From a virus: a stretch of 39,510 nt of DNA. The stretch lies in the IMG/VR virus record IMGVR_UViG_3300045253_000045, positions 1-39,510 of that record, one strand, 5' to 3'. This document shows positions 1-39,510 of the stretch, one piece after another (the first letter of the stretch is position 1; each line of letters starts with the position of its first letter). The position numbers were made by a program, and so were the translations under genes. Under the pieces are notes generated by a model. The model did not search any database. It saw only the letters and a list, made by a program, of their open reading frames with translations, and was not told where the DNA came from.

Positions 1-127
1 TCTGAATGTCGGGAAGGACGATGTTGTTCTGAACAACGTCCAGCGTCCCGACCAGGGCCGCCGCGGAGGCGATGACACCGGCGAGCCATATCGGCGACAG
101 TCCACCCCCCGGACCGCCGCCGCCCCC
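1..127. repeat. 127-bp terminal direct repeat, left copy (assembly join)
   Basis: These 127 bases are identical to the last 127 of the window. Removing one copy lets the tape measure reading frame run on without interruption, so the contig closes into a 39,383-bp circle. A length of 127 matches a common assembler k-mer, so a physical terminal repeat is less likely than an assembly overlap of a circular or circularly permuted genome. Confidence 0.95.
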
Positions 128-1270
128 ACCCCCTGATACGAACATCGGATTCGCCGGCGAGGAGCCACGCGAAGCGAACAGGTCAAAGCCCTTGCCGAGC
201 AGGCTGCCGCCGAGTTTGATGGGGTCGAAGCCGAATAGGAACTTCACGGTCTTATCGGCGACCAGTCCCGAGACGAGCAGGTCGCGGAATGGCTTGGGTA
301 GCCCGTTCCAGAAGCCGGAGATCGATCCTACGACGTTGCCGATCGTCCCCGCCGCGTCGCCAGCGAACTTCGCGGCGTCCTTGAAGAACTGCACGATGTC
401 CGTCCGGTGATCGCGGACGAACGATGTCAGGTGCTTGGCGAGGTCGGTGATCGTCGGCACGAGCGTGAGGCCGATCTGGAGCTCGAGGCCGCCGAGGGCG
501 GTGTTCCAGTCCCGTGTGGCGTTCTTGAGGTCGCCGAGCGCCTTGACGTTATCGCCGGTAAGGGTGAGCCCGAGCGTCTTTGCCTCAACTTCGGCATCGG
601 CGATACCTTGCCTGCCTGCCTTCAGGATCGGGATGAGGTCCTGCCAGGAGCGGCCGTAGATCTTCGACAGCGCCGCGGCCTTCTCGGTGGCCGGGATGGA
701 CTTGTTGTTGAAGTAGTCGGCGGTTTGGAGCAGGAGCGCATTCGCGTCTAGGAGTTTCCCGTTGTTGTCGGTCAGGGTGAGCCCGAACTCCTTCTGGAAC
801 TTGGCGATGCCATCCTTCCTCGCGGCCAGAAGGCCGACGTTCTTCTCCATGAACCCGACCAGGCGGGTGGCCTTATCCGCCCCGATCCCGAAGTGTTCGA
901 GCGCCGCCGCCATCGAGGACGCGGCCTCTGCGCCGAGCCCGGTGATCGCCGAGAGCTGGCGCACCTCGTCACCGAAGCTCTGCGCCATCGAGATGCCGTG
1001 TTCGAGGGCGCCTCCGAGACTCAGCAGGCCGCCGATCCCAGTGAAGACCGCGATCCCTCGCGCCGCACCCTCGAGGCGGCCCTTGAACGTCGAGAGGGCG
1101 CTGCCAACTCCGCCAGACAGTCGGCTCGCGAACGTCTCGGCCTTGGTGGTCCCTGAACCAACGGCGGTCCCGAAGGTCCCGAGCCTGCTTTCCGCGGTAG
1201 CGATGCCCGAGTTGAAGTTGCCCTCGAGGTTAAGTTGGACGGCGAGCTTGGCGGTCTCGGCGATGGTCAC
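1..1270 (-). CDS. Tail tape measure protein, N-terminal part (continues across the join)
   Basis: Sets tail length and sits in the tail lumen. The frame opens at GTG 1270, whose GTGA overlaps the stop of the upstream chaperone fusion, and runs off the left edge. After the circular join it continues from 39383 to a stop at 38866, giving 595 residues. Visible features are a hydrophobic stretch at about residues 72-89, a Gly-rich run near 377-386 and a second hydrophobic stretch near 391-407. By the usual rule of about 0.15 nm per residue the tail would be near 90 nm, which is short. The call rests on size, hydrophobic segments and position directly after the frameshifted tail chaperones and before the tail hub gene. 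It is on the small side for the family. Confidence 0.88.
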   Translation of the reverse strand, partial: MTIAETAKLAVQLNLEGNFNSGIATAESRLGTFGTAVGSGTTKAETFASRLSGGVGSALSTFKGRLEGAARGIAVFTGIGGLLSLGGALEHGISMAQSFGDEVRQLSAITGLGAEAASSMAAALEHFGIGADKATRLVGFMEKNVGLLAARKDGIAKFQKEFGLTLTDNNGKLLDANALLLQTADYFNNKSIPATEKAAALSKIYGRSWQDLIPILKAGRQGIADAEVEAKTLGLTLTGDNVKALGDLKNATRDWNTALGGLELQIGLTLVPTITDLAKHLTSFVRDHRTDIVQFFKDAAKFAGDAAGTIGNVVGSISGFWNGLPKPFRDLLVSGLVADKTVKFLFGFDPIKLGGSLLGKGFDLFASRGSSPANPMFVSGGGGGGGPGGGLSPIWLAGVIASAAALVGTLDVVQNNIVLPDIQ

Positions 1271-1937
1271 GGCGTCACGGCCGTCGCCGCAGCGAATGCG
1301 GCGTCCTCTGCGGCGCGCACGAGCTCAGCGGCGATGTTCTGGCGTGCGCCGATACGCATCTCAGCGGCGAGGGTGAGTGACAGGTTGGCTTCCTTCCAGG
1401 TCAGGGGGCCGGGACCGCGGACGGTTGTCCAGCCTTGCTCCGCGGCGAGGATGGCGCGGAGGGCGTCCGGTGCTTCCGCCCAGAGCCGTTCTTGGCTGAT
1501 GTCAAGTGATCCTGCGGCGTGATGTGCGAGGACCTCGCCCTCGCGGCTTGTAAAGGGCGCATCAGGAGGGGCTGGTACAGGTTGTTCGCTCGCTCGGCGA
1601 CCTCGTATCCGCCGGCGCGATACGGCAGCCGCCGCAGTGCGTTCTCAGGCGTCACCGGCTCGGGTTGCCCCTTCTCGTCGACCAGCGTCCACGCGATGAT
1701 CGCGAAGCGCAAGTACAGGCTCGACAGGGCACCGATAGCCAGAGATTCCTCGGTAGCAGTCGAGAGAACATAGGCCGCAGCCATCCCGAGCTCGAGCGGG
1801 ACCTCGGGCGCGAGGATGACGGTATCGGTCTCGTGTGGCTTGCCCACGCACGAACAGTCGATGGTCACGATGTTGGGTGCTGAGGGACCGGGTGTCGCCG
1901 ATCCCTCAGCAGGGACGCCCGACACAGCGTCAGTCAT
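1267..1937 (-). CDS. Tail assembly chaperone GT, made by -1 frameshift
   Basis: Read from ATG 1937 for 129 codons to the slippery heptamer at 1557-1551, then shifted to the -1 frame for another 94 codons, stopping with a TGA at 1269-1267 that overlaps the GTG of the tape measure gene. The fusion would be 223 residues. The -1 frame carries ordinary protein sequence (for example LDISQERLWAEAPDALRAIL) and resembles the T extension of tail chaperones, while the zero frame becomes Ser/Arg/Pro-rich at the same point. In lambda-like phages G and GT bind the tape measure protein and recruit tail tube subunits. The architecture and position are classic. The shift itself is inferred. Confidence 0.83.
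1401..1937 (-). CDS. Tail assembly chaperone G
   Basis: 178 residues from ATG 1937, which has a strong Shine-Dalgarno AAGGAG nine bases upstream. The first 129 residues are shared with the GT fusion. They include a segment with PLELGMAAAYVLSTATEESL and a helix-rich part ending at the frameshift site. The last 49 residues are a low-complexity Ser/Arg/Pro/Lys tail, as expected when only the shorter product is selected for function. It lies 13 bp after the major tail protein and before the tape measure, the standard place for this gene. Confidence 0.8.
   Translation of the reverse strand: MTDAVSGVPAEGSATPGPSAPNIVTIDCSCVGKPHETDTVILAPEVPLELGMAAAYVLSTATEESLAIGALSSLYLRFAIIAWTLVDEKGQPEPVTPENALRRLPYRAGGYEVAERANNLYQPLLMRPLQAARARSSHITPQDHLTSAKNGSGRKHRTPSAPSSPRSKAGQPSAVPAP
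1551..1557 (-). promoter_or_regulatory. Programmed -1 ribosomal frameshift site (C CCT TTA)
   Basis: On the minus strand the heptamer is CCCTTTA, read in zero frame as C CCT TTA, which fits the X XXY YYZ rule. A -1 slip re-pairs both tRNAs on CCC TTT and opens the 94-codon frame that ends at the tape measure start. It is the natural switch point because the downstream coding signal moves from zero to -1 frame here. Confidence 0.8.
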
Positions 1938-1950
1938 GGCTTGATGCTCC

Positions 1951-2979
1951 TTAGACGGTGGTGGCTTGGGTGTTCACGCACGTGATGCGGAACGGGTAGG
2001 TCAGGGTGCCGTCGTAGATCTGGTGTCCGGTGAGGGAGAAGCCCGTGTTCGAGTTGATCGTGGATTCGGCCCTGGTGATCCAGTAGCCGGGGATGCGGAC
2101 TGACATCGAGTACGGCTGGCCCGAGCCGGCGAAGGGGACTGCCGTGGTGCGGAGCTCGAAGAACCGTTCGGTCGGGCTGGCCCCGATCCACTTGACCGCC
2201 TCGGCGACTGCCGCGGCGTCCTTGGTGACGTTGATCATGTACGTGATGACCCGCTCACCACGACCGTAGTTGGCGACGTTGAAGCGGACGCTGTTGCCGT
2301 TGGCAAAGCGCTTCACGTCGATGTTGCCCTCGTACTGGATCGAGGCGTCGTACAGCGTGTCGGCGATGACGGTGGTGCCGATCGCGCCCGCGGTGTCGTT
2401 GATGTAGAGCGACGTGTCGGCCATGTAGAGCGGAGTCGGCGAGGTATCGACCGCCAGCGCACCCGTGGGCGTCGCGGGGTAGATCGACTTGGCGAAGCGG
2501 TAGTTGGCCGACACGCCGATCGGCCCGAGATCCTGCGAGTAGGTGAGCGTCCAGCCGGTGATGATCCCGCCCGCGCCAGCCCATGCGTCGGCGGTCGCAT
2601 CATCGAACCACTCGCCGGTCACGGTGTCGAAGACATCCTGTGTGGTCGAGGCGGGCTGCCACGCCCACGACTTGCCGGTGCCGCCCACGGTGGACGGCGT
2701 GACGTTGCCCTGGATCGACGGACCCATGAGCGCAGGCACGTCGTTGGCGAAGAGCTGTCCGGTGGCGACGCCGGTCACGTCCTCGGCCACGCGGTAGGGC
2801 GCGATGGCCTGATCGAGCGTGCCAGTATCTGCGGTCGGGAACGTCCAGTGCGGATCGACGGTCGGTGCGAAAGCCCACGGCATCCGTCGAGTCGCCGCGT
2901 GCTGCGTATCGAACGCGCTTTCAAGTCCAAGCTGGAATGCTCGAAGGCGAGTACTACCCGCGAGCGGCGTCAACGGCAT
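1951..2979 (-). CDS. Major tail (tube) protein
   Basis: 342 residues, ATG at 2979 preceded by a GGAGA-type ribosome site. The sequence has the rich beta-strand pattern and moderate size of siphovirus tail tube proteins, with Gly/Thr/Val-rich segments, the motif GEGNID-like turn (YEGNIDVKRF) and an Ala-rich helix AAAVAEAVKWIG near residue 260. It lies between the tail terminator-like gene and the G/GT chaperones, exactly where a major tail protein belongs. A 74-bp gap with a strong inverted repeat precedes it, unusual in a genome of overlapping genes, and may serve to raise or separate its expression. No extra Ig-like domain is evident. Confidence 0.8.
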   Translation of the reverse strand: MPLTPLAGSTRLRAFQLGLESAFDTQHAATRRMPWAFAPTVDPHWTFPTADTGTLDQAIAPYRVAEDVTGVATGQLFANDVPALMGPSIQGNVTPSTVGGTGKSWAWQPASTTQDVFDTVTGEWFDDATADAWAGAGGIITGWTLTYSQDLGPIGVSANYRFAKSIYPATPTGALAVDTSPTPLYMADTSLYINDTAGAIGTTVIADTLYDASIQYEGNIDVKRFANGNSVRFNVANYGRGERVITYMINVTKDAAAVAEAVKWIGASPTERFFELRTTAVPFAGSGQPYSMSVRIPGYWITRAESTINSNTGFSLTGHQIYDGTLTYPFRITCVNTQATTV

Positions 2980-3012
2980 GAGCTGTCTCCCGCGGAGTGG
3001 GGAGGCCGCGAT

Positions 3013-3041
3013 CTCGTGGGTAACTCCGCATTCCCCACGAG
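3013..3041. promoter_or_regulatory. Perfect 8-bp inverted repeat in the gap before the major tail gene
   Basis: CTCGTGGG and CCCACGAG form a perfect 8-bp stem with a 13-base loop in the 74-bp gap 2980-3053. No U-run follows on the minus strand, so it is not a canonical intrinsic terminator. It could be a stabilising hairpin or an RNA processing site for the downstream major tail mRNA. TAGAACC also occurs twice just upstream. Confidence 0.5.
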
Positions 3042-3053
3042 GCGGGTTCTAGT

Positions 3054-3680
3054 CTAGGTTCTACCCTCCATCACGAACGCTCGGAAGCTCAGGATCTGGC
3101 TGTACCAGAACAGGTTCTGGCCTTCCCCAACCGCGCCACTCTCGCCGTCCGTCACGCCGATGGGTTCGACGATGCTGGTCCCGGACGCCATGTGGTAGTT
3201 GGCGGTGAGGAAGTCCATGATCGCGTCCACGAGCAGGTCGCCGCGGTTGGAGGTCTCGGTGTTGTCGGCCACGTTGTCGGTGATCTCGACCGTGAAGCCG
3301 TCCATCTGCCGCTGCCGCACCCCATTCGTGGTGGCGATCGATTCGGTCAGGTTGCCGACGGTCATCGCGGGCAGGTCGCCCAACGTGAACGATTCGGGCC
3401 GGACGCGCCAGATCTTCCGCAGCAGGGTGGGGTTGGCGGCCTTGAACAGGCCCAGCGTTGTGGTGATCCCGGCCCGGACGTTCTGCCGGAAGGTCGTGTT
3501 GAGCGTCCAGACCAGGGTTGCGCCGTCGGTGACCGCCCAGGGGGGACTGGACGGCCACGACGGCTCGGTGCCTGCTGATGTGCCTGCGGTCGTGCACCGC
3601 CACAGGGGGAGGCCGGTGGTCTCGGTGACGACCGCGCCTGCGAGGTAGGCATGGTTCGGGAGCCATTTGATATCGGTCAC
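3054..3680 (-). CDS. Tail terminator/completion-like protein with extra N-terminal module
   Basis: 208 residues from GTG 3680, chosen because its GTGA overlaps the stop of the upstream gp10-like gene. An earlier in-frame GTG at 3695 is possible. Residues about 5-60 form a Trp/Pro/Gly-rich module (ends in TEPSWPSSPPW and TDGATLVWTL), a pattern I know as a repeat in phage tail fibres and spikes rather than in terminators. The rest, from about residue 62, has a helix plus beta-sheet pattern (FRQNVRAGITTTLGLF, then FTVEITDNVADNTETSNRGD) suited to a ring-forming tail terminator. Position between the HK97 gp10-like gene and the major tail gene supports the call. Family assignment is by context, not by a strong motif. 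Confidence 0.55.
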   Translation of the reverse strand: MTDIKWLPNHAYLAGAVVTETTGLPLWRCTTAGTSAGTEPSWPSSPPWAVTDGATLVWTLNTTFRQNVRAGITTTLGLFKAANPTLLRKIWRVRPESFTLGDLPAMTVGNLTESIATTNGVRQRQMDGFTVEITDNVADNTETSNRGDLLVDAIMDFLTANYHMASGTSIVEPIGVTDGESGAVGEGQNLFWYSQILSFRAFVMEGRT

Positions 3681-4141
3681 GCCGCGGAGTCCCACAAGGT
3701 GACGATCGCATTGGCCCCGGTCTTCTGGACGGCCGTTCGAGCTCCGGGCATGAGGAACGGATACGGCTTTGTGCCGGGGTGGTGGACGATCTTGGCGAAG
3801 GCATAGCCGACGACGTTGCCCTTGGCCGACGATGGCCTACCCGAGAGTCGGAAGCCCTTGGACGATGACGTGGCCCAGCGGAGCGCGAGCTTCGCCTTGG
3901 GCGTGATCATGTGAGGCTTGGTCCCTTCCTCCAGGAACACCGCCCCGAAACCAGCTTCGACTGTCACGGACGTGGACGAGACCGACGCGACGTGGATGCT
4001 CCGGCCCGTCGTGCCGGTCTTGCGGTGGACGAGCAGCTTCGCCTCCCGGACCGTGGCGAGGCCGAGCAGCTTCGGCAGGTTCGCCCCGCCGATGGCATGG
4101 AGACGCGCCATGAGCTGCTGCTCCCCGACGAGCCTAGCCAC
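3677..4141 (-). CDS. HK97 gp10-like head-tail joining protein
   Basis: 154 residues. It carries the features of the HK97 gp10 family: an early helix with EAKLLVHRKTGTTGRSIH, where the K-T-G-T-L/T-x-R-S pattern is typical, a middle VFLEEGTKPHMITPK with the conserved G-T-x-x-H/P-x-I-x-P block, and a C-terminal HPGTKPYPFLMPG, the family's near-universal H-P-G-x-x-x-x-P-F-(L/M) motif. It acts at the neck during head-tail joining. The start used is GTG 4141, overlapping the upstream gene by 8 bp. An internal ATG at 4111 has a better GGGGAG ribosome site and is an alternative. Confidence 0.82.
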   Translation of the reverse strand: MARLVGEQQLMARLHAIGGANLPKLLGLATVREAKLLVHRKTGTTGRSIHVASVSSTSVTVEAGFGAVFLEEGTKPHMITPKAKLALRWATSSSKGFRLSGRPSSAKGNVVGYAFAKIVHHPGTKPYPFLMPGARTAVQKTGANAIVTLWDSAA

Positions 4142-4316
4142 CGACGGACCGCCATCGTCCGTTGTCGATCTTGATGAGCACGAGTCGCTTGCCCGCTACC
4201 GCGAGGCCCATCGTTCGTTCCTCCGAGAGCCCGAGGAAGTGCAGCGCACGGCAGACTTCGATCCACGCGCGGAAGGCGAACGTCCACGACCGGATCGTCA
4301 CGGTGATCTCAGCCAT
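4134..4316 (-). CDS. Small protein of unknown function in the head-tail region
   Basis: 60 residues from ATG 4316, overlapping both neighbours by 8 bp. It has an aromatic helix-like start (RSWTFAFRAWIEVCRALHFL) and a basic C-terminal half. It is too short for a usual head-closure protein, though that slot between connector and gp10-like protein is otherwise empty here. I do not recognise a family. Confidence 0.6.
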   Translation of the reverse strand: MAEITVTIRSWTFAFRAWIEVCRALHFLGLSEERTMGLAVAGKRLVLIKIDNGRWRSVGG

Positions 4317-4440
4317 GCGCGGTGAGGCTCCGCATCGTCGCGATCATCCGGGCCGGCGCGCAGACGCGGCACAGCCACAAGGCGCGGCCGACGAGCGGCA
4401 TCTGGACGAGTCGGGCCTTCCGCCCGCATGGGCACCTCAT
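4309..4440 (-). CDS. 43-residue Cys-rich (zinc-ribbon-like) protein
   Basis: ATG 4440 overlaps the stop of the connector gene by ATGA. The protein begins MRCPCGRKARLVQ and has a second Cys pair, CRVCAP, near residue 28, giving a CxC...CxxC arrangement that could hold one zinc ion. Short zinc-ribbon proteins of this kind sit among head-tail genes in many actinobacterial phages. No function is known to me. Confidence 0.65.
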   Translation of the reverse strand: MRCPCGRKARLVQMPLVGRALWLCRVCAPARMIATMRSLTAHG

Positions 4441-5123
4441 CCCGCGCTGACCACCTGCTGGCCCGCCTGCCAGCTCGTGATGAAGCCCTGCACTGTGGAG
4501 GGCATCGAGGCGTAGTTGATGATCCCGCCCTGGGGGGTGACGATCGTCTCGGCGAGGATCGCGGCGGGCTGCTTGGTGAAGAACGAGGCGAGCTGCTTCA
4601 CCGCGAGGAGCCACGCGAAGGGGTAGGTGCCCGACGCATACCCGCCATCGCCCACAATGATCATGTCGTTCGGCATCGAGGTCCAGGCGTACCCGCCGCC
4701 GTAGTTGCCGGGGTAGAACGGGTTGTCTAGGGCGGCGTCCCACCAGTTCGGGTTGGCGAGCCACCAGTGCTCCATGTCGCCCCGGAAGGGCCGGAACTGG
4801 AGCGCCGTGAAGATGCCCGTGTTCTGCACGTCCGGCAGCGGCCACACCGCCTGGTTCTGGATGAGGACCGAGCCGTAGGCGGTGATCGAGGTGAAAGTGC
4901 GGAAGCCGGGGATGGGCACGATCGCCCGGAGCATCGTGGTCGAGGTGTAGGTCACGGCAGGTCGGTCCACGAACCAGCGCTTCGTCGCCCGCTCGAGCGT
5001 CTCCTGCGCGGCGAGAATGTTCGATTCGATCTGGCCGGTTGACAGCGACGAGTTCCCGGTCGGGTTGTCGACCTCGAGCTGGAGGTAGTCGCGGACTTCC
5101 GCCGCCGATACGGTCAGGGTCAT
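4437..5123 (-). CDS. Head-tail connector (adaptor) protein
   Basis: 228 residues, ATG overlapping the upstream glycosyltransferase stop. The N-terminus (AAEVRDYLQLEVDNPTGNSSLSTGQIESNILAAQETLERATKRWF in outline) matches the helical start of gp6-type head-tail adaptors, in which a short helix, a loop, a long helix and T-x-R form the ring around the portal. The middle is a larger beta-rich, Trp/Tyr/Gly-rich insertion (about residues 60-165) not seen in minimal adaptors of 100-120 residues. The C-terminal part is helical (AWLLAVKQLASFFTKQPAAIL). Its normal neighbour, the major capsid gene, is separated from it by the seven-gene glycan cassette. Confidence 0.72.
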   Translation of the reverse strand: MTLTVSAAEVRDYLQLEVDNPTGNSSLSTGQIESNILAAQETLERATKRWFVDRPAVTYTSTTMLRAIVPIPGFRTFTSITAYGSVLIQNQAVWPLPDVQNTGIFTALQFRPFRGDMEHWWLANPNWWDAALDNPFYPGNYGGGYAWTSMPNDMIIVGDGGYASGTYPFAWLLAVKQLASFFTKQPAAILAETIVTPQGGIINYASMPSTVQGFITSWQAGQQVVSAG

Positions 5124-6406
5124 GCCGCCACCTGCATTCCGAGCTTCGCGTCGATGAGGGCGACGAACTGCTCCGCCGCCTTGGACCAGCGGAAGAGCGC
5201 GCCGACGTGGATCGGCCCGAGACTCCCAAGATACCTGCGGGACTTGCGGCTCGTGGCGAGCTGCTCCACCGCGTGGCCGAACAGGTCCTCCCGCACCCCC
5301 GCCCAGAAGGACGAATAGATGTTGTCGATGAGCCCTGCGGGTGGAACGAGAATGCCCGCCTTGCCGATGACCTCAGTCACGGACGAGTAGTCCATCCCCA
5401 CTGCGGGAACGCCGCAGGCCAAGGCTTCCGCGATGCACAGCCCGAAGCCTTCCGCGGCCGGCGAGACATAGATGTCCGAGGCGTTGAGCATCGCACAGAG
5501 AAGAGGGCGGTCGACGGGAGCCCCGGCGTCGTGAAGGCCGGTCGAGAGCATCCGGCGCTGGATGTGCACCGGGTATGCGGACTTCTCGATCTCCAAGTCC
5601 CCGCCCTGGTAGATCGTCCGGGTGTGGTAGATGAGATCCACTTCTGGGTTGCGATCGAGGACCGGCGCGATCGAGCGGAAGAGCGACTGCCAGCGCTTCC
5701 GTGGGACGTTCGCATCGTGACGGAACAGCGCGACCCGCCCCGGCTGCCACAGGGGCCAGGACTTGCCGGTAGACGTGTCGTTCACCTTCAGCATCGCGCC
5801 GAGAAAGCGCTTGCAGTCGTCCTTGGAACGCAGCACCACGAAGCCATCGCGGGTGCGGATGGTGATCGGACGGCTTGCACTGACTGGGTAGAAGGCGTCG
5901 GTGTCCACCCCGTGGTAGACCACCGCAGGACGGTCGGGGTAGACCGTGGCGATCTGGTCGGCTCCGAACTCGCTCATCGCCACCGGGGTCATCTTCTGCC
6001 AGATCCTCGCGTGTCCGGGCTTCAGCCCGATGCCCTCGATCGGAACGTAGTGGAAGGCCGGAAAGCCGTCGGGGATGAACCGAAGGATGTCGCTGAAATC
6101 CACCGAGGCGTGGTCGCCGATGATGATCGCCGCCTCCGGTGACCAGCCGTCGATCTCGTGGAACAGCGCGTCCATCCTGCGCAGGATGATCTCAGCTTCC
6201 TCTGGTGCCTTGGGCGTGCCGATCCAGCCGTCGGTGGTTCCCAAGGCGATGACGCGGCCCTTGAATGCCTCGGGCAGGTCCTTGGACTGGTTGAGCGACA
6301 CGAACCGGACATCCACCCCGAGATCGAGCAGGGCCTGTCCAAGATCGATCGTGACCGTGCCGAAGCCCGTGGTTCCGAGATCGCCCAGGACCAGGATGCG
6401 GGTCAT
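5120..6406 (-). CDS. GT4-type (GT-B fold) glycosyltransferase
   Basis: 428 residues. The N-terminal Rossmann half starts with TRILVLGDLGTTGFGTVTID, a Gly-rich loop. The C-terminal half carries AAEGFGLCIAEALACGVPAVG with the E-x7-E motif (Glu319 and Glu327) that binds the nucleotide sugar in retaining family 4 enzymes. Length and layout are normal for the family. It is the last gene of the glycan cassette, coupled by ATGA to both the acyltransferase upstream and the connector gene downstream. It would transfer a sugar from a nucleotide donor to a glycan, protein or lipid. The acceptor is unknown, but the place inside the head operon suggests a virion protein. Confidence 0.87.
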   Translation of the reverse strand: MTRILVLGDLGTTGFGTVTIDLGQALLDLGVDVRFVSLNQSKDLPEAFKGRVIALGTTDGWIGTPKAPEEAEIILRRMDALFHEIDGWSPEAAIIIGDHASVDFSDILRFIPDGFPAFHYVPIEGIGLKPGHARIWQKMTPVAMSEFGADQIATVYPDRPAVVYHGVDTDAFYPVSASRPITIRTRDGFVVLRSKDDCKRFLGAMLKVNDTSTGKSWPLWQPGRVALFRHDANVPRKRWQSLFRSIAPVLDRNPEVDLIYHTRTIYQGGDLEIEKSAYPVHIQRRMLSTGLHDAGAPVDRPLLCAMLNASDIYVSPAAEGFGLCIAEALACGVPAVGMDYSSVTEVIGKAGILVPPAGLIDNIYSSFWAGVREDLFGHAVEQLATSRKSRRYLGSLGPIHVGALFRWSKAAEQFVALIDAKLGMQVAA

Positions 6407-7065
6407 ACGACCACCATCAGCCGGTCATGGAGCTGCGCAAGACGAACCTGCGCGGCCTCGGGGTAGTCGCGGAAGTTCAGGGTCCACGGATACGAGTAGC
6501 CCTGCCAGCGGAGATCGGTCACGGGCCGCAGCGTACCGCCCACAAGCGCCTGCCCGTCAGGCACATCGCGACTGACCGTGGAGTTGGCCCCGACGAAGCT
6601 CCCGACCCCGACCCGCACCCCGGCGATCACGACGGAGTTCATGCACACCACCGAGCCTTCGTCGACGATGGCGGGGATGTTGACGTGCGAGGGCGGGAGG
6701 CGGTTGTCGGTGACGTATGACCCGCCATAGAGCCGAGCGAAGTGCCGCAGCACCCCTTTGGTCATCTCGCAGTCGCCGTGGATGCGCACATAGTCGCCGA
6801 TCTCTCCTCCACCTTCCAGTCGGGACATCGTACCGATGCGGAGGTTGACCCCGATCTGGTTGCCGGCGCGGATGAGGACGTGGTGACCCGTCTCCAGCCC
6901 AGGTCCGATGTCGTTCCCTCCCTCGATGATCGAGTGACTGCGGATGACCGACCCTTCGCCAAGCTTCAGCGGGCCGTGGTCGGAGCCGATGATGCAGAAC
7001 GGCTCGATCACGACCGAGGGATGGATGGTGGTATCGGGGTGGATGATCGCGGTCGGGTGGATCAC
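6403..7065 (-). CDS. Left-handed beta-helix (hexapeptide) acyltransferase
   Basis: 220 residues starting at GTG 7065 inside GTGA. The sequence is a string of hexapeptide repeats beginning IHPTAIIHPDTTIHPSVVIE and running to about residue 165 (VVCMNSVVIAGVRVGVGSFV and SFVGANSTVSRDVPDG), the signature of left-handed beta-helix O- or N-acyltransferases. The C-terminus is a helix, EAAQVRLAQLHDRLM. Such trimeric enzymes usually move an acetyl group from acetyl-CoA to a sugar hydroxyl or amine. A His in the helix region is expected to be catalytic but cannot be singled out by eye. It sits between an SGNH hydrolase and a glycosyltransferase, so sugar decoration is the likely role. Confidence 0.85.
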   Translation of the reverse strand: MIHPTAIIHPDTTIHPSVVIEPFCIIGSDHGPLKLGEGSVIRSHSIIEGGNDIGPGLETGHHVLIRAGNQIGVNLRIGTMSRLEGGGEIGDYVRIHGDCEMTKGVLRHFARLYGGSYVTDNRLPPSHVNIPAIVDEGSVVCMNSVVIAGVRVGVGSFVGANSTVSRDVPDGQALVGGTLRPVTDLRWQGYSYPWTLNFRDYPEAAQVRLAQLHDRLMVVV

Positions 7066-7604
7066 GCCAGCACCGCCGAGACCGTCCGGGCGTAGAGGCG
7101 ATGACCCTCGCCGGTGAGATGTAGCCCGTCTCCGACCAGGAGATCGTCGAGCGGTTCGGCATCGAACGCCGCGCGGGTGTCGATCAGCGCCACCCCCCGC
7201 TCTGCGGCCACCCCTCGGAGCAGGGAGTCGTACCAGATCACGTCCTGAGCGTGCTGCTCACTCCTTCGCGATGGAGTCAGGGTGCACAGGTACGGCACAG
7301 CCCCGAAGCGCCGGCAGCGGTCGATCATCTCGCCGAGGTTGGCGACGTAGGCCTCGGGGGAAACACGTGGCAGTCCGCGGTCGGTCTCCCAGCGGTTGCA
7401 GTCGTTGTGGCCGAACTGGATCACTACGAGCTCGGGCTCGTGCATCTGGACATCGCGCGGGAAGCGCTCGAGGCCCTGCCGCGTCGTCTCGCCTGAGACT
7501 CCCCTGACCAGGACCGGACCGGTGTTGAGCATGACCGGCCACGGCACGTCGGGCGGATCGAGGTGCTGGCCCACGGTGATCGAATCGCCGATGCACACGA
7601 TCAT
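7062..7604 (-). CDS. SGNH/GDSL hydrolase of the glycan cassette
   Basis: 180 residues, a complete single-domain SGNH esterase. Block I is CIGDSIT with the nucleophile Ser8, block II is RGVSGET with its Gly, block III is FGHND at 64-68, and block V is DGLHL with Asp159 and His162. The family cleaves ester bonds and commonly removes acetyl groups from sugars. Some members transfer acyl groups. The gene is coupled by ATGA to the glycosyltransferase upstream and by GTGA to the hexapeptide acyltransferase downstream, so it may trim or edit acylation of the same glycan. No signal peptide is visible, so it acts in the cytoplasm or on the particle. Confidence 0.9.
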   Translation of the reverse strand: MIVCIGDSITVGQHLDPPDVPWPVMLNTGPVLVRGVSGETTRQGLERFPRDVQMHEPELVVIQFGHNDCNRWETDRGLPRVSPEAYVANLGEMIDRCRRFGAVPYLCTLTPSRRSEQHAQDVIWYDSLLRGVAAERGVALIDTRAAFDAEPLDDLLVGDGLHLTGEGHRLYARTVSAVLA

Positions 7605-8452
7605 ATGGGCACCGTCACGTAGTCGAACACCGGGCGGGGAAGCGTTGGAAGATCGTCCTCCTGCCCGGTCCTCGCCACCACCATCTCACGGTCGTTGCAG
7701 AACGCCCGACTGGCGAGGACCTGCTTCTCCGAACGCAGGAGCGTCCGGTGTTCCACGGTGTAGGGCGTGACGAACGCCGCGTGGGGCAGCTTCCGTCTCG
7801 TCTCATCGCCAGCCCACGCCCAGACCTTCTGGCCGTTCTGGATACCCGATACCCACCAGTGATGCCGCTCTACCGAGAGCTGAAGCGATGCCCGCCAGAC
7901 CTGCGGGATCATCTGCGGCCCATCGGCCTGGGCGAGATGCCACTGGCCCGCCGCGAAGTTGCCGCGCTTCCGGTCCTTCGGGGTGATGAACGGCACGTCA
8001 ACCACATCCGCGGTCGAGTTGTAGAGCTCGTTCCGCACCGCTTCACGGTCGGTCTGGATGATGTGGTCAGCATCGAGGGTGACGATCCACTCCGACCCGA
8101 CCGCGGCCATCGCCAGGAGAAGCGAGCGCTTCTCGATCTGGCCCGCCCACAGCCGATCCGGGGTAACGACGAGACAGTCGAGGCCGGCCTTGGCGCACGC
8201 CGCGCGGATGGCCTTGGCCTGGGCCGGATCACTTGCGATGGTCGCGCCGGGATAGCGGCGGTAGGCCCCATCGAGGGCCACCACCCGATCCGCGATCTTC
8301 GCCGCACCTTCGATACAGGCAATGAGATCGGCGGGTCGTTCGTTCCACCAGCACAGCGCGGCAGTGACGATCATCGTCCGGTGCGCCTTGACGGGTTCCG
8401 GGACGTGTCGGTAGGAACTGCCGCCGAAGCTGATCTCATCCAACGAGCTCAT
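7601..8452 (-). CDS. Glycosyltransferase, GT-A/GT2-like
   Basis: 283 residues from ATG 8452, which lies within the end of the upstream gene (17-bp overlap). ATG 8374 (MIVTAALCWWNE) is an alternative. The start TAALCWWNERPADLIACIEG and AKIADRVVALDGAY match the first strands of GT-A enzymes, and EWIVTLDADHII holds the DxD metal and nucleotide motif (Asp127, Asp129). Later AWAGDETRRKLPHAAFVTPYTVEH gives a conserved H. I infer a family 2-like enzyme using a nucleotide sugar and a divalent metal. Donor and acceptor cannot be read from the sequence. It belongs to the coupled cassette 5120-10773. Confidence 0.8.
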   Translation of the reverse strand: MSSLDEISFGGSSYRHVPEPVKAHRTMIVTAALCWWNERPADLIACIEGAAKIADRVVALDGAYRRYPGATIASDPAQAKAIRAACAKAGLDCLVVTPDRLWAGQIEKRSLLLAMAAVGSEWIVTLDADHIIQTDREAVRNELYNSTADVVDVPFITPKDRKRGNFAAGQWHLAQADGPQMIPQVWRASLQLSVERHHWWVSGIQNGQKVWAWAGDETRRKLPHAAFVTPYTVEHRTLLRSEKQVLASRAFCNDREMVVARTGQEDDLPTLPRPVFDYVTVPI

Positions 8453-9275
8453 ACCACCACGTCCTGCTGAACGGCTTGGCAGGGTCGGGCACGTAGCCGA
8501 TGCGGTCCGCGATGAACGACCGAACAGGCTCGCGCTGCGCCCATGAGACCAGCGGAGCGGGGAAGCCCATCTTGTCGGTGCGGTCGATGATCGCGTCGGG
8601 CACGATCCCCCGGACTCTGTTTCGGAGATGGCGCTTGCCGATCCGCTCGGTGATCGGCAGCGACAGGCCGTACTCCACGATGGCGTCGTCCGTGAACGGC
8701 GCTCGCGCTTCGATCCCGAACGCACCAGTCATCGCATCGTCCACTGCCAGGAGGTCGGGCAGGCGGGCGTAGTCGTAGGCCAGGGCTGCTTCGAGATCGT
8801 CCACCGGGTAGTCAGCCGGAGGACGGTAGTGCTCGTAGCCTGCCGGCAGGGGTTCACCAGCCGCCAGGAGCGTCCGGGCGTAGCCGCCGAACAGCTCGTC
8901 GGACCCTTCGCCCGACAGGGCGATCCCGATGCCCTGACTCGCGAGGTACTTCGCGACCATGTACTGGCCGAATGTCCCCATGCCCTGGACGGGAGGCTTG
9001 ATGAAGCCCCGGCAGGCGTCAAAGTGCTCGACGAAGTCCTCGGGCGTGATCCGGATCTCGTGGTGCTCCCGGTGCGCCACGAGTCGGGCGTAATGACGCT
9101 CGTCGAAGCCGGGTTCGTCGTAGTAGCCGGTGAAGGTCGGGAGGTACTGCGGGGAAAGGCACGCCACCGTCGAGGAATCCAAGCCTCCTGAGAGCACGAT
9201 GCCCGTCGCGGGGCCGATCCGCGAGGTGACGGCATCCCGGAGGAGGCCGACGAGATCCGTGGCGACGAGGGTCAT
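8436..9275 (-). CDS. Stand-alone asparagine-synthetase-type ATP-dependent amide ligase domain
   Basis: 279 residues from ATG 9275, whose ATGA overlaps the epimerase stop. It has the PP-loop SGGLDS at residues 29-34 that binds ATP, and LSGEGSDELFGGY at 120-132, the diagnostic block of the asparagine synthetase C-terminal domain. The N-terminal glutaminase domain with its Cys2 is absent, so ammonia must come from elsewhere or another amine is the nucleophile. In this family the acid substrate is adenylated and then amidated or cyclised, as in asparagine synthetase, beta-lactam synthetase and lasso-peptide cyclases. AsnB homologues also amidate uronic acids in surface polysaccharide loci. Beside an epimerase and three glycosyltransferases, uronic acid amidation is the simplest reading. 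A protein side-chain ligase is another. Confidence 0.87.
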   Translation of the reverse strand: MTLVATDLVGLLRDAVTSRIGPATGIVLSGGLDSSTVACLSPQYLPTFTGYYDEPGFDERHYARLVAHREHHEIRITPEDFVEHFDACRGFIKPPVQGMGTFGQYMVAKYLASQGIGIALSGEGSDELFGGYARTLLAAGEPLPAGYEHYRPPADYPVDDLEAALAYDYARLPDLLAVDDAMTGAFGIEARAPFTDDAIVEYGLSLPITERIGKRHLRNRVRGIVPDAIIDRTDKMGFPAPLVSWAQREPVRSFIADRIGYVPDPAKPFSRTWWYELVG

Positions 9276-10147
9276 CGGGTCGCTCCTGAAAGATGGGTAT
9301 ACGTTTCCGTCACCGGATGATCCCGGTACCACGCGATCGTCTCGCGGATGCCGATGGTCAGAGGAGTGGTGGCGATCCAGCCGAAGTCCTCGAAGGTCCG
9401 GGCTGGGTCCAGGAGCAGCGTCGCCACGTCATCCGCCCCGCGTTTGCGCTGCACCGCTGGCAGGTCGGAGCCCATCGCTGCCGCCACCTCCACGTACAGC
9501 TCAGCGATCGAGACATCCCTACCGGAGGATGCGTGGTAGACGCCCTGTCCCTCCGTGCCAGCGGCCAGCGCGAGGCGGATGAGGTCGTCGATGTAGACGA
9601 AGTCGCGGCGGCTATCCACCACGATGCTCTGCGTTCCCTCGGCGATGTTCTTGGCGAAGGTGGGCACGGGTCCTGACAGGTTCCGGGGTCCATACATATT
9701 CGCGAGGCGCAGGCTCACGTAGTCCAGACCAGATCCCCGGATATACGACTCGCCCGCGGTCTTGCTGATCGCGTAGGAGCCGCGAGGGTCCAGGGGCGCG
9801 TCGAGCGACACCATCCCTCGAGCAGGGCCGTAGCAGAGCGAGGTCTGGAAGTAGACGATCCTCGCACCGGTTCGGAGGACGTTGATGGTCCCGGTCACGT
9901 TCGTCGAAGCGTCCCGCTCCCACGCCTCGCGGTCCTTGTACGACGCGGCGCAGTGGTAGACGAGATCGTAGCCCGATCCCGGGTCGTCGAACCGGATATC
10001 GCCGGTGGTGAAGTCCACCCCATCGGGGATGTTCGCGATCCGCCCGGTTGAGAGGTTGTCGATCCCCGAGACCTCGTGGTCCTTCACGAGCGCGTCGGCC
10101 AGGTGACTGCCGATGAAGCCCGCCACCCCCGTGATGAGGATCTTCAC
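9272..10147 (-). CDS. NAD-dependent sugar epimerase/dehydratase (extended SDR)
   Basis: 291 residues from GTG 10147 inside GTGA. The Rossmann motif ITGVAGFIGSHL has Gly7, Gly10 and Gly13, the catalytic pair is Tyr125 and Lys129 in GSYAISK, and Ser103 lies in FQTSLCYGP. RLANMYGPRN and DFVYIDDL are the sugar-nucleotide blocks of UDP-glucose epimerase-like enzymes. Size is normal. It would make or interconvert a nucleotide sugar (4-epimerase, dehydratase or decarboxylase type, not resolvable by eye) for the glycosyltransferases encoded around it. It is coupled to both neighbours by 4-base overlaps. Confidence 0.9.
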   Translation of the reverse strand: MKILITGVAGFIGSHLADALVKDHEVSGIDNLSTGRIANIPDGVDFTTGDIRFDDPGSGYDLVYHCAASYKDREAWERDASTNVTGTINVLRTGARIVYFQTSLCYGPARGMVSLDAPLDPRGSYAISKTAGESYIRGSGLDYVSLRLANMYGPRNLSGPVPTFAKNIAEGTQSIVVDSRRDFVYIDDLIRLALAAGTEGQGVYHASSGRDVSIAELYVEVAAAMGSDLPAVQRKRGADDVATLLLDPARTFEDFGWIATTPLTIGIRETIAWYRDHPVTETYTHLSGATR

Positions 10148-10773
10148 GCGCTGGCCCCGATCTTCACGTACAGCTCCGTCGAGGCGGGTGCGACATCGCT
10201 CATCTTGGAGTGGATGAGGTAGGCCGAACGAGGTGCCTTCGGGAGAAGAGCTGTTCCTCGCAACGACGATTCGCCCATCCCGCCGAGCATCACCAGCTCG
10301 TGCACCGGGCGATACCAAGACGCTTCGGCCGTTCGGAACAGGCGGCAGTGCCAGTGCTCCTCCCACTCCGGGCCTTGCACGCCGTCCTCGAAGTTCTTGG
10401 TGAAGAACAGGTATCCCCGAGGAGCCGGGTAGCGGGCGTTCTGCCACGTCACGTCGGTCCACTCCGACGCATCGATCATCGCCACGAAGTCCAGCATCGC
10501 TCGAGAGGGCAGTTCGTCAGGATCGACGATGAGCGTCCAGTCCCCGGTGCAGTGGGGGAGGGCGGCATTGCGTCCCGCCGAGAAGTCATCGACCCACCGG
10601 AAGGGGACAACGACCGTTCCCTTCCAGTGGGCGATGGCGTTGGAGGTCTCCGCCGCCGTCCGGTCATCGACCACGAACACGAACTGTGTCACGACCGGGC
10701 GCAGGTACTCGACGAGCGAGACCAGCCGGTCCAACGGTGGATCCTTGACCAGGAAGGCGGCGGAGACGGTCAC
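10144..10773 (-). CDS. Glycosyltransferase, GT2-like, first gene of the cassette
   Basis: 209 residues from GTG 10773, which overlaps the stop of the major capsid gene by GTGA. The N-terminus SAAFLVKDPPLDRLVSLVEYL and FVFVVDDRTAAET are the typical GT-A first strands. WVDDFSAGRNAALPH and WTLIVDPDEL contain the D-D and DPDE (Asp84-Asp86) donor and metal sites. EWEEHWHCRLFRTAEASWYRPVHE carries the conserved W/H acceptor-side block of cell-wall type family 2 enzymes. It is short (about 210 residues), so probably a bare catalytic domain. Coupling to the capsid gene means it will be made together with capsid protein. Confidence 0.82.
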   Translation of the reverse strand: MTVSAAFLVKDPPLDRLVSLVEYLRPVVTQFVFVVDDRTAAETSNAIAHWKGTVVVPFRWVDDFSAGRNAALPHCTGDWTLIVDPDELPSRAMLDFVAMIDASEWTDVTWQNARYPAPRGYLFFTKNFEDGVQGPEWEEHWHCRLFRTAEASWYRPVHELVMLGGMGESSLRGTALLPKAPRSAYLIHSKMSDVAPASTELYVKIGASA

Positions 10774-12206
10774 GGAATGAGCCCGGTGATGAGCTGGAAC
10801 GCGCCCACCGCCACGGCGGTATCTGCGTTCACGCCGAATTCGACCTCGCCGCGGAAGCCAATCGTGTTCTTGTCGAACCGATCGCCGGCCACGTCCGAGC
10901 TATCGACCCGGAACTCCATGCCCCGGTAGAACTTCAGCGCCTTCCACTCGCCGACGATGGCGATCTTGGCCGCCGCGTTGGAGGTCAGGTTGGCATCGAA
11001 GAAGACCGGCACGCCCCTCCAGCGGAGCGCGTTGTCGGTGCCGATGGAGAACCCGGCCCCGAGGAGGTCGGACATCCAGAAGCCCGCCGAATCGCTGCCC
11101 TGACTGAACAGCGTCCAGTAAGTGACGGCGTCGAGGACGGCCGCCGAGGGATAGCGGGATCGGGTCGCCAGCGTCCCGAAGGCCGAGGCGAGTCCGGCCG
11201 CTGCCGAGCCGGCCACGGTCGAAGCCGAGCCGGTGAAAGCGGTCGTGTAGACGTTGCCGAGGAGGGACGTATAGACGCCCTTGGTCGGGTCGTTGACGCC
11301 CGGCGTCGCGGAGCCCGTGCCCGGACCGGCGATGACGGCCTTGTTCTCCGCCAGAGCCGCCGACTTGGTCAGCTCGTCGAGGACATCCTGCTCGGCGGCA
11401 CCCGCACTGAAGCGCGCGTACTGCTTGCCGATGTCGTAGATCTTGGCGAAGGTGCCGAGGGTCGCGGTGTACGAGCCGTAGGCCTCGTCCACGTTGGTCT
11501 TGGTTGCGCCCCAATTCTGGGCCGTCATCGCGGCCGGAGCGCCGGTGCGGTACGGCTGGTCGATGCCCCGGATCATCACGCCCGGAATGACCGTCACGAG
11601 CGGGTTTGCCCCGGTGTAGACCGCGACCTGCGTGTTGGGCTTCTCCAGGGTCGCCACGAGGTTGTTGGGGAGGACGTAGCCGCCCGTCGCGCCCGTGGTG
11701 CCGAGGGTCGCCTTGCCTTCCGGCGCAGCGAGGTAGTAGAGGCCCATCTGCGTCAACGACGCCTTGCCGAGGGTGAACTCGTCGGGGTTGCCGTGGACGT
11801 TCATGATCGCCGTGAGCAGCTTGCCGGCTTCGTAGTTGGCACCGAGGGTCGCCTTCAGCGCGGGACTCGCGTCCTGCTGGAAGCGGACCTTCGTGGCCTC
11901 GTCGAGGGCCGGTCCCCCGCCGATCATGGCCGCGAGCGAGGGTGAACGGACATCGAGCAGGGCCGCCTTGACGGCTTCCGCTGCGATGACCTTGAACTCG
12001 TCGCGAAGCTTGCGATTGTCGAGGTCAGCCTTGGCCTCGGTTGTCGCGGTCGCAGCCTTCGCCTGGTCAGCCGACGCATCGACGGCTGCCGCGTAGCGGC
12101 CACCATCCTGCGCCGTGCCACCGGGCGCGCTCTCGACGCGCGTCTCGGAGAGGCGGTTCAGCGCCGCGGTGAACTCCGCGAGCTGTTCCGCTGAGATTTC
12201 AGACAC
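10770..12206 (-). CDS. Major capsid protein (HK97 fold)
   Basis: 478 residues from GTG 12206, with AAAGGG and AAGGA just upstream. Residues about 1-120 are charged, Ala-rich and helical, the usual scaffold-like delta domain cut off by the protease. The rest shows HK97-fold traits: GATGGYVLPNNLVATLEKPN, the E-loop region, a long helix around QDVLDELTKSAALAENKAVIAG with GPGTGSATPG, and the C-terminal RWRGVPVFFDANL and VGEWKALKFYRGMEFRVDSS blocks common to capsid proteins of this group. Position after the protease and portal genes agrees. The glycan cassette follows directly. Confidence 0.92.
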   Translation of the reverse strand: MSEISAEQLAEFTAALNRLSETRVESAPGGTAQDGGRYAAAVDASADQAKAATATTEAKADLDNRKLRDEFKVIAAEAVKAALLDVRSPSLAAMIGGGPALDEATKVRFQQDASPALKATLGANYEAGKLLTAIMNVHGNPDEFTLGKASLTQMGLYYLAAPEGKATLGTTGATGGYVLPNNLVATLEKPNTQVAVYTGANPLVTVIPGVMIRGIDQPYRTGAPAAMTAQNWGATKTNVDEAYGSYTATLGTFAKIYDIGKQYARFSAGAAEQDVLDELTKSAALAENKAVIAGPGTGSATPGVNDPTKGVYTSLLGNVYTTAFTGSASTVAGSAAAGLASAFGTLATRSRYPSAAVLDAVTYWTLFSQGSDSAGFWMSDLLGAGFSIGTDNALRWRGVPVFFDANLTSNAAAKIAIVGEWKALKFYRGMEFRVDSSDVAGDRFDKNTIGFRGEVEFGVNADTAVAVGAFQLITGLIP

Positions 12207-12228
12207 TTCCTTACCCTTTCGGTGACGC

Positions 12229-13071
12229 CTAAGCGAGCCCGAGACGGCGCAGTGCCGCTAGGATGCCCGCCGTGGCGAGATCGCTTGCCTGGATAGACAG
12301 ACGGCCCACTGTCGCCGCGTCGCTCGCCGTCCCGTCGAGGTAGGTATCAGCCGCCTCGTCGAGAAAGGTCGGACGAAGGTCCGGTGCGCTCTGCTCGAGG
12401 CCCGTCAGGAACGCCTTGATGGCGTCTGCCGGGATCTCGTCGAAGTTGGGGTCGGTCAGTGCTGCCTTGAGGGCGGGCATGACCGCGTAGGTGTTCTGCG
12501 GTGAGGTACTGATGGTGTTGAAGCGGATAGGCCAGACATCGATCCGGCCCGCGTCGCCTTTGACGATGCCTGCCTTGATCGGTTGGGTGGAGGCGTACAT
12601 CGGGACCTGACGGCGCTCGAGCAGGGCAACGAGTCTCCTTCTGTTCTCGCCCGCGTTGGCCCAGAAGTCCGCCCACAACCCGTCGTCCTCGGGATCCTCG
12701 TCCATGACGATATGCCCGACGATCGCGCCGTTGGCCTTCACCTTCGATGGGGCGGGATCGGAGTTCGAGGCCGGGGCGAAAGTGGCGTGGTGCCAGTCGG
12801 TGAGGCGTTCCCGGCTCGCCCGGAGGGATGGGTACGGGCCGTAGAAGTCGGTCGCCGGACCATCCGCGTCCTCGGGGTGGAAGTATTCCCCGTCGAGGTC
12901 GCGCCCCTTGAGGTCGGTGTATCCGAACCGCGCAGGATCAGCGGGGCCGTAGAACGGCGCGACCAGGATGCGCCGGCTGATCTTGCCCGCCAGCCAGCGA
13001 TCGAGCCTGCCGGTGTCCATCGGCTCGGCCTTGAGCTCCGCGGCCTTGCCGTCACGGGTGCCTTCTGCCAT
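12229..13071 (-). CDS. Prohead (capsid maturation) protease
   Basis: 280 residues. It contains GEYFHPEDADGP, DWHHATF with the probable catalytic His (near residue 94), and a later YASTQPIKAG block with the probable nucleophile Ser after a GLWADFWANAGENRRRLVALLE helix. The final WPIRFNTISTSPQNTYAV strand matches the usual E-x-S-x-T-x-x-P end of the fold. Acidic residues surround the site (DEDPEDDG). It would cleave the capsid delta domain after prohead assembly. The C-terminal 80 residues are Ala/Asp-rich and may act in scaffolding. Gene order portal, protease, capsid is canonical. Confidence 0.8.
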   Translation of the reverse strand: MAEGTRDGKAAELKAEPMDTGRLDRWLAGKISRRILVAPFYGPADPARFGYTDLKGRDLDGEYFHPEDADGPATDFYGPYPSLRASRERLTDWHHATFAPASNSDPAPSKVKANGAIVGHIVMDEDPEDDGLWADFWANAGENRRRLVALLERRQVPMYASTQPIKAGIVKGDAGRIDVWPIRFNTISTSPQNTYAVMPALKAALTDPNFDEIPADAIKAFLTGLEQSAPDLRPTFLDEAADTYLDGTASDAATVGRLSIQASDLATAGILAALRRLGLA

Positions 13072-13073
13072 GC

Positions 13074-15242
13074 CTACATCTCTCCGATCACTGGTACAAA
13101 ATCGAGTGTCCCGTTGGGATGATCTTCGATCTGGTCGGCCTCCTCGATTGAGAAGATCTGACCGTCACGTTCGGCGCACTCGGGGTCGCCATCTCCATCG
13201 ATGGCTTGGACTTCAGTGACCCCGGCATCGCTGTACGACGCGAGCGCGGCCGCATTGAACGAATCCATGAGCTCGGTTCGGGCGATCATCTCCGCGCGGT
13301 AGTCGAGATCCCCGATGAGGCCGCCTTGGCGTCCGATGAGCGAGGTCAGGTCTGACCCGTTCTCGATGGCGTCGGCGATGTCCAAGAGGCTCACGTCCTG
13401 CTCGATCGCCGTGGCGAGGATGGACGCGATCTCATCCCTGGTCGTCTGGTTGATGTTCGTCACCCTCGCAGCTCCACGTGTCAGGACGCGATCCACCGCA
13501 TCGACGGGCAGGGCCTTCACCGGAGGAAGGGTGTCGGAGACCTGACGGGAGACGGACGTCGCCATGCCCGCCATCGCCCCTGCCAGGGCTCCCGTCAGCG
13601 CCCGGTCCCAGCGCTTGGCATCGAACCAGACCGAGGTATCGCGAGGCTTGCGGGCGATCTGCGCGGCGTGGGCGCGGATGCGTTGCGCGATGTCCGCCCG
13701 CTGCTCGTGGAGGATCGTCGCCACTGCGGTCTTGATCCGGGGGGTCTGGTGGGTGGCGATCTGGTCGCGCAGGGCGATGAGCGATTGGCGCAGCGGCCCG
13801 ACGCGGGGATGGATGCGCGCCTTGCCCTGCGTCGTCTCGCCGGATGCATTCAGCGCTGCGTCGGAGGGCTGCGTCGTGCTCATGCCCGTGGGTGCAGGCT
13901 CGGCGGCGATCTGCGCTGGGGTTCCCTCATCGGGGGCGTAGGACGACATGACCATCGTCGCCGGTCGCCACACTTCGTCGTCGAGGAGTTGGCCTTGGGC
14001 GTTGAGCGCCGCCGGACCGAACGGATCGAGGCCGATCAGTGCTCTTCGTTCGCGTTCGCGCATCCCGATCGAGATCGACTTCCCGAGCAGGTCGTAGCGC
14101 GGGCTGTCGTCGTCGAACTCCGGCTCTTCGAGGACCAGTTCGGGCGTCCAGCCGAGCCGCTTCTGCCACTTCGAGAGCACGCTGTCCTGGAGGCCCTCCT
14201 GCAACGTAACCAGCCGATCGTGGACCGGCCCCTGCCACAGCGCGGCCTCGTCGTACTTGCGGCTCTCGCCGGAGTTCAGGCCTGCTGCTCCGCTGACTCC
14301 GACCAGCGTGCCGGGGATGTTCCACGCCACGAACAGGTCGTCGCGCATGAGCTTCATCAGGTCCACGATCGCCAGTTGCTCCGGGGTCATCGTGGTGTGC
14401 AGGAAGTCCACGGGCGCGGCGATGAGCTGGAGCCGCTTCGCCGCATCGGGCTGCTCGGTGATGGTCCGCCAGTCACGCTCGAGCTGGAGCATCTGGTCCG
14501 GGCCCAAGGTTCCCGTCTTCGGGCTGACGAAGCCGGACAGCCTGCCGCCCGCCGCGAGTACCGACGCGAGGTGCTTATCGAGCGAGGTCGAGAGCTGCGC
14601 CATCAAGAGGGCAGATTCCACGAGGCCCGGACCGAAGTGCCCGCTATCGGGCGGTTCGAGCATGAAGTGCACGATCTGTTCAAGCGACACGCTGATGCCG
14701 GGGTTCTGCGCGGTCTTGTCGATGAACCAGCCGATGAGGTTGCCGTTCGCGTCCTCATCCGGGGTCAGCCGGTCAGGGCGGAGGTAGGCGAGGGCCTTCG
14801 GCGTCCCGGCGTAGGCCTCGGGCTGGTCCTGGAGGAAGAACGAGTTCCCGGCCAGTCCGAGATGACGGGAGTACAGCCGGAACAGCGAGGACCGGCTGAG
14901 GGGCTGTCCCACCCCGAGCAGGGCCTGCGGCTTATCGAGCAGCGCCCACGCCGCCACCGCCTCCTGGTCCGGGTAGGTCGCCTCGATCTCCACCCCCTCG
15001 GGGTCGTTGAGGTCTACGTCGATCGTCGCCACCTTGGAGCCGATGAGCCGCTCGGCGGTTCGGATCCACGGCACGCTCATGCCCATCTGGTAGGCCGTCC
15101 GCATCTTGGAGTGCGGGTCCTTGCCGAGATAGCTGAACAGCGGGTACTCGGTGAGCAGGACGCCGGCACCGGAGCCGATCGGGCCGGCCTTCAGCGGCTC
15201 GGCGGGACGGGGGGCGATGTAGATGCTCAATGGACGACCCAC
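13074..15242 (-). CDS. Portal protein fused to a MuF-type minor head domain
   Basis: 722 residues from GTG 15242. TTG 15230 is a possible later start, and no good ribosome site is seen. Residues about 20-430 are an HK97/SPP1-type portal, with SVPWIRTAERLIGSKVA, LYSRHLGLAGNSFF, the YLRPDRLTP strand, WNIPGTLVGVSG and the RERERRALIGLDP stretch. A Pro/Ala-rich linker follows (about 440-490). The C-terminal part has RTELMDSFNAAALASYSDAG, IDGDGDPECAERDG and IEDHPNGTLDFVPV, the MuF/SPP1 gp7 pattern (R-T-E, then C-x-x-x-D-G, then H-P-N). One polypeptide thus combines portal and the minor head protein that is usually a separate gene. Confidence 0.86.
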   Translation of the reverse strand: MGRPLSIYIAPRPAEPLKAGPIGSGAGVLLTEYPLFSYLGKDPHSKMRTAYQMGMSVPWIRTAERLIGSKVATIDVDLNDPEGVEIEATYPDQEAVAAWALLDKPQALLGVGQPLSRSSLFRLYSRHLGLAGNSFFLQDQPEAYAGTPKALAYLRPDRLTPDEDANGNLIGWFIDKTAQNPGISVSLEQIVHFMLEPPDSGHFGPGLVESALLMAQLSTSLDKHLASVLAAGGRLSGFVSPKTGTLGPDQMLQLERDWRTITEQPDAAKRLQLIAAPVDFLHTTMTPEQLAIVDLMKLMRDDLFVAWNIPGTLVGVSGAAGLNSGESRKYDEAALWQGPVHDRLVTLQEGLQDSVLSKWQKRLGWTPELVLEEPEFDDDSPRYDLLGKSISIGMRERERRALIGLDPFGPAALNAQGQLLDDEVWRPATMVMSSYAPDEGTPAQIAAEPAPTGMSTTQPSDAALNASGETTQGKARIHPRVGPLRQSLIALRDQIATHQTPRIKTAVATILHEQRADIAQRIRAHAAQIARKPRDTSVWFDAKRWDRALTGALAGAMAGMATSVSRQVSDTLPPVKALPVDAVDRVLTRGAARVTNINQTTRDEIASILATAIEQDVSLLDIADAIENGSDLTSLIGRQGGLIGDLDYRAEMIARTELMDSFNAAALASYSDAGVTEVQAIDGDGDPECAERDGQIFSIEEADQIEDHPNGTLDFVPVIGEM

Positions 15243-15252
15243 GTGGTAGGTG

Positions 15253-15266
15253 GTACGTTGTACGTT
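15253..15266. promoter_or_regulatory. Tandem GTACGTT repeats between divergent genes (possible RHH operator)
   Basis: The 35-bp gap 15243-15277 between the portal GTG (minus) and the ribbon-helix-helix gene (plus) holds GTACGTT twice in tandem, followed by a GGAGG ribosome site for the plus-strand gene. Ribbon-helix-helix proteins often bind tandem short repeats near their own start, so this is a candidate operator that could also act on the divergent structural operon. On the minus strand TTGACG (15288-15283) and TACAAC make only a weak, widely spaced promoter. Confidence 0.4.
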
Positions 15267-15277
15267 GGAGGTGCGAC

Positions 15278-15586
15278 ATGGCCGTCAAACGACGGACGAT
15301 CTGGCTTTCGGACGTGACGTGGGGAATGGCGAAGCGCCAAGCCGAAGTCGCCGGACTGAACATCAGCGAGCTGCTCGGCGCGATGCTGACGGAGAACGTC
15401 TTTGAACTCCAGGAGCGCGCCAAGCGACCCGAGGTCGCGCTCGCGCAGGACATCGCGGAGTCGGTGCTCTACGCGGAGACGCGGCCCGCCCTGCAACCAG
15501 CGCATATTCCGGCGCTGATGCGTGATCCGGTTCGCGATGCCAACCGCGAATACCGTCCAGCTCCGAAGCCCGGAAAGGGGAAGTAG
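15278..15586 (+). CDS. Ribbon-helix-helix DNA-binding protein (plus strand)
   Basis: 102 residues from ATG 15278, with GGAGG seven bases upstream. Residues 4-45 fit a ribbon-helix-helix: a short basic strand (KRRTIWLSDVTW), then a helix (GMAKRQAEVAG), a turn at LN and a second helix (ISELLGAMLTENV). The C-terminal half is Ala/Pro/Arg-rich and ends in a basic tail. It is one of only two plus-strand genes in the genome, abutting the second one without a gap. Likely a transcriptional regulator or an antitoxin-like protein that binds the divergent intergenic region. No toxin motif is seen next to it. Confidence 0.7.
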   Translation: MAVKRRTIWLSDVTWGMAKRQAEVAGLNISELLGAMLTENVFELQERAKRPEVALAQDIAESVLYAETRPALQPAHIPALMRDPVRDANREYRPAPKPGKGK

Positions 15587-15838
15587 ATGTTCGACCGGAT
15601 TCGTCGAGCCCTCGCGGGGCCGCATCGACACACTTGGACCCAACTCGACTTCAACTACGGCGATCTGCCGTGCCGCTGGTGCCCGTCCTGCTACGCGACC
15701 GAAATGGTCTTCGACGGTAGCTGGGTCGATGTCGGCACCCGCGACCCGGATGAGTTGGCCCGATCGCGGCAGCTCTTCAGCGACCAAGGTTGGCTCACTC
15801 CGCCGTTGGCGTGGCCGAAGGGTGCGCGCTGGGAGTAG
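15587..15838 (+). CDS. Small Cys-rich protein of the plus-strand pair
   Basis: 83 residues. Its ATG follows the stop of the regulator gene directly, so the two form one transcript. It has PCRWCPSCYATEMVF, a C-x2-C-x2-C cluster with a nearby His pair (GPHRHTW), which suggests a metal site. The end is Trp/Pro-rich. It stops 2 bp from the end of the convergent minus-strand membrane gene. No family recognised. A partner of the regulator is possible. Confidence 0.6.
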   Translation: MFDRIRRALAGPHRHTWTQLDFNYGDLPCRWCPSCYATEMVFDGSWVDVGTRDPDELARSRQLFSDQGWLTPPLAWPKGARWE

Positions 15839-15840
15839 CC

Positions 15841-16014
15841 TCACTTCTCCACCGCCCGTCGATCCGCGATGACCGCAGACGCCACGAAGTAGCCCGCTGC
15901 CACGAACAGGGCGAGGCCTGCTCCGACGGGTCCGAAGATCGTTGCCCCGAGCATCGCGGCACCCGTTACCGAGAGGGTGAACGCTACGTCGAGGGCGTGT
16001 TGGGCGGCGATCAC
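15841..16014 (-). CDS. Small membrane protein after the large terminase
   Basis: 57 residues from GTG 16014, overlapping the terminase stop by GTGA. Two hydrophobic segments (about residues 8-28 and 30-46, the second GLALFVAAGYFVASAVI) suggest a two-pass membrane protein with a basic end. It is the last gene before the convergent plus-strand pair. Function unknown. A holin-like or superinfection role is possible but not shown. Confidence 0.65.
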   Translation of the reverse strand: MIAAQHALDVAFTLSVTGAAMLGATIFGPVGAGLALFVAAGYFVASAVIADRRAVEK

Positions 16015-17288
16015 GCCACGCCTCCCGCGCGCTGTCCGGCGAGCTGCGCCCACGGGTTGTCTTCCATCGTCGGATCGAGCGAAACGACGGCGTACCTAAG
16101 AGCGTCGCTTGCATCGTCGTTGATCTCGATCGGCTTCTCCGCGAACCCTCCGGCTCGTGTCGTGGCCCAGGTGTAGCCGGGGATCTCGCCAAGGAGTCCG
16201 CGACACGATGGGCTGACGGTCATGCCGTGCGCGATGGCCTTGGACACGGCGGCGATGCCTGGAGACACGTCATTCCGGGCCGGTTCCATCGGCAGCCCCG
16301 CAGCGCGGCACTGCGCGATGTACGCGGGCTCGGAGGGGTCGGCGAAGAACGTCTTGATGCCGTGCGTCTCCCGCACGAACTGGAGCGCCGGGATGATGCG
16401 GTCGATGGTCACGCCTCGCTCGTACACCTCGTCGATGACCGCGAGCCTACCAGCCCCGGATTGCCCCACGACCTCACAGGCGAAGGCGTGGACGAAACCC
16501 CAGTCCACCCCTGCCACGACCTGCTTCCACGGCCCCTGCACGGTGATGATCTGCTCGTCGGGGAGCTGCCAGATCTGACCCTCTGCCCCGACCCACTCTC
16601 CCAGGATGTAGCGGCGCTTGAAGTAGTCGGTAACCCCACCACGGGCTTCGGTGAGGTAGTCCGCAGGGAGAGAGGGGTTATCGAACGTCGAGGCGTGGAG
16701 GTATTCCCGCTCAGGCGTCGAGGGGGTGAAGCGCTGCTTCAACCAGTGCTTCGGGCTTGCGGGGTTCGTGGCGGCGGTGATCTGGTGCCACGTGATCCCC
16801 GGCCACGACAGCCGGCCTTTCACCATGATCCAGTCCGCCTCGGAGCACTCCGCAGCTTCATCCACGAACGCCCAGCCGAGCTCCACCGATCCTACCTTCG
16901 AAGGAAGCCCGGTGATCGGGTCCGGGTCGAGGCCGAACAGCCAGATGCGGGAGCCGTTCGCCAGCTCGTACCACCGCTCCGTCCTGTTACTTCGGACGAT
17001 CTCGCCACGCGGGATCACGTCGTGGAGCAGGGTTCGCTCCGTCGACGCTGCGAGGGACGCGGCGGTCTTTCGGAAGATGCCGATGGGGATGCCCGGATAG
17101 CGCTTGGCGAGGCTGTATGCCTTCTCGCAGCCGATCCGGCTCTTGCCGGCGCGGAACGCCCCGGAGTACAGGACTTCGGGTGCCTCGGAGCGCATGAACC
17201 GGCGCTGCTGCTGGTTGACGAAGGTCGGGCCGAGCTTCTGGCGCAGGGCTTCGAGGACCGGAGTGGGAGCAGCCTCAATCGACAGCAT
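16011..17288 (-). CDS. terL: Terminase large subunit
   Basis: 425 residues from ATG 17288, which overlaps the small-subunit gene by 14 bp. The ATPase half has Walker A GAFRAGKS at 43-50, Walker B LGWAFVDEAAE near 137-146 and the coupling motif ITAATNPAS. The nuclease half begins with VAGVDWGF (metal Asp), continues with TFFADPSEPAY and ends with INDDASDALRYAVV, the three acidic sites of the RNase H-like fold. It cuts and packages DNA into the prohead through the portal. The motif spacing is normal. The packaging type cannot be decided from this alone. Confidence 0.95.
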   Translation of the reverse strand: MLSIEAAPTPVLEALRQKLGPTFVNQQQRRFMRSEAPEVLYSGAFRAGKSRIGCEKAYSLAKRYPGIPIGIFRKTAASLAASTERTLLHDVIPRGEIVRSNRTERWYELANGSRIWLFGLDPDPITGLPSKVGSVELGWAFVDEAAECSEADWIMVKGRLSWPGITWHQITAATNPASPKHWLKQRFTPSTPEREYLHASTFDNPSLPADYLTEARGGVTDYFKRRYILGEWVGAEGQIWQLPDEQIITVQGPWKQVVAGVDWGFVHAFACEVVGQSGAGRLAVIDEVYERGVTIDRIIPALQFVRETHGIKTFFADPSEPAYIAQCRAAGLPMEPARNDVSPGIAAVSKAIAHGMTVSPSCRGLLGEIPGYTWATTRAGGFAEKPIEINDDASDALRYAVVSLDPTMEDNPWAQLAGQRAGGVA

Positions 17289-17721
17289 CGGGGACCTTGC
17301 GGCTCGCCAGCCAACGGTCGATGTCGTCGGCGAGCGCGTCCATCGCGTCGGGTGACAGGGTGTCGGTGATGTCACGCTTCTCCACCCGTTCGGTGGCGTG
17401 GCCGGACAGGAGTTGGCTCTTGTCGATCGCCACGCCCAGCAGGACCGTCAGATCGCGGGCCTCCATCGTCGGGATCAGCGCCTCGAGCCGGTCCTGGGCG
17501 AGTTGCGCCAGCACCCGGAAGCCCTCCGCCATCTCCTCGCGGGTTTTCTGCCGAAGGGTGACGAACTCCGGTCGCTCCAGCCAATAGGCGATCGTCGTCC
17601 GCGGGATGCCGGTCTTCTCCGCCGCAGCCATCGTCGAGGACAGCTCAGCCGTCACAACTGCAGCGGCCTTCTGCTTGCGGGTGTACGACCGTCGCTTCCC
17701 CACCACGCGGAGCTCTGTCAC
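17275..17721 (-). CDS. terS: Terminase small subunit (HTH)
   Basis: 148 residues from GTG 17721, chosen because it forms a GTGA overlap with a 17-codon reading frame. The N-terminal half is a helix-turn-helix (YTRKQKAAAVVTAEL, then MAAAEKTGIPRTTIAYWLERP) suited to binding the packaging site. A helical oligomerisation region follows (EEMAEGFRVLAQLAQDRLEALI and LTVLLGVAIDKSQLLSGHATE, the latter also typical of small subunits). It directly precedes the large subunit with 14 bp of overlap. In some phages this architecture is annotated only as helix-turn-helix protein. Confidence 0.8.
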   Translation of the reverse strand: MTELRVVGKRRSYTRKQKAAAVVTAELSSTMAAAEKTGIPRTTIAYWLERPEFVTLRQKTREEMAEGFRVLAQLAQDRLEALIPTMEARDLTVLLGVAIDKSQLLSGHATERVEKRDITDTLSPDAMDALADDIDRWLASRKVPDAVD

Positions 17722-17771
17722 CAGCGCGCCTCGATCACGACGGGGATGTCTCGACCGTTGGTGGAGGTCAT
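17718..17771 (-). CDS. Possible 17-residue coupling peptide between a small gene and terS
   Basis: ATG 17771 overlaps the upstream stop by ATGA, and its own TGA overlaps the GTG of terS by GTGA. The reading frame encodes MTSTNGRDIPVVIEARW. Having perfect 4-base overlaps on both sides is the main evidence. It may keep ribosomes moving from the upstream gene to terS rather than make a functional peptide. It could be chance. Confidence 0.35.
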   Translation of the reverse strand: MTSTNGRDIPVVIEARW

Positions 17772-17947
17772 CCCTCTGCGATCTCCCGGAGTCGGAAGCA
17801 GCTCTCACACGACTTGCCGACCGGGAGGCCCGGTGCGGTCTTGGCGTTGGCGGGTGCCCATCGTCCGCACAGGGTATGGATCAGCCCACCGCGCGAGACG
17901 AGCCCTGAGGTCAGATGCCACGAGCGGACCAGGACCCAGGACTTCAT
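17768..17947 (-). CDS. 59-residue Cys-containing phage protein
   Basis: ATG 17947 overlaps the stop of the upstream membrane gene by ATGA. The protein has LIHTLCGRWAPANA followed by GKSCESCFRLREI, that is H-x2-L-C-G-R and C-x2-C, a likely zinc site that I have seen in short actinobacterial phage proteins with the same H-T-L-C-G and S-C-E-x-C pattern. The pattern and tight coupling argue that it is real. Function unknown. Confidence 0.7.
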   Translation of the reverse strand: MKSWVLVRSWHLTSGLVSRGGLIHTLCGRWAPANAKTAPGLPVGKSCESCFRLREIAEG

Positions 17948-18213
17948 CCGTCAACGGGTCCCGGTGCCACGGTGGCGGTTGCCGGAGGCCCGGAGGTCAC
18001 GGTCGCCGTGGGCTGCGCGGCCTGGATGCGGAGCACCTGACCAGTAGCCGAAGCTCCACCAGCGTCCCGGAAGACATAGCCGAGGACAGCGCCGACGGCG
18101 AGCCATGCCTGACCCGCATCGCCCCGAGCATCGAAGATCAGGACGAACGCACCGATCAGGATGAGCACCGCGACGATGTACGTGAACAGCGTTCGGAGCG
18201 TGTCCTGCGTCAT
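17944..18213 (-). CDS. Two-pass membrane protein, possible holin
   Basis: 89 residues. Two hydrophobic segments at about 8-28 (LFTYIVAVLILIGAFVLIF) and 33-48 (AGQAWLAVGAVLGYVF), separated by a short charged turn, then an Ala/Thr/Pro-rich tail. The size and layout fit a class II holin, and it lies three genes after the endolysin. Overlaps neighbours by TGATG upstream and ATGA downstream. No specific holin family recognised. Confidence 0.65.
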   Translation of the reverse strand: MTQDTLRTLFTYIVAVLILIGAFVLIFDARGDAGQAWLAVGAVLGYVFRDAGGASATGQVLRIQAAQPTATVTSGPPATATVAPGPVDG

Positions 18214-18419
18214 CAGTGACCTCCAAAGATCGACGGTCCGCCGAAGAACCAGAGGACTCCAGCCGCGAGGCCGAGCAGGGCTGCGCCGGCGACCAGTGCG
18301 TTACCGAGCGTGGTGAGGAACGGCGCGCCGCTCTCCGCGAGCAGGGGGCCGACGAGCTTCGCCAGTACCCACCAGACGAGCGCCGCGATGATGACCGCGA
18401 TGATGATGTGCTCGATCAT
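18213..18419 (-). CDS. Small membrane protein, possible holin
   Basis: 68 residues starting one base after the stop of the upstream gene. Two hydrophobic segments, about 4-22 (HIIIAVIIAALVWWVLAKL) and 38-60, joined by a loop with SGAPFL. With the neighbouring 89-residue protein it forms a pair next to the endolysin, so one could be holin and the other antiholin. This is inference from topology and location. Confidence 0.65.
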   Translation of the reverse strand: MIEHIIIAVIIAALVWWVLAKLVGPLLAESGAPFLTTLGNALVAGAALLGLAAGVLWFFGGPSIFGGH

Positions 18420-18653
18420 TCAGTCCTCCTTGTCGTGGTCGGGGTGCGACCAGCCTTCGCCGTTGGGGAGCTCGACCCAGCGAGCGTCCTGCTTCAGCTG
18501 CCCTGGTGCCTGATGCGCCGGGTCGTCGATGTTGTCGTCGCGGGTCTGCGCGTCGGCAACAGGATCGCCGCCCGGAGGCGGGTTGTGCTTCGCGTCCTGT
18601 TCGAGCGCCTTGATCGCTTGGCGGGCTTGGTTCTGCTCGGGCGTTGGCATCAT
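18420..18653 (-). CDS. Hydrophilic protein of unknown function in the lysis region
   Basis: 77 residues, Asp/Gln/Pro-rich with no hydrophobic segment (TPEQNQARQAIKALEQDAKH, then NPPPGGDP). Overlaps the endolysin stop by ATGA and is followed directly by a membrane gene. Probably disordered. No family recognised. Confidence 0.6.
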   Translation of the reverse strand: MMPTPEQNQARQAIKALEQDAKHNPPPGGDPVADAQTRDDNIDDPAHQAPGQLKQDARWVELPNGEGWSHPDHDKED

Positions 18654-19462
18654 GCCCCCTTCAGCGCGGAGCCGGTGACGTAGCCGATGGCCCCGGCGGC
18701 GTTCTTGATCTGCGCCCAGCCGTTGCCCTTATGCGCGGCGTTGACGTACCAGCTTGTCCCGGCGAGGGTTCGGATGACGTTCTCGGATGAGCCGGGGGTG
18801 ATCCCGCCGACCTTCTTCGATGTGGCGTTCGGGCTGGCGTAGACCGGGTTCGTCCCTCGCGAGATACGGGTCACGCCTTCGAGATCAGCCGAGTACCAGA
18901 CGTGACATGCGCCCGGTCGAGCGGAGGCCTGCGCTGCGGCCAGGGCGAGACTCAGCGGCCACCACCGGAAGTCGAGGTGCGTGCCGGGATCACCGACGAG
19001 GACCTGCGCCTGACTGTGGTGGACGCCTGCGGCATCGGTCCAGGAGTAGATGCGGTAGTCGTACAGGCCGATGTTGTGCCGGCCGACGCACGTCCCGGTG
19101 TGGAACGGGGTGTTGATGGTGACTGAGCAGAGGATCGAGATATGCACCGTTCGAGGGGCTTTCAGCAGATCGACGAGGTTGCCGATCGGCATGAAGTACA
19201 GCCGGGTGACGTGGATCTCGTTGCCTGTTGCCTTCGGTGCGAGGGCCACTATCTGGTCGTAGGTCAAACCCCCGGAGGTATCGCCGGAGAGCTTGCGAAG
19301 GGTCGAGGCCGGGACGCGCCAGTAGCCGAGCGAGGCGGTGTCCATCTCGGTCGTAAGGTTGGCGAGGGTGCAGTTCTCATAGGCGAAGGTCGAGCCGTCG
19401 AGCTGGTGATACAGCGCCCCGACGTAGTGCGCCCACGGCTGACCTGAGCTCGGGAAGGTCAT
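18650..19462 (-). CDS. Probable endolysin: C39-like cysteine peptidase with C-terminal SH3-like domain
   Basis: 270 residues. The N-terminal half has Cys31 in YENCTLANL, an aromatic region, then GRHNIGLYDYRIYSW, a candidate catalytic His, and VLVGDPG, the V-x-D-P strand typical of C39-like papain-fold peptidases. About residues 205-268 look like a bacterial SH3 domain that binds cell wall (NPVYASPNATSKKVGGI, then TSWYVNAAHKGNGWAQI and GAIGYVTGSAL). Such a pair, one catalytic and one wall-binding domain, matches phage lysins. Three small membrane and hydrophilic genes follow it. I am sure of the SH3-like end and less sure of the catalytic class. There is no signal peptide, so export would need a holin. 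Confidence 0.7.
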   Translation of the reverse strand: MTFPSSGQPWAHYVGALYHQLDGSTFAYENCTLANLTTEMDTASLGYWRVPASTLRKLSGDTSGGLTYDQIVALAPKATGNEIHVTRLYFMPIGNLVDLLKAPRTVHISILCSVTINTPFHTGTCVGRHNIGLYDYRIYSWTDAAGVHHSQAQVLVGDPGTHLDFRWWPLSLALAAAQASARPGACHVWYSADLEGVTRISRGTNPVYASPNATSKKVGGITPGSSENVIRTLAGTSWYVNAAHKGNGWAQIKNAAGAIGYVTGSALKGA

Positions 19463-19656
19463 CGCTCCACCTTCAGTTCGTGGCGCACCAGATCGCGCAG
19501 GATCACCGCGCCCTTGGCGACCTCTTCCGCGTCGGCGATCTTGCCCTGCCGGACCAGTTCCTGAGCCGCGTCGAAGTGTCGTTCGACCGCCTTGGCGTAC
19601 TGCTCCGCTGCGGCGTACTCCACCGAGGGGCGGTGCATGATCTCTAGGACGGTCAC
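19459..19656 (-). CDS. Helical protein of unknown function
   Basis: 65 residues from GTG 19656 (GTGA overlap upstream, ATGA overlap downstream). It is almost all helix, with SVEYAAAEQYAKAVERHFDA and two EEVAKGAV-like turns, resembling a short coiled coil. It sits between a single-TM protein and the endolysin. Function unknown. Confidence 0.6.
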   Translation of the reverse strand: MTVLEIMHRPSVEYAAAEQYAKAVERHFDAAQELVRQGKIADAEEVAKGAVILRDLVRHELKVER

Positions 19657-19946
19657 GGCTGCGCCTCGGCGTTCCGGTCGCGCTGCGACTGCTCGCCCTG
19701 CGCCACGCCTTCCGCCCGAGCGAGGTTCACGGCGTTCACGCTCTCCCGGTCCTTGCCGGCGAGGAGTTCCGAGAGTCGCCCGTCGATCTGCTTGCCGAGG
19801 CTGTAGAGCTTGCCATCGACCTGGATGACGCCGTCGTTGGACTTGTCGGCGGCCTTCCGGGCCTGCCGAGCCGACCATGCGGCGTAGATCGCTGCGACTG
19901 CGGCGATGATGGTGCCTGCGATGCTGACGAGTTGTTCAACGGTCAT
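19653..19946 (-). CDS. Membrane-anchored coiled-coil protein (lysis region)
   Basis: 97 residues. One N-terminal hydrophobic segment (about 5-24, IAGTIIAAVAAIYAAW) followed by a charged helical tail rich in Arg, Lys, Asp and Gln. One membrane anchor and a long tail on the other side is the shape of a holin accessory or a spanin-like protein. It is coupled to both neighbours. Confidence 0.6.
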   Translation of the reverse strand: MTVEQLVSIAGTIIAAVAAIYAAWSARQARKAADKSNDGVIQVDGKLYSLGKQIDGRLSELLAGKDRESVNAVNLARAEGVAQGEQSQRDRNAEAQP

Positions 19947-20332
19947 GGGCCAGCGTGGATGCCGAGGATGGATCGGATGGCAGGGGCGTAGATGTTGCCG
20001 ACGGTCAGGATCGCCGAGAGGACCGCGACGGCTCCTGCGATCCACGCCTTGAAGACTCGCCGGTCGTTGCGGACTTCGCTGCGAAAGTGATCGAGCTCGA
20101 TGATAAGCCCTTGGCGTGGGTCATTGATGCTCCGGGTCAGGTCGCGCACGGCACTAGCCGTCTCGCTGTCGCGCTCTTCCAGGCGACGATGCGTCAAGTC
20201 CGCCTCGATGTCGCGCCGCTCGATGGCATCAACGCGCTTCGTAAGCGTCTCGAACCCGGCTGCGAGTGCATCGAACCCAGCGTCAGCGATCCGTCGGCGC
20301 GGTGGCTGAGGAGTCACGGCGCGGGGCGGCAT
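19943..20332 (-). CDS. Coiled-coil protein with C-terminal membrane anchor
   Basis: 129 residues from ATG 20332. TTG 20359 would add nine residues and either could be used. A Pro/Arg-rich start is followed by a long charged helix (about residues 15-90, VDAIERRDIEADLTHRRLEE and a second part ending FKAW) and a single C-terminal hydrophobic segment (IAGAVAVLSAILTVGNIYA). This tail-anchored topology with a coiled coil is common among phage lysis-cluster proteins of unknown role. Stop overlaps the next ATG by ATGA. Confidence 0.6.
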   Translation of the reverse strand: MPPRAVTPQPPRRRIADAGFDALAAGFETLTKRVDAIERRDIEADLTHRRLEERDSETASAVRDLTRSINDPRQGLIIELDHFRSEVRNDRRVFKAWIAGAVAVLSAILTVGNIYAPAIRSILGIHAGP

Positions 20333-20366
20333 CTCCGCGATGCTATCGCACCGCGTCAACCACCCG

Positions 20367-20588
20367 CTAGCCCGTTTCCTCGAGCTGGATTGGGTCGGTC
20401 ATCTCGCGTGGTAAGTAGCGCAGGACTTCCCGTTCGCAGAGGGTGAGCTCCATCCCAAATCTGAGGTAGCCCCACCATCCCGGAATGAGGCGGTTCCCTG
20501 ACGACTCCGGGACTCCGCAGATCGCGCACCTCGGAACGCGGTCGCCGTGCGCCGGATCGCCGAAGTCCTCGGCGGTGCTGATGCTCAC
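20367..20588 (-). CDS. Small protein with a Cys pair
   Basis: 73 residues from GTG 20588 (GTGA overlap with the upstream gene). RCAICGVPESSGNR is a lone C-x2-C and a later Cys lies in LTLCERE, so a zinc site is possible. The end, PREMTDPIQLEETG, is acidic. Not recognised. Confidence 0.55.
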   Translation of the reverse strand: MSISTAEDFGDPAHGDRVPRCAICGVPESSGNRLIPGWWGYLRFGMELTLCEREVLRYLPREMTDPIQLEETG

Positions 20589-21070
20589 CGAACCGATACC
20601 GCCAAGATGCCGCGAGACAGGGGCGCGAGTCGGGCGAAGGCTTGCGCCGAGAGGTCGATCAGCCGGTGCGGACAGGCGCACCAGTCGTCCAGGATGACGC
20701 GGATGCACGTTGCGGCGCAGACCGTGACGCTCTGACCGCGCCAGTGACCGAGGAACGCCCGGAGTCGTGGGCCGGCTGCGGCGTACATCCCGACTCGACC
20801 TGTCCCGAACCAGGACGCAATCCCCGACACGGAACCCTTGGCCGTCAGGTCCAAGGTAGGCGACGGACTGGGCACAGCCGTCACCGTCGGGGAGGATGGA
20901 GCGCCAGAAGGTCGTCGCAAGGCTTCTCTTGCAGGAGACGGTGCCTCGCTCGCTACTGGCACTCCGCTCAGCCGTCCGGGGTCCGGCTCGCCTGCCCCCA
21001 CGGGTGCGGTCGGGATTGCCGGTGCGGCAGACCGCAACGTCAGCGCTGCGACGAGTGCCAGGGCCTTCAC
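20585..21070 (-). CDS. Secreted RlpA-like double-psi beta-barrel protein
   Basis: 161 residues. A short signal-like start (KALALVAALTLRSAAPA) is followed by a Pro/Ser/Thr-rich spacer to about residue 78. The last 80 residues fit the RlpA-type double-psi beta-barrel: GIASWFG near 83-89, then CAATCIRVILDDWCACP with its paired Cys, and LIDLSAQAFARLAPLSRG, the D-L-S-x-x-A-F-x-x-L motif of the family. RlpA proteins cleave or bind naked glycan strands. Here the usual catalytic pattern is partial, so a binding or expansin-like role is also possible. It is unusual in a phage and lies near the lysis genes. No lipobox Cys is seen. Confidence 0.75.
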   Translation of the reverse strand: MKALALVAALTLRSAAPAIPTAPVGAGEPDPGRLSGVPVASEAPSPAREALRRPSGAPSSPTVTAVPSPSPTLDLTAKGSVSGIASWFGTGRVGMYAAAGPRLRAFLGHWRGQSVTVCAATCIRVILDDWCACPHRLIDLSAQAFARLAPLSRGILAVSVR

Positions 21071-21345
21071 CGCTCGGTGATCTCGACGCGCTTCTTGCGG
21101 CGGTGGATGTTGAAGTGGCGGTCATGCGTCCCGTCTCCGCCGGAGTACCACGCGAACCAGTACGCGTCGTGATCGAGCTGCTCCAGGTGGAAGATGCATC
21201 GCGCACCGGCGTAGATCAGCACTTCGTCGATCGTCCCGTCCTCATTAGGGCGAGTCACGAAGGTGACCGACAACGGGTTGAACGATGGCGCAGGGTCACT
21301 CTCAAAGTCAGACGAGCCGAACAGCGACGAAAACGAGAGCTTCAC
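21067..21345 (-). CDS. Protein of unknown function
   Basis: 92 residues from GTG 21345 (GTGA upstream, ATGA downstream). It is a compact beta-rich protein with SVTFVTRPNEDGTIDEVLIY and WFAWYSGGDGTHDRHFNIHRRKKR, ending in a basic tail. No family recognised. Confidence 0.55.
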   Translation of the reverse strand: MKLSFSSLFGSSDFESDPAPSFNPLSVTFVTRPNEDGTIDEVLIYAGARCIFHLEQLDHDAYWFAWYSGGDGTHDRHFNIHRRKKRVEITER

Positions 21346-22022
21346 GGTACCGGCTCCTCGGGTGATGGGATGGCCGGGACCGGAGACTCCCTGAGAGCGG
21401 CGTCGATGATGGCGAGGAGTTCGGCGCGGTCGAAGTCCGCAAAGCATTGCGTCTCCGGGTGTTGGCGCACATGCCCCGACGCGAGATCGTCGGGGAAGCC
21501 TTCGGCGTACTGACTGTGACGGCGGCGGATCGCCCGCATCGCGATGTCATACCGTTCGACGATGGCCCGCAGTCCCGGCGTCTCGGTCGGAGACTCGGCT
21601 GGTTGCGGCGACTCATCGAAGGGTGGGCCGTCGCCCGGTTCGTGGCGGTCGATCCAGCCGTGGACGAACGCTCGCTGGATGCTCCACGGCTGCGCCGAGA
21701 ACCAGTAGGCGAACGCTCGCGCCGGGTCCTTCGGGGGTTCCGGTGATACCGACTCCCCGAGAGCGGCGCGGAGAGCGCGCTCGGCTTCGTCCAAGTCCCG
21801 GCCCAGTTGGTCCACCCACGAGTCGTCCGTGGACAGACGCCCACCCATCAAGGCATCGCGGGCTTCGAGGAACGCGACGATCTTCTGCCGCAGTCCCGGC
21901 GTCTCGGTCGGAGACTCGGCGTAGTGCGGGTCGGGGCACTCGCATCCCGGCATCCGCTCGCGGCCTTCATTGCGGTAGTTCTCGCGTGGGTCCTGATCCA
22001 GTACGTCCTCGATGCCGCTCAT
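21342..22022 (-). CDS. Repeat-linker protein with internal interspersed repeats (226 residues)
   Basis: Composed of helical segments joined by linkers. The peptide AESPTETPGLR occurs twice (about residues 35 and 140), each followed by a helix (RQKIVAFLEARDAL and RAIVERYDIAMRAI), so the protein looks like an internal duplication. A further linker, ALGESVSPEP, is encoded by the DNA element shared with the next gene. It may be a pair of small helical domains on flexible linkers. Function unknown. It overlaps both neighbours by 4 bases. Confidence 0.6.
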   Translation of the reverse strand: MSGIEDVLDQDPRENYRNEGRERMPGCECPDPHYAESPTETPGLRQKIVAFLEARDALMGGRLSTDDSWVDQLGRDLDEAERALRAALGESVSPEPPKDPARAFAYWFSAQPWSIQRAFVHGWIDRHEPGDGPPFDESPQPAESPTETPGLRAIVERYDIAMRAIRRRHSQYAEGFPDDLASGHVRQHPETQCFADFDRAELLAIIDAALRESPVPAIPSPEEPVP

Positions 22023-22492
22023 GCTCGCTCCTTCGGCTTCTCGGGTTCCGGTGATACCGACTCCCCGAGAGCAATCGCGGCGATGCGTTCAGGGTCGTTC
22101 GTCCATTCGTTCGAAGCCGTGTCCCACGCATACGCGCCTGGTGGCGGTGATACCGACTCCCCGAACGGGTCGCGTTCGTAGCGGTGCAGGCCGCGATGCC
22201 CGGTGGCCCTGACACAGACCCACGGAGTGTCGTCCGAGCGCCGATGGCCGCAGGCCGGGGGTGATACCGACTCCCCGAGAGCGGCGAGTCGAGAGAGCGC
22301 CGTTGCGGAACAGGCCGGAGCATGGAGCCAGCCTTCGTGCGGCTCGGACTCCGACACGCACCAGCAGGGCGTCCCATCGGGCATGTACCGCTTCGGAGGA
22401 CCGGCCTCGGTGTAGGCGCGCCGGATCGCCGGGTCGTCCCACATGACGCGAACCTCGTAGCCCTGCGGTGATACCGCCTCCCCGAGAGCGGC
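21736..22492 (-). repeat. Interspersed repeat family A (ALGESVSP element), five copies
   Basis: On the plus strand the core is GGTGATACCGACTCCCCGA. Copies start at 21736 (with GGTTCC before it), 22043, 22145, 22258 and 22466 (one base changed). In the genes all copies are in the same frame and read as (A)LGESVSP. A partial relative (ACTCCGAGAGCAGCGCG) lies near 22826. The spacing is irregular. Confidence 0.85.
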
Positions 22493-22816
22493 ACGGGCGG
22501 CGTCGACCAGAGCGATGTCCAGATCGAACGGGCTGGTGATGCCCTTCGCCTCGCAGGCCCGCAGCAATGCCTCGCCTTGGGCGTCGAGCATGCGGGCATG
22601 TACCGGCGGGCGACAATCGCACCACTCGTCCGCTTGGTGCGATCCTGCAACGAACCGGGTGGTCGGGTGCGCCATCATCTCGTCCTCGACTGCGACCACC
22701 GAGCGGAGCATCTGAGCTTTCTTCGCCGGGTCGTTGCCCGCAAGGAATACGAGCCGCCTACCGGCTTCCGTCAGCGGTGCCGAGCGCGGCCTGCCTTCAT
22801 CGCGTATGTCGCTCAT
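22019..22816 (-). CDS. Modular protein carrying four copies of the ALGESVSP linker (265 residues)
   Basis: The linker (A)LGESVSP recurs at about residues 112, 175, 216 and 252, each time between unlike short modules. One module has CDCRP and a helix, one has PCWCVSESEPHEGWLHAPAC, one has PACGHRRSDDTPWVCV and GHRGLHR (Cys/His, zinc-like), and one has WDTASNEWTND. The modules look like separate small phage proteins that were strung together, the linker being a repeated DNA element. No function is recognised. Both ends overlap neighbours by ATGA. Confidence 0.6.
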   Translation of the reverse strand: MSDIRDEGRPRSAPLTEAGRRLVFLAGNDPAKKAQMLRSVVAVEDEMMAHPTTRFVAGSHQADEWCDCRPPVHARMLDAQGEALLRACEAKGITSPFDLDIALVDAARAALGEAVSPQGYEVRVMWDDPAIRRAYTEAGPPKRYMPDGTPCWCVSESEPHEGWLHAPACSATALSRLAALGESVSPPACGHRRSDDTPWVCVRATGHRGLHRYERDPFGESVSPPPGAYAWDTASNEWTNDPERIAAIALGESVSPEPEKPKERA

Positions 22817-23130
22817 GGGTCAACCACTCCGAGAGCAGCGCGAAGGGAGTCAATCGCCGCCGCGACAATCGGATCGTCCGTCACCGACGATAAGGCGAGG
22901 CCGTCTGCCACGTTCTTCGCCGCCGCCCGCAGTCCCGGCGTCTCGGCTTCCGGTGATAGAGCAGGGGCAGGGGCGTCCAACGTGGGAGGAACGGCGTGCG
23001 CGACGATGGCCCGGTAGTCGTCGGTCACGTCGTACTTCGTCTGTGCCTCGATGTTGCCGTCGCGTTCGCGGTACTTCGTGACGACGTAGACGCGCCCGGT
23101 CAGCCCACTTTGGAGCAGTCGCGGCTTCAT
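22813..23130 (-). CDS. Small protein with SPE-type linker
   Basis: 105 residues from ATG 23130. The first half is beta-like (VYVVTKYRERDGNIEAQTKY and YRAIVAHAV). The middle, PAPALSPEAETPGLRAAAK, combines two of the linker motifs that occur in neighbouring genes. The last part, SLRAALGVVDP, looks like a truncated copy of the ALGESVSP linker. Function unknown. Confidence 0.55.
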   Translation of the reverse strand: MKPRLLQSGLTGRVYVVTKYRERDGNIEAQTKYDVTDDYRAIVAHAVPPTLDAPAPALSPEAETPGLRAAAKNVADGLALSSVTDDPIVAAAIDSLRAALGVVDP

Positions 23131-23959
23131 CGCTCGTCTTCGTCGCGGAGATCGGGAGCAGGGGCAGGGAGGGAAGCGGCGAGCAGCGGCGCGATGGCCG
23201 ACCACTCCCGCTTGTTCAGCCGCCGACCGATCGCGGCCTCGATCTGGGCGCGTCCGTCGCCCGGCGTCCACGAGTGCGAGCCGTCGTCGTTGTGGCCGAT
23301 CGTTCCGACGCCGAGCAGTTCCGTGCCGCACGTCGGGCAGACGGCACGCGGCCCTTCGACCGGCGTCAGCGGTTCCGATGCGGGCTCCCCGGACTCGATC
23401 AGCGCCCCGGAACGGAGAGTGGCCCGGACAAACTTGATGGCCACTGCGAGGAACCGGGCGTCGGCCTCGGATAGCGTGCCGGTTCCGAGCCCGCTCTCGC
23501 CGGAGTCCTTGCCGAACGAGACGTAGGCGTAGTTGATCTTGTCCGCGGGCGGGAAGATCGAGCGCCGAGCCGTCCACGGTCCGGGTGTCGCCTTCGCTTC
23601 GAGGTCGCGCAGGCGTTGGAGGTCGTTCATTCTGTCGGTCCCGGTGGGGTGGCGGCGAGAGGCTTGCCCTCGTAGATCGACACCATCCCCGGAGCGATCC
23701 GGTTCAGCCGCTCGATGAAGCCGCCGAGCGACTCACTCGTGGCGAAGTGGCCGTGGCCGAGCGGCATCCCGGTCCGGCTGTCGAGAGGCACGTCGGGCTC
23801 GCCCTTGCCGAAGCGGATGCGAGTCGTCACGCCTCCGGGCGACTGGACGTAGATGTCGCGATCGCCAATCAGATCGACCATCGCTCGGAGGTCTGTCGGC
23901 TCCGGTACTGCGGAGGCTTCAGGTTCCGGTGATAGAGCAGGGGCAGGGAGGGAAGCGGG
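22947..23959 (-). repeat. Interspersed repeat family C (PAPALSPE element), three copies
   Basis: Copies at 22947-22972, 23156-23181 (3' part only) and 23922-23959 share GAGCAGGGGCAGGG, with GGTGATA before it in two. Coding direction gives PAPALSPE. The first bases (TTCCGGTGATA) are shared with family A, so A and C look like products of the same linker. Confidence 0.8.
23127..23630 (-). CDS. Ead/Ea22-like protein with interspersed repeat
   Basis: 167 residues. The start, LQRLRDLEAKATPGPW, and the later LSEADARFLAVAIKFV are the marks of the Ead/Ea22-like group found in many phages, where helix-A-T-P-G-P-W is followed by a D-A-R-F/L helix. Downstream come ALIESGEPASEP from the 48-bp repeat shared with the next gene, then VCPTCGTELLG, a zinc knuckle, and a C-terminal helical part. 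Role in phages is unknown. Confidence 0.6.
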   Translation of the reverse strand: MNDLQRLRDLEAKATPGPWTARRSIFPPADKINYAYVSFGKDSGESGLGTGTLSEADARFLAVAIKFVRATLRSGALIESGEPASEPLTPVEGPRAVCPTCGTELLGVGTIGHNDDGSHSWTPGDGRAQIEAAIGRRLNKREWSAIAPLLAASLPAPAPDLRDEDER

Positions 23960-24237
23960 GTAGCCGTGTCGTTCGATGCGGTTATGCGTGCAGCCGAGGC
24001 CGTCGAACCGGGCGCACATCTGGCCCGCGCAATACGGGCAGTCCGGGCCGGGGTTTAGGTCGTCTTGCTGCCAATCGCACGTCCACGCGATCAGGGCGAG
24101 CACACGGTCAAGTGCGTGCCTCCAGCCGATCAGTTCGCTTGAAGGCACCGTGGCGTCGTCTCGAAGGGCTCGCACCGCTTCTTCGAGTGGCGGTTCCGAT
24201 GCGGGCTCCCCGGACTCGATCAGCGCCCCGGAACGGA
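23369..24237 (-). repeat. Interspersed repeat family D, two identical 48-bp copies
   Basis: The 48 bp at 23369-23416 and 24190-24237 are identical. Their plus-strand start is GCGGTTCCGATGCGGGCTCC. Both read RSGALIESGEPASEP in the minus-strand frames of two neighbouring genes (23127 and 23627). Flanks are unrelated. Confidence 0.9.
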
Positions 24238-24382
24238 CCAATGCCCGAGCATCGGAGAACACGCGGTAGAGCCGCTGCCACTCCTCGACCGGACGCGAGC
24301 GCGTTGTCACGCCATTCCCGGCCCCGACAACGAGCGCAATCGCTTCACCCAGCGCCTCACTGAGCGCCCGTACCCCACTCAT
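23627..24382 (-). CDS. Modular protein of unknown function (251 residues)
   Basis: The N-terminus MSGVRALSEALGE is a variant of the MSESESVRALSE start of the next upstream gene. Then come a helix (RPVEEWQRLYRVFSDARALV), the repeat-coded IESGEPASEP, a segment with CPYCAGQMC and a His/Cys cluster, another linker (ALSPEPEAS) and a final beta-rich part. It resembles the modular neighbours. ATG 24382 overlaps the upstream stop by ATGA. No family recognised. Confidence 0.55.
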   Translation of the reverse strand: MSGVRALSEALGEAIALVVGAGNGVTTRSRPVEEWQRLYRVFSDARALVRSGALIESGEPASEPPLEEAVRALRDDATVPSSELIGWRHALDRVLALIAWTCDWQQDDLNPGPDCPYCAGQMCARFDGLGCTHNRIERHGYPASLPAPALSPEPEASAVPEPTDLRAMVDLIGDRDIYVQSPGGVTTRIRFGKGEPDVPLDSRTGMPLGHGHFATSESLGGFIERLNRIAPGMVSIYEGKPLAATPPGPTE

Positions 24383-24582
24383 CGGACGAGCCACGGATGC
24401 GCGACGAGGTAGTCGTAATGTGTGACCGGGTCCGGCTCCTGACCACACGACTTAGCGGTCCACCGGGCCGCGTTGTGTCGCCAGCCGCCGTCCTTCTTCC
24501 GGCGCAGCCATAGGCCGTCGCGCGAACACATGCGTCTCTCCTCCTGTTCACTGAGCGCCCGTACCGACTCTGACTCAGACAT
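24379..24582 (-). CDS. Small basic protein beginning MSESESVRALSE
   Basis: 67 residues. The start is encoded by a DNA element also present before the methyltransferase gene at 25137. The remainder is basic and Trp-rich (LWLRRKKDGGWRHNAARW, ending HYDYLVAHPWLVR). The upstream stop overlaps the start by 8 bp. Function unknown. Confidence 0.55.
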   Translation of the reverse strand: MSESESVRALSEQEERRMCSRDGLWLRRKKDGGWRHNAARWTAKSCGQEPDPVTHYDYLVAHPWLVR

Positions 24583-25132
24583 GGGTACCTCCCCATTGAG
24601 CGGCCATTGCGGCGGCGATGCCTGGAAGGGTCCGGCTGCGTTCCTTCCAGCGGTCAGGGCCGGGACTGGCGTGGTGAACGCGGGGCGTCCGGCCGTCCAC
24701 GATGTTCGTGGGTTCGAGCTTCGGCAGTCCTTTCAGCCAGAGGCACGTCGCCTTCGTCTCGCCGTGGCCGAACTGCCAGGGCTGGATGATCTGATCCGGC
24801 TTGCGCCATGCCGACGACAGGATGCTCACCGGGTTCTCGATTGCGATGCGGGGAATGTCCGCCGCCGCGAGCGCCGCAACGAAACTCAGGGCATCCCGCT
24901 GCTCAGGTTGTCGCGATGCAAACCACCGCGCCCCGGACACCGCCAGGAAGGTACAGGGCGGGTGCGCGACCATGAGGTCCCACCCTTCGTAGAGGTGGTA
25001 GCGCACGTCCCCGACGATATGCGACCCTGGTCGCTCCGAAGGCAACAGGTCGCAGGAAACCGCGTCATGCCCCGCCGCGATGAACGCATCACGGACGATG
25101 CCGGAGAACTCGCACGCCACCAGCACTCTCAT
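24575..25132 (-). CDS. C5-cytosine methyltransferase-like protein
   Basis: 185 residues. The start RVLVACEFSGIVRDAF, with a following SCDLLPS, is the S-adenosylmethionine binding region of a common phage protein group. Motif IV is changed from P-C-Q to HPPCTFLAVSGARWF, keeping the catalytic Cys. IAIENPVSIL matches the E-N-V motif. The target recognition region is short, so it may methylate DNA without restriction or protect phage DNA. The same group is known as phage DNA cytosine methyltransferase. No restriction partner is visible. Confidence 0.72.
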   Translation of the reverse strand: MRVLVACEFSGIVRDAFIAAGHDAVSCDLLPSERPGSHIVGDVRYHLYEGWDLMVAHPPCTFLAVSGARWFASRQPEQRDALSFVAALAAADIPRIAIENPVSILSSAWRKPDQIIQPWQFGHGETKATCLWLKGLPKLEPTNIVDGRTPRVHHASPGPDRWKERSRTLPGIAAAMAAQWGGTHV

Positions 25133-25167
25133 CGGGTGAGCGCCCGTACCGACTCTGACTCAGTCAT
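25129..25167 (-). CDS. Possible 12-residue leader peptide MTESESVRALTR
   Basis: ATG 25167 lies in the end of the upstream zinc-finger gene and its TGA forms ATGA with the methyltransferase start. The peptide repeats the N-terminus of the 67-residue protein encoded at 24379-24582. It probably arose by copying the repeat. It could bridge translation between the genes. Expression is not shown. Confidence 0.3.
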   Translation of the reverse strand: MTESESVRALTR

Positions 25168-25567
25168 GGGACACTTCCACGTGTTCCGGGTCCTCGTTCG
25201 GGTGAACGCGGCCAACGTGTCGGGCGAGGTCGCGGAGGTGCTGCCCGCAAAACGGGCACTCACCGGCCAGGACCTGCCTGCGAAGGCGGGTGACGTGGCC
25301 CTTGGTCGTTCGGAGCGATGCCTCCGCCTGGTCGGCACGAGCAAGCGCTGCGGCGGCCTGATCCTCAGCCCGTTTACGGAGACGCTTCTCCTGTTGAGCT
25401 TCCGTCTCGCCGAGATAGTGCTGCGAGTGGCCGTTCGGACAGCAGAACGACCGGGAATGGTTCGCCAGCAGCTGAGCGTTGAGGCTGCTCGACAGCCCGA
25501 ACGGAACGCCACAGTAGCAGCACTCCATGTAGTCGAGCGTCGTGCTATAGGTCAGCGTGCGCGTCAT
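25160..25567 (-). CDS. Double zinc-finger phage protein
   Basis: 135 residues from ATG 25567 (ATGA overlap). An N-terminal CCYCGVPFGLSSSLN with later FCCPNGHSQHYLG makes one zinc module, followed by an acidic/basic helical coil (EAQQEKRLRKRAEDQAAAAL) and a second, C-terminal C2H2-like finger ECPFCGQHLRDLARHVGRVH. This arrangement is widespread in actinobacterial and other high-GC phages. DNA or RNA binding is likely. Function unknown. Confidence 0.7.
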   Translation of the reverse strand: MTRTLTYSTTLDYMECCYCGVPFGLSSSLNAQLLANHSRSFCCPNGHSQHYLGETEAQQEKRLRKRAEDQAAAALARADQAEASLRTTKGHVTRLRRQVLAGECPFCGQHLRDLARHVGRVHPNEDPEHVEVSHD

Positions 25568-25884
25568 CCAAACACCTCGTAACACTGCGTGCAGCCCGGA
25601 ACGGGATCGACGTGGACGTGACCCTCGACGGAGGCGAGGTAGGCGCGGAGCTCAGGCCGGTGCGATGTTGCCCAGCCGTCGAGATGATGGTGCCAGCACA
25701 GGCTCACGAGGTGGCCCGGATCGGACGGTGCACGCTTGCCCATCCGCCCGTAGCCGTCCTGGATGTGGTCGAGCGTCAGCCGCCCATTGCACAGGTCCAG
25801 CGCCCCGAGTTCCGGCGCAACGCAACCCGAGTCCCGCTCGAAGACTTCGATGCGGACGGTTGTGGTGACGGGATCGCGTCTCAT
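25564..25884 (-). CDS. HNH endonuclease-like protein
   Basis: 106 residues from ATG 25884 (ATGA). After FERDSGCVAPELG come LTLDHIQDGYG and LVSLCWHHHLDGWATSHRPEL, which give the D-H then C-x2-H-H core of an HNH fold, although the first Cys pair is not complete. Small HNH proteins of this type can be packaging accessories or homing nucleases. It lies far from the terminase here. Confidence 0.65.
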   Translation of the reverse strand: MRRDPVTTTVRIEVFERDSGCVAPELGALDLCNGRLTLDHIQDGYGRMGKRAPSDPGHLVSLCWHHHLDGWATSHRPELRAYLASVEGHVHVDPVPGCTQCYEVFG

Positions 25885-26033
25885 AGCGCAGCCTTCCGAG
25901 CGTCGCACGCCTTGCGGTCGTTGCACTTATCGACCGCCACGAACTTCCCCTTCGAGGTGCGGTACAGGCCGGGGCTCACGTCGGAGCCTTCGTGTCCGCA
26001 GATACGGCACTTCCCCTTCATCTCGGTCGTCAT
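25881..26033 (-). CDS. 50-residue zinc-binding protein
   Basis: ATG 26033 overlaps the upstream stop by ATGA. KCRICGHEGSDVS and KCNDRKACDARK supply four Cys in two pairs, a probable zinc finger. Function unknown. Confidence 0.6.
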   Translation of the reverse strand: MTTEMKGKCRICGHEGSDVSPGLYRTSKGKFVAVDKCNDRKACDARKAAL

Positions 26034-26551
26034 GACTTCCGTCCTGCGTGCGCGGCAACCCACCCACCCGCCTCGAGCGACACGTCTCGGAGGCTTCGCG
26101 GCTTGCCGCCCGCCGAATCAGGATCCGAAACGGAGCCCGCGACCGAATCCGATACCGATACGGAAGAGGACTTGGACGTACTTGTACGGACTAGTACGGA
26201 CGGACATGTACTCCGGTGTCGGGATGCAATCGTCTCCGCCTTGTTGCCACCCTTCACGCCATGACGGGGCAGGGTCGGGACGGTGGCATGGATGCCGCAC
26301 TCCAGGTACTTGATCCGGCCCATCCCCTCGAGCTCGGCGAGCGCCTTGTCGGTGATCCGCTGTCGATGGGCCTGACCGTCGTATGGGAAGAGCGCGGCGG
26401 CGATCTGGCGCGGCTTGCGCTCGAAGTAGCCGGCGTCGTCGCAAAGCGTCCACAGGCCGATGTATACGAGCCGGGTCGGTATGCTCGCAGTTGCCATCAG
26501 CTCGTCCGCGAAGAACTCCGGGCGGATCAGGCGGGTGCGGCTCATCGCCAC
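26030..26551 (-). CDS. Replication initiator-like winged-helix protein
   Basis: 173 residues (ATG 26551; ATG 26545 is equally good). SRTRLIRPEFFADELMATA and RLVYIGLWTLCDDAGYF, then the FERKPRQIAAALFPYD stretch, are the signature of an N-terminal winged-helix domain found in phage replication proteins of the replisome organiser/DnaD-like kind. The middle (about 115-150) is Ser/Thr/Val-rich, VRTSTSKSSSVSVSDS, and coincides with a DNA segment of GTAC-containing repeats. The C-terminus is short and basic. It may bind the origin and recruit the host helicase, as lambda O does. No phage helicase or polymerase is seen. Confidence 0.68.
   Translation of the reverse strand: MAMSRTRLIRPEFFADELMATASIPTRLVYIGLWTLCDDAGYFERKPRQIAAALFPYDGQAHRQRITDKALAELEGMGRIKYLECGIHATVPTLPRHGVKGGNKAETIASRHRSTCPSVLVRTSTSKSSSVSVSDSVAGSVSDPDSAGGKPRSLRDVSLEAGGWVAAHAGRKS
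26178..26211. other. Iteron-like repeats in the initiator gene (possible origin)
   Basis: Four GTAC tetramers occur in 34 bp (26178, 26184, 26194, 26208), and GTACGGAC is directly repeated at 26184 and 26194 with 10-bp spacing. The cluster falls in the linker-encoding part of the initiator-like gene, where lambda carries its iterons in gene O. No AT-rich stretch is evident nearby, which weakens the case. Confidence 0.35.
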
Positions 26552-27033
26552 GTCTCTCGACGGACCACGTGGCGGATTGTGATCGGAGCGACACCGTACT
26601 CGGCCGCCAGTCGTCGGAGGTCACCGTATCGCCCCGGATAGGACGCACGTATGGCCGTCACGGCTACGTCAGTCAGACGCGCGCCGCCGTGCCTTTCGCC
26701 GTGTGCGATCCTACCCTTGGCAGCTGCATCCAGCGCGTTGTCACGGTTCGTGCCACGGAACAGGTGCTCTGGTCGCACGCAATCAGGCGTGTCGCAGTGA
26801 TGACAGGCGTGTTCACCATCCCGCAACGGCCGGCCGTCTATAGCAAGTGCCACCGCCGTCGCTCGGACGATGCGGTCGTTGAGCGAGAAGCGTCCGTAGG
26901 CACCGCCTCCGCTGCGGCTACGACTGCCAGTCCAGCGCCAGCAATCACCCGAGTCATCCACGAACGCACGGAACCGGCGCACGTCCTCACGGGAAAGATC
27001 CGAGGCTGTTATCAGCCTTCGTGGAATGGTCAT
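26542..27033 (-). CDS. HNH homing endonuclease
   Basis: 163 residues from ATG 27033, which has AGAGG seven bases upstream. ATG 27039 is an alternative. DSGDCWRWTGSR, then HACHHCDTPDCVRPEHLFRGT and NRDNALDAAAKGR form the core of the HNH homing family (C-D-x-P-x-C-V-x-P-x-H-L). GERHGGARLTDVAVTAIR with a helix-turn-helix end (DLRRLAAEYGVAPITIRHVV) is its DNA-binding tail. It resembles the enzyme at 31883-32362. Gene starts after a 34-bp gap, unusual here, suggesting a mobile insertion. Confidence 0.85.
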   Translation of the reverse strand: MTIPRRLITASDLSREDVRRFRAFVDDSGDCWRWTGSRSRSGGGAYGRFSLNDRIVRATAVALAIDGRPLRDGEHACHHCDTPDCVRPEHLFRGTNRDNALDAAAKGRIAHGERHGGARLTDVAVTAIRASYPGRYGDLRRLAAEYGVAPITIRHVVRRETWR

Positions 27034-27067
27034 GTCCATGCCTCTACAGAACAGCCCTGAAACCGGG

Positions 27068-27454
27068 CTAGGCTGCGGGTCCGGCCGAGGTCTGTAGTCC
27101 TCGACCGGAACTCCGCCCGCTTGTCGGAGCGAGTCCGACCGCATTCATGGTGCCACTACCGGCAGCGAGGCGCAAGCGGTTTCTACGCCGTTGTGCCGCC
27201 TCTCGCCATTGCCGGCGCAGCTTCGTATCGTCCAACCGTGGGCGCCAGGGATCGAGCCGCGGGCGTCCTGATGGTGCCCGTCCGGTGTCGAGCGGTGCCC
27301 CGTTGCAGCAGCCCGACTCCCGCATCCGGGACGCGAAGGCGAACGGACAATCCCGGCACGGACGATCCGCTCGCGTTCCCGTCCGAAGCAGTGCGTTCGC
27401 CCGCTCCCACAGGATCCGTTCCTCAGGGGTCATGCACGCAGCCTCGAAGGTCAT
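27068..27454 (-). CDS. Cys- and Arg-rich protein of unknown function
   Basis: 128 residues from ATG 27454 (ATGA overlap). The first half has helices and a zinc-like cluster, PCRDCPFAF and SGCCNGAPLD. The second half is Arg-rich (LRRQWREAAQRRRNRLRLA) and ends in Ser/Gly-rich sequence. Possibly nucleic acid binding. Confidence 0.55.
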   Translation of the reverse strand: MTFEAACMTPEERILWERANALLRTGTRADRPCRDCPFAFASRMRESGCCNGAPLDTGRAPSGRPRLDPWRPRLDDTKLRRQWREAAQRRRNRLRLAAGSGTMNAVGLAPTSGRSSGRGLQTSAGPAA

Positions 27455-27954
27455 CGTGCGCCTTTTTCGACTTCGACAAGGACGCCGAGGTCGGCGGCTT
27501 GCAGGATGAATGCGGCCCACGATCCAAACGCAAACAGGGTCGAGCCGAAGGACGAGCGCCCGGTAACCCCATCATTGCGCACGAACCAGAGGCGGTCGCG
27601 GAGAAAGCACACCAGGTCCGCGGCGTCGAAAGCCCGCTGGTACATGCGCGTCTCGGTCCGAGATGGCAGGAGCATGATGCCGTCGCGGTGCTCCAGCATT
27701 CGCTCCACGAACGGGACTCCACCGGGGCCAAAGGGCGGGTTCAGCCAAACGTGCCCCTCCCAAGGCTTCGATAGACCGTCGAGGACGGCGGTCCACTTCC
27801 GGCGTGCTGGCACGCGGTTGAACAGATCGGTCTCGTCACCGTCTCGGCCCGCGCAGGGATCGAGGTCGAACTCGGGATCACCGAGCGCCGCGAACAGACT
27901 CGCTGGGGTGTACCACTCCACCGTCGCCCCGACCGCCGCTTCGTGGACGGTCAC
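27451..27954 (-). CDS. Phage DNA N6-adenine methyltransferase (Dam-like)
   Basis: 167 residues from GTG 27954 (GTGA overlap). EWYTPASLFAAL and EFDLDPCAG are the opening blocks of the phage N-6-adenine methyltransferase family, and VWLNPPFG is the catalytic D/N-P-P-(F/Y/W) motif. FNRVPARRKW and a later LLPSRTETRMYQ also fit. It would modify adenine in phage DNA, probably to avoid host restriction. Length is normal for the compact phage form. With the cytosine enzyme at 24575 the phage has two methyltransferases. Confidence 0.86.
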   Translation of the reverse strand: MTVHEAAVGATVEWYTPASLFAALGDPEFDLDPCAGRDGDETDLFNRVPARRKWTAVLDGLSKPWEGHVWLNPPFGPGGVPFVERMLEHRDGIMLLPSRTETRMYQRAFDAADLVCFLRDRLWFVRNDGVTGRSSFGSTLFAFGSWAAFILQAADLGVLVEVEKGAR

Positions 27955-28157
27955 GGCGCAGACTTCTCGACAGCGATGGAGATGTCCGGCTCACCGGCAG
28001 CCTTGCCGACGAGGAACGAGAGCATCGTGTGTGCCTTGATAGCCTCTGGTGTCATGGTGGGCGGGCCGACGACCACAATGCGTCCCGCCGCCGTCTCCGC
28101 CTCGATGAAACGCCACATCTCGCGACGCGGGACCAGGCGGCCTTTCCCGCGGATCAC
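27951..28157 (-). CDS. Small protein of unknown function
   Basis: 68 residues from GTG 28157. GRLVPRREMWRFIEAETA and RIVVVGPPTMTPEAIKAH suggest a small alpha/beta protein. Overlaps both neighbours by GTGA. Not recognised. Confidence 0.55.
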   Translation of the reverse strand: MIRGKGRLVPRREMWRFIEAETAAGRIVVVGPPTMTPEAIKAHTMLSFLVGKAAGEPDISIAVEKSAP

Positions 28158-28477
28158 GCCACGTCTCCAAACAGCGTCAATCCCTGACGAGACGCGGCCT
28201 CATCCTCGAGGCGTCGGGCGGTCCTGAGAAGCTGGCGGGTGCCGAGTGCCACCTGGACGAGCCTTCTTCGACGAGAGGCCGCGTAGGCCCGGAGCTCGGC
28301 GGGGTCGGAGGTCAGCCGCACCCCTTCACCATCTCCGACGATCGGCAATCCGGCCAACCGCAGCTCCGCGATGGCGAACTCCGCATCCCTCCGAGAGACC
28401 CCGGCTCTGGTCGCTACCGTGGCGATGGTCTCAGCCTGTTCGGAGAGGACGGCGCGGATTCGGCCAGTGTCGCTCAC
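28154..28477 (-). CDS. Winged helix-turn-helix protein
   Basis: 107 residues from GTG 28477. RIRAVLSEQAETIATVATRAGVSRR and the following AEFAIAELRLAGLPIVGDG, then VRLTSDP make a complete winged helix, in which the wing ends with the G-D-G-x-G-x-x-L pattern. The last 40 residues are a helical tail. A transcription regulator or a DNA-processing accessory protein. Confidence 0.65.
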   Translation of the reverse strand: MSDTGRIRAVLSEQAETIATVATRAGVSRRDAEFAIAELRLAGLPIVGDGEGVRLTSDPAELRAYAASRRRRLVQVALGTRQLLRTARRLEDEAASRQGLTLFGDVA

Positions 28478-28602
28478 AGATCACCGAACGGTTCTGCGAA
28501 CGGATCGCGGTTGCCAAGAAGGCGCATCGCCCATGCCGTGAGCAGCGCGTACCCGGCGAAGGCTGCGGCTGCGATGAGGAGGGCGAGGGCTACGAGTCTC
28601 AT
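28474..28602 (-). CDS. 42-residue membrane peptide
   Basis: ATG 28602 forms ATGA with the upstream stop, and its TGA forms GTGA with the next start. [20 protein letters not shown] is a single membrane span near the N-terminus, followed by a short acidic end (PFAEPFGDL). Coupling on both sides supports it. Function unknown. Confidence 0.55.
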   Translation of the reverse strand: MRLVALALLIAAAAFAGYALLTAWAMRLLGNRDPFAEPFGDL

Positions 28603-29825
28603 GTCTGGTTCACCGGCTGATAGCAGCTCGTGCAGCAGGAAAACGACCAGGCGATGGCGGCATGGGGCGTCTGCGGCACCGTGGCGAGGTCAGTACCGCA
28701 GCCGAGGCAGTGGTCGACGATCGCCCTCTCTTTGGTATGCGGTACCCGCAGCCAGTAGGTCTTCGTTGACCCGTCCGGCTCAGGCGTCGAGTTCAGCACC
28801 TCGACGACACGCATCGGTTCGGGAGCAGTCGCCGCCCAGAGCTTGCCCCAATCATCGGTTCCCACGACCTTCGCCTTGGCGAGGGCCATGTACCGCTCAG
28901 CCCCGATCCGCTCGACGAGGGCACGGCGTACCTCGGCGTTCGGCTCATCGCTAATGCGCTTGGCGGTGACGAGTTCGGCTGGTGTCTCGATCGCCTCCTG
29001 CGGAACGCGGGTGCCGTGCCAGGACCACACGCCCCAGCCATCGGGGTAGACGATCGCGGGGCCGTCTTCGCAGTGGAGTCGGTTACGTTCGTCGCGGCGG
29101 ATGCGCAGCGGACGTTCTGTGAGGAGGACCGCGCCGCGGAAGGGCCACCACCAGCCGGCCGACTTCGCAACCTCGCTCAGCCCGTCGAGCGGGTGCGTCA
29201 GATCAGACAGGCCGAACCGTGAGAAGGCGTCGTAGTAGCCGAGCCAGCCGGCGTCGTGTTGCCCGTAGACAGCGCGATAGACCTGATCCCAGACCTGACC
29301 CCAGACCTGACCCCCGACCTGATCCCCGACCTGACCCCCGACCTGATCCCTGACCTGATCCCAGACCTGATCCCTGACCTGATCCCAGACCTGATCCCTG
29401 ACCTGACCCCTGACCTGACCCCAGACCTGATCCCCGACCTGATCCCAGACCTGATCCCCGACCTGACCCCCGACCTGATCCCTGACCTGATCCCAGACCT
29501 GATCCCCGACCTGATCCCCGACCTGACCCCCGACCTGATCCCTGACCTGATCCCAGACCTGATCCGATCCGTCCTTGGACATTCGTTCGAGGAGCTGTCG
29601 GAGGTACTCCGCGCCGACCACGCCCTGCAATGGTGAATCGAGCCACACCACAACCGCGGGTGGCGGGAGGTGCGCGGCGGCGTAAGCCGCCCGCACCCCC
29701 GCTAGCGCACGGTCTCGATCCGCTCGGTCCGTCGAAAGCCCGATGCCTAGCCATTCCTCACGGATGGTCGGGAGCATCGCCTCCTGGTCGGGCGTGAGCT
29801 TGTCCAGACGCTTCCGGGCGGGCAT
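28599..29825 (-). CDS. DUF6745-like protein with a 24-unit (D/G)QV(W/R/G) repeat
   Basis: 408 residues. The N-terminal 90 residues are helical. Residues about 88-183 consist of 24 tetrapeptides D/G-Q-V-x, where x is W, R, G or, in the last unit, Y, coded by a 12-bp minisatellite. The next region matches the DUF6745 group as I know it: [40 protein letters not shown] and [18 protein letters not shown], where N-x-E-V-R-R is the usual core. The C-terminus carries CLGCGTD and SCCTSCYQ, probable zinc ligands. This family often has such runs, but its function is unknown. The next upstream gene encodes a protein that I have seen beside this family in bacterial genomes. Confidence 0.75.
29277..29564 (-). 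repeat. 12-bp minisatellite, 24 copies, in the DUF6745-like gene
   Basis: On the minus strand each unit is GRT CAG GTC DGG. Only two bases vary: the second base of the first codon (A or G, giving Asp 17 times and Gly 7 times) and the first base of the fourth codon (T, A or G, giving Trp 8, Arg 6, Gly 9). The last unit ends in Tyr. No synonymous change is seen in the 288 bp. Confidence 0.95.
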
Positions 29826-29828
29826 CGG

Positions 29829-30149
29829 TCAGTCGACGACTGGCCGGATCGCCATGTCCGAAGTGAACTCACGCCCGACAATGACCCGATACTCGCCCGG
29901 AGCGATGGCGATCGCGCCGTGCTCCTCATGGGTGAGCGTTGCACCCGAGCCGACGATGCGGAGGAACCGCTCGTTCTCGGCCGTGGACAGGAGCGTCGCG
30001 GTTGGGGCGGCAATCGCGTGCGAGTGGCCGGTGACCTCGCCGTATGCGAGCACGACGCGGCCGTTGTCGCGGGCTACCGTCGTGGTGCCCTCCGGGATCA
30101 CGTCGACTGGGATGAGGAACACGTCCCCCTGGCGCTGGGGCTGGTTCAC
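29829..30149 (-). CDS. Conserved protein that accompanies the DUF6745-like gene
   Basis: 106 residues from GTG 30149, chosen for the strong AAAGGAG at 30161-30155. ATG 30182, inside ATGA, would add eleven residues. GDVFLIPVDVIPEG, VVLAYGEVTGHSHAI, ATLTHEEHGAIAI and PGEYRVIVGREF are the conserved blocks, with two His-rich segments (GHSH and HEEH) that could form a metal site. I recall proteins of this pattern next to DUF6745 proteins in bacterial genomes, so the two probably work as a pair. Function unknown. Confidence 0.7.
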   Translation of the reverse strand: MNQPQRQGDVFLIPVDVIPEGTTTVARDNGRVVLAYGEVTGHSHAIAAPTATLLSTAENERFLRIVGSGATLTHEEHGAIAIAPGEYRVIVGREFTSDMAIRPVVD

Positions 30150-30178
30150 GGTGCGGCTCCTTTCGCTATCGGTGCGAC

Positions 30179-30955
30179 TCATGCCGCACTCGGTTCCGGG
30201 AATAGTCCATCGATCTCGGCCTGCTCCGTTGGGGTCAGGTCACGGGCTGCATCCACGTCAGGCGGCACGATCAGATCGTTGAGCAGGTCGAACCGCTGCG
30301 CGTCGCTGTAGGACTTCGGCTCGATGCCAGGGAACAGGACAGCCCCGCGGGCAACGGCGTCAGGGCCGGAGATCTCAGCCCGCTCGAGCGCGGCGAGGAA
30401 GTCGTCTCGGCTGATGCCGGTCTGTGTCTCCACCTCTGCGCGCTTGGCGGCAGCGCGCTCGGCCAAGGATGGTGCGGCTGCGGACTTCGACTCGCCCGCC
30501 GTTTCCGGGATGTCCCACCGCTCTTCCATGACTGGCGCGGCGACATCGAACGCCCTGCGGAGGGCCATGACCTCCGCCACCTTCACCGCCATCTCCGGGG
30601 CGAACTTCTGGTTGCCACCCGTCGTCGGGTAGCGGCCACCGTAGGTGAACGGGCGGGTCATGTCCTTGCGGTAGACCGAGCAGGACGCCCGCCAGAAGCC
30701 ATCGCGGATCTCGGGCTCGGTCGTCTCGATGCCGTCGAGCTGCCCGGAGCGGTGCGCGACGTGGAGCAGCCCGTCGCGGGTGATGTAGGGCCGGCCCTCG
30801 ATCATCACGAGGTGCTTGAGCATCGTGTCGAGCTCGTACTTGGCGGCGATGGCGAGGGCGAGCTCGCGCTGCTCGGGCTGGAGCCGGTCGAAGCCGACCG
30901 CCTTCAGGAGCGCGAGTTCGCGGGGGTCGGTTGTGGTGAGCGCCTTCTCAGGCAT
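30179..30955 (-). CDS. RecT-like single-strand annealing protein
   Basis: 258 residues. The core, LALAIAAKYELDTMLKHLVMI, GRPYITRDGLLHVAHRSGQ and then MAVKVAEVMALRRAFDVAAP, is the pattern of phage RecT-type recombinases: the Y-x-I-T-R-D-G-L, the central aromatic strands and the K-x-A-E-x-x-A-L-R-x-A-F helix. The C-terminal 90 residues are Ala/Glu-rich. It follows the YqaJ-type exonuclease gene, its standard partner, at a 4-bp distance. Together they would recombine or circularise phage DNA. Confidence 0.83.
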   Translation of the reverse strand: MPEKALTTTDPRELALLKAVGFDRLQPEQRELALAIAAKYELDTMLKHLVMIEGRPYITRDGLLHVAHRSGQLDGIETTEPEIRDGFWRASCSVYRKDMTRPFTYGGRYPTTGGNQKFAPEMAVKVAEVMALRRAFDVAAPVMEERWDIPETAGESKSAAAPSLAERAAAKRAEVETQTGISRDDFLAALERAEISGPDAVARGAVLFPGIEPKSYSDAQRFDLLNDLIVPPDVDAARDLTPTEQAEIDGLFPEPSAA

Positions 30956-30959
30956 CTGG

Positions 30960-31886
30960 TCACTCCTTGTCGCTTACCAGCCGGAACGGGCGGAAGCCGT
31001 CCTTGACGCTGGTGTGGATGCCGACGAGCGCGGTTCGCTCAGGCTCGGCGAGTTGTCGGAGCAGTCCGGCCGCCAGATTCTTCCAGTCGGTGTCCTCCCG
31101 ATCCTTCGTGCGCTTCCAGGTCGCATGCCAGCCGCTGCCCCGCAGGACCGCGGCATCGCCCATCCGGGCCGTGATCGCCGTCTTGAGCGCCTTCTCGGTC
31201 TGCTCCAACGACTCGATCTGCGCCCGTGTGTCGAATAGTGCCAGAGCCGCAGCCTCGAGATCAGCGTCTGCCGCAATCTCCGAGCCGTCATCGTTTGGAT
31301 GGTCGCGGCGTACCCGCGCATCGTCGCGGCCGAAGTCGCCGCCGAACAGGAGCCGCTTGCGGAAGTCCGCAGCGACCGCCACGAGATTGTCGAAGGTGGC
31401 CGGATCGAAGGGAACCTCGAACGTCGAGAGGTCATCGTCTCCGAGCAGCACCGCAACGTCTGCCACCGGGTAGCCCGTCACGCCGAGCTGCCACATGACT
31501 TGGGCCTCGATGTCCTGCGGCAGACCGTCCGCGAACCGGCTCCGGCTGCCCGACCGCTTGGCCTCTACCAGTCGCTTCTCACCGACGACCCGGAAGTCCG
31601 GGGATGCGCCGGCCCATTCGATAGTCGGATGGATGGCAAGCCCCGTCCAGGCGCGCACGCGCTTGCCGGTAGCCTCGGTGTACGCCTCACCGATCAGCGG
31701 TTGCAGCGCGGTGCCGGCGCGCATCCGAAGCGAAGACACGGACGGTTCGGACAGCCCGCGCTTCTCGTCGGCCAGATCCGCCTCGCACTTGTACGGGCTG
31801 ATCCCGAGTAGCACCGGGATGTCCGTGGCGGTCACGAGCTCGCGCCGCGCTGCGAGCCATTCGGGCGAGCCCTGACGAAGCGTCAT
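30960..31886 (-). CDS. YqaJ-type/lambda-exonuclease-family nuclease
   Basis: 308 residues from ATG 31886 (ATGA overlap). GSPEWLAARRELVTATDIPVLLG is the opening block of YqaJ exonucleases, and the metal sites appear as WAGASPDFRVVGEKRLVEAKRS (D, then E-x-K) and as EAQVMWQLGVTGYPVADVAVLLG. It would resect 5' ends for the RecT-like protein. The C-terminal 120 residues add a helical part with a coiled coil (FDTRAQIESLEQTEKALKTA) and DTDWKNLAAGLLRQL. The pair forms a two-gene recombination module. Confidence 0.88.
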   Translation of the reverse strand: MTLRQGSPEWLAARRELVTATDIPVLLGISPYKCEADLADEKRGLSEPSVSSLRMRAGTALQPLIGEAYTEATGKRVRAWTGLAIHPTIEWAGASPDFRVVGEKRLVEAKRSGSRSRFADGLPQDIEAQVMWQLGVTGYPVADVAVLLGDDDLSTFEVPFDPATFDNLVAVAADFRKRLLFGGDFGRDDARVRRDHPNDDGSEIAADADLEAAALALFDTRAQIESLEQTEKALKTAITARMGDAAVLRGSGWHATWKRTKDREDTDWKNLAAGLLRQLAEPERTALVGIHTSVKDGFRPFRLVSDKE

Positions 31887-32362
31887 CGGACGTGCCCCCA
31901 TAGCCGACCGGCTCGTACACTGCCAATCGTCCCCGTTGAGACGCCGAAGCGGCTCGCGAGTTCAGCCCTAGAAGCGCGCGGCGACTGACGGATCGCTCTG
32001 ACAGCATCAGTCGTCAGTTTGGCGAGAGGATGCCGCTCGCCTCGGTGATCGACGCTGCGCCCTTTCCGGGAGGCGTCGCGCTGGTTGTCGGTGTTCGTGC
32101 CGAGCCAGAGGTGTCGCGGATTCACGCACGGAGGGTTGTCGCAGGTGTGACGGATTTGGAGGCCGACCGGGATTGGCCCATAGGTGAGTTCGTAAGCGAC
32201 TCGGTGAGCCGCCAGGACTCGCGGCCAATCGTGGAACTGTCCGTAGCCGCCGCGCTTATTGAACCGACTCCTGACCCACGGCCAACAGCCGTCAACGTCA
32301 GATGTATCGACACCCGACCAGAACCGCTCCTCCAAGCCGAGGACGCGCCGCGTTCCGCTCAT
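31883..32362 (-). CDS. HNH homing endonuclease (second copy)
   Basis: 159 residues. DGCWPWVRSRFNKRGGYGQF, IRHTCDNPPCVNPRHLWLGT and DNQRDASRKGRS give the full HNH homing core, then GERHPLAKLTTDAVRAIRQ and a helix-turn-helix end (SRAELASRFGVSTGTIGSV). It shares layout with the nuclease at 26542-27033. Such genes insert beside essential genes. Here it interrupts the path from the HNH-like protein to the exonuclease. Confidence 0.87.
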   Translation of the reverse strand: MSGTRRVLGLEERFWSGVDTSDVDGCWPWVRSRFNKRGGYGQFHDWPRVLAAHRVAYELTYGPIPVGLQIRHTCDNPPCVNPRHLWLGTNTDNQRDASRKGRSVDHRGERHPLAKLTTDAVRAIRQSPRASRAELASRFGVSTGTIGSVRAGRLWGHVR

Positions 32363-32511
32363 GCCTGAGTCAGGTCCTTGGCGCGCAGATGCTTACGCCA
32401 CTCCGGTTCCCACCGGACACGATGCTCGGCGCAGAACCGCTGGTCGGGGTAGGCCGGTGCACGCTTGCAGCCTTCTGCTGCGCAGCGGCGGAGGGCTTCG
32501 GAAAGGGTCAC
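32359..32511 (-). CDS. 50-residue zinc-finger protein
   Basis: GTG 32511 forms GTGA with the upstream stop, and its TGA forms ATGA with the HNH gene. LRRCAAEGCKRAP and QRFCAEHRVRW give C-x4-C and C-x2-H ligands. The rest is basic and Trp-rich. Function unknown. Confidence 0.6.
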   Translation of the reverse strand: MTLSEALRRCAAEGCKRAPAYPDQRFCAEHRVRWEPEWRKHLRAKDLTQA

Positions 32512-32933
32512 GCTGCGGGCTCCTTCTCGATCTCCGCGATCAGCGCGTGAGCTGCCGCGCGTTCCTCATCGGTTCGGAAGGCGCGCCATAGGTAGCCAAG
32601 CGTCTTCAGAAGGTGCTTGGGCATCGACCAGTCGCCAAACGAGCGGTATTGCCAGTTTGGGTGGTTCCGGCCCGTGGCGATGGCATACGCGCGGGCTCCG
32701 CGCTCCCACGAGGGCACCCGAGCCCGTGACCCATGACGTACCTGATGGCAGCCGCGGCAGAGCCACACGACATCGAGGACGTGCGCCTCGTCATAGCCGT
32801 TGTGATGGTGCCCCTGAAGCGGCCCCTCAGTCCCGCAGTCCTGGCAGGTCGTCGCCTTCGTCAGGCGTCCGCTCTTGACCGCTCGCGTTACGAGGGAGAC
32901 GGCACGGGGTCCACCACGTTCGGCGTAGTTCAC
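32508..32933 (-). CDS. HNH-like zinc-binding protein
   Basis: 141 residues from GTG 32933 (GTGA). TCQDCGTEGPLQGHHHNGYD and VVWLCRGCHQVRHG form the C-x2-C, H-H, C-x2-C-H frame of an HNH-type fold, in which the H-H-x-x-Y/G-D part is typical of a large phage family. The C-terminal half is helical (KHLLKTLGYLWRAF, then EERAAAHALIAEIE). Whether it cuts DNA is unknown. Confidence 0.68.
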   Translation of the reverse strand: MNYAERGGPRAVSLVTRAVKSGRLTKATTCQDCGTEGPLQGHHHNGYDEAHVLDVVWLCRGCHQVRHGSRARVPSWERGARAYAIATGRNHPNWQYRSFGDWSMPKHLLKTLGYLWRAFRTDEERAAAHALIAEIEKEPAA

Positions 32934-33097
32934 GCCGCACCTCGCAGGTGTTCGCGCCGGTACCGTTCGACTTCCTCAGAGGTCAGGTACCAGTCGCGCC
33001 CGAGCTTCGTCGCCGTGAGCTTGCGCTTGGCGATCTGCTGACGAAGGGTGGACGCGGCAACACCGAGGGTCTTCGCCGCTTCCGGTAGGGTCATCAT
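32930..33097 (-). CDS. Excisionase-like (MerR/HTH_17) DNA-binding protein, first early gene
   Basis: 55 residues from ATG 33097 (or 33094). TLPEAAKTLGVAASTLRQQIAKRKLTA and KLGRDWYLTSEEVERY are the two halves of the small winged-helix excisionase/HTH_17 family. The start sits just 9 bases from a perfect -10 box, so the mRNA probably has almost no leader. An upstream TTG in the same frame is the -35 box and is not the start. With no integrase in the genome, it is more likely an early regulator than an excisionase. Confidence 0.8.
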   Translation of the reverse strand: MMTLPEAAKTLGVAASTLRQQIAKRKLTATKLGRDWYLTSEEVERYRREHLRGAA

Positions 33098-33106
33098 GTC
33101 GCGAGG

Positions 33107-33136
33107 ATCATACGCGCTGCGTGTACGCGCTGTCAA
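33107..33136 (-). promoter_or_regulatory. Consensus sigma-70 promoter of the early operon
   Basis: TTGACA at 33136-33131 and TATGAT at 33112-33107 are separated by 18 bases. The expected transcription start, near 33100, is only about three bases before ATG 33097, so the message is leaderless or nearly so. It faces the long run of early genes. Confidence 0.8.
33111..33132. promoter_or_regulatory. Direct repeat in the promoter spacer (possible operator)
   Basis: TACGCGCTG occurs at 33111-33119 and again at 33124-33132, a 13-bp spacing, filling the gap between the -35 and -10 boxes. Bound protein would block RNA polymerase, so it is a candidate operator, perhaps for the small HTH protein encoded just downstream. 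Confidence 0.5.
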
Positions 33137-33172
33137 TACCCTTTCGTCGCGGAGTGCGCTAGTACCTTCGGG

Positions 33173-33292
33173 CTAACGCAGGACTGCGACCACGATCATT
33201 CCGGTGATCGCCAACATCCCGAGCACCATCGACATGAACCACAGGTCCATGAGCCTTTGGTGGCGTCGCCTGCTCTCGGTGAGTTCGTCCAT
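33173..33292 (-). CDS. 39-residue membrane protein at the end of the structural operon
   Basis: ATG 33292, five bases after the SGNH gene stop. A charged start (DELTESRRRHQRLMD) is followed by one span (MVLGMLAITGMIVVAVL). Last gene before the early promoter. A 36-bp gap follows. No clear terminator hairpin is seen in it. Confidence 0.55.
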   Translation of the reverse strand: MDELTESRRRHQRLMDLWFMSMVLGMLAITGMIVVAVLR

Positions 33293-33297
33293 CGTGC

Positions 33298-34380
33298 TCA
33301 GATGATACGCGCTGTGATGGCATTGGAGATCGCGATCATTCCGGCATCGTTCGGGTGCTCCAGGTCGGCGTTGTAGAGCGGCCCTGACGGTGGCACGGTG
33401 TAGCCGCCGAAGATCGGGTTCAGATCGACGTAGGCGAGGTTGCCGTCCGACGCCACCAGCGCGGCGAGACCGGCAACATAGTCGGACCACGGTAGGCCGG
33501 GTGTGTCGCTGCCCTGCATCTCCGCGACCAGCAGCACCGAGGGCGTCGGTGAGCTGGCGCCCCGGACGTTGGCAATCAACGTCGTGAGGTTGGCGATGTA
33601 CGTCGCCACCGAGACGCTCGTGGCCCACTCGTTCCGCCCGAGCATGATGATCGCGAGATCGGGCGAGATGTTCCCGAGCAGGTCGATCCAGTTCGGGAAG
33701 GAGCCGTTGATATAGTCGGAGGTCCTGTAGCCCGAGTGCCCGCCTTCCCAGACACGGAACCCCGAGGTCTCCGTCCCGTTGTAAAAGATGATCCCCTCGA
33801 TCGGCACGTAAGCGGTGTCGGGCGTGATGACGACCGAATGGCTCGCGGCTGAGAGTCCTGTCACGGTCACGAGGCGCCCGCCAAGGACTGTCGCATGGAG
33901 CGCGGACACGGTCGTCGGTGCGCCGCCGTCGACTGCGTACTTGAACGATCCGAATGAAGCCCCTGACGGCCCCGTCGTATAGACGATCGAGAAGCCCGTG
34001 CAGACTCCAGCGATCGTCATGGATTCGCCGGCGAAGATCACGTTGGTCTTGCGACCCAGCCCCCAATCCGTGTCCGGGTTGGGGTTGACGAGCGTCCACG
34101 GCAGGGGATACGTCGGCGGATCCCCCGGTGTCCCGAAGGAGCCTGGTCGGTAGATCGCCGTGTGCCCGCCGTAGTTCGCCTCGAGCGCGGCTGCGAGCTT
34201 GTCGACCCACGTATTCGCCGAGGTCGTTGCCTGGTAGCCCTCGGTGATCGAATCGCCAATACAGACGATGTCCACCGGCGACGATGCCTTCGTCACGACG
34301 GCCGCGCGCCATTGCGTGAGGCCGGGGAGCGTGAACGGTCCGCCACCTCCCGCAGCGAGAAGCAGTCGCCGCCCGAGCAC
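33298..34380 (-). CDS. Tail-associated SGNH hydrolase
   Basis: 360 residues from GTG 34380, overlapping the upstream TAG by one base. The N-terminal 30 residues, GRRLLLAAGGGGPFTLPGL, look like a short attachment segment. The SGNH fold shows VCIGDSITEGY (Ser44), IIMLGRNEW in place of G-x-N-D, and DLEHPNDAG with Asp339 and His342. A beta-rich insertion separates the first and second blocks (about 110-205). Placed in the tail-fibre group, it probably removes acyl groups from, or opens, host surface polysaccharide. It differs in size and architecture from the single-domain SGNH enzyme at 7062. Confidence 0.86.
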   Translation of the reverse strand: MLGRRLLLAAGGGGPFTLPGLTQWRAAVVTKASSPVDIVCIGDSITEGYQATTSANTWVDKLAAALEANYGGHTAIYRPGSFGTPGDPPTYPLPWTLVNPNPDTDWGLGRKTNVIFAGESMTIAGVCTGFSIVYTTGPSGASFGSFKYAVDGGAPTTVSALHATVLGGRLVTVTGLSAASHSVVITPDTAYVPIEGIIFYNGTETSGFRVWEGGHSGYRTSDYINGSFPNWIDLLGNISPDLAIIMLGRNEWATSVSVATYIANLTTLIANVRGASSPTPSVLLVAEMQGSDTPGLPWSDYVAGLAALVASDGNLAYVDLNPIFGGYTVPPSGPLYNADLEHPNDAGMIAISNAITARII

Positions 34381-35393
34381 TAGGTGGCGACGTAGCGGTA
34401 GGAGATGGTCGTCTGCGTGTAGAGGGTTCCGGGCGTGCCGGTCTTCGTCCAGAGGACACCCACCAGGAAATTAGAGGTTCCGAGGAGCGCCGCGACCGAC
34501 GTTGCCGTCGATTGGCGGTACGTGTCAGAGGCTCCCGAGTTGATGTTGACCGTGTCGATCGTGGTGTTGCCGGGGGTCGAGGCCACCACGCCCACCCACT
34601 TGTGCGAGCCCGAGAGCGCAGTTCCGCCGTTGACGTAGAACCATGTCTGTGACGACACCATCCAGATGTCGGAGCCGGCCCACACCGGAGATGGGGCCCG
34701 CCACGTCTGGACGCTCTGCGTCGCGCTGATCGGGGTGAACGCATCCTGGTTGGTGAGCATCATCTGGTTCAGCTGCACCGACAGCCACCGCGTTCCGTCG
34801 TAGTAGAACTCCATACCCAGATCGGTTCGCCAGTAGCGGTCGCCGGTGAGCTTCGAGCCTGGAAACGAGGTACCGGAGTTCCACGCCACGGCCCCGTTGA
34901 TGACCGAGTACGCCGCGCCCGCTGCACCAACTGCAAGGCGCCCCGGTGTACCCAACGAGCCGCCCACGATGGTGTCCTGCGCGGTCGTCATGGGGTTCGT
35001 CAACGCCGCGCCTGCGAGGTCCACCGGGTAGATGACCGCGTCAGGCGTCGCGCCCGACGACAGGAAGCGCATGAACGTCCCGACGGCGCGCGTTGCGCCT
35101 ACGTCCGCAGCCTGCTTCGCCACGGTGTGCGTCGCACCGAAGTCGAGTCGTGTCACCGAACCCGACGTGTTGACGAGCGACGTGTAGCCGAGGGTGCGGA
35201 TGCGGCCAATGCCGTTCGAGGCGATCGTCTCCTGCGCCACCCCTGCCGCCAGAAGCGAGGCGGCGGAGGTCGTCGTGGTGAACGAATCGTTGGTCGTGCT
35301 GTCGTAGATGACAACATCACCGAGGACCACCTGACCGCCCGACTTGTTGGTCATCGGGACATCGACCGCTCGGCCGTAGGAATTCGCTGCCAT
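34380..35393 (-). CDS. Tail fibre or receptor-binding protein
   Basis: 337 residues, low in Cys and rich in Gly, Ser, Thr and Val. The N-terminal half has DVVIYDSTTNDSFTTTTSAA, typical of particle-surface proteins, and the middle contains AVAWNSGTSFPGSKLTGDRYWRTDLGMEFYYDGTRWLS in outline, a known sequence type in tail fibres. The C-terminal 130 residues look like a beta-sandwich. It sits in the fibre group after the hub protein. Its receptor is unknown. Confidence 0.68.
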   Translation of the reverse strand: MAANSYGRAVDVPMTNKSGGQVVLGDVVIYDSTTNDSFTTTTSAASLLAAGVAQETIASNGIGRIRTLGYTSLVNTSGSVTRLDFGATHTVAKQAADVGATRAVGTFMRFLSSGATPDAVIYPVDLAGAALTNPMTTAQDTIVGGSLGTPGRLAVGAAGAAYSVINGAVAWNSGTSFPGSKLTGDRYWRTDLGMEFYYDGTRWLSVQLNQMMLTNQDAFTPISATQSVQTWRAPSPVWAGSDIWMVSSQTWFYVNGGTALSGSHKWVGVVASTPGNTTIDTVNINSGASDTYRQSTATSVAALLGTSNFLVGVLWTKTGTPGTLYTQTTISYRYVAT

Positions 35394-35400
35394 CAGATCC

Positions 35401-35697
35401 TCACAAGGCTACGTAGATGTCGGCGGTGGTGACTCCCGCCGCGGTGAGATAGCAGTTCGTGCCGTCAGCCGGAGCGGATTCGTAGATGAACGACACGCCG
35501 CGTGGCACGACGATGACCACCGTTGGCGTCCCGGCGAGGCCGTGCGCGATCGAAGTCTGGGTGATCTGCACCGCCTGCGCGGTGAGCTTCGTCAGGCCTG
35601 CTCCGGCGTGGGTATGCGGCACCTGCGCGATCGGCACGGTGTTCGTCCCGGTCAGCGCACCAGCCAATGACGCGAGGCGTTCGTTCGGCGTTGGCAT
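35401..35697 (-). CDS. Small tail-region protein
   Basis: 98 residues starting at the overlap TGATG with the upstream fibre gene. PTPNERLASLAGALTG, then HTHAGAGLTKL, a His-rich turn, and a beta-rich end. The beta pattern and position suggest a fibre or fibre cap. Not recognised. Confidence 0.6.
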   Translation of the reverse strand: MPTPNERLASLAGALTGTNTVPIAQVPHTHAGAGLTKLTAQAVQITQTSIAHGLAGTPTVVIVVPRGVSFIYESAPADGTNCYLTAAGVTTADIYVAL

Positions 35698-37019
35698 CAG
35701 GCGACCGCCGCGACGAGATCCACGGTGATGTTCGCAGTCCCAGAGGCCGGGGCGGTGTCGAAGGTGAGCACGGTCAGCATCGCACCTGAGAGGGTAGCGC
35801 CAACCCGGACCCCAGCGACATAGGCCGCGTAGGAGTAGGCATCGAACGCCGCGGCGGGCAACTCGAATACCGTGGTCGAGCCGTCGCCGTTGAAGGCAAG
35901 GTTGTCGATGTGCTCGTGGTCGGTAGTCCCAACCCCAGATGGGATGTCTGCTGCCACGAGCGCCCGGAAGGTGGGCTGCGCCGCGCTCCCCGACGTTGGC
36001 CCGGCCCATACCGTGTTCGCGGTTTCGTTGGCCTTCGTGATCGCGAGGGTGCCCGCTCCGGTGATCGGGGACCCGGACACGCTGAACTCCGCGGGCGCGG
36101 TGAGGGCCACGGAGGTCACGCTGGTCCCGATCCACGTCGCGATCCAGTTCGCCCCGCCGTCGATCGTCTCTAGCACGACCCGTTGCGTTGTCCCGAGCGT
36201 CGTGGTGTGCGTGCCCTGTTCGGTCACGGACCCCGGCCAGGTCACCGTCCAGCCGCCCGTCCCGTCCTCGGTCAGCCAGAACTCCAAGGTGCACGCCCCG
36301 GACCCTGACGGAGCATTCAGCGTGAATGTGCAGTTGGCGTTCAGCGTGCCCGTGTGGACGTTGCCATCGGTCGGATCGAAGGTTTCCGTGGAGCCCATCG
36401 AGCCGTGGGCCTTGATGACATCCTGCCCGCCCTCGATCGCCAGCTCGTAGGTGCCGGCGGGGACGACCGCGGACGATGCCCCAATGACCCGCCACCGTGC
36501 GGAAGTCAGGTCGTATTCGAGGACGACTGCACCGTCCGCCGGGATGGTCAGGTCGGTGTCGCCCGGACAAAGGAACCGGTTCGCCGCCGTCGAGGTCGTG
36601 TTGTGCTTGAGAACGAGGCTCTGCGCTCCGACGTTCTCCAGGATGGCGAGGCGCTCCGAGGTCGGCGCGACGATGCCGGTCAGGTTTCGCGAGGCATCGG
36701 TTGAGGCCCGGACGATTGTCGCGGTGGACAGCGGAGCGGAGCTGGTGGCATCGACCGGAGCCCAGTTGTCGGTATTCGCGACGAGTTGCGCCGGGGTGAT
36801 GACGGTCATCGCGAGGAAGCCGACCTCGCCGAGGATCTGCGCCACTCCATCGCCGAGGTCGGTCACGGTGAGGCCGGCGAGCTGGATCGTCTGGACGCCA
36901 TCGACCGCCGTCAGCGACGCGTCGATGAAGTCCACGCCCGGTGTCCCGGCCCGGAGCGCGCCGACGTGACCGGCGATGATCCCGGCGGGGTAGAGCGGGC
37001 TGATGTTGTCGGTCTTCAC
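35697..37019 (-). CDS. Tail fibre/spike-like protein
   Basis: 440 residues from GTG 37019 (GTGA overlap). The segment AEFSVSGSPITGAGTLAITK and the following ANTVWAGPTSGSAAQPTFR, ALVAADIP are well-known linker-type motifs of prophage tail fibres. The part before it has EFWLTEDGTGGWTVTWPG and WIATWIG beta strands, and the end is Ala/Val-rich. Located between the hub and smaller fibre genes, it is likely a main component of the adsorption apparatus. Trimeric in known relatives, by inference. Confidence 0.75.
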   Translation of the reverse strand: MKTDNISPLYPAGIIAGHVGALRAGTPGVDFIDASLTAVDGVQTIQLAGLTVTDLGDGVAQILGEVGFLAMTVITPAQLVANTDNWAPVDATSSAPLSTATIVRASTDASRNLTGIVAPTSERLAILENVGAQSLVLKHNTTSTAANRFLCPGDTDLTIPADGAVVLEYDLTSARWRVIGASSAVVPAGTYELAIEGGQDVIKAHGSMGSTETFDPTDGNVHTGTLNANCTFTLNAPSGSGACTLEFWLTEDGTGGWTVTWPGSVTEQGTHTTTLGTTQRVVLETIDGGANWIATWIGTSVTSVALTAPAEFSVSGSPITGAGTLAITKANETANTVWAGPTSGSAAQPTFRALVAADIPSGVGTTDHEHIDNLAFNGDGSTTVFELPAAAFDAYSYAAYVAGVRVGATLSGAMLTVLTFDTAPASGTANITVDLVAAVA

Positions 37020-38869
37020 GCCAGCACCACCGCGAGGCCCGCCCAGTTGTGGGTGTAGGTGTCCGTGATCGTCGCTGCCAGTGCCGCGCCGGTCGTGGTC
37101 GTATGCCCGATCCACGATTCCAATGGTGCGGGTTGGTTGAAGGCGATCGAGTTGGAGTTGCCCGCCCAGACGGCCCCGAAGCCGTCCGCGTGGAGATCCC
37201 GGACCCACACGCCGGGATTGAGAACCACGAGCGGGCTCACCGGATCAGCCGCTCCAGCGCCGAGCCCGAGGATGAGCAGCGCGATCTTGCCCGACGCGGG
37301 AGTGCCGAGGCTCCCGAGCGCGTAGGTCGATGCGAAGGTCTGCTGGTCTTGGTGGACGAACGTCGCCCCGGCGATCGTCGCGCCGGAGACCTCATAGCAG
37401 ACCCCCGCCGTGTATTCGTCGAGTTTGCAGCCCTGTTCGGTGCTATCGGCGGTCTTGTACCAGAGCTTCATGCCGTTGAGGTAGGCGCGGGGGTCGTCCC
37501 ACACGACGCGGGTCGCGCCCGGCGTCCCGTCGGTCCACGCTCCCGCGCCCCAACGGTCATAGGCGACATCGGTGTTCGGGGTGTTCGGCCCTGTCCCTGC
37601 TCCCGCTAGGTCACGCTTGCCAGCGATCCAGACGAGCAGGTTGCCGGGAGTAACGGGGTTCGGGAACGTCGAGGTCCCACCTCCGGCTCCGGTTGCGAGG
37701 ACTGCGGTCTGGACGATCCCGGCGACGGTCTGCGCGGCTTCCTGCGGGCTGAGCTCGAGCTGGAGGGTGTACCGCTGATCCGTCTCCACGGGCTGGCCCG
37801 GACTCCGTGACAACACCCGGCACCACGTATACGAGGTGTATCCCGGAAGGTGACTGAACTTCACCTGGATGCGGTGGCCGGCGCGGATGAGGTTCACCGA
37901 AGCCGCAGGAACCTCGACCGAACACGAGATCCGGTCTTCCTCGGTGTGGTGTTGCCACAGGAAGTTATCCGCGATCAGCGAGGCTTTCCCTGACGACTTG
38001 ACGTTGGAGTTCGGCGCTTCCACGTCCCGCGAGCCGTAGGTCGCAACCGTCGCAGAGCGAGTCCGGTACACCGCGCCCTTGGAGTACGGGAGATACACCC
38101 CGGAGCCGAGGTCATCGGGCTTCCGGGTGAGCTTCCCGTCCGTGGTCCCGAACACCGTCGAGCCGTCGATGTCCGCGAGGACGTTGGAGAGTTTGACCGT
38201 CGAGGTGTACGCCGTGGAGACGTTCGCGTCGTCGAAGAACAGCGAGGCGATGACGGTCTTGGTCTCGTCGGGGTAGACGAACGCAAACCAGTTCGAGGCG
38301 AGCTCGCAGTCGTTGATGACGTTCACCGGACGCTGGCCGCGGTAGTCGCACGCCTCCATGCCGAAGGCTGCTGCACTTGCCACCAGACCGTTGTCCGCGA
38401 CCAGTCCCGTGAGGTACGCGGAGCCCAAGATCCACGAGAGTCGCGCTGCAACGGTCTCCGCTGGCCGCTTGCCATCGGTGCCGGTGATGACCAGGAACCC
38501 CAGAAGCGCGTTGAGGTCGAACAGCGTGACGTTGATCTGGTTCGCGAGCGTCGTTCGAAGGGAGGGACGCGTCGAATCGCCCCGTTCGTACTCCCGTGCC
38601 CCGATGATCCCGGTGAACACCCGCTGGTTCCCGGACGCCGCGGCGCCCTCATCGCACGTGAACACCTGGTGGCCGATGATCTGGTCAGACGAATGCCCGA
38701 CCGTGCCGGACGGGTTGTCGATAACCACGCTCGAGGTTCCCACAGCGCAGTGCTCAGCGAGTTCGGTGAGGCCGGGGATCTGGCCGAGCCTGATGGCAGA
38801 CGTGCCGAGATCGACGGAGAACGTCGAGGTTGCCCCGAAGGCGTTGACGTACTTGTAGGTAGCGGTCAT
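37016..38869 (-). CDS. Tail hub / minor tail protein with C-terminal carbohydrate-binding-like domain
   Basis: 617 residues. The ATG overlaps the tape measure stop by ATGA, the usual place of the distal tail or hub gene. The first 390 residues carry repeated beta-rich blocks, typical for a hub or a siphovirus minor tail protein (GHQVFTCDEG, RVFTGIIGAREYE, the RISCSVEVPAASVNLIRAGHRIQVKF strand). The last 220 residues, from about TSTFPNPVTPGNLLVWIAG, make a lectin-like beta-sandwich, with CYEVSGATIAGATF and WIGHTTTTGAAL; such modules occur at tail tips. A host-surface binding role is inferred. Confidence 0.75.
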   Translation of the reverse strand: MTATYKYVNAFGATSTFSVDLGTSAIRLGQIPGLTELAEHCAVGTSSVVIDNPSGTVGHSSDQIIGHQVFTCDEGAAASGNQRVFTGIIGAREYERGDSTRPSLRTTLANQINVTLFDLNALLGFLVITGTDGKRPAETVAARLSWILGSAYLTGLVADNGLVASAAAFGMEACDYRGQRPVNVINDCELASNWFAFVYPDETKTVIASLFFDDANVSTAYTSTVKLSNVLADIDGSTVFGTTDGKLTRKPDDLGSGVYLPYSKGAVYRTRSATVATYGSRDVEAPNSNVKSSGKASLIADNFLWQHHTEEDRISCSVEVPAASVNLIRAGHRIQVKFSHLPGYTSYTWCRVLSRSPGQPVETDQRYTLQLELSPQEAAQTVAGIVQTAVLATGAGGGTSTFPNPVTPGNLLVWIAGKRDLAGAGTGPNTPNTDVAYDRWGAGAWTDGTPGATRVVWDDPRAYLNGMKLWYKTADSTEQGCKLDEYTAGVCYEVSGATIAGATFVHQDQQTFASTYALGSLGTPASGKIALLILGLGAGAADPVSPLVVLNPGVWVRDLHADGFGAVWAGNSNSIAFNQPAPLESWIGHTTTTGAALAATITDTYTHNWAGLAVVLA

Positions 38870-39510
38870 CCGATACCGGACCCGATGAGCGCACCCTTCA
38901 TCCCGGTCGAATACATCGAGAACGTCCTGACCGCGTTGGCGTAGGTGTTGATCGAGACGCTGGTCTTGGCAATGACAGTGACCGCGAGCTTCTGGGCTGC
39001 GATGGCGCGGGTGATCGCGGACTTCTCGTGATCGATCGCCGTCGCGGTCTTCGACCCAGCCGTGACCGATGCGATGCGGTTCGCCTCGATCCGGTCGCGG
39101 AGGACATTGAAGTTGTGCTCCTGCGCCTTACTGATCTTCGCCGGCAACGGCTGGAGGTTCCGTTCGCTGTCCTTCTGCGCCTTATCGAACGCGCCCTTCA
39201 ACGCGGCGATGAGGCTCTCGGTGGCTGTCTTGGAGCCGTCAGCGTTCAGCTCGTAGAGCGCCCGCTGGAATGGGTTGAGGCTGTCGATTCCGGCCTGGAT
39301 GCCGGCGAGTGCCTGACCGATCTTCCCCGCATCCCCGGTCGCGATGACCCCCTGGACGCCCGCGTTGTTCTGGTTTTGCTGCTTCTGAATGTCGGGAAGG
39401 ACGATGTTGTTCTGAACAACGTCCAGCGTCCCGACCAGGGCCGCCGCGGAGGCGATGACACCGGCGAGCCATATCGGCGACAGTCCACCCCCCGGACCGC
39501 CGCCGCCCCC
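38866..39510 (-). CDS. Tail tape measure protein, C-terminal part (runs off the right edge)
   Basis: Second part of the tape measure gene that begins at 1270. 215 codons lie in the window here, of which the first 42 (39510-39385) repeat those at 127-2. It contains a Gln/Asn-rich stretch (IQKQQNQNNAGVQG) and long helices (DKAQKDSERNLQPLPAKISK). It ends with LIGSGIG and a TGA that overlaps the hub gene ATG. Confidence 0.87.
   Translation of the reverse strand, partial: GGGGGPGGGLSPIWLAGVIASAAALVGTLDVVQNNIVLPDIQKQQNQNNAGVQGVIATGDAGKIGQALAGIQAGIDSLNPFQRALYELNADGSKTATESLIAALKGAFDKAQKDSERNLQPLPAKISKAQEHNFNVLRDRIEANRIASVTAGSKTATAIDHEKSAITRAIAAQKLAVTVIAKTSVSINTYANAVRTFSMYSTGMKGALIGSGIG
39384..39510. 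repeat. 127-bp terminal direct repeat, right copy
   Basis: Exact copy of bases 1-127, lying inside the tape measure gene. It marks the circular join of the contig. Confidence 0.95.

Follow-up and report, generated by a model that had tools for sequence, protein, structure and literature searches.

Why should a phage carry a set of sugar-modifying enzymes inside the operon that builds its head? In the viral DNA analysed here (IMG/VR record IMGVR_UViG_3300045253_000045; the window is this whole stretch of 39,510 nucleotides), seven intact genes on the minus strand fill the interval between the major capsid gene and a putative head-tail connector gene. Read from capsid to connector, the features are:

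10770..12206, minus strand: major capsid protein (MCP), HK97 fold, upstream boundary (PF05065 5e-11, phrog_10 2e-16)
10144..10773, minus strand: GT2-family glycosyltransferase (GT2) with a DPD motif, adjoining the capsid gene (PF00535)
9272..10147, minus strand: nucleotide-sugar epimerase (Epim), an extended SDR of the WbmH/WbmG family (PF01370)
8436..9275, minus strand: stand-alone asparagine-synthetase domain (AsnS), PP-loop and amide-forming (PF00733 6e-50)
7601..8452, minus strand: GT2-fold glycosyltransferase (GTmid) with a DAD motif (phrog_7009, without a Pfam match)
7062..7604, minus strand: SGNH/GDSL acyl-hydrolase or acyltransferase with all four blocks (PF13472 2e-28)
6403..7065, minus strand: hexapeptide (left-handed beta-helix, LbH) sugar acyltransferase (PF00132)
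5120..6406, minus strand: GT4-family glycosyltransferase (GT4), directly before the connector (PF13692, phrog_2170)
4437..5123, minus strand: putative head-tail connector, downstream boundary, assigned by position and conservation with no family match of its own
3677-4141: neck1-like/tail-completion gene after the connector (phrog_5)

A first-pass annotation had listed these seven glycan genes in this order, with intact motifs and mostly ATGA/GTGA overlaps that couple them to the capsid gene, and this description holds. Seven of the eight junctions from capsid to connector are 4-base overlaps (GTGA at MCP/GT2, GT2/Epim and SGNH/LbH; ATGA at Epim/AsnS, GTmid/SGNH, LbH/GT4 and GT4/connector); the eighth, between AsnS and GTmid, is a 17-base overlap from the ATG at 8452, or 8 bases from an inner TTG. 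The cassette and the head genes form one translationally coupled block. The motifs can be read directly: EGFGLCIAE (E-x7-E), DPD, DAD and YAISK (the YxxxK motif), together with SGGLDSS and SGEGSDELFGGY of the PP-loop enzyme and the SGNH blocks GDS/GHND/DGLH. The G+C of the cassette equals that of its flanks, which rules out a foreign composition. The cassette genes are under purifying selection, with dN/dS values of 0.16-0.47 for all seven and similar values for the head genes. The annotation had also raised an assembly chimera with junctions at 5.1 or 10.8 kb; this is excluded, because a 76%-identical relative shares the gene order. The same order and junctions occur in relative L003, with 65-87% protein identity, and the interval recurs in contigs from other metagenomes.

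Conservation of the order beside the capsid genes of relatives, which the annotation had named as support, is seen in L003 and, more broadly, in a capsid gene lying 1.0-5.7 kb upstream of GT4 in 56 of 79 viral GT4 loci. GT4 precedes the connector in all 17 complete sites; the connector follows GT4 in 70 of the 79 loci and lies within 600 bases of it in 61 of 70 loci with enough downstream sequence. The connector gene occupies the same place in all relatives. At the other boundary, the GT2 beside the capsid gene is 85% identical in L003 and L004 and 52-70% identical in others, and a GT2 of this type opens roughly half of the sites. Between the capsid gene and GT4/connector, the 56 loci hold 19 recognisable gene complements, the smallest consisting of GT2 and GT4 only, and the site is never empty. 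Interior genes with family matches encode glycosyltransferases, methyltransferases, a cytidylyltransferase or epimerases, so that dozens of related uncultivated phages carry differing, always sugar-related gene sets at this site. Since the linkage of GT4, connector and capsid is largely kept while the complements vary, the site is fixed, its boundary glycosyltransferases are conserved and its interior is exchangeable. This swapping of the interior among relatives that keep the boundary glycosyltransferases is the strongest feature of the locus, and the annotation had missed it.

How unusual is such an arrangement? The expectation that phages have nothing or one small gene at this position is not general, and a multi-gene set here is not beyond precedent. 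Cluster J mycobacteriophages carry 8-10 genes between the capsid and head-tail connector genes, including several glycosyltransferases and methyltransferases (Pope et al. 2013, PMC3706429). In this cluster (Omegavirus; Thibault gp11-gp19, Courthouse gp15-gp21, Omega, LittleE), several glycosyltransferases and other modifying enzymes occupy the same position, gene content varies among relatives as it does in the present group, and the GTmid profile finds homologues in Thibault gp19 (5e-36) and Courthouse gp21 (1e-35). By annotation, however, the Cluster J site lacks the epimerase, AsnS, SGNH and hexapeptide enzymes and has a kinase and a zinc protease, and its capsid protein is unrelated to that of the present phage at the BLAST level. 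Isolated phages likewise yielded no capsid homologues at the BLAST level. Pontimonas phage phiPsal1 has the order MCP-GT4-methyltransferase-GT2-neck, with a homologous GT4 (2.6e-27), but only three genes at the site compared with seven here; no literature follow-up on this site was found (PMC6106888). For mycobacteriophages Che8, Corndog and Myrna, Freeman 2023 (as cited in PMC12363180) reports experiments in which phage glycosyltransferases glycosylate capsid and tail-tube proteins. One or few glycosyltransferases are credited there, without sugar-amidating or acylating enzymes, and the proof is experimental, unlike in the present case. In the annotated Myrna stretch examined, no glycosyltransferase is named. 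The arrangement is thus known from Cluster J and virion glycosylation from other mycobacteriophages; what is new is the enzyme set, its mobility and its serotype-like variation.

The individual enzymes point to the chemistry. The epimerase profile matches 2q1w end to end (1e-99) and WbmG/WbmH over their full length, with a GxxGxxG motif and a Thr-Tyr-Lys triad whose residues (T102, Y125, K129) are invariant. WbmG and WbmH, which share this triad, belong to the Bordetella di-acetamido-uronic-acid pathway encoded at the wbm O-antigen locus, although the UDP-uronic-acid substrate itself was not assayed (PMC2279256); they serve cell-surface LPS and membrane-linked assembly, unlike the role proposed here. 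For AsnS (279 aa), the amide-ligase domain named in the annotation is confirmed as a synthetase domain, with the correction that a glutaminase domain is absent. Its SGG-DSS motif and the second ATP motif, SGEG-DELFGGY, are invariant in 13 viral members, and the fold of its AlphaFold model (pLDDT 92) matches AsnB and human ASNS. Besides AsnB, the closest NCBIfam models include TIGR03108 (eps_aminotran_1), the family of the AsnB-like amidotransferases WbpS and WbqG that make uronamides (PMC7468200). These share the catalytic domain of AsnS, and a sugar carboxylate is the group on which an amide would be expected to form; they also have a glutaminase domain, however, and AsnS scores far below the family cut-off (83 bits against 817). 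The second glycosyltransferase of the annotation, GTmid, remains a glycosyltransferase, now placed as a GT2-type fold that Pfam misses. Its predicted fold is closest to the peptide S-glycosyltransferases ThuS and SunS (VIA-align Z 16.1/15.1 over 205-211 residues), which is only a lead because other GT2 enzymes come next at Z 13. PDB matches of the SGNH protein are acylhydrolases, and the hexapeptide enzyme is closest to QdtC (3fs8, 9e-26) and then to an LPS-biosynthesis acetyltransferase (3mqg, 5e-8). In 19-residue Kyte-Doolittle profiles, the hydrophobic stretches of the cassette proteins do not exceed 1.7, whereas likely membrane ORFs from this phage reach 2.0-2.75; the proteins therefore give no sign of a lipid-carrier or export step.

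We consider it likely that this is a virion-glycosylation locus inside the head operon, from which a virion protein, probably the capsid protein, would be glycosylated in the cytosol with an amidated (uronamide-type), acylated sugar. In the inferred order of steps, the capsid mRNA would be translated together with seven soluble enzymes active in the cytosol before or during assembly. Late co-expression alone, however, would also fit a late change of the host surface. Epim, acting as WbmH/WbmG, would convert a host-supplied UDP-uronic acid, its presumed substrate, into the form used; such a precursor would need host supply. AsnS would activate the carboxylate with ATP and form the amide, and because it has no glutaminase it would use ammonia or another amine. 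Acylation of an amino (or hydroxyl) group may fall to the hexapeptide enzyme, and the addition or trimming of an O-acyl group to the SGNH protein. The three glycosyltransferases would attach the first sugar to a virion protein, most probably MCP, and lengthen the chain from there; boundary GT2 and GT4 would be the basal machinery, with the genes between them setting a glycan type that is exchanged among relatives and that presumably benefits the phage. One point against this best explanation is that known uronamide synthases have a glutaminase domain, which AsnS does not.

Part of the cassette also travels. The Epim-AsnS pair occurs in head or packaging modules of phages with unrelated terminases, after MCP, between TerS and TerL, or after TerL-portal. 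The 23 viral AsnS sequences form one clade (SH-aLRT 99), virus-only as sampled, with 48-76% identity for matches in viruses versus 23-39% for the best cellular ones, and none of this clade was found among the best 80 matches of two short patterns in 84,980 species genomes. These values argue against a recent origin of AsnS in the polysaccharide genes of a host. An AU test rejects the idea that AsnS and the capsid descended vertically together (p 0.0007); for the epimerase the same test gave p 0.305. As to the host, no tRNA was found, terminase relatives are spread over many hosts and the portal is almost unmatched; the only host leads are glycosyltransferase homologues in actinobacterial phages.

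Which molecule would be modified, and how? A Ser/Thr-rich C-terminal tail was looked for on the capsid protein and not found. In mycobacteriophages, the proven capsid and tail-tube glycans are reported at protein C-termini (PMC12619734), and the missing tail thus weighs against the main reading. Since tail tubes carry glycans there too, the acceptor may instead be another virion protein such as the tail tube, the connector or a fibre. GT4 fixed beside the connector and the NTQATTV end of the putative tail-tube protein would suit such an acceptor, but relatives do not conserve this Thr-containing end, and the direct upstream neighbour of the cassette is the capsid gene; we regard this as possible though on the unlikely side. 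More doubtful is a role of AsnS in modifying protein carboxylates, or in coupling an amino sugar to a carboxylate as an amide-linked glycan, rather than in forming a primary sugar amide. Its lack of an ammonia-producing glutaminase domain and the other amines taken by its fold relatives (beta-lactam synthetase, lasso cyclase) would fit, yet AsnS almost always adjoins an uronic-acid-type epimerase and has the WbpS/WbqG family among its closest models.

The annotation had offered a cell-surface glycan as an alternative target. Loci for O-antigen and exopolysaccharide typically contain epimerase, amidotransferase and acyltransferase genes like these, and the cassette could change the host surface late in infection, for instance to block adsorption of released particles or other phages. 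Phage seroconversion clusters (gtr) require membrane proteins. They comprise the flippase GtrA, the bactoprenol glucosyltransferase GtrB and a membrane glycosyltransferase; the cassette has no such family matches and no transmembrane-like stretch. With no membrane protein, flippase, polymerase or lipid-linked glycosyl-phosphate transferase among the seven, and with strict linkage to the capsid and connector genes across a large phage group, a host-surface target is improbable; a virion target is favoured over a cell-surface polymer because all seven look like soluble enzymes. Virus glycosyltransferases can also glycosylate DNA, as reviewed in PMC12619734, and the genes might build glycosylated hypermodified bases. 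Yet the proteins scanned include no hydroxymethylase or thymidylate-synthase-like hypermodifying enzyme and only an adenine-methyltransferase-like gene (27451-27954), and such a role would not account for amidation and acylation genes next to the capsid gene, making DNA a most improbable target.

The phage thus probably gives its own particles a sugar coat that can be exchanged. For the group as a whole, the chances seem to us evenly balanced that a large set of uncultivated phages maintains a serotype-like capsid-connector locus, with boundary glycosyltransferases kept and interiors swapped to give differing virion glycans, one type being an amidated, acylated uronic-acid glycan made with a mobile, virus-only amidotransferase clade. 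If true, some phage groups would keep exchangeable surface-glycan loci as bacteria keep O-antigen and capsule loci, and diversifying selection would act on the surface chemistry of the particle beyond the receptor-binding proteins. Such loci would also supply, in a form open to testing, soluble enzymes that assemble sugars on proteins within the cytosol and amidate them.

The window comprises an entire IMG/VR virus record (39,510 bases). It belongs to a tailed phage in which the following morphogenesis genes were recognised:

16011-17375, terminase
13074-15242, portal with a C-terminal head-morphogenesis (MuF-like) domain
10770-12206, HK97-fold capsid protein
4437-5123, putative connector
within the window, neck1-like protein
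within the window, start of the tape measure, assigned by the appearance of the sequence only

The portal and MuF-like domain form a single ORF of 722 residues; in the L010 relatives BLAST finds the two halves separated within a single ORF of 874 residues. Several other features were recorded. A 12-base tandem repeat (about 24 register copies, 29219-29637, inside 28599-29825 on the minus strand) encodes a QVxDQVxx-type repeat preceding a DUF6745 domain. The element GGTGATACCGACTCCCCGAGAGC, read as ALGESVSP, occurs five times (some copies diverged) at 21742-22514 inside several minus-strand ORFs, with a related ESVSP/SARTDSDS reading at 24552-25170; the copies may act as protein linkers or binding sites, or may belong to a small mobile repeat. 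The mid-phage segment 24473-27774 carries chiefly long ORFs on the plus strand whose coding value is doubtful, its sole recognisable ORF being adenine-methyltransferase-like (27451-27954, minus strand, phrog_111).

The first-pass annotation placed a seven-gene glycan set between the capsid and connector genes, translationally coupled to the capsid gene through overlaps of a few bases, and all seven genes were found there. On the minus strand they encode a GT2 glycosyltransferase, an epimerase, an asparagine-synthetase (AsnS) domain, a GT2-fold glycosyltransferase (GTmid, 7601-8452), an SGNH protein, a hexapeptide acyltransferase and a GT4 glycosyltransferase. At seven of the eight junctions the neighbouring genes share four bases (ATGA or GTGA), and AsnS and GTmid overlap by 17 bases (counted from the GTmid ATG); 4-base overlaps are also common in relatives (53 of 77 junctions between genes inside 17 complete sites, window counted). 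The catalytic motifs, described at first pass as intact, are complete throughout. Hydropathy reveals no membrane-spanning segment in any of the seven proteins, whose maximum of 1.7 compares with 2.0-2.75 in likely membrane ORFs. Purifying selection acts on all seven genes, with dN/dS values of 0.16-0.47 that are rough because dS is high (capsid 0.34, portal 0.28).

The structural model of GTmid (pLDDT 87) is nearest to the peptide glycosyltransferases ThuS (Z 16.1) and SunS (Z 15.1), with the next families at about 13, a modelled fold likeness that offers a lead towards a protein acceptor. The closest match of the hexapeptide protein is QdtC, an N-acetyltransferase acting on a 3-amino sugar nucleotide, and the second is a LPS-biosynthesis acetyltransferase. 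Aligned end to end, the epimerase scores 337 bits with WbmH and 295 bits with WbmG, whose Thr-Tyr-Lys triad it shares, and far lower with GalE (176 bits). The acetylated uronic acid UDP-L-GalNAc3NAcA is the product proposed for WbmF/G/H (PMC2279256). The modelled AsnS (pLDDT 92) resembles first the synthetase half of AsnB and of human ASNS and next beta-lactam synthetase; the glutaminase half is missing. The AsnB-like enzymes WbpS/WbqG turn uronic acids into uronamides (PMC7468200), and while their catalytic domain is related to phage AsnS, the latter is not a family member by the NCBIfam cut-off.

The epimerase and AsnS travel as a pair across phage loci. In the L003 and L010 groups this core adjoins capsid genes; in L005 and L007 it lies directly 3' of a capsid gene that is unrelated; in G005 it separates the small from the large terminase gene; and in L009, L018, L157, L159 and L166 it follows terminase-portal or portal. 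Terminase or head genes are also close to it in L019, L020 (where no epimerase is recognised), L164 and L165. The window AsnS is 76% identical to those of both L005 and L003, though the L005 capsid is similar only at the Pfam level. The AU test rejected grouping the AsnS sequences of the three phages with related capsids as a clade (p 0.0007), and the 23 viral AsnS sequences cluster in one clade that contains no cellular sequence (SH-aLRT 99). Within the genomes sampled, the core has therefore long belonged to viruses and been exchanged between phages, rather than being copied recently from a host.

The initial search with the capsid protein identified two close relatives. One, L003 (capsid 76%), has the complete set in identical order, a pattern that the first pass had named as support; a profile search extended these to 26 capsid relatives (lowest identity 36%). 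Because the search profiles derive from the same families as those counted and the loci include near-copies, with the L010 type entering four times, the following counts should be read as a pattern, not as a random sample: GT4 immediately precedes the connector in 17 of 17 loci with a complete interval, ten of which have a GT2 homologue, and the genes between these boundaries vary. Among 79 loci from a profile search baited with GT4, the connector lies 3' of GT4 in 70 (within 600 bases in 61 of 70 assessable), the others being five loci that are only distantly related (28-31% identity) and four that a contig end truncates. A capsid gene lies 1.0-5.7 kb upstream of GT4 in 56 of the 79, and the recognised genes between capsid and connector in these 56 make up 19 distinct sets, the smallest being GT2 and GT4. 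No empty site was found among the 79 loci, where GT4 was the bait, or among the 17 capsid-baited loci, which are free of that bias. In the simplest members (L250, L252 and L235; 1.0-1.3 kb before GT4) only GT2 and GT4 homologues are recognised from capsid to connector.

Interior genes belong mostly to glycosyltransferase (GT2, GT1-like, rhamnosyltransferase, TOD1/MUCI70), methyltransferase (including FkbM-type) and cytidylyltransferase families, and some to no Pfam family. The last include L135 10530-11549 and its relatives (cluster c3, among the commonest genes of the site), L138 5700-6596 (c10) and L145 9451-10710. An HNH_3 homing-type endonuclease family is present in the window (31883-32362), L003 (17927-18379) and L048 (13828-14253); its members adjoin the glycan site on the opposite strand after the connector in L003 and after GT2 in L048, and may help to exchange the interior.

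Virion glycosylation is the probable role of the site: its enzymes are soluble, its genes are coupled to that of the capsid and strictly placed, and its interior behaves like a bacterial serotype locus. The first-pass observation is confirmed, and its proposal of a virion glycan is partly supported: genes, motifs, place, exchange and selection are demonstrated here, the glycan itself being predicted. In this model the boundary enzymes GT2 and GT4 would build a basal glycan linked to protein, whose type the interior genes would set; in the window it would include a uronic-acid unit that is epimerised, amidated and acylated and that GTmid places. The substrates and step order are likewise predicted. 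We give a uronamide-type product an even chance. The capsid protein, the leading candidate acceptor by position only, is about as likely to be the true acceptor as not to be.

The arrangement itself, at a place where the first pass expected phages to have nothing or one small gene, is not new in kind. Cluster J mycobacteriophages carry 8-10 genes between capsid and connector, many encoding glycosyltransferases and methyltransferases and varying from member to member, and the question of viral or host molecules as target was raised there (PMC3706429, Pope et al. 2013). In the present analysis, Thibault gp19 and Courthouse gp21 of this cluster proved to be homologues of GTmid, and phiPsal1 has GT4-methyltransferase-GT2 at the equivalent place, its GT4 a homologue of the boundary GT4. 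Phage glycosyltransferases are proven to glycosylate virions of Che8, Corndog and Myrna (Freeman 2023, as cited in PMC12363180). What is new is an amidating core that lacks a glutaminase and belongs to a virus-only clade, its spread over phages with unrelated terminases, and the combination of fixed boundaries with an exchangeable interior across dozens of uncultivated phages.
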